The notes below the pieces were generated by a model that did not search any database, was not told the origin of the DNA, and worked only from the letters and a program-made list of their open reading frames with translations. 29,970 nucleotides of DNA, taken from contig CAKQCV010000030.1 of the NCBI GenBank assembly GCA_934217675.1, positions 1-29,970 on the forward strand, in the 5' to 3' direction. Position numbers and translations under genes: made by a program. This document shows positions 1 through 29,970 of this stretch, piece after piece (the first letter of the stretch is position 1; each line of letters opens with the position of its first letter). The stretch comes from an uncultured Prevotella sp. (GTDB taxonomy: Bacteria; Bacteroidota; Bacteroidia; Bacteroidales; Bacteroidaceae).

Positions 1-70
1 TGGTAGACACGAGGGACTTAAAATCCCTTGGCCAGTAATGGCTGTGCGGGTTCGAGTCCCGCTCGCGGCA
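1..70 (+). tRNA. tRNA-Leu (anticodon UAA), 5' end outside the window
   Basis: This is the 3' part of a leucine tRNA. The D-arm remnant is GGTAGACAC. The anticodon stem AGGGA/TCCCT encloses the loop CTTAAAA, giving anticodon TAA. A class II variable arm follows, then a T-arm with GGTTCGAGTCCC, and the acceptor end GCGGCA with discriminator A at position 70. No CCA is encoded. Roughly the first 15 bases lie before the window. The next gene starts only 63 bases downstream, so the two may share a transcript. Confidence 0.95.
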
Positions 71-133
71 CTCCTTTTTAGGCTTAGAGTTTATCCCTAT
101 TTTAAAATAGCAAATTTAAAACCTTTATTTAAT

Positions 134-1810
134 ATGCAAAAAAAAGTTGTTTTATTCCTTTCAGCAGCAGCGTTGGTAGCGCTGTCATCATGCTCTAAAT
201 TGGGAGCACTCTCTGCTGACAATTTCAATGTTGTTCCTAATCCACTTGAGACAGAAGCAGGAAAAGTTCCAGCTACTATTAACGGTAAGTTCCCTGAGAA
301 ATATATGAAGAAAAAAGCTGTTGTTACAGTTACTCCAGAACTACGTTATGGTGATGGACAGACAGCAAAAGGACAAGCTGCTACTTTCCAAGGTGAGAAG
401 GTTACAGGAAACAATCAAACTATCGAATACAAAGTTGGTGGTAACTATACAATGAAGACAAACTTCAACTATGTTCCGGAGATGCAGAAGAGTGATCTTT
501 ATCTGACATTCGACGCTTACGTAGGAAAGAAAAAAGTTGATGTGCCTGCAGTTAAAGTTGCTACTGGTGTGATTTCTACATCAGAATTATATAAGAAGAC
601 TCTTGCTGGTGATGGTGCTTGCATCGCTCCAGACGGATATCAGCGTATTAACGAGCAGAAGCAAGAGGCTCGTGTAAAATTCCTTATCAATCAAGCTAAC
701 TTGCGTAAGAGCGAGATGAAAAACAATTCTGTTAAGGAATTTGTTAATATGTTGAAGAAAATCAATCGCGATCAAGAAGGTCTAAATATCAAGAATGTCG
801 AGGTCTTGGCTTATGCTTCTCCTGATGGTGGTTTCAGCTTCAATGATAAATTGGCTAATAAACGTCAGGATGTTTCTGAAAAGTATGTTAAGAATACTTT
901 GAAGAGCACAAAAGTTAAGTCGGATGTAGCAGCTTCTTATACAGCACAGGATTGGGATGGTTTCAAGGAACTTGTTGCAGCATCTAATTTGCAGGATAAA
1001 GATGTAATATTGCGCGTTCTTTCTATGTATCAAGATCCACAGGAACGTGAAACTCAGATTCGCAACATGTCTGCAGGTTTCCGTGAGTTGGCTGACGGTA
1101 TCTTACCAGAACTTCGTCGTTCTCGTCTTATCATCAACTATGAAACAATTGGACGTAGTGATGAGCAGATAAAGGATCAGTATAAAGAAGATGCAAGCAA
1201 ATTGAGTGCTGATGAAATTTTGTATGCTGCTGCTCTTGAGAATAATGCTGACGCTAAGGAGGCTATCTATAAGAAGGCTGCAGAACTTTATCCAAATGAC
1301 AACCGTGCTTACAACAATATTGCAGCTCTTGAGTTTGCAAAAGGAAACAATGATGCAGCTCAGAACTATTTGAATAAGGCTCTTAGCGTTAACAGCAATG
1401 CTGCAGAGGCAAATGCGAACAAGGGACTTATTGCATTGCTTAACGGCAATACAAGTGAGGCTCAAAATCTTATCGCTAAAGCTAATGGCGCAAATGATTT
1501 GAATAAAGCTCTTGGTGCTTTGAATATTGCTAACGGAAAATATGCAGATGCCGAGCAGGCTTTGAAGGGTGTAAATAGCAATACTGCTGCTCTTGCTCAA
1601 ATCTTGAACAAGAACTATGCAGGTGCTTTGTCTACATTGAGTAATGTAAAGAATAAGAATGGTCTTACAGATTATCTGTATGCTATTGTAAATGCTCGTC
1701 AGGGTAACAATTCTGAGGCAGCTTCTTATTTGAGAAGTGCTTTGCAGAAAGATCCAAGTTTGGCAGCATATGCAGCAAATGACCTAGAGTTCTTGAATGT
1801 TAACAAATAA
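134..1810 (+). CDS. OmpA-like / TPR repeat lipoprotein
   Basis: The 558-residue product starts at ATG 134. An upstream in-frame ATG at 38 lies inside the tRNA and is rejected. Residues 1-20 form a lipoprotein signal peptide (Lys-Lys, hydrophobic core, then LSSC), so the mature protein is probably an outer-membrane lipoprotein. Around residues 218-265 an OmpA-C-like motif is visible (VEVLAYASPDGG, then N-x-x-L-A-x-x-R), a fold that usually binds peptidoglycan. Residues about 359-486 are helical repeats of TPR type (for example AELYPNDNRAYNNIAALEFAKG). I infer a structural envelope or scaffolding role; no enzymatic motif is seen. A strong terminator hairpin follows directly. The envelope assignment is firm, the exact role unknown. 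Confidence 0.85.
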   Translation: MQKKVVLFLSAAALVALSSCSKLGALSADNFNVVPNPLETEAGKVPATINGKFPEKYMKKKAVVTVTPELRYGDGQTAKGQAATFQGEKVTGNNQTIEYKVGGNYTMKTNFNYVPEMQKSDLYLTFDAYVGKKKVDVPAVKVATGVISTSELYKKTLAGDGACIAPDGYQRINEQKQEARVKFLINQANLRKSEMKNNSVKEFVNMLKKINRDQEGLNIKNVEVLAYASPDGGFSFNDKLANKRQDVSEKYVKNTLKSTKVKSDVAASYTAQDWDGFKELVAASNLQDKDVILRVLSMYQDPQERETQIRNMSAGFRELADGILPELRRSRLIINYETIGRSDEQIKDQYKEDASKLSADEILYAAALENNADAKEAIYKKAAELYPNDNRAYNNIAALEFAKGNNDAAQNYLNKALSVNSNAAEANANKGLIALLNGNTSEAQNLIAKANGANDLNKALGALNIANGKYADAEQALKGVNSNTAALAQILNKNYAGALSTLSNVKNKNGLTDYLYAIVNARQGNNSEAASYLRSALQKDPSLAAYAANDLEFLNVNK

Positions 1811-1831
1811 AATCTCTAAATCGTAACAAAC

Positions 1832-1879
1832 TAAGAGAGGGCTGTCTTTATATTATGACATTGCCCTCTCTTATTTTTT
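1832..1879 (+). terminator. Intrinsic terminator after the TPR lipoprotein gene
   Basis: TAAGAGAGGGC (1832-1842) pairs with GCCCTCTCTTA (1863-1873) across a 20-base loop. The second arm runs straight into a T run (TTATTTTTTA). The ATG of the next gene lies only about 12 bases beyond, so that gene has almost no separate promoter space. Confidence 0.85.
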
Positions 1880-1891
1880 AAAGTATAGCTC

Positions 1892-2884
1892 ATGAAGCAC
1901 GTCACTTTATTTTTTACACTCGCCTTGGTTTTGGTTTCATGTGGAACACGAAAGGGATATTTCTCTATCGAAGGACGTTTCTTGAATCTTAACCAAGGTG
2001 AGTTTTACGTATACAGCACTGATGGTACAATCAATGGAGTGGACACAATAAAAGTGAATGCCGGGAGATTTGCATTAGAAATTCCTTGCAGGCAAAAGGG
2101 TACTTTGATGTTGGTCTTCCCTAATTTTTCAGAGCAACCGATATTTGCTGAACCAGGAGAGAGTGTAGAAATAAAAGCTGATGCCTCGCATCTGAAACAG
2201 ATGGAGGTTACAGGCACCGATGATAATGAGCTGATGACGGATTTTAGAAAAGGTACAGCTCAGTCGTCACCACCAGAGACGAAACAGAGAGCAGAGCATT
2301 TTATTGAAGATAATGTTTCTTCACCTGTTGCTGTATATTTGTTGCGCAAGTACTTTATGGTTCCAGGTAATGATAAAACTTTGAAAAAAGCAAAGAGCTT
2401 TATTCGACTTTTAAAGAATGCACAGCCTAAAAATGGTACTATAATAAGATTGGAAAAAGAGCTAAACGTTATGCTTTCTGCATCAGTTGGTAGCAAGTTA
2501 CATGCATTTTCTGCTTATGATGTTAATGGGAAATTAGTTACAAATGCTTTGTTTGGCGGAAAAACTGCAATTATATGTACATGGGCATCATGGAGTTATG
2601 ACAGTGAGAATATGGTACGCAAAATAAACAACTTAATGAAGCAATCAGATGGAAGGGTTGCTGCACTTGGCATAAATCTTGATGGAAGCGAGAAAGACTG
2701 TAAGAATGTGCAAGATCGTGACGGATTAGAATTTCCAACAATATGCGATGAGAAACTGTTTGATGGGCATCTGATAAATTCTTTTGGATTACATGCTGTT
2801 CCTGATAACATTATAATTTCTCCAGATGGAAAGATAATGGCAAAAAGCGTATCTATAGACGAATTGGAAAAATATTTAAGATAA
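1892..2884 (+). CDS. DUF4369 / thioredoxin-fold lipoprotein without the CxxC pair
   Basis: This 330-residue protein begins with a lipoprotein signal peptide ending LVSC (Cys17). Residues about 22-110 resemble the DUF4369 domain found before TlpA-like domains in Bacteroidota (GRFLNLNQGEFYVYS and a predicted beta sandwich). Residues about 205-330 look like a redoxin/TlpA fold: KLHAFSAYDVNGK, a strand leading to TWASWSYDS, and a cis-Pro-type HAVPDNIIISPDGKI. The family motif WCxxC is replaced by W-S-Y-D-S (residues about 231-235), so disulfide chemistry seems impossible. A binding or structural role in the periplasm is inferred. The start codon sits right behind the terminator of the upstream gene, so read-through may drive it. 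Confidence 0.8.
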   Translation: MKHVTLFFTLALVLVSCGTRKGYFSIEGRFLNLNQGEFYVYSTDGTINGVDTIKVNAGRFALEIPCRQKGTLMLVFPNFSEQPIFAEPGESVEIKADASHLKQMEVTGTDDNELMTDFRKGTAQSSPPETKQRAEHFIEDNVSSPVAVYLLRKYFMVPGNDKTLKKAKSFIRLLKNAQPKNGTIIRLEKELNVMLSASVGSKLHAFSAYDVNGKLVTNALFGGKTAIICTWASWSYDSENMVRKINNLMKQSDGRVAALGINLDGSEKDCKNVQDRDGLEFPTICDEKLFDGHLINSFGLHAVPDNIIISPDGKIMAKSVSIDELEKYLR

Positions 2885-2898
2885 GACAACGTTCTTTC

Positions 2899-2916
2899 TG
2901 TATCGTTTTTGATACA
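2899..2916 (+). terminator. Small stem-loop after the DUF4369 gene
   Basis: TGTATC (2899-2904) pairs with GATACA (2911-2916) around a T-rich 6-base loop. The stem is short and has no clear T run after it, so terminator function is weakly supported. Confidence 0.3.
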
Positions 2917-2940
2917 TATAATCTATAATCATCATCATCC

Positions 2941-4488
2941 ATGATAATAAAAACATTTAGTGCTGCAGTAAATGGTCTTGAGGTTACAACAGTAACTATT
3001 GAGATAAGTATGACAAGAGGTGTATTGTTTCATCTTTCAGGGCTTGCTGACACGGCTGTTAAGGAAAGTCGTGACAGAATTGTTGCAGCCTTACAAAATA
3101 ACGGATACAAATTTCCTGTTGCTGATATTACGATAAATATGGCACCTGCTGATTTGCGTAAGGAAGGCAGTGGCTATGATTTGCCTCTTGCTATTGGTAT
3201 TCTTGCTGCAATGGGCAAGGTGAATGGTGATGTGCTTGATAAATATATGCTTGTGGGTGAGCTTGGACTTGATGGGCGCTTACAACCTGTGCGTGGAGCT
3301 TTACCAATAGCAATTAGGGCAAGGAAGGAAGAGTTTAAGGGATTGATAGTTCCAAAGCAGAATATTCGCGAGGCTGCTGTTGTCAATAAACTTGATGTAT
3401 ATGGAATGGAAACTCTTTTTGATGTCGTGTCTTTCCTTAATGGAACAGCTGAATATGAACCAACGCGAATTGATACGAGAAAGGAATTTTACGAGCAACA
3501 AACTAATTTTGAACTGGACTTTGCTGATGTGCGTGGTCAAGAAAATGTGAAACGTGCAATGGAAGTTGCTGCTGCCGGTGGGCATAACCTTATAATGATA
3601 GGACCTCCAGGCAGTGGAAAGTCAATGATGGCAAAAAGATTGCCATCAATATTACCGCCATTATCACTTTCGGAGAGTCTTGAAACTACACAGATTCATT
3701 CTGTTGCAGGAAAGCTTGGTAAAGGAATGTCGCTGATTTCACAACGGCCTTTTCGCTCTCCACACCATACTATATCACAAGTCGCACTTGTTGGTGGAGG
3801 GATGAGTCCACAGCCAGGAGAAATTTCGCTTGCACATAACGGAGTACTTTTTGCAGATGAGTTACCTGAATTTAATAAAGCAACTCTTGAAGTGCTCAGA
3901 CAGCCACTTGAAGATCGTAAGATTACCATTGCAAGAGCAAAATACACAATAGAATATCCTTGTTCATTCATGTTTGTTGCCAGTATGAATCCTTGTCCTT
4001 GTGGATATTTCAATGATCCAACACACAACTGTGTGTGTACTCCAGGACAAATACAGAGATATATGAACAAAATAAGTGGACCACTTCTTGATCGTATAGA
4101 TATACAGTGCGAGATAACACCAGTGCCGTTCAAGGACATTTCTAAGGCGCAGCCAGGAGAACCGAGTTCTATAATACGTGAACGAGTTATAAAGGCTCGC
4201 TGTATCCAGGAAGACCGTTTCAAGAACATTCATGGAATCTATTGCAATGCGCAAATGACAGAACGCATGATACATCAGTTTGCCGAACCCGATGAGGCGG
4301 GTATAAATCTGCTTCGTATAGCCATGGAGAGGCTAAATCTTTCGGCACGTGCCTACAACCGCATCTTGAAAGTGGCACGCACCATCGCTGACCTTGAAGG
4401 AAGCGAAAGTGTTCTTTCAAACCATCTTGCAGAAGCTATCAGCTATCGTAATCTCGACAGAAGCGATTGGGCTGAGAGAGGAATATGA
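2941..4488 (+). CDS. YifB/ComM-family Mg-chelatase-like AAA+ ATPase
   Basis: The 515-residue product has the full family architecture. An N-terminal ChlI/Lon-like domain (about 20-145) contains NMAPADLRKEGSGYDLPLA. The AAA+ module has Walker A GPPGSGKS at 221-228, Walker B LFADE near 303-307 and a typical cysteine-rich segment NPCPCGYFNDPTHNCVC before LLDRIDIQ. The C-terminal Mg_chelatase_C helices (about 405-510) carry LSARAYNRILKVARTIADLEG. ComM homologues are hexameric helicases that promote branch migration during integration of transformed DNA; elsewhere the role is less clear. Length is normal and no key residue is missing. The gene stands alone here. Confidence 0.95.
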   Translation: MIIKTFSAAVNGLEVTTVTIEISMTRGVLFHLSGLADTAVKESRDRIVAALQNNGYKFPVADITINMAPADLRKEGSGYDLPLAIGILAAMGKVNGDVLDKYMLVGELGLDGRLQPVRGALPIAIRARKEEFKGLIVPKQNIREAAVVNKLDVYGMETLFDVVSFLNGTAEYEPTRIDTRKEFYEQQTNFELDFADVRGQENVKRAMEVAAAGGHNLIMIGPPGSGKSMMAKRLPSILPPLSLSESLETTQIHSVAGKLGKGMSLISQRPFRSPHHTISQVALVGGGMSPQPGEISLAHNGVLFADELPEFNKATLEVLRQPLEDRKITIARAKYTIEYPCSFMFVASMNPCPCGYFNDPTHNCVCTPGQIQRYMNKISGPLLDRIDIQCEITPVPFKDISKAQPGEPSSIIRERVIKARCIQEDRFKNIHGIYCNAQMTERMIHQFAEPDEAGINLLRIAMERLNLSARAYNRILKVARTIADLEGSESVLSNHLAEAISYRNLDRSDWAERGI

Positions 4489-4583
4489 CAAAACAGAGTA
4501 AATTTAAGCGAATATTGTCAGTCGTGTCATATAGACTATTTTTTGCAGTAAATAGATTGTTGGGATAAAATAAATAGATAGGA

Positions 4584-5600
4584 ATGGAAAAAGAAAACAA
4601 ATATGTATTACAATATCCTTCCTTGATGAAAGGAAAGAAAATAATGTATGTTCATGGATTCATGTCGTCGGCACAGTCGGGAACTGTGGCACGCATTAGG
4701 GAACTGCTGCCTTCAGCTGATGTCATTGCCTACGACCTGCCTCTCCATCCAGAAGAGGCAATGAATTTACTAAAAGAAAAATGCGAGGAAGAACAACCGG
4801 ATTTGATAATTGGAACTTCTATGGGCGGTATGTATACAGAGATGCTCTATGGTTATGACCGTATACTTGTTAATCCGGCTTTCCTGATGGGAGATACAAT
4901 GACGAAACATGGAATGTTGGGTAAACAGACATTTCAAAATCCACGTGAGGATGGAGTACAAGATTTTATTGTTACTAAAAGTCTTGTTGAAGAATATAAG
5001 AAAATAACTCACCAATGTTTTTCATCAGTGACAGAAGAAGAGCAAAATCATGTTTATGGCTTGTTTGGTGATGAAGATAAGTTTGTTGCAACAGAAACAT
5101 TAGGTGTTTTTGCAGAACATTATCGTCAGGTAATAAGTTTTCACGGTGAACACCGATTGATTGATAAGTCGCTTATTCATTCTGTTATTCCTGTTATACG
5201 TTGGATTGACGACAAACAAGAGGGTAGGGAGCGTCCTATTGTTTATATAAGTATAGATGCCTTGCGTGATGACCATGGCAATCAGAAGGCAAGTGCAATG
5301 AAAGGCCTTCGTTTATTGCTTGAAAATTATTCCATATATATTGTTGCACCGTCTCCGACTAATAATCCTGAATATATTACAGAAGTTCAGCGGTGGGCAC
5401 AAGATGTGGTTAATGTTCCAGCATGGCAACGTGTCATTTTTACGAATCAAGAAAATCTTCTCTACGGTGATTATCTCATAGCTATAGAAAAGGAATGTGA
5501 GCAATCCAACTTTATGGGTACAACTATACCCCTTGGTTCTGATACTTTCAAAACATGGGAAGAGATAATAGAATTTTTTGAACGATTGGGTGGACAATAA
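4584..5600 (+). CDS. YqiA/YcfP-type alpha/beta hydrolase fused to a degenerate HAD (NT5C-like) domain
   Basis: The 338-residue protein has two parts. Residues about 15-210 are a YqiA-type alpha/beta hydrolase: oxyanion strand IMYVHGFMSSA, nucleophile elbow G-T-S-M-G-G with Ser79, the acid candidate in FGDEDKF (residues 161-167) and His190 in GEHRL. Residues about 216-338 resemble cytosolic 5'-nucleotidase/NT5C-like HAD proteins, including a late segment with GDYLIAIEKE, FMGTTIPLGSDTFKTW. The HAD motif I strand reads VYISID, so the nucleophilic Asp expected at the first position of DxD is Ser; phosphatase activity is unlikely. The substrate is unknown. The gene ends before a bidirectional terminator shared with the opposing gene. 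Confidence 0.85.
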   Translation: MEKENKYVLQYPSLMKGKKIMYVHGFMSSAQSGTVARIRELLPSADVIAYDLPLHPEEAMNLLKEKCEEEQPDLIIGTSMGGMYTEMLYGYDRILVNPAFLMGDTMTKHGMLGKQTFQNPREDGVQDFIVTKSLVEEYKKITHQCFSSVTEEEQNHVYGLFGDEDKFVATETLGVFAEHYRQVISFHGEHRLIDKSLIHSVIPVIRWIDDKQEGRERPIVYISIDALRDDHGNQKASAMKGLRLLLENYSIYIVAPSPTNNPEYITEVQRWAQDVVNVPAWQRVIFTNQENLLYGDYLIAIEKECEQSNFMGTTIPLGSDTFKTWEEIIEFFERLGGQ

Positions 5601-5627
5601 TGTGTGTAATATGATTGTCCTATAATT

Positions 5628-5663
5628 AAAGAGGGTATGTAAAATAATAAACATACCCTCTTT
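5628..5663. terminator. Bidirectional terminator between converging genes
   Basis: A perfect 13-bp inverted repeat, AAAGAGGGTATGT (5628-5640) with ACATACCCTCTTT (5651-5663), closes a 10-base A-rich loop. A-rich and T-rich flanks give a U tract in either direction. It separates the plus-strand hydrolase gene (stop at 5600) from the minus-strand gene ending at 5672. Confidence 0.9.
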
Positions 5664-5671
5664 GATTTTAT

Positions 5672-8600
5672 TTAGCGTATTATTGTAATTTTTTTGTTGT
5701 TTATAATATATGAACCTGCATCTAAGTGTGGAATCTTTTTAAGTTTATAGCCTATTAGTTTGCCATCAATAGTATATATAGTATAGTTATCACTCTTTAT
5801 TTCAGCGATATCATTTATAGATGATGTCTCTTCTAAATAAACTATTTCGGATGCATTTGATTCACCACGATTATAAACTACAGAAACTTGATACCCTTGT
5901 TTACCAGATTCTATATTTTTATCTATGAAAGCAGTAGATTTTATTGTTTCATTATTAATCTTCTTTCCATTACGGAATAAATTAAAGCCATCAATAGAAA
6001 GTGCATATAGTACAGGTACATAACTTATGTCATCTAACATAATCGCATTCTTAAGCTTTGCATTGTAGTGAATGGCAAAGTATTTTGCATCTTCAGGTAA
6101 TATAATATTTACCTTTTCCCAATCTGCAGGAGCTTCATTTTCAGACAGCACTTTGAATGCGGAAACGTCTTGGGTTGTTGTAGAATACATTATTTGATAA
6201 GTTTCCCCACTAACATTTTTGTTGATTCTTTTTATGAAGAATGATAAGTCTGTGCCTCCTTTTATTTCCGGAGATATAAGATAGTCGTCGTTTACAGGAT
6301 TTGCTCCGTCAATGCTGACATTGGCATACCATGCAATAAGACACTTATTTCCACTATAAGGCATGAGATCAGGGTATGTTTCTGCATTAACACCTTTTAA
6401 TTCGCTTGGACACCAAACTTGAAAAGCTTTGTTGCTATTTTGATTGTCAAAGTCTGGGAGAGTATTTATCTTTCCGCTGCCAAGTTTATCACCGTCATAT
6501 GAAATCCATTCTCCGAAACCTTCTATGGCAAATGATGGATATTCTTCCATATCGTCAACAGTGGCGATGTCTGTATTAGGCAAAGCTGGAGCTGTCCATG
6601 TGATGTTAGCATCTTGACCTACTTTTTTTACGTTAAGATTCTCTGCACATGGGTAAGTAGATGTCTTTACTGTTGTAACGATATTTTCAGATGTATTGTT
6701 ACTAATATCTTCATCGTCATTATAGTCAATATATGCTTGGAAGAAAGATTCATTGCCAGCCTTTGTCGCATATATTTTAGCTGGTATGGTAATGTTTTTT
6801 GTTTCTCCAGGATTTATTTCATCACCTTCAGAACTTACAACCTCCTTACCGTCTTGTTTAAGTACAATTTTGTACTTATTCGCTTTTTTGAGTCCTCTGT
6901 TCGTATATGTGATATCAAATAGGCAGTTGTCATTAATATTTGCCTCTGTTGGTCCATTGAATGATGCTATTGCAAGGTCATTGGCTTTTTGTTCGTCAAA
7001 ATTAATGTTGTCAACATAGTAGTACATCCATGAGTTGTCTGTATAGCCTCTCAATGCAACTTGTATATATTTACAATCCTTGTATTTTTCAAGAGATACA
7101 CGGTGTTCAATCCAACCATACTTTTCATTCGCAGCAGTGAATGTATCAATAGGTTCATCAAAGTTACCACCATCTGGAGCAACTTCTATCATAAGTTTGG
7201 TTTGCTTATTATCAGCAGCGATAGAATTTTCCTCCCAATGGAACATATAGAAACTGAATGTGGGAGATTTTGTTCCATCCATAGATATTACAGGAGTGAT
7301 AAGTCTACTATCAACATAATAATCTCCCCAATTATTGGCAAATTTCAAGAATCCTTCATCATTATCTTGTGGCCATCCTCCGCCACTCTTATCAGAACGC
7401 ATTGTTTGCCAGCCTAATTCTCCATATAATGATTTATATGACCAAGGGTTTAGTTGCAGATACCCATTTTCAAAAGATTCATTTACTGGGAAATTGTAAG
7501 GCTTTCCTACACTCACAAATTGGGTATTTGCTTCACTTTGTCCTGCTGCATTATTTGCTGTTACAGCATAGTAATAAATCTCTTGCCCATCTTTAACGAG
7601 ATCTTCTATAGTATTGTCTATATAATGAAGTTCTTTTACGTCTTTAGCAATAGCATCAAAGTTCTTTCCGCCTAAACTCCTCCAAATTGTATAGCTTATT
7701 TTATTAATGTCAAAGAAACCATTATTTATTCCTTTCTCAGGTGCATCCCATGTAATACTTACATGCATATTGTTGTCAGTTGTTTTTACCTCCATGTTTT
7801 TGACAGGTTCAGATATATCGTAACCAGCCCACACACTTCTTGTTACTTCAATACCCATTTTTCCATTATATGATGCTACTATTTTATAATTGTTGATACC
7901 ATTCTTTGCGTTATCGTCTGTGAATAATATATATTGTCCAGCTGTAGCATTATATGTCTTGATAAGATTATTTTCGCGGTATATGTTAACATTAATATTT
8001 TCACTTATTGCTTCACCATTTAATAATTTTTCAGGAGCCTTAAATTGCAATGTAACTGAATTCCTCCCATTTGTATCAGGAGTTATTTTGAATTCTTTTA
8101 TGGAGTCAGGTATATTAGATTCTGTTCCTTGTTCTATATTTATATCAAACAAATTGAAATACCAGCAGTCTTTATTACTGTAATTATAGAAGCCCAAATA
8201 GTAATCAGCATCTTCTGTTGTTGTGAATGTAGCAGTGTGTTCTGTTTCCCATGACTCGTTGATATTATTTAAGTCAAGTATCATTTTTTGGTCAGAAGGA
8301 GATGGCGATTTTCCGAGTGTTACTTTTAAATTAGACTCTGAACCCATGTTTATGTTGAAGCGTAGGTTGTATAGATGCTTGCCGTCAAGATGTATTGCAG
8401 GTGTGAAAAGCCATTCATTGCCAGGGTTTTCACCATCTGAACAATACTGTATAAGTTTCTCGTCTTCTTTCCAATACCATTTGTTGTATATGTCATGGCC
8501 ATCATTGTCTACATCAACGAATGTAAACAGTTGTTTACAAGTTTCACCATCACTAAAGTCTTCAGAATAAGGTAATTCATATGAACCAACGGACAGTACA

Positions 8601-9349
8601 CTATTTGATGTTGCACTTCCTCCTTCAATATTGTTACTAAGTGTAGTTATTGTATAACTATATTTAGCTGTTGCACTTGGTAATTTCTCAGAGAAACTGT
8701 CTCCCCTATAATTTTTTGCAACAATTGTTTTGTCCTTGCCGCTATTTCTGACCACATTGTATGTTATTTCATCAGGATTGACATATCCGTCATTTATGCC
8801 CTGTGAAGGAGCTACCCATGTAAGTTTTGCTGTATAGTCTTTAACTTCAAGTTTAATGTTGGAAGGTGCTGTGGCTATATCCTTTCCGATGTATACAGTT
8901 GTCGTGGTTTTGTTACTTTGTCCTGCATCGTTCGAGGCTTTGGCAAATAGAGAGTAAAGGGTATTTGAATCGAAAGTTACATTATCTTTCTTTACAACAC
9001 TTCCTGGAGTTACAGATTGTTCGTGGATTATTTCATCGCCAGAGTATATCGTTACTTTAATGTTGCCAGTAAGTTCTTTTCCATCAGCAGTTTTTGTTGG
9101 TGCTACGCATGATACTGTTCCTGTTGTTCCACCTTGTATGTTTGGAGAAAAGACCAAATCTGATATAGGTGCAGGAGCATTGTCTGCTATAGTATCTTTG
9201 TTTACGTAAAGACCGACAAACTCTTGGTGTTCTGGCATGTTGCATATTTTGTATGCTGTAGCTGTTGTTGTATTTACTTGATATAGTGCAGAACTATCAT
9301 CACTCATGAATGCCCAGTATAGTAGTCCTGTATTAGGATCAAAAGTCAT
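5672..9349 (-). CDS. FN3 / choice-of-anchor-J secreted protein, C-terminal part of a frameshifted gene
   Basis: This 1225-residue open stretch is the larger part of a gene that originally began at 10130. Its frame stays open upstream to 9541, encoding a further 64 residues that continue the beta-propeller-like sequence of the N-terminal fragment, so ATG 9349 is internal. It contains alternating fibronectin type III modules (strands ending in NITWTAP, KLTWVAP, SITWDAPEKG), three cleaved-adhesin/choice-of-anchor-J lectin-like domains (for example LPYSEDFSDG and FPVNESFENG), and a CARDB-like module (NDLAIASFNGP). The end (IYTIDGKLIGY, then GSYIINNKKITIIR) resembles a type IX secretion tail. It is probably a surface-exposed adhesin or glycan-binding protein; ligand unknown. 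Confidence 0.8.
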   Translation of the reverse strand: MTFDPNTGLLYWAFMSDDSSALYQVNTTTATAYKICNMPEHQEFVGLYVNKDTIADNAPAPISDLVFSPNIQGGTTGTVSCVAPTKTADGKELTGNIKVTIYSGDEIIHEQSVTPGSVVKKDNVTFDSNTLYSLFAKASNDAGQSNKTTTTVYIGKDIATAPSNIKLEVKDYTAKLTWVAPSQGINDGYVNPDEITYNVVRNSGKDKTIVAKNYRGDSFSEKLPSATAKYSYTITTLSNNIEGGSATSNSVLSVGSYELPYSEDFSDGETCKQLFTFVDVDNDGHDIYNKWYWKEDEKLIQYCSDGENPGNEWLFTPAIHLDGKHLYNLRFNINMGSESNLKVTLGKSPSPSDQKMILDLNNINESWETEHTATFTTTEDADYYLGFYNYSNKDCWYFNLFDINIEQGTESNIPDSIKEFKITPDTNGRNSVTLQFKAPEKLLNGEAISENINVNIYRENNLIKTYNATAGQYILFTDDNAKNGINNYKIVASYNGKMGIEVTRSVWAGYDISEPVKNMEVKTTDNNMHVSITWDAPEKGINNGFFDINKISYTIWRSLGGKNFDAIAKDVKELHYIDNTIEDLVKDGQEIYYYAVTANNAAGQSEANTQFVSVGKPYNFPVNESFENGYLQLNPWSYKSLYGELGWQTMRSDKSGGGWPQDNDEGFLKFANNWGDYYVDSRLITPVISMDGTKSPTFSFYMFHWEENSIAADNKQTKLMIEVAPDGGNFDEPIDTFTAANEKYGWIEHRVSLEKYKDCKYIQVALRGYTDNSWMYYYVDNINFDEQKANDLAIASFNGPTEANINDNCLFDITYTNRGLKKANKYKIVLKQDGKEVVSSEGDEINPGETKNITIPAKIYATKAGNESFFQAYIDYNDDEDISNNTSENIVTTVKTSTYPCAENLNVKKVGQDANITWTAPALPNTDIATVDDMEEYPSFAIEGFGEWISYDGDKLGSGKINTLPDFDNQNSNKAFQVWCPSELKGVNAETYPDLMPYSGNKCLIAWYANVSIDGANPVNDDYLISPEIKGGTDLSFFIKRINKNVSGETYQIMYSTTTQDVSAFKVLSENEAPADWEKVNIILPEDAKYFAIHYNAKLKNAIMLDDISYVPVLYALSIDGFNLFRNGKKINNETIKSTAFIDKNIESGKQGYQVSVVYNRGESNASEIVYLEETSSINDIAEIKSDNYTIYTIDGKLIGYKLKKIPHLDAGSYIINNKKITIIR

Positions 9350-9533
9350 AGATTGTGAGTAATGTGGTTTAAGCTTTGTGTTACCTATGAGAGTGGCAGT
9401 TCCATCAACTTTGCTGATTTTATAAAGGAAACCATCATCGGATATTCCATAAAGGACACCATTTGGTGAAGCTGCAAGAGTTAGATAGGAGCGTTCAAGA
9501 CTTGCTACTTTTTCAAAACTTCCATCATTTTCG

Positions 9534-10130
9534 TTAAATGTTTAAAATAAAAGGGCCACCAAAGTCTTCGCTTGTTACTGCATATATTTTACCTGTTTGT
9601 TCGTCATATGTTATGGCTGATGAGTTAGGTACATTCTGCCATTCTGTGCTTGGTTCATATACTTTTTCAATTTCCCATGTTTCAGGGTTGTATACAGTAC
9701 ATGCCACGTACATAACCCATCCCCATGACTCCTCCATATAGAATGTATAATATTTGCCATTTGCATATACTGCGGAGTTTGATTTGAAATCAGATCCAGT
9801 CTTTAATGGCGATATAGTAGTACTTGGAGTTGCATAGAAATTATATATACCATAACTACTATTATCTCCAGCCATGTTTTCTGATGATACTAGACAGCCA
9901 TATATCGTACTGTTATCTCCTACAGATTTGATAAAAAGAGGATTGTTACTTGTTTTTAACGGGAGTTGGAATTTCTTTTCACCCCAAAAATTAGAGGTAT
10001 GAGATTTTCTTACTGTTGTGATTTGCTTGCTTTGTGTTATGTTGTCATATGGTTTGGGACATTTAATTCTATTTTGTCCAAATAGAGTTGAAGACAACAA
10101 AAGCAATGCCGAAATGATTTTTGCTTTCAT
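9534..10130 (-). pseudogene. N-terminal fragment of the frameshifted FN3/choice-of-anchor-J protein
   Basis: The fragment starts at ATG 10130 with a signal peptide (MKAKIISALLLLSSTLFGQ) and runs 198 residues, ending GGPFILNI at a TAA (9534-9536). An in-frame ATG at 10193 is rejected because it lies across the promoter and adds a non-signal extension. The sequence has repeated Y-x-F/W strands (YGIYNFYAT, GKYYTFYMEESWG, TGKIYAVTSEDFG) of the kind seen in beta-propeller-like N-terminal domains of Prevotella exported proteins. The continuation (NENDGSFEKVASLERS) is found in the +1 frame. The two frames overlap only at 9534-9544, so one base gained or two lost there explains the break. Confidence 0.8.
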
Positions 10131-10161
10131 ACATTTTGTTTTTATAGGTTGTGTAATTGTA

Positions 10162-10194
10162 GCAAAAATAATAATAATATATGTATAGTCCAAA
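10162..10194 (-). promoter_or_regulatory. Bacteroidota-type promoter for the FN3/anchor-J gene
   Basis: Read on the minus strand, TTTG (10191-10194) is followed after exactly 20 bases by TATTTTTGC (10162-10170). This fits the Bacteroidota consensus TTTG-N19-21-TAnnTTTG for the -33 and -7 elements. The start codon at 10130 lies about 30 bases downstream. It implies that the anchor-J gene can be transcribed separately from the GLUG gene upstream of it. Confidence 0.7.
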
Positions 10195-10415
10195 CAAAAT
10201 GTATATTTATATGTTTAATAATAGAAAATTTGTTCCTGTAGCCAATAAAATTTGGAGATAATAATATTTTTATCTAAATTTGGTGCATTCATGTATGAAA
10301 CTAGTAAGCAGTAAGTTGTGTGTGACATAAGAGATATTGTTCTCTCTATTGCAATAAAAGTAAAAGTTGTGTTAATCAATATTCAATATCTTGATAAATA
10401 CTTGCTGTATATAAA

Positions 10416-10470
10416 AAAGTCACTTTATAGCTTAAAGCTTTTATAGAGTATTTAAGTATGAAGTGACTTT
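10416..10470 (-). terminator. Terminator hairpin after the GLUG protein gene
   Basis: AAAGTCACTT (10416-10425) pairs with AAGTGACTTT (10461-10470). The 35-base loop holds a secondary palindrome (AGCTTAAAGCT). On the minus strand the last arm runs into a T run, as expected for termination of the gene ending at 10493. The rest of the 10194-10492 gap is AT-rich and holds no convincing gene. Confidence 0.75.
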
Positions 10471-10492
10471 ATAGTTATATGTTCTAATTTCC

Positions 10493-11848
10493 TTATTCTA
10501 CAACGTATTTCTTGCCATTAACAATATAAATACCTTTTGCTAATCCAGCAACAGGATTCATTTCTTTTGACTTTTCTTTTATCAGAATTCCATAAAGTGT
10601 ATACACTTTTCCTTCGTCATCCTTTTCAGCTGAAGCTTTTATTGTATTGATACCATTGGTAGATTTGAATTTCAGTGTAGGCATTCCGTCTTTGCCTAAT
10701 TCCCATGAGCATGCTCCTTCAATACTACTTGCATTTTTATTTAGTTCATCTACGGCCTTTGCTGCATCATTAACTGCAAAAGCTTTGCAGTTGTTTATGA
10801 TTCCATATTTACAATTATTTATGTCATTGTAGGCTTCAGCCTTAACATCTTTATGGCGTACAGTGCAAGTGTCGGTCCAGAAACAATTCTCTGCTTTACT
10901 TGGGTTCTCGCAAAAAGTAATTGTTTTTGACTCATCCTCAGAATCAGGTTTTGTAGTAGTTTCTTCGCTTTGTCCAATTTCTGGGCATACGGCACCCCAA
11001 TATTTGAATTTACCCATATTGCTGTAAACACCACCTATCCATCCTGTGAAATAGCTGTTAGCGGCATATCCAGATTTCATGATTCGTCCACATAAGCCAC
11101 CTGCTTGGTTCTTTGCCCAAACCCAGGCATTGCTAAAGCAATTTAGCATTTTACTGGCAGAAAGTGCTCCTACGATTCCTGCATGATATGACCCACCGCA
11201 ATATATAATACCGCTTGATTGACAGTTTATGATTAGAGAGTTGGCATCTGCAGAACCAACAACAAGTCCAACGTTTGCATTGGCATTAATGTATGCCTCT
11301 TTAACAACAAGATTCTTGATTGTAGCACCTTCGATAAAGTTGAATACGCCTGAGCCAGAATTTTTGCTGTTATTGTGATACATACCTATAATAGCGTGCC
11401 CATCGCCGTCATATGTTCCGGCAAAGCGCTGGAAGTCAACATCTCCAGCTTTGTAACCGATGCCATTGAAGGTGCGTAGTGTAGAATTGTCGATAATGCT
11501 TGCATCACCGCTTGCCCCACTAACCTTGCTCATAAGTCCCTCATTGAAAACAAGGTCTGCAGTTTGCTTGAAATACTTACCTTTGGTATAATCTCCATCC
11601 CAATTCTCATCAATTTGACCGATGTTCTCAATTTCTACAGCAAGTTTCATAAATTGCTCAGGAGTAGAAATCAGGTAAGGATCATCCTTTGTACCAGTAC
11701 CTCCGGCATAATTGTCAGCAGCATAATGTTCCCACTGTTTGTCGGTGTAGTTAGTTGCGGCATTAGTAGTATTTGCACTCTGTGCCCAAACATTCATAAC
11801 TGATGATGCGAACAAAGCCGTTACCATCAAAGTCGTAATTTTTTTCAT
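10493..11848 (-). CDS. Secreted GLUG-motif/beta-helix-like protein with type IX-like tail
   Basis: The 451-residue product has a signal peptide (MKKITTLMVTALFASSVMNVWAQ). GTKDDPYLISTPEQFMKLA is a typical opening of GLUG-repeat adhesins. Next come FAGTYDGDGHAIIGMY and short repeats with V-G-L-V-V-G, H-A-G-I-V-G-A-L and A-G-G-L-C-G-R, which match the GLUG pattern and suggest a right-handed beta-solenoid. The C-terminal 45 residues (VYTLYGILIKE, then GIYIVNGKKYVVE) form a type IX-like sorting tail. No catalytic motif is seen. It sits 43 bases after the pectate lyase gene in the same direction, so it is probably co-transcribed; a role in holding or recognising plant cell wall glycans is inferred only from context. 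Confidence 0.8.
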   Translation of the reverse strand: MKKITTLMVTALFASSVMNVWAQSANTTNAATNYTDKQWEHYAADNYAGGTGTKDDPYLISTPEQFMKLAVEIENIGQIDENWDGDYTKGKYFKQTADLVFNEGLMSKVSGASGDASIIDNSTLRTFNGIGYKAGDVDFQRFAGTYDGDGHAIIGMYHNNSKNSGSGVFNFIEGATIKNLVVKEAYINANANVGLVVGSADANSLIINCQSSGIIYCGGSYHAGIVGALSASKMLNCFSNAWVWAKNQAGGLCGRIMKSGYAANSYFTGWIGGVYSNMGKFKYWGAVCPEIGQSEETTTKPDSEDESKTITFCENPSKAENCFWTDTCTVRHKDVKAEAYNDINNCKYGIINNCKAFAVNDAAKAVDELNKNASSIEGACSWELGKDGMPTLKFKSTNGINTIKASAEKDDEGKVYTLYGILIKEKSKEMNPVAGLAKGIYIVNGKKYVVE

Positions 11849-11891
11849 TGTTTATAAATTTTAATGATTATGTTATATAAATACAGATAGG

Positions 11892-12641
11892 TTATTTCAG
11901 TGTTATTTTCTTGGCATTTCGATATCCAGCCTTGTTGCTTGCCCATACTATAAATATGCCTTTACCTAATTCTTTTATATTGAGCGAAGCATTATATGAA
12001 TTTATCGGAATGTTCATTCTGCAATATCCATTAGCATCAAATATGTGGATATCACTTATTTCATTTTCTGCAGAAATATTCATTTTATCTCCTTCCATAC
12101 AAATATTAAAGTCTACGGCATGTTCAATACGCATCACACTTGTAGTGTTAAACTCTCCTTTTATTTCTTCTCCCATCAGTGAGCATAAATATTTTTCAAG
12201 AGCAGTATACCCTTCAGCATTAATAAGATTACCGTCATTAGCATTATTAGGGTCAAAGCCATTCTTTTTTTCCCATTCATCGGGCATTCCGTCACCGTCG
12301 GTATCCCAATTGTCTGGTCGTTTTTCTGATGGCTTAGTCGTAGAGCAATAATATGTTCCGTCTTCCGCTTTCACCATTTCTGCATCCATAGGGTTGTCAA
12401 TTATTCCGTATGTTCCCCCATCATTCCAAGAACCCCCATACGTGGCAGTGCCATTTTCTGTTTCTTTAATTATTCGTTGTTCAATACCATCTCTTACAAT
12501 ACATCCAGCCTTGTTTAGAGTTTCGTTATATCCCTCTTCTGCATTTTTCATTGTATTGAGTATAGTATATGAGTTTATGTAGAAAGTCCAATCCGAAGTA
12601 TAAAACTTTGTTGGAATGAGAATATCGTCAACAAGATGTCC
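11892..12641 (-). pseudogene. Pectate lyase C-terminal remnant downstream of the in-frame TAG
   Basis: The reading frame of the pectate lyase continues without shift after the TAG at 12642-12644, beginning GHLVDDILIPTKFYTSDW, to a TAA at 11892. The 249 residues include the end of the lyase region, a Ca-binding segment D-T-D-G-D-G-M-P-D-E-W of thrombospondin type 3/EF-hand character, and a C-terminal tail (IHIFDANGYCRMNIP, then GKGIFIVWASNKAG, AKKITLK) like type IX sorting signals. The first internal ATG is at 12551, and there is no signal peptide, so independent export is unlikely. The preserved coding character suggests the stop is recent or is an error. Confidence 0.8.
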
Positions 12642-13724
12642 CTAAGAATCTGTTGATATACCAAGTTTGTTATTTCCTGTTATATCATTTCTCTTGTTTA
12701 GTATATTCCCGGCAATATGAAAATATGAAGAACTGCTTCCTCCACCTTGAGTAAACAACATGAGCTTATTGTCTGCAACCCCTTTCTGCGTAGCTGGACC
12801 ACATTTCCAATAGTTATTAACGATATTTGCAAGATACGAGTTGTAGCGTCGGGATGTGCTTTTGTTGTCCCCACCATATATAGAATTATATCTTCCCCAA
12901 TTATATATTATGTTATTCACAAATTCATAATATGTGCAGTAGTCATAGTTTACACTTGCAGAAAAACGAGGAGAGCGAGAATTGAAATGAGCAAGGAGAT
13001 TGTTTGTAAATGTACTTGCACCCCCTCCCCAACAAACACCATATCCGCGTGAGCCTTTTTTATGTCCAGCATCATATAGTCCTTCGTGAAAAATACAGTA
13101 TTGATACGTTTGGAAGAAAGAGTTGCTGTTTGTGCATATCTCCTCACCAGACCATCCGAAAGAGCAATGGTCTATAATGATATTGTTTGTATTTTCGGTT
13201 CCGAGGGTTTGGTCTGGATTTTCGATATCAAGTAGTTTTCCGTCCCATCCATGACTACCAGTTCGTACACGGATATTACGTACAATAATATTGTCTGTCC
13301 AGTTCATAAACAATTCTCGTGGGTATAGTGTTATACCCTCTCCCGGTGCAGTTTGTCCGGCAATTGTCATTCCGCCTTTATGATTTGCCTCTAACTTATC
13401 TTTAAGAATAATCCATTCTGAAACATCGAAAACTACGGTAATGGGTTCGCCTGGATATTGTTTCACAGCCCAACGCAATGACCCTACATGAGGATTGCTT
13501 GCATCATCCTCAAGGTTCGTTACATGTACAACATGTCCACCACGTCCACCTGTAGTATATTTTCCAAATCCCATTGCTGTAGGGAATGCTGGAATATTTT
13601 GTGTGACGGTTGGATACACATATTCTCCATTTGCATCAGTTCCTTTACAATCATCTTGTGCTGATATAGTAATAGATACAGCCGTTAATGCACATGTCAA
13701 AATGAAATTATACAATCTCTTCAT
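12642..13724 (-). CDS. Pectate lyase, PL1 family, truncated by an in-frame TAG
   Basis: The product up to the TAG is 360 residues; without the stop the gene would encode about 610. A signal peptide (MKRLYNFILTCALTAVSITISAQ) is followed by a PL1 parallel beta-helix: PTAMGFGKYTTGGRGG, VFDVSEWI, MTIAGQTAPGEGI, NIIVRNIRVR, NIIIDHCSFGWSGEE and HFNSRSPRFS, the last holding the Arg expected to act as base. PL1 enzymes cut alpha-1,4 polygalacturonate by Ca-dependent beta-elimination. The truncated form keeps most of the helix but lacks the Ca-binding module and the type IX-like tail. The start lies one base beyond the esterase stop, so the two genes are one operon. Confidence 0.85.
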   Translation of the reverse strand: MKRLYNFILTCALTAVSITISAQDDCKGTDANGEYVYPTVTQNIPAFPTAMGFGKYTTGGRGGHVVHVTNLEDDASNPHVGSLRWAVKQYPGEPITVVFDVSEWIILKDKLEANHKGGMTIAGQTAPGEGITLYPRELFMNWTDNIIVRNIRVRTGSHGWDGKLLDIENPDQTLGTENTNNIIIDHCSFGWSGEEICTNSNSFFQTYQYCIFHEGLYDAGHKKGSRGYGVCWGGGASTFTNNLLAHFNSRSPRFSASVNYDYCTYYEFVNNIIYNWGRYNSIYGGDNKSTSRRYNSYLANIVNNYWKCGPATQKGVADNKLMLFTQGGGSSSSYFHIAGNILNKRNDITGNNKLGISTDS

Positions 13725-13725
13725 A

Positions 13726-15219
13726 TTATTTTCTTATAATCTTATGTATAATTGTTTTACCTTCTATTGTTTTTATTTTCAAAATGTAGCATCCCTTTGT
13801 TGCATTGTTCCATCTTAGGTGCTTTCCTTTGGTGACAGCCATTGTTTCTCCGCTCATTGAGTATAGTTTTGCATCAGCGTCTCTTTCAAAATGTATACCG
13901 TCTGCACTTACCGTAATGCTCATGTCTTTTATTTTTGTTTCGTCAATTCCCGATGTCATCATATCTGCAAAGTCACTTAAACATCCGTTTTTACTGACAG
14001 AGCGTAAAGTGTAAGTAGAATATTCTGAATAATTATTGTCTATAAAAACGCATTCAGTTGTATTGTCTATATATCTTCCATCTTTATATATAATATATCC
14101 GATAGAATGTTCAGATGCATCCCATTTAAAAGTTTCTTTATTATGATATATTGCAGATGGCTTTTCTGCAGGAATAATAAGTGGAGTAGGGTTGAATTTA
14201 CCGCCGGCACGAGCACCTTTTTCTCCAGCAAGCGTGAACAAGAAATCCATGTTGTATATGTTATCTATGACTTTGTCGTCAATATACTGAGAATTATGGG
14301 TGGATTCTTCAGTAAAAGACCATTCTATGCGCTTAGAAACGTCAATAGGATTACCATCAAGATCCATGCTTTTGTATTCTCCAATGTATTTCTTGTTCCC
14401 TTCAGACATATTTGCAAATCCGACATTATTAATATGCTTGTCTATTTTGCATCTGATGAAAATCCCCGAGCTAGTGTTCTTTCCCCACGGTCTGCCAAGA
14501 TATGATGAACCTTTGTTTACGTTGCTTTCATCACAGATGAGTTTAGAGTCTCGAATGTTTATTCCTATTCCCCATATCTTTTTTTGTCCACATAGTTCCA
14601 TAGACTTGTTTCTGTCAATAGTAACGTAACTGTCTCCAGGTGCTATGATGTATCCTGGATACAGTTGTTTTATTGTGCAATTGTCAAGAAATGCAATACC
14701 GCTATCGTAGATATAATCAACTGTGCCTTCTATATAGCAATTATAGAAATATGTTCTTGACGCATTGTCAAATCGTACACCATCTTGATTGGCTTTCATT
14801 GCCACATTTTTCAGTGTCAGTCGGTCGCCATCGTTTGTTAGGCATTCTGCCTGACCGCCATTTCTGCCAGCGGTGTTTTCTGTTGTGAAGTTTTCTCCAT
14901 ACATGTCGTATGCTTCAATGTAAAGAGTGGAAGTTTCGGATTTGTCTTTTCCACTGTTATGCGACAGGTTATGTGTTATTATCACCTTGTCTCGGTTTTC
15001 TCCCAATAACGACAGAATGACACCATTGGGGATCTTTACCTGTTCCTTGTAAGTACCATTTTTTATAAAGATGAATTTACGTATGCCATCCTTGGCACAT
15101 GCATTCACGGCATCTTGTATAGTTTTGAAGTCGCCAGTGCCATCAGCTGCAACCACCTTCATAAATGATTGTGCACTTATTGTTATTGTTGATGTTATTA
15201 AAGCAGTCAGCAAAAGCAT
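13726..15219 (-). CDS. Pectin methylesterase (pectinesterase, CE8)
   Basis: From ATG 15219 the product is 497 residues. It has CE8 landmarks: GTYKEQV near the start, Q123 in GGQAEC, Gln145-Asp146 in ANQDGV, Asp168 in GTVDYIYD, and Arg243 in LGRPWG. These match the family's catalytic Asp pair, oxyanion Gln and Arg. The enzyme removes methyl esters from homogalacturonan and so prepares it for the lyase encoded next. An FN3-like module and a tail (AKLYSMSGETM, then KGCYILKIKTIEGK) follow. The signal peptide from 15219 (MLLLTALITSTITISAQ) lacks the usual basic N-terminus. An ATG at 15237-15239 would supply MEKIKK if the 7-A run held one more A, so the true start is uncertain. Confidence 0.85.
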   Translation of the reverse strand: MLLLTALITSTITISAQSFMKVVAADGTGDFKTIQDAVNACAKDGIRKFIFIKNGTYKEQVKIPNGVILSLLGENRDKVIITHNLSHNSGKDKSETSTLYIEAYDMYGENFTTENTAGRNGGQAECLTNDGDRLTLKNVAMKANQDGVRFDNASRTYFYNCYIEGTVDYIYDSGIAFLDNCTIKQLYPGYIIAPGDSYVTIDRNKSMELCGQKKIWGIGINIRDSKLICDESNVNKGSSYLGRPWGKNTSSGIFIRCKIDKHINNVGFANMSEGNKKYIGEYKSMDLDGNPIDVSKRIEWSFTEESTHNSQYIDDKVIDNIYNMDFLFTLAGEKGARAGGKFNPTPLIIPAEKPSAIYHNKETFKWDASEHSIGYIIYKDGRYIDNTTECVFIDNNYSEYSTYTLRSVSKNGCLSDFADMMTSGIDETKIKDMSITVSADGIHFERDADAKLYSMSGETMAVTKGKHLRWNNATKGCYILKIKTIEGKTIIHKIIRK

Positions 15220-15494
15220 AGTTTTTTTATCTTTTCCATCTCGTTTAATTTTATTATTTATGGTGTAGTCTGATACATGTGTGTAGACTTGGAAAGTAGT
15301 CAAAATCAAAAGGCAAACTCATTCTCCCGAACGAGTCTTACCTTTCTATAATCCTAAATACAACTATCAAACACTTATAAACGGCATCGTTTACATTTTT
15401 ACATATAGATGCCCAATTCACAAAATCTAATAATAACTCTATTAAAACTAACTAACATGTAAATATTGTCTCCTTCCATTTTGTTTTTTATTGA

Positions 15495-15540
15495 GAGCAT
15501 GCCACAAAGACTTTTTATTGTATTCTTTGTGGTCATGCTC
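15495..15540. repeat. Long stem-loop between susD and the esterase gene
   Basis: GAGCATG plus CCACAAAGA (15495-15510) pairs with TCTTTGTGG plus CATGCTC (15524-15540), with one bulged base (15533) and a 13-base loop. It lies 14 bases after the SusD stop. On the minus strand the following bases are A-rich, so it is not a standard terminator in that direction. It may stabilise the susCD mRNA end or partly stop transcription before the enzyme genes. The rest of 15240-15553 contains no gene and only weak short repeats. Confidence 0.6.
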
Positions 15541-15553
15541 TATTTTATAAGTT

Positions 15554-17530
15554 TTAATATCCGTTAGTACCAAATTCATCAGCATTAGCAATCTGATCAA
15601 GGAACTCCTGAGGTATAGGTCTTACAAGATGCTTAGATTTGTCGAAAGTAGTGATAAATGGGTTCTTTCCCTTTTCTGACAGATATTCTGCATTAAGTCT
15701 TCCGGTGCGTTTCAGGTCATACCAACGCCATTGTTCTCCGCAAAGTTCCCTTGCACGTTCCTTCAATATATAGTCCATATTCATATTGTCGATGCTAACT
15801 TCCATCTCTGCGGCATCTCCAGCAACAGCAGCATGACGGCGTACAGCATTCAGATATTCCAGTCCGTCGGCAGGTGTACCTCTGCCGATAGCAGCTTCAG
15901 CAGCAATAAGATATATGTCAGTGAGACGAATTACAGGGATATCCATCATGTCATACTGGTTGGTATAGGCATACTTAAAGCTACGGAATTTCTTTAACGA
16001 AGGTTGCACTCCACGATAGTAGCTGTAAGAAGCTTGCTGTCCGAATTTTTCAGCAGTCATGTCATATTGTTCATCTATTCCAACACAAAGTCGCTTGTTG
16101 TATTTTGTTTCAATAGTGTCAAGCTCCCAGTTTGGAACATAGCATGCAAGTGCATCGTCCACTCCTTCATCTTCAAGCTTCTGTCCGGCAAGAGTTCCTG
16201 TAGCGTAGAAATTTGCTCCAGGATATTTTGTATTATATTCTGTGCCTTCTATTCCGCTACCTTTAATAGTGCGTTTTGATGAACCGTAAAGTCCGGCACG
16301 CCCATTCTCCGGATTTGTCATCAATGTGTCCTTCTTGTATTGTGCCATAAGTTTACGCGATACGATAGTCTTTCCGTAGGCATAATATTTATAGTAGAAG
16401 GCATCTTGGAATCTGGTGTCGGCAGTGCGGTCATTTTTGTCTTTAGCTAAGTTTATAAGTTCTGTATTTGTTTCAGATTTTGGAAGCTTAGGTTCAAAAC
16501 AATCATGTAGCAGATAATAAGTAGGACTCCATGTAGTAGCATTGTCACGCCCATATCTTACACCAGAACTTTGCACTCCGAAGTTTTGCGCCTGTGTCAT
16601 CTTCATCATATAATACTGCGCTGTTCTTCCTCTGTTCCACCCCTCAGGGTTATAGGCATTAACATGGTCAACTGCTTCAACAAACAAGAACTCCTTGTTG
16701 TCTTTATTGTTTGCATCATCCCATGCTTGAGCATTTCCACTCTTTGTAGCCGTGCTTTGATAAAGTCCGCAACCGTATGAGTTTGCATTGTCAATAAGCT
16801 CTTTTGCCGTTCTGAATGCCGAATCTGCATTTGCAATATATTTCTCAGACCCTTCGGCGTAAAGACGTGTGCGCTGCATATAAGCTTTTGCAAGCATTGC
16901 AAGTGCCGCTTTCTTTGTAGCACGTCCACGTTCAGCCTGAGTCACTGGGAGATTATCTTTTGCAAATTTGAGGTCGCTAATGATAAGATCATAGAAATCT
17001 TCTTCCGAAGAGCGCACGGCTTTTTCTGCAGCAATTCCGTTAGTAGCAAACGATTCTTTGTTTAGCACAACATTTCCCCATTGTTCCACAATATGGAAGT
17101 TGGCAAAACCGCGCATAAAATATGCTTCTGCAGCAATAGGCTTGATTTCTTCTTGTGTAAATTTTCCGTGGTTTTGATAATATATAGCAGTGTTGCAATA
17201 GCCCACGATACAGTATAATGCATTCCAAATAGTGCGCACTACACCAGTGCTTGGCGTTAGGTTCTCATTATAGTTTGTAAGTTCTCCGCTTCCAGCCGTA
17301 CGGCTTCCAACCTTCCATAAGTCAGTACCCATTTCCATTGGTCCAATGCCGTCAGACTTGCCATACATATAGTAAATGTTTTCATAACAAGCATTGATGA
17401 GCGACTGATAGCCATTCTTTGTGCTATATGCTATATTCGTGTCGAGCGAAGAATAGTTATTCTCGTCAAGTGAGCACGATGCAAGTCCGGCAATAGTAGC
17501 CAAAGCTATTATATATTTTGCTTTTTTCAT
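15554..17530 (-). CDS. SusD/RagB-family glycan-binding lipoprotein
   Basis: The 658-residue product has a lipoprotein signal (MKKAKYIIALATIAGLASC) with the lipidated Cys at residue 19. SusD-type features follow: alpha-helical TPR-like segments, AEAYFMRGFANFHIVEQWGNVVL, KKAALAMLAKAYMQRTRL, and a C-terminal block IPVIRLTDIYLIAAEAA, YLNAVRRHAAVAG, ERARELCGEQWRWYDLKRTGRL and LVRPIPQEFLDQI. SusD proteins sit on the cell surface as lids over the SusC barrel and bind the oligosaccharide. The start is 23 bases after the susC stop, the usual tight pair. Neighbouring enzymes point to oligogalacturonide or another pectic fragment as ligand. The gene is intact. Confidence 0.95.
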   Translation of the reverse strand: MKKAKYIIALATIAGLASCSLDENNYSSLDTNIAYSTKNGYQSLINACYENIYYMYGKSDGIGPMEMGTDLWKVGSRTAGSGELTNYNENLTPSTGVVRTIWNALYCIVGYCNTAIYYQNHGKFTQEEIKPIAAEAYFMRGFANFHIVEQWGNVVLNKESFATNGIAAEKAVRSSEEDFYDLIISDLKFAKDNLPVTQAERGRATKKAALAMLAKAYMQRTRLYAEGSEKYIANADSAFRTAKELIDNANSYGCGLYQSTATKSGNAQAWDDANNKDNKEFLFVEAVDHVNAYNPEGWNRGRTAQYYMMKMTQAQNFGVQSSGVRYGRDNATTWSPTYYLLHDCFEPKLPKSETNTELINLAKDKNDRTADTRFQDAFYYKYYAYGKTIVSRKLMAQYKKDTLMTNPENGRAGLYGSSKRTIKGSGIEGTEYNTKYPGANFYATGTLAGQKLEDEGVDDALACYVPNWELDTIETKYNKRLCVGIDEQYDMTAEKFGQQASYSYYRGVQPSLKKFRSFKYAYTNQYDMMDIPVIRLTDIYLIAAEAAIGRGTPADGLEYLNAVRRHAAVAGDAAEMEVSIDNMNMDYILKERARELCGEQWRWYDLKRTGRLNAEYLSEKGKNPFITTFDKSKHLVRPIPQEFLDQIANADEFGTNGY

Positions 17531-17553
17531 TGTTTTTGTCTCCTTAAATTACA

Positions 17554-20500
17554 TTAGAAAGATGCATTTATACCAAATACTATTGTTTTGTATAGTGGGA
17601 ATCTGTCAGAAGCATTGTTCTCAGGATCCATACCCTTGAGCATGTCGCTCTTGCGCCAAATGAACGGATTGGTTATTGTTCCGTAAACACGCAGACGACT
17701 CATGCCTATTTTCTTCAAAACCTTTCGTGGTACAGTATATCCCAATGTTATATTCTTTATCTTGATGAACGAACCATCTACATATAGTAAAGACTCTTTC
17801 TGTTCGTTAGACATGCTGTGACCTTGATGTGGTCGTGGGAAAGCATTTGTTGGATTTGTCGGTGTCCAATAATCGTAGCATGTTGGCTGATTGGTATTGC
17901 TCACGTATCCAAGCAATGCACCGTTAACCATTTGTCCCCATCTCATTGTTGCCATGATAGTGATGTCAAAGTCGTAGATTTGGAATTGGTTTTGGAAACC
18001 AAGATTCCACTTAGGAGTCTTAGACCCAAGAATCTGGCGGTCGTTAGATGATGTAGAATAAGTTCTGTTCCTTGTATAATACTTATGCGTAGTGTTTCCA
18101 TTCGCATCAGTTTGGTCTTCCGAAGGTTTATAGTAAGCACCTTTATGCTCAACTTGCTGTTCAATAGTGTTGCCGTCAGCATCGGTAGTAGTGGTGGTTG
18201 TTGTATATGTGTAGTTAGGGTCATACACCAATCCTGGGATATCCAGTCTTACATCTCCAGGTTCTGCACCGAAGCAAGCTGCTTGTTCCTCTTGTCCGAG
18301 TTGCCATATTCCTGCTTTCTTGTATCCATAGAATGTGTTGACAGGATTGTCAAGGAATAGGTTGAGAGCAATAAGATCGCTTACAGATACATTGTTTCCA
18401 AGATTTATCTCCTTCAGCTTTTCACTATTTCTTGCAAAAGTAAATGTTGAGTTCCAACGGAAATTCTTTGTTTCTATGTTGCGCGAGTTGACGGTTATTT
18501 CCACACCCTTGTTCTGAATCCTTGCAATGTTAGACATCTTATAGTAAGGTGCCTTTGCATTGAATCCACCAAGAGATGTTGGCAATGGTCGGTTATACAG
18601 CACGCCCTTGGTATCAGTAGAATAAAGTTCAATAGATCCGTCGATTCTGTTTTTCAGCACGGCAAAGTCCAATCCCAAGTTCCAGTTGTATGATTTTTCC
18701 CAAGTCAAGTCATGGTTTGCTACATTTCGTGCAAGTATGTAACTCTGGATTTGTCCTTGTCCGAGGTTTAGCATATTAGACGAGTTTGTAACAGATGTCA
18801 ACGACACATACGGACTAATGTTTGCATTTCCAGAAACACCATATCCGACACGCAACTTTAGGTTATCAAGCCAACTCTTGGTAGCAGCCATAAACTTCTC
18901 ATCGCTGATTCTCCATCCGGCAGAAACAGCAGGGAAAGAACTCCACTTGTTGTATAGCTGTGATGCACCATCCCAACGGATAGATGCCGACAAGAGGTAT
19001 CTGCCGAGATAGTTGTAGTTCACACGTCCGGCATACGACATTTTTGCCGTTTCCTTGTAGTAAGAGCTTGTATAAGGCTTTATACCTGCAGACATGTTGT
19101 ACCATAGGAAATCGTCATACTCAAATTGTTCGTTTTGAGCCGAAGAACCTTCATTGCGATTGTTGGTATATTCAACAATTCCAGTCAGCGTGACGTCATG
19201 GTCTTTTTTAATTTTGAAGTTGTATGTAGCAACGTTCTGCCACTGATAGCTGTAGCCGAATGCCGAGTTGTAAGTAGCTGTGCGCTTGTTATCTTGCGAG
19301 CCAGATAGCTTCATATAAGTGTCAAGACCATCCCAAATACCACCTCTTGAGTTAGAAAGTGTGGCGTTGAAAAGCGATTTGAAGTTCAATCCCTTCAATG
19401 GATGAATCTCAACAAAAGGAGCAATGTTTATAGATGTTGCTTTTGTATTGTTTTGGTATGCCGTCTTGCTGTCATCTGCCAAGATGTTGATATAGTTCGG
19501 CATATCGCTGATAGGATATTTGTTCAGAGTGCCGTCCTCGGCATACACCTCACCAAGAGGTATTTGGTTGAGGGTCTTGCTCAGGCGCGAATTGCGACTG
19601 TCTTTGTTGCGGTAAGAAAGGTTTGATTGGAAACCAACTTTTATGATATTGTTTAGCTTGTATGTGGAACCGGCACGGAAAGTGATTTGGTCAAGTTTGT
19701 CGTTCTTGTAAAGACCCTTTTCCTGTTGGTATCCCACGCTCATGTAGCCTTGTTGGCGATCAGTTCCTCCACGAACAGACAGGTTATAGTTTTGCTGCAC
19801 ACCAGTGTGAAGCATCTCGTCTTTCCAGTTCACCCATTTGTTATTGTTGTATGCCTCAATAGCTCCCTCACTGAGTCCTACAGAGTTGAACAGTTCGTTG
19901 ATATCGGCAGGTTCACTGTTGTAGCGTGCGCGATATCCTTCTTTCATGAAGTTTATCCATCCTTCGCCAGTGTAAGTTGACGGATATTGTGGAAAGGCAT
20001 TGATACCGACATACGCATTGAAGTCAATCTGTACTTTACCTTTCACTCCCTGTTTCGTTGTTACAATGATAACACCATTGGCTCCGGCAGAACCATAGAT
20101 GGCTGTAGACGAGGCATCTTTAAGCACCTCGATGCTTTCGATGTCGTTAGGATTTATATTGTCAATACTTCCGCCAGACACTCCGTCGATTACATACAGT
20201 GGCGAGCAGTCAGCATTAAGCGAGCGGTTACCACGAAGCAGAATCTGTGGGGATGAACCTGCCTGACCCGACTCTCTGGTAATGTCAAGACCAGAAATCT
20301 TTCCTGACAGACCTTCCATGGCATTCACAACAGGAGCCTGTTTGATGTCTTCGGATTTTACAGAAGAGATTGCTCCCGTGAGGTCACGGCGTTTCACTGT
20401 TCCGTATCCTACTACAACCACCTCGTCCATAACTTTTGCGTCAGGATCGAGCGAAATCTTTACTTGGCGTTTCCCAACAATGCTTACAGTCTTAGTGTTG

Positions 20501-20778
20501 TATCCAATATATGATACAATGATATTTTTCACGTTCTGACCTATGCTAAGCGAGAAATTTCCATCAAGGTCGGTTACGGTAGCTGCTTGTGTACCCTTTG
20601 CCTTGACTGTTACTCCAATCATAGGATCGCCGTTTTCGTCAACCACTTGTCCTGTTATTTTCTGCGACTGGTTGATGCTTTGTACCAAGAGAGATGTTTC
20701 GGCGTTTGCCATAAGTGGCATTCCACACATCATTGCTCCTGATAATGCAATTACTGTTGTTAGTTGCTTTTTATTCAT
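17554..20778 (-). CDS. SusC/RagA-family TonB-linked outer-membrane transporter
   Basis: The 1074-residue protein starts with a signal peptide ending ANA-E (about residue 26). A CarboxypepD_reg-like module (about 40-115; GQVVDENGDPMIGVTVKAKG) comes next, then a TonB box with DEVVVVGYGT, the plug domain (LTGAISSVKSEDI, ILLRGNRSLNADCSPLYVIDGV, SIEVLKDASSTAIYGSAGANGVI) and a long beta-barrel ending FGINASF with a terminal aromatic residue. SusC transporters import oligosaccharides with TonB/ExbBD energy. The substrate is inferred from the CE8 and PL1 genes in the same run. There is no stop, frameshift or missing motif. A leader of about 160 bases with two hairpins precedes it. Confidence 0.95.
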   Translation of the reverse strand: MNKKQLTTVIALSGAMMCGMPLMANAETSLLVQSINQSQKITGQVVDENGDPMIGVTVKAKGTQAATVTDLDGNFSLSIGQNVKNIIVSYIGYNTKTVSIVGKRQVKISLDPDAKVMDEVVVVGYGTVKRRDLTGAISSVKSEDIKQAPVVNAMEGLSGKISGLDITRESGQAGSSPQILLRGNRSLNADCSPLYVIDGVSGGSIDNINPNDIESIEVLKDASSTAIYGSAGANGVIIVTTKQGVKGKVQIDFNAYVGINAFPQYPSTYTGEGWINFMKEGYRARYNSEPADINELFNSVGLSEGAIEAYNNNKWVNWKDEMLHTGVQQNYNLSVRGGTDRQQGYMSVGYQQEKGLYKNDKLDQITFRAGSTYKLNNIIKVGFQSNLSYRNKDSRNSRLSKTLNQIPLGEVYAEDGTLNKYPISDMPNYINILADDSKTAYQNNTKATSINIAPFVEIHPLKGLNFKSLFNATLSNSRGGIWDGLDTYMKLSGSQDNKRTATYNSAFGYSYQWQNVATYNFKIKKDHDVTLTGIVEYTNNRNEGSSAQNEQFEYDDFLWYNMSAGIKPYTSSYYKETAKMSYAGRVNYNYLGRYLLSASIRWDGASQLYNKWSSFPAVSAGWRISDEKFMAATKSWLDNLKLRVGYGVSGNANISPYVSLTSVTNSSNMLNLGQGQIQSYILARNVANHDLTWEKSYNWNLGLDFAVLKNRIDGSIELYSTDTKGVLYNRPLPTSLGGFNAKAPYYKMSNIARIQNKGVEITVNSRNIETKNFRWNSTFTFARNSEKLKEINLGNNVSVSDLIALNLFLDNPVNTFYGYKKAGIWQLGQEEQAACFGAEPGDVRLDIPGLVYDPNYTYTTTTTTTDADGNTIEQQVEHKGAYYKPSEDQTDANGNTTHKYYTRNRTYSTSSNDRQILGSKTPKWNLGFQNQFQIYDFDITIMATMRWGQMVNGALLGYVSNTNQPTCYDYWTPTNPTNAFPRPHQGHSMSNEQKESLLYVDGSFIKIKNITLGYTVPRKVLKKIGMSRLRVYGTITNPFIWRKSDMLKGMDPENNASDRFPLYKTIVFGINASF

Positions 20779-20842
20779 ATAAAAGTGTTTTTACGTTGTT
20801 AGCGTTTTAGGATAATTGATTCTTATAGTATTTTTCAGCATC

Positions 20843-20923
20843 GCGATAGTTTGCATTATCGCCCCTCGACATGATATATTTTCTGGTTGGAAAATGCTGT
20901 ATCAGTACTTGTTTGGGCTGATA
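20843..20923 (-). promoter_or_regulatory. Structured susC 5' leader (two hairpins)
   Basis: Two inverted repeats lie in the untranslated region upstream of susC. GCGATA/TATCGC (20843-20848 with 20857-20862) has an 8-base loop. TATCAG/CTGATA (20900-20905 with 20918-20923) has a 12-base loop. They could influence mRNA stability or translation; no known riboswitch consensus is recognised. Confidence 0.4.
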
Positions 20924-20948
20924 AAAAATTTGTTAGAGTTTGACTGTT

Positions 20949-20957
20949 GCAAATTTA
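20949..20957 (-). promoter_or_regulatory. Candidate -7 element of the susC promoter
   Basis: The minus strand reads TAAATTTGC, a full match to the Bacteroidota -7 consensus TAnnTTTG. No good TTTG is found 19-21 bases upstream, which would fit a promoter needing an activator such as the HTCS encoded upstream. Transcription would start near 20940, giving a leader of about 160 bases. Confidence 0.45.
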
Positions 20958-21102
20958 CACTTATTATCAAATACTCATGTGGATTATTTGGTATAAGATG
21001 TGGATATATGTTCTAACTTGTTGAATAATAGTATTTGGAAAGAATTATCCACAGGAAAGAATAGAAAAATCCACATAGGAAAAGGTTCAGAATAAGGAGA
21101 AT

Positions 21103-21161
21103 AAAATCCTTCACATGCGTTGTATGGCTTTAAGCATTATGAACTTGTCGTGAAGGATTTT
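21103..21161 (-). terminator. Terminator-like hairpin between the HTCS gene and susC
   Basis: AAAATCCTTCAC (21103-21114) and GTGAAGGATTTT (21150-21161) form a perfect 12-bp stem. The 35-base loop contains a small internal palindrome (GGCTTtaAGC). On the minus strand the second arm ends in TTTT and continues TATTCTCC, so it is moderately terminator-like. It should separate HTCS transcription from susC. Confidence 0.65.
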
Positions 21162-21225
21162 GTTTGTAGTATAAATATATTTTATGCAAATAAACACTGT
21201 TTGAAGTAATAGACATGGTTATCGG

Positions 21226-21311
21226 CAATATCCCGGCAGCTTAGCAAAGAAGACCTGCCCACTTAGCGATTGAAAGCTGACGGTTGGGCAGTGATAAGCT
21301 AACGGCTATTG
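21226..21311. repeat. Nested imperfect inverted repeat after the HTCS stop codon
   Basis: Four arm pairs nest in order: CAATA/TATTG (21226-21230, 21307-21311), CCG/CGG (21233-21235, 21303-21305), AGCTTA/TAAGCT (21238-21243, 21295-21300) and CTGCCCA/TGGGCAG (21255-21261, 21285-21291). The whole would fold into one long hairpin of about 86 bases. It starts 16 bases past the HTCS stop on the transcript. No coding function or known RNA family is recognised. Confidence 0.5.
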
Positions 21312-21326
21312 AGATGAAGCCCTTGG

Positions 21327-24300
21327 CTATTTTTTGCCGTTCTCCCTGTATTCAGAAGGGGTCATTCCTGTTTCTTTCTTGAATACTCTGCTAAAGTAGC
21401 GTTGGTCGTTAAAGCCAACAGCAGCAGAAATCTCGGATATGGTGAGCTTGCTACTTGTTATCATCTCGCATGCACGCTTTATGCGCAAATCGCGCAGGAA
21501 ATCTATAGGAGACATTCCAACGATGCTTTTCACCTTATTGAAGAACACTGTGCGCCCGAGGTTTACGGCAGATGCCATGTCTTCGATACGCAAGTTGCAG
21601 TCGCTGATATGGTTTTCAAGAAAATCCATAAGGCGAGACATCATCTCACGGTCGTAGTCAACGATTTTAATGCTGCTCAATCTGTATTCGCCATTTGGAG
21701 ACTTCTGTATCTCTTCAGCACTTGTTTGCTGTTCAACATGCCGATGAGCAATAATCTCAGCCATTCGTTGTTTTAGATAGCGTGCGCTGAAAGGTTTTGT
21801 GATATAGTCGTCAATGCCTTGTTCTATACCCAAGACTTTATCTTCTATTGAGGCACGTGCCGACAATATAACTATTGGTATATGGCAGATGTTTGGATTC
21901 TTTTTGATGAGACTTACCATTGTCAGTCCGTCCATGATAGGCATTGTTACATCGCTAAGGATAAAATCTGGTTGCTCATTTGTAGCCATATCAAATCCTT
22001 CCTTGCCATTAGACGCTGTAAGTACGGTATATGTCGGTGAAAGGAGAGACACAAGAAATTTGCGCAGGTCACAATTATCTTCAACCACTAAGATGCGTGT
22101 GTCTGTGCTGTTTGCGTCGTATTGTTCCTCTTTATTCTCGTTAGCAAAGACTGGAGCGTTTTTGTCGTCTACAAAAAAGCATCCCTCCATGTTGTCGTTT
22201 AGCATGCTGTCAACAATTTTCAGCATGCTGCGTGAACTGTTGCGTGCGGTTTCAAGATATTCTCGCTCACTGTCAGAGATGTTTCTGCTTTTTAATACTT
22301 CAACGATAGGTCCTCCGATTAGTGTGAGTGGAGTGCGCAGTTTGTGGCTTGCCTCGCGATAGAACAGAGTCTTGCGCTCGCTTATTATCTTTTCGATTGC
22401 AGCTTTGTGACGAATATTATAGTATTTGTAAATGAAATACAGGAAAACACATATCATTATGAAATATATTGCTTTTGCCAACCATGTATCCCACCAGGCT
22501 GGAGTGGCATAAATGGTTATTGAAGCAATATTGTTTGTCCATTGTCCGTCGGCATTGGTGCTTCTGACAAGCAGCTTGTATTTTCCTGCAGGTAGGTCGT
22601 TGAACGACACGCTATGGTTATAACCGATGTTGTTCCATTGCTTGTCTATGCCCTCAAGTTTATATGCATATTTGATAAATTGCTGTTCGGAATAGTCGAG
22701 GGCAGCAAAACTCACAGTAAAGCTATGCTTGTTTGACGGCAATTCTATCATGTCTCTGTATAACACAGGAGTTGATTTCTTGTTACCGTTAATTAATGTG
22801 CTCATGAATACAATCTTGGGCATAACACTTGTTGCAGTGAGCTTGTCGGGGTTGAATGTTATATAACCGTCTTGTGCTCCAACAATAGCATAACCTGTTG
22901 ATTCTATCAGTTGCGGTTGCGCTTCAGTAAAGTCGCTGTAGTTTGATACCTTGCCAGGCCAGAAAGTAAGATTCTTTCCTGTTTGCGGGTTATATTTGTC
23001 TATATTGTTTTCACGCACCACCCATAGATTTCCGGCTTTATCCTCAAACATTCCGTTTATTGGTCCGTCGCTTACAGACTCGTGTGTTATATACTTGGCT
23101 TTGGGGGCAGACAACAATGTCTTATTGTCTATCTCGAAAATTTCGCCAGATATGGTAGCCATGAAGATCTTGCCACTTTTCATCACTATAGTCTGTATTA
23201 CATCCGGAAAGTCTTTATCTTTCTTGTTGCTCGTATTTTGCAAGTAGTGATAAACGATATCTCGCGGAGATTTGAAACTATCGCTGAAAGTTATTACTCC
23301 ATGTGTGGTAGAAGCAATTATTGCTCCAGAATGTGTCGTGGATAAGCGGCGTATGGCGTAATCTTCGGCTATAGGTTCTTTTCCGAGAATATTGTTGGAA
23401 TTTATGAACCGTATACCTCCGTCTCTCTCGTCAACAAGGTTAATGCCTCCTCCGTATGTGCCAATCCAAATTCTGCCTTTCTTGTCTTGTAGGAAAGCAT
23501 TTGCTCTGTTGTGTGACAGCGAGAATTTGTTATTCTTGTCATTGCGATAGTTCTTAACGCTGCCGTCACCTTTAAGTAAGTACACACCATTGTCCTTTGT
23601 TCCAATCCAGATTCTTCCTTTGCTGTCTTCAAACAATGAATAGATGTTTGGAGAAAAAACTACAGGTGAAGATGTTATCTTCCCTAATGCTGTAACATAT
23701 CCTTTCAGATTGTTTTTATAGTCATACACCATCAGATTGCCTAATTCATTACCAGTCCAAATGTTCTTGTTGTGGTCTACAAGGACTGAACGCACATTTC
23801 CGAACATTCTTCCGTTTATTTTCTTAAAATTCTGTTTGCCGAAGCTTATACAGTTGAACGAGTGCAGTCCTGTGAACCATAGATTCTTTTGATTGTCAAT
23901 GAAAATGCGATCCATGGTAGGAATGGCATATTGCTTGTTTTCCTGTTCATACAGAGCGTATGGGTGCAGAGTGCGTGTTGTCTCGTCATAATAGCAGAAT
24001 GTGCCTCCACGTGGGATAGCCCATACGGTGCCGTTTTTGTCTTGCAGCCAAACGGTGAATTTACATGTTGTCTGTTTCATGATGTCTGTAGCCTTTGCGG
24101 TTAGCCAGGTTTTATCCTTTAAGTTCGACTGAATTAAAGTCAGTCCGTCGCTATCAGTAAAAGCCCATAGGCGGTGTTTGGAGTCAACGAAAAGGTTGGT
24201 TACGTGGTTTGATGGAGAAGAAGGACTTTGCAGATTTATTATTTTCGAACAGAGAGTGCGCATGTTTATTATTGCCACACCAATATTTGTACCACATGCA

Positions 24301-25106
24301 ATATGGTCTTTATCAATGCTAACCATATTGTTTACCTCTTCCACACCTGATGGCATAGAAAATTTATTTGTTCTTTTTGTTGTTGGGTTATACACAGTTA
24401 TTGTGTTCCCCTTTCCGCCCCAAACTATGCTGTTGTTGTATTTTATAAGAGTCAATACCGGCTTCTTGTATATCTGTCCTCTGTTTGGAGTGTATACACC
24501 AATCTTTCCGTATATGATTTCATCACCGTTATTGCATATAATAGCACGGTATGTAGCATCTGTAAGAGGTTTTTTGCTTACTATATCAATGCCCTTGCCG
24601 TCAAGAATTGTATTGTCGTTGATTCTTACAAGTCCAGGTGATGTTCCACGCATGCCGATAAGCCATGTGTTGCCATTTTTGAGAGGCATGATGTCAAGTA
24701 CTTTCATGTTGATACCTTTTTCTTGCATTATCCTTGACAAATTGTGGAAACTGTTCTTCCTGCAGTTATAAAGATATAGACTTCTGTTGTTGTCGGTAAG
24801 GTATATTCCTCCGTTGTGGTTAGGGCGTGCGGAGAGGTATCGTTGTGTTGTAATGGTGTGGAAGTCTCCATAATCACGGTATGGAGTGAAGTCATATCCG
24901 TCGAACGACCATAATCCGTTAACAGACGAGAACCACATCAGTCCGTTGTCATCTTGGTCGAAGTGGGTAATATGATTGGTCGTAAGTCCTTGTGATATTG
25001 AAAATGTCTTGATTCGGCAGTATGGTTGTGCATAAACATAGCTGTTTACCAATATCAATATGAATGTTAGTAGTATAATGTTTATAGTCTTGTAAATATT
25101 AGTCAT
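21327..25106 (-). CDS. Hybrid two-component (HTCS) regulator lacking the HATPase_c domain
   Basis: The 1259-residue protein has a signal peptide (cleavage near A26-Q27), a periplasmic sensor of Reg_prop propeller repeats (GLMWFSSVNGLWSFDGYDF, GRIWIGTKDNGVYLL, GRIWIGTYGGGINL), a Y_Y_Y domain (about 796-856) and one membrane helix (about 875-895). Next come HisKA (ASHKLRTPLTL, His921), a receiver (about 1003-1118; LVVEDN, phospho-acceptor Asp1052, TKPF) and an AraC-type HTH (about 1165-1255). Normally a HATPase_c domain of about 110 residues lies between HisKA and receiver. Here only 82 residues separate His921 from the receiver and no N, G1 or G2 box is visible. The residue after His921 is Lys, not Glu. 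It probably senses a pectin product and controls susCD expression. Confidence 0.92.
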   Translation of the reverse strand: MTNIYKTINIILLTFILILVNSYVYAQPYCRIKTFSISQGLTTNHITHFDQDDNGLMWFSSVNGLWSFDGYDFTPYRDYGDFHTITTQRYLSARPNHNGGIYLTDNNRSLYLYNCRKNSFHNLSRIMQEKGINMKVLDIMPLKNGNTWLIGMRGTSPGLVRINDNTILDGKGIDIVSKKPLTDATYRAIICNNGDEIIYGKIGVYTPNRGQIYKKPVLTLIKYNNSIVWGGKGNTITVYNPTTKRTNKFSMPSGVEEVNNMVSIDKDHIACGTNIGVAIINMRTLCSKIINLQSPSSPSNHVTNLFVDSKHRLWAFTDSDGLTLIQSNLKDKTWLTAKATDIMKQTTCKFTVWLQDKNGTVWAIPRGGTFCYYDETTRTLHPYALYEQENKQYAIPTMDRIFIDNQKNLWFTGLHSFNCISFGKQNFKKINGRMFGNVRSVLVDHNKNIWTGNELGNLMVYDYKNNLKGYVTALGKITSSPVVFSPNIYSLFEDSKGRIWIGTKDNGVYLLKGDGSVKNYRNDKNNKFSLSHNRANAFLQDKKGRIWIGTYGGGINLVDERDGGIRFINSNNILGKEPIAEDYAIRRLSTTHSGAIIASTTHGVITFSDSFKSPRDIVYHYLQNTSNKKDKDFPDVIQTIVMKSGKIFMATISGEIFEIDNKTLLSAPKAKYITHESVSDGPINGMFEDKAGNLWVVRENNIDKYNPQTGKNLTFWPGKVSNYSDFTEAQPQLIESTGYAIVGAQDGYITFNPDKLTATSVMPKIVFMSTLINGNKKSTPVLYRDMIELPSNKHSFTVSFAALDYSEQQFIKYAYKLEGIDKQWNNIGYNHSVSFNDLPAGKYKLLVRSTNADGQWTNNIASITIYATPAWWDTWLAKAIYFIMICVFLYFIYKYYNIRHKAAIEKIISERKTLFYREASHKLRTPLTLIGGPIVEVLKSRNISDSEREYLETARNSSRSMLKIVDSMLNDNMEGCFFVDDKNAPVFANENKEEQYDANSTDTRILVVEDNCDLRKFLVSLLSPTYTVLTASNGKEGFDMATNEQPDFILSDVTMPIMDGLTMVSLIKKNPNICHIPIVILSARASIEDKVLGIEQGIDDYITKPFSARYLKQRMAEIIAHRHVEQQTSAEEIQKSPNGEYRLSSIKIVDYDREMMSRLMDFLENHISDCNLRIEDMASAVNLGRTVFFNKVKSIVGMSPIDFLRDLRIKRACEMITSSKLTISEISAAVGFNDQRYFSRVFKKETGMTPSEYRENGKK

Positions 25107-25166
25107 AGGTATTTGATAAATTCTCTTCCCATCTCAAACATAGTGGGATACATATTCTTATATGAT

Positions 25167-25198
25167 GCAAAATTAGCAAAAAAAAGTGTATATACAAT
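25167..25198 (-). promoter_or_regulatory. Promoter of the HTCS gene
   Basis: The minus strand has TAATTTTGC (25167-25175), a full match to TAnnTTTG. ATTG (25195-25198) lies 19 bases upstream, a near match to the TTTG -33 element. It lies about 60 bases before the HTCS start codon and just after the stop of the preceding gene at 25206, so the regulator appears to have its own promoter. Confidence 0.6.
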
Positions 25199-25205
25199 TA
25201 ATTTT

Positions 25206-27230
25206 CTATATAATCCATTTTATTTGCATACTGATGTCACAAAGCGATGACTTGTCGACTTGTTGCAGACCGCTGCCGATAGGCTTCCGGTTGAAGTATT
25301 TTGTGACGGCAGCTTTGGCTGTAGCCGATAGTTTTGCAGACATTTTGAAATTCGTAAGAGCTGAGTATCTTATGCCTTTGCCGAAGTAGGCAGGAAAAGA
25401 AAAATCATAAAGCATGCCACGTTCGTAGTTATATACACGGCTGTTATAGTCTTTGGTGTGGAAGTATCCTATATTGGCGTATATTTTCATGCGTTTTATA
25501 GCAGTATAACCACTGCTGAGTGATGCCATATATCCAAAACTGCTGTCTTTGTATTTATTTGCAGTCATGTCGAGTTGCATCTTTACATTCCATGATTCTG
25601 CTGAATATGCGGTGATTAATTTTGCCCGATGGGTGGTTTGGTATATCAGAGCACTCTTGGCGGCATTGTCTTTTTCTTTCACCTTTAGCCGGTAGCGCAC
25701 AAGAAAAGACCAGTTGGACGGCGAATATGTTATGGAGAACATATTGTCGTATGAGTGTGATGCAGTAGAGGCTTGGTATTTTGCCCAAGGAAAGTAAGCA
25801 ATGTCGGAATAGTATGTTATTTGTATTTTGCGTATTGGTTGCCAGTTGATACCGATGTATATTCCGCTTTCATTTTGCACGCTGCCTCCATCGCTGAAGC
25901 TTTGTGAGAAAAGAGAGTAGTATTTGTATGAATAGAATCTCTGTATAGTTGTTATCAAGAAGTTAGAGCTCAGTTTGTAGTTAAGCATGTTTATTGTGGC
26001 AATAGCTTTGCTGTTGCCTGTTGCCGTTTCGCCCTGAAAAGAGAATTTTCCGGAGGAATATCCGTAGTCAATGCTTGCGTTATGGAATTTGTCGCCGTTA
26101 GCATAATATCTGCGGTATGCTTGTGTGGTATTTGGTTTTAGTGTTCTGTTCAGTGTGGCAAAATATCCTGACAATCCAAAGTGGAAACCGTTACTTGCAA
26201 ATTGGAGATTTCCGCCGTAAACGCTTTGCGTGGAATTGCCTTTCTTTTTCATTTCGGTTTCTGTTCTGTGATATCCAGATTCTATTATTGTCGTGATACT
26301 TCCGTCTTTATTGTTTAATGTAGCATCAAAGTCTTTGTAAGAGGCAAAGGTCGTAATGGAGAAATTGTTGCTTAGTGCTATTGTTGAGGCTACACCTTGC
26401 ATGTAGTTGTAGCTGGAGCGTGACGAGTGTGGGCGGATGCTTGTTCCTTGTCTGCTCATAGATGTAAGAACCATAGATTTTCCGTAGGCAAGGTCATTGT
26501 TCATGATAAGTCCCATACCCATTCTTATTCTGTATTTGCCGAGAGTTAGATTTTTTATTCTCCCCAAGTTTTTTATATTGGCGTAGTAGGAATAGAAATC
26601 ATATCCCCAGTTGTTTCTATTGGCAAAGAAAGGTTCTCCGCTGTCTTGCGAGCCAACGATGCCTATGCGCAGATAATTGCCATAGGTGAAGTCGTATCTT
26701 ATGTTGTGTTTGTATTTATATCCAAGATAACCGTTATTGTCGCCTTTCCTGTCATATAATGGTATTCCGCCAGTTACCATAAGTTCATGTTTCCCGTATT
26801 TCAGTATGTTGCCCAGTTTGGGGAATCCTTTTGTTCTCTTGTCGTTTGTTGTGATGAAGAAAGTGAGGAGTTTTATTTTTGTCGCACTAAGTGAGCGTAT
26901 CATTGTCAGTTCTGCATGAGTTAGAATCGGACCATTGCGATATATGTATTCAAGGATGTCTGATATTTCTGTGTCGGTAAGAAATGGTATACGTTCCATA
27001 TCCTCTTTTGTTGCAGTGTTTATGTCAACAGGATTATTCTCCAGTTCATTTAAGGCATCATACAAAGTCTCCCAGTTGCCTGAATATTCTTCTCCGTCTT
27101 CTTCTATTACAGAGCTGATAATATTTTCCCATTGGTGTGCGGATTGCTCCGTGTCTGTAATTCCTTGTGCGCATATATTGTGACAATACGCCACAAGAAG
27201 CAAGACGATAATAATTGTATGTTTTATCAT
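25206..27230 (-). CDS. Exported helix-hairpin-helix protein with predicted beta-barrel
   Basis: The 674-residue product has a signal peptide ending ICAQ (about residue 21). Residues about 66-126 hold tandem helix-hairpin-helix motifs of the ComEA/SLBB-linked type (PVDINTATKEDMERIPFLTD, then GPILTHAELTMI). The remaining 540 residues are rich in alternating Tyr/Phe/Gly strands (YGNYLRIGIVG, LTLGKYRIRMGMGLIM, FHFGLSGYFATL) and end in MQIKWII, as expected for an outer-membrane barrel. HhH motifs usually bind DNA backbone, but here they would face the periplasm. Similar proteins are widespread in Bacteroidota and lack a known function. It is not clearly part of the pectin locus. Confidence 0.8.
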   Translation of the reverse strand: MIKHTIIIVLLLVAYCHNICAQGITDTEQSAHQWENIISSVIEEDGEEYSGNWETLYDALNELENNPVDINTATKEDMERIPFLTDTEISDILEYIYRNGPILTHAELTMIRSLSATKIKLLTFFITTNDKRTKGFPKLGNILKYGKHELMVTGGIPLYDRKGDNNGYLGYKYKHNIRYDFTYGNYLRIGIVGSQDSGEPFFANRNNWGYDFYSYYANIKNLGRIKNLTLGKYRIRMGMGLIMNNDLAYGKSMVLTSMSRQGTSIRPHSSRSSYNYMQGVASTIALSNNFSITTFASYKDFDATLNNKDGSITTIIESGYHRTETEMKKKGNSTQSVYGGNLQFASNGFHFGLSGYFATLNRTLKPNTTQAYRRYYANGDKFHNASIDYGYSSGKFSFQGETATGNSKAIATINMLNYKLSSNFLITTIQRFYSYKYYSLFSQSFSDGGSVQNESGIYIGINWQPIRKIQITYYSDIAYFPWAKYQASTASHSYDNMFSITYSPSNWSFLVRYRLKVKEKDNAAKSALIYQTTHRAKLITAYSAESWNVKMQLDMTANKYKDSSFGYMASLSSGYTAIKRMKIYANIGYFHTKDYNSRVYNYERGMLYDFSFPAYFGKGIRYSALTNFKMSAKLSATAKAAVTKYFNRKPIGSGLQQVDKSSLCDISMQIKWII

Positions 27231-27268
27231 AGTGTTAGGTTTGATATAAAATTATTATAAAGAATGTT

Positions 27269-27277
27269 GCAAAGATA
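27269..27277 (-). promoter_or_regulatory. Candidate -7 element upstream of the HhH/barrel gene
   Basis: The minus strand reads TATCTTTGC, matching TAnnTTTG, about 40 bases before the start codon at 27230. No TTTG is found at the expected -33 distance, so the call rests on one element. Confidence 0.4.
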
Positions 27278-27352
27278 ATTATTTCTTTTGTATGAATATA
27301 ATATTCTTGGTGATAAATTTGTGAGTCACTCAGTTTCAGAAATAAAAAACAA

Positions 27353-27383
27353 GAGCATATTCAAAGAAAAACTGAATATGCTC
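27353..27383 (-). terminator. Terminator after the second FN3/anchor-J gene
   Basis: GAGCATATTCA (27353-27363) pairs perfectly with TGAATATGCTC (27373-27383) around a 9-base loop. On the minus strand it is followed by TTGTTTTTTATTT, a good U tract. It lies about 40 bases after the stop of the gene ending at 27422. Confidence 0.85.
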
Positions 27384-27421
27384 TCATTGCATAAATGATA
27401 TTTTTGTGTGTATCCCTAAAT

Positions 27422-29143
27422 TTACCTTACCAATATAGTTTTTACTGTTCCGTTGCTTGTCTTGACTATATTTATTCCACGTGTAGGTTTAGATACTTTT
27501 GTTCCGTTCACATTATAGTATTCTGTAGTAAGAGCTGAGCTAATACCATTTATTGAAGACGTTGGCGATGCGGTTGCTGTATTTGAAAAGTCAGATTCTC
27601 CTTCTTCGTATACAGCAGTTACATTGTAACCGTTTCTTTCATTATTGCTTGTAGTCATGTCGGTGTAAGAGTTACTTGTAACAATTTCTGCATTAACTTT
27701 CTCTCCATTCCTGTAGATATTGTATCCAATCAATGTGCGACCAGGCTTGTCACCATTGTATGGTCGGTATGTTATATCATCGAGCATGCAATACAAGAAG
27801 CATCTAACCACACGGATAGCAAAATATCTTGCACCTTCAGGAAGTTCGTAGGAATGAGCATCTTTGTTCCACCAATCCCATACAGCAATATGATCATTGT
27901 CTCCAAGTTGCTTAAAGCTGTCAGGATGTTTGTCGGTCGTAGAATAGTATACTTTAAGCCAATCGGCACCTGATGCTGAGTTTGGAGTCCGTGCATAGAA
28001 TGAAATTGTTTGTGGCTGCCCGTCAAGACGTGGAGAGATGAGCCAATCATTGTTCTTTTGATAATAGTCATCATTAGATGGGCACATCAGATATTGTTTG
28101 CCAGAATGAGAGAGGAAAACATTGTCATAGTGGTTTTCTGTAACGACTCCAGCTTTTTCGGTATTGAATACTTGCCATGCCATTGCTTCCCCCTTGTGTG
28201 GATAGTTCGTTGGAATAACAGGTGAGTTTAATGTCTTGCCACCGTCAAGGTCAAGTACTGTCCATTCTCCTATATTGTCGATTATGAATGGTTCGTAACT
28301 TTCAAAATCATCAAGAATTGGCTCTGCTGCTTCTGTTATGACAGGAGCCCATGATGTGCATTCGTTCCAGGAAAGTTTTACGGTGCTCCCGGAAAGGGTT
28401 GCAGAAAGGTTCTCTGGGACAGGAACATCATTTTGACGTACTGTCCACCAAATGCTGTCTGAGATGTTGTTCTCTTTTATCTCATCTTTAGCATATTCTA
28501 TCTCTACCTTCCATGTGCTGCTGTCGCGGCGTGCATCTTGAAGATCTGATTTATATCCGAAGGTGAAATCCTTTGTTTCCGTTGAAAGTATTGGCTTGCC
28601 TTTTATACGTTGGTTCTCTATTCCATCACGGTATAGAATAATGGCGTAGTCTTGTACAGTGTTGGCACCATGGTTATAGATGGTGGTGTTGAATGTTGTA
28701 GTCTCTCCAATATTCACCCTTCTTTCACTGGCAGAAAAAGAACGAACAGCAAGGTCGTTAGTAAATCCTGCTTCGTTGATAGCTACACTGTCTATAAAGA
28801 AGTTATGATGTGTGCCCCAATCGTTGTTTAATTCGGCAAGGAATGAGAAACATACATTTGATCCTTCGTATTTGTGCAAAGGTATGTGACAACGTGTCCA
28901 TCCGGATGTGTTGGCATAAGGGCTGAACGATGCATCGTTTATGTCTTCCCAAATACCTCCATCTATTGATATTTCTACTTTTAGTGTGTCATGTGGATTA
29001 CCGAATTCATCAACATCCTCGTTTCGCCTTTTGAATAGATAAAAGGATAATTCGGGATTTGTCATGTTGCTTAAATCAAAAATAGGAGTCATTATTCTTG
29101 ATTTTTCGCCATTGAATGCATATTCTGCCTTTGCAACAAGCAT
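27422..29143 (-). CDS. FN3 / choice-of-anchor-J secreted protein, C-terminal part downstream of a nonsense codon
   Basis: From the first internal ATG (29143) this is 573 residues, but the same frame is open up to a TAA at 29453-29455 with no shift, adding 103 residues (starting NVYHDGETLVQSS). It contains an anchor-J-like domain (ESFANGG just upstream, then MTPIFDLSNMTNPELSFYLF), a CARDB-like module (NDLAVRSFSASERRVNIGET), an FN3 strand (VKLSWNECT), a second anchor-J domain (NDWLISPRLDGQPQTISFY) and a tail (TTEYYNVNGTKVSKPTRGIN, ending TILVR) like type IX signals. It is a paralogue of the protein encoded at 5672-10130. Surface binding is inferred; ligand unknown. Confidence 0.8.
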   Translation of the reverse strand: MLVAKAEYAFNGEKSRIMTPIFDLSNMTNPELSFYLFKRRNEDVDEFGNPHDTLKVEISIDGGIWEDINDASFSPYANTSGWTRCHIPLHKYEGSNVCFSFLAELNNDWGTHHNFFIDSVAINEAGFTNDLAVRSFSASERRVNIGETTTFNTTIYNHGANTVQDYAIILYRDGIENQRIKGKPILSTETKDFTFGYKSDLQDARRDSSTWKVEIEYAKDEIKENNISDSIWWTVRQNDVPVPENLSATLSGSTVKLSWNECTSWAPVITEAAEPILDDFESYEPFIIDNIGEWTVLDLDGGKTLNSPVIPTNYPHKGEAMAWQVFNTEKAGVVTENHYDNVFLSHSGKQYLMCPSNDDYYQKNNDWLISPRLDGQPQTISFYARTPNSASGADWLKVYYSTTDKHPDSFKQLGDNDHIAVWDWWNKDAHSYELPEGARYFAIRVVRCFLYCMLDDITYRPYNGDKPGRTLIGYNIYRNGEKVNAEIVTSNSYTDMTTSNNERNGYNVTAVYEEGESDFSNTATASPTSSINGISSALTTEYYNVNGTKVSKPTRGINIVKTSNGTVKTILVR

Positions 29144-29452
29144 GCCGTTGTCATTGTCGTATGGTTCTTGTTCAAACTCAGAAGAATCTGTAGAGAACCA
29201 CTTGAAATCTGCTATTTTTGTATCTTGGCACCAAGGAATATTGTCTGTTCCGCCATTTGCAAAGGATTCTTTATAAGTTGGTTGGATAGGGGTGCCACTT
29301 ATTATTTTATTAGAGATTGTGTCGGTACCGCATCCGAACGTTACTTCTGGTTCAACGGTAAACTCGTAGATGCGTTGTTCTTTTTCTTTAGGAATATATG
29401 TATATGATGTTTCTGAACTTTGGACAAGAGTTTCTCCATCATGATAAACATT

Positions 29453-29896
29453 TTATTTTACATCATCAGTTGCATAATAGCCACCATTTACAGAAGAAGC
29501 TGGAGCTACCCATGACAATGTTATGCTTAAATCTTTATTGCGCTTGGCTGTGAGCTCTCTAACTGCTGTTGGTACATCCAAACCGATGTATGCTTTCTGA
29601 CTTTCAACTTCGCTGTTTCCATGTGCATTTGTACAATACACATTATATGTATTATATCCTTGATTTGCTTCGTTGTCAGTATAGGTTATTTCAGAGCCTG
29701 GCTCTGGGGCTTCAATTGTTTTAATCCGTTTATCCCCTCTTGATATTGTTATTGAAGACAGATTCTCTAATTTAGTTCCATCTGCATTTGTTGCAGGGGC
29801 TGTCATACAAAGCGTAGCTGATAATTTCCCTTCCTGGGCTGGAGTTACTCTTAACCCTGTTACTTTACCGGGGACTGAACCAAGGGATATTTCGGG
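29453..29896 (-). pseudogene. Upstream fragment of the second FN3/anchor-J gene, itself broken at its 5' end
   Basis: The frame is open from 29896 down to a TAA at 29453 (codons ...DDVK-stop). It encodes PEISLGSVPGKVTGLRVTP and two FN3-like modules, including LSWVAPASSVNGGY. Tyr is the likely lost residue at the stop (DDVK-Y-NVYHDGE), one base from TAA. Upstream, this frame meets a TGA at 29897-29899. A different frame, open from 29958 to 29863, encodes a signal-peptide-like RTIRSFIVFSLPHAFAGD, so a second lesion probably lies at about 29863-29896. No ATG start for that frame is visible, and the window ends at 29970. Confidence 0.7.
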
Positions 29897-29970
29897 TCAC
29901 CTGCAAAAGCGTGTGGCAAACTAAACACAATAAAACTCCTAATAGTCCGTTTTAAGAATCAAAAAACGTA

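Follow-up and report, generated by a model that had tools for sequence, protein, structure and literature searches.

A class of HTCS regulators that lacks the kinase ATPase domain and arose at least twice

What does a one-chain HTCS receptor do when its kinase ATPase domain is missing? The question is raised by a gene, here called P0001, in a stretch of 29,970 nucleotides from an uncultured Prevotella sp. (contig CAKQCV010000030.1 of assembly GCA_934217675.1), the whole of which we call the window.

Domain layout and neighbourhood of P0001

A sequence-only reading of the window had described P0001 as an HTCS regulator without a kinase ATPase domain, and our searches bore this out. Pfam gave no HATPase_c match in P0001 even at E ≤ 1, residues 920-1003 included, whereas the same library detected the domain in all four long HTCS used as controls (L085, L092, L030 and L081, E-values from 9e-25 to 3e-31). 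The gene (21327..25106, 1259 aa, ATG to TAG) is encoded on the minus strand, as are all features given below; the plus strand has many stops over this interval and the minus strand alone has an open frame.

Pfam also recovered the sensor, receiver and HTH listed in that reading. The periplasmic sensor with Reg_prop propeller repeats (22707..25028, about residues 27-800, limits approximate; E = 8.9e-27) is followed by a Y_Y_Y domain (22512..22694, residues 805-865; E = 3e-15), and the solved HTCS sensor chains 4a2l, 3v9f and 3ott match both parts of the propeller sensor and this Y_Y_Y region. A probable transmembrane helix (22416..22472, about residues 879-897), recognised in the sequence and also helical in an AlphaFold2 model, leads to the HisKA/DHp domain (22197..22373, residues 912-970; E = 8.4e-8; helices in the model). 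The DHp contains His921 (22344..22346), Lys922 at position +1 of the H-box (22341..22343) and Thr925 (22332..22334) at +4, where HisKA proteins have their phosphatase residue. A short linker (22098..22196, residues 971-1003) lies at the canonical place of HATPase_c, before the receiver (Response_reg, 21765..22094, residues 1005-1114; E = 4.3e-23; Asp1052 at 21951-21953) and the AraC-type HTH_18 (21342..21578, residues 1177-1255; E = 1e-21). His921, Lys922 and Asp1052 stand where the sequence-only reading had put them, and the distance from His921 to the receiver start, which it gave as 82 residues, is 82-83.

The receiver carries the CHIP motif of the inhibitory contact between receiver and DNA-binding domain (21876..21887, residues 1074-1077). 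Its presumed partners D1152 (21651-21653) and K1191 (21534-21536) were equated with D1344 and K1383 of BT4124 by constant offset and conservation. P0001 thus retains C1074, H1075, I1076, P1077, D1152 and K1191, i.e., the residues of the S/CHIP-DK contact.

The AlphaFold2 model of residues 881-1259, built with 26 relatives (mean pLDDT 80.7, pTM 0.44), contains two long helices, a linker of very low confidence (model residues 91-120, pLDDT < 50), the receiver and the DNA-binding domain, and it lacks a CA-like order of elements. The placement of the domains relative to each other was not interpreted because of the pTM value. A fold search matched receivers and response regulators, and carries no information on the DHp. 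The solved chain 12aw, a receiver-HTH fragment, resembles long HTCS (by eye, on few class-marking columns).

P0001 has the HTCS traits of a single polypeptide that joins a periplasmic sensor to a receiver and an AraC HTH, and of a HisKA domain with its phospho-accepting His. The canonical HTCS of Bacteroidetes, e.g., BT4124, BT3334 and BT4663 (PMC11253607), resemble it in the Reg_prop/Y_Y_Y sensor, which they likewise combine with DHp, receiver and AraC HTH; they also have the CHIP-DK lock and lie next to SusCD genes. P0001 and its class differ from them by the absence of HATPase_c, the replacement of the +1 acid by K, R, Q or N, and a degenerated CA linker. Because it lacks HATPase_c, P0001 is a relative of HTCS and not a canonical one.

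Downstream of P0001 and on the same strand, Pfam identified genes for SusC (17554-20778), SusD (15554-17530) and a pectinesterase (13726-15309). A further downstream gene was read as pectate-lyase-like and had no Pfam match. Judging from position only, these adjacent PUL genes (13726..20778) are likely targets of P0001, and pectin is likely to be its signal, since the SusC, SusD, pectinesterase and pectate-lyase-like genes adjoin it. Neighbours scanned across the class include pectinesterase, GH88, GH3, GH97, UxaC, CotH and a sugar transporter, with a pectate lyase below threshold. They vary between loci, and a single substrate for the whole class is not supported.

Homologues and occurrence of the short form

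The gap in P0001 could have been recent. The sequence-only reading had considered an in-frame deletion that froze the switch, and the interruption of three neighbouring frames in the window speaks for such a deletion, or for an assembly gap, in this gene alone. Yet all 119 other proteins in the homologue list share the gap, as do 32 loci from public genomes, and the flanking domains are still constrained. The homologues refute this explanation, to which we leave a vanishingly small probability.

The homologue search with P0001 returned 1231 proteins, of which 120 were listed (P0001 and 119 others, 35-69% identical to it). The ranking was by whole-length similarity, so full HTCS may sit among the other 1111. 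The listed proteins are diverse: greedy clustering gave 109 clusters at 90% identity, 40 at 60% and 13 at 50%. Precomputed Pfam annotations contained HATPase_c (PF02518) in none of the 120 listed among the 1231. As the homologues share the gap, the missing domain in P0001 is not due to chance. The distance from the His to the receiver start ranges from 82 to 129 residues among the 120 proteins, and the position of His921 is H in all of them. At +1 we counted K in 104, R in eight, N in six and Q in two, never an acidic residue; His-Lys, the pairing singled out in the sequence-only reading, is therefore the common form. In contrast to +1, positions +2 to +9 (LRTPLTLI, with T at +4) are identical in 120/120, as are E1009, D1010, D1052, S1082 and K1104. 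In the 47 aligned rows of this lineage (clade 1), these five residues and H1075, I1076, P1077 and K1191 are invariant, and D1152 is present in 45. The contact positions between DHp and receiver show hardly any variation.

P0001 by itself retrieved no relative when we first scanned genomes with it. We then scanned with two receiver patterns that are blind to the +1 residue: at least 589 stretches matched, and at least 566 encoded relatives. We examined the best 80 loci by similarity, only part of which were classed by patterns. The short form occurred in 32 of these 80 loci, with a non-acidic +1 residue in all 32, under the record names Prevotella, Segatella (S. baroniae B14, S. copri), Hallella, Xylanibacter, Bacteroides, Muribaculaceae and Bacteroidaceae. 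In the same 80 loci, 35 proteins had the long spacing between His and receiver (291-346 residues), and all had E at +1.

Two genome draws gave an idea of frequency. The pattern H-[KNQH]-[LF]RTP[LF]T matched in ten of 301 genomes drawn evenly from the family of S. baroniae B14; on reading, nine were intact short HTCS and one was a broken one (L100). A looser pattern matched in five of 393 genomes drawn from the order. Two of these (G001, G043) encoded a short HTCS of clade 1, one (G632) encoded two short HTCS (L106 and L109), one (G311) encoded a protein that is not an HTCS (L108), and one (G404) encoded an exception, the long HTCS L107, whose +1 residue is Q and whose CA motifs are visible. 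Given this last protein, the change at +1 and the loss of the CA domain are not strictly tied. Kinase-less HTCS are therefore sparse, with few per genome, yet spread across several lineages.

We compared column entropies between the 47 clade-1 rows and 23 near long HTCS. The receiver (mean of 0.95 bits in both) and the HTH (1.11 in short vs 1.18 in long) are as constrained as in full HTCS. Constraint was lost on the CA side: short and long HTCS have 1.59 and 0.36 bits, respectively, where DHp helix 2 ends, and 2.57 and 0.87 in the linker. The short form also has higher values in the H-box (0.63 against 0.37) and in the coil before it (2.05 against 0.95). The columns that differ most between short and long proteins are +1 (922), 968 and 972.

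A second lineage and the number of origins

Some short HTCS have another sensor. These proteins (clade 2; 727-760 aa) show the short kind of His-receiver spacing, and the three that we scanned (L087, L090, L102) consist of a Peripla_BP_4 sensor, HisKA, receiver and HTH, with no HATPase_c. No HATPase_c was found at E ≤ 0.1 in the five further kinase-less proteins scanned, i.e., these three, L099 and L022. A homologue search with L087 returned at least 7962 proteins, of which 120, 89-95% identical to L087, were listed: PF02518 was absent from the precomputed Pfam annotations of all 120, and Q at +1 and T at +4 were present in all 120. In the four aligned clade-2 rows, residue 1009 is D and residue 1082 is T; their remaining receiver and lock residues are as in clade 1. 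T is found at +4 in every short HTCS sequence counted.

The nearest long relatives of clade 2 in the trees are HTCS of the Peripla_BP_4 type, which we take to be BT1754-like. Four of them, L085 and L092 (identified by Pfam) and L091 and L094 (by spacing), have the same cytoplasmic order as clade 2. All four have E or D at +1, and L085 and L092 retain HATPase_c, whereas clade 2 has neither.

We built a first tree from 98 HTCS cores without the CA part (94 distinct rows), with groups set by architecture. The 51 short proteins in it require two changes, forced by the starred branches. The +1 residue is non-acidic in 51/51 short HTCS (K33, Q13, R4, N1) and acidic in 47/47 long HTCS (E46, D1). A second tree (95 rows) included two more clade-2 rows and L107 and excluded six near-copies; here the short rows require three changes, two of them forced, and a single short clade costs 131.8 log units (p-AU = 1.6e-5). 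Both short clades are nested among long HTCS, as expected from common descent with the canonical systems. The kinase-less form thus arose at least twice, once in the Reg_prop/Y_Y_Y lineage of P0001 and once in the Peripla_BP_4 lineage (Q at +1, T at +4). A single origin followed by a sensor swap is rejected by these trees of the cytoplasmic core. A third origin, represented by L109, is possible but has weak support (92/37 and 88/29). The trees contain long branches and were rooted at the midpoint, so that we only infer that the change was a loss and not a gain.

The sequence-only reading had left the choice between a recent deletion and an unusual class of regulator, working by conformation or by a partner kinase in trans. 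The class stood, as a diverse family joined by a second one with another sensor, and the partner kinase fared less well (see below).

Signalling without an ATPase domain

As judged from the sequences, kinase-less HTCS have lost the requirements for autophosphorylation (CA domain and +1 acid) and have kept the phosphatase Thr, the His, the receiver site and the lock. P0001 is presumably unable to phosphorylate itself. The phosphorylated state of the receiver still seems relevant, since these residues are kept, while the means of producing that state from ATP is absent.

According to PMC3510030, the +1 acid of HisKA proteins is needed exclusively for the kinase (CrdS E372A, D, Q and G are all kinase-dead) and the Thr/Asn at +4 exclusively for the phosphatase; in EnvZ and NtrB the DHp alone suffices for phosphatase activity, which the CA domain raises greatly. 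The CrdS E372 mutants and the isolated EnvZ and NtrB DHp described there lost and kept the same residues as kinase-less HTCS, and the Q at +1 of clade 2 is the CrdS E372Q change. These cases are, however, laboratory constructs with a separate target receiver, whereas kinase-less HTCS are a natural family with a fused one.

With moderate confidence, we propose that kinase-less HTCS are kinase-dead and that their DHp has the fused receiver as its substrate, on which it would most probably work as a signal-gated phosphatase. The shared loss and its repeated origin suggest that they switch by another chemistry, in which the signal probably controls how phosphate is removed. The receiver would be phosphorylated from elsewhere, by acetyl phosphate or another kinase (the donor is a guess); in vitro, the small molecule phosphoramidate can serve as phosphate donor to HTCS receivers (PMC11253607). 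Through the membrane helix, the sensor would steer the DHp dimer, which would remove the phosphoryl group from the fused receiver, with Thr925 placing the water and His921 assisting, and the glycan signal would raise or lower this activity. Phosphorylation of the receiver would free the AraC domain from the CHIP-DK lock, a contact that in HTCS represses DNA binding without phosphorylation (same paper), and the freed domain would direct transcription of the neighbouring SusCD and pectin genes. Against this phosphatase reading, a DHp without CA is reported as a much weaker phosphatase (PMC3510030), and Q at +1 also occurs in L107, a full-length HTCS in which CA motifs can be seen. Moreover, full HTCS keep the same H-box residues, which therefore cannot separate phosphatase from phosphotransfer activity. 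Basic residues at +1 are found in other kinase families, e.g., HisKA_2, and the lower conservation of the H-box and of the coil before it in short HTCS lies outside what the phosphatase reading explains.

Phosphotransfer is one alternative: the DHp would work like an HPt or Spo0B, accepting phosphate from a separate kinase or HTCS and handing it on to the fused receiver, or in reverse. Spo0B, ChpT and RcsD are DHp-like proteins without a working CA domain that have phosphotransfer roles, and none is known to be fused to receiver and AraC domains. The invariance of the His and of the receiver Asp fits this alternative. So does the genomic context, as six of eight genomes with the short form (G001-G008) also show one to three H-box matches with E/D at +1 (three in G001, two each in G002, G003, G005 and G006, one in G007), and possible phosphate donors therefore coexist with it. 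However, G004 and G008 showed only the short form (variants escape the exact pattern, and either genome may lack parts), and no partner gene adjoins. We consider phosphotransfer rather improbable.

The search for such partners used a CA profile built from 47 long HTCS (E ≤ 0.01). It matched no gene in the window or in 42 short loci, which partly overlap and add up to 765 kb, and gave 50 matches in control loci (training proteins included). No partner kinase was thus found beside the short HTCS in these flanks; distant partners are possible. Such a partner is what phosphorylation in trans calls for, i.e., another HTCS that would heterodimerise with P0001 and phosphorylate His921 with its CA domain. 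There are precedents in PMC3591291: the split kinases CheA3/CheA4, and HATPase-less HisKA proteins (1556 of 42417 in SMART), proposed there as candidates for such an arrangement, resemble P0001 in having the phospho-accepting His apart from the ATPase, and CheA3 is also a phosphatase. But CheA3 and CheA4 have a known dedicated partner, whereas none was seen for kinase-less HTCS in the short loci and the window; the HisKA motif counted in that study is HE/DxxN/T, the acid of which kinase-less HTCS lack; and the latter have their receiver and DNA-binding domain fused. DHp helix 2 has lost constraint at its end towards the CA domain. Both clades are without the +1 acid that the autokinase needs, and the examined flanks contain no gene with a CA domain; a kinase in trans is very unlikely.

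In a third alternative, the sensor would twist the DHp coil and directly free or clamp the receiver-AraC unit, phosphorylation being unimportant. The absence of a kinase in the chain, the physical link between sensor and regulator and the retained lock between receiver and DNA-binding domain all agree with such a conformational switch. A mere lever would not need the His, the Thr at +4 and the catalytic residues of the receiver, which are nonetheless kept in 120/120 proteins, and we regard this switch as unlikely, if less so than phosphotransfer.

Returning to signal-gated dephosphorylation, we tentatively suggest a broader form of it: these may be one-chain receptors that at least twice discarded the kinase and reversed their signalling, so that phosphate removal is all that the signal controls and the metabolic phosphate pool (acetyl phosphate) supplies the drive. 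If so, a fibre-degradation locus would fire only with both its glycan and the right carbon flow. Should the phosphatase reading be right, kinase-less HTCS would be a natural and repeated counterpart of the kinase-dead, phosphatase-competent mutants used in studies of two-component switches, and one could test directly if a transcription factor can be run by nothing but signal-gated dephosphorylation. The two clades with their matched losses are a replicated natural experiment.

We found no description of kinase-less HTCS among the listed titles and abstract openings of the open-licence literature, and the passages on XynR and HTCS seen from PMC11107044, PMC8002723 and PMC10766802 make no mention of a missing ATPase domain. 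Since HATPase-less HisKA proteins had been counted before (PMC3591291), the phenomenon as such is known; what looks new is the class within HTCS, with its paired loss of residues and its repeated origin. Most database records of these proteins are nameless, and some (P0075 in the clade-1 list, P0131 in the L087 list) are named "hybrid sensor histidine kinase". Regulatory predictions that rely on such names may therefore assume a kinase that is absent.

The linker of P0001 and kinase-less regulators in one genome

The linker that replaces the HATPase_c catalytic domain in P0001, the kinase-less HTCS of the window, contains the stretch FFVDDKNAPVF (residues 977-987; window 22146-22178, reverse strand), and stretches resembling it were found again in many of the rows listed. 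The genome of Hallella mizrahii (G002, which carries L012) encodes three kinase-less HTCS (entries L086, L087 and L090), of which one belongs to clade 1, the Reg_prop/Y_Y_Y lineage of P0001, and two to clade 2, the lineage with a Peripla_BP_4 sensor.

A long HTCS with an atypical H-box

The long HTCS L107 (1-2988, forward strand) has Q after the phospho-accepting His of the H-box, and motifs of the catalytic domain were seen in it by eye. It is possibly a full-length but kinase-dead HTCS.

Interrupted reading frames in the window

The pectate-lyase-like gene, so classed by our own reading (11892-13724, reverse strand), is split by one in-frame TAG (12642-12644), with the same frame on either side. 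On the same strand, ORFs 9534-10193 and 5672-9349 look like pieces of a single protein split by a frame change near 9530 (region 9300-9620). Upstream of ORF 27422-29143, also on that strand, an in-frame TAA (29453-29455) breaks the frame. Given these three interruptions, the locus may be decaying, or else the sequence may contain errors.
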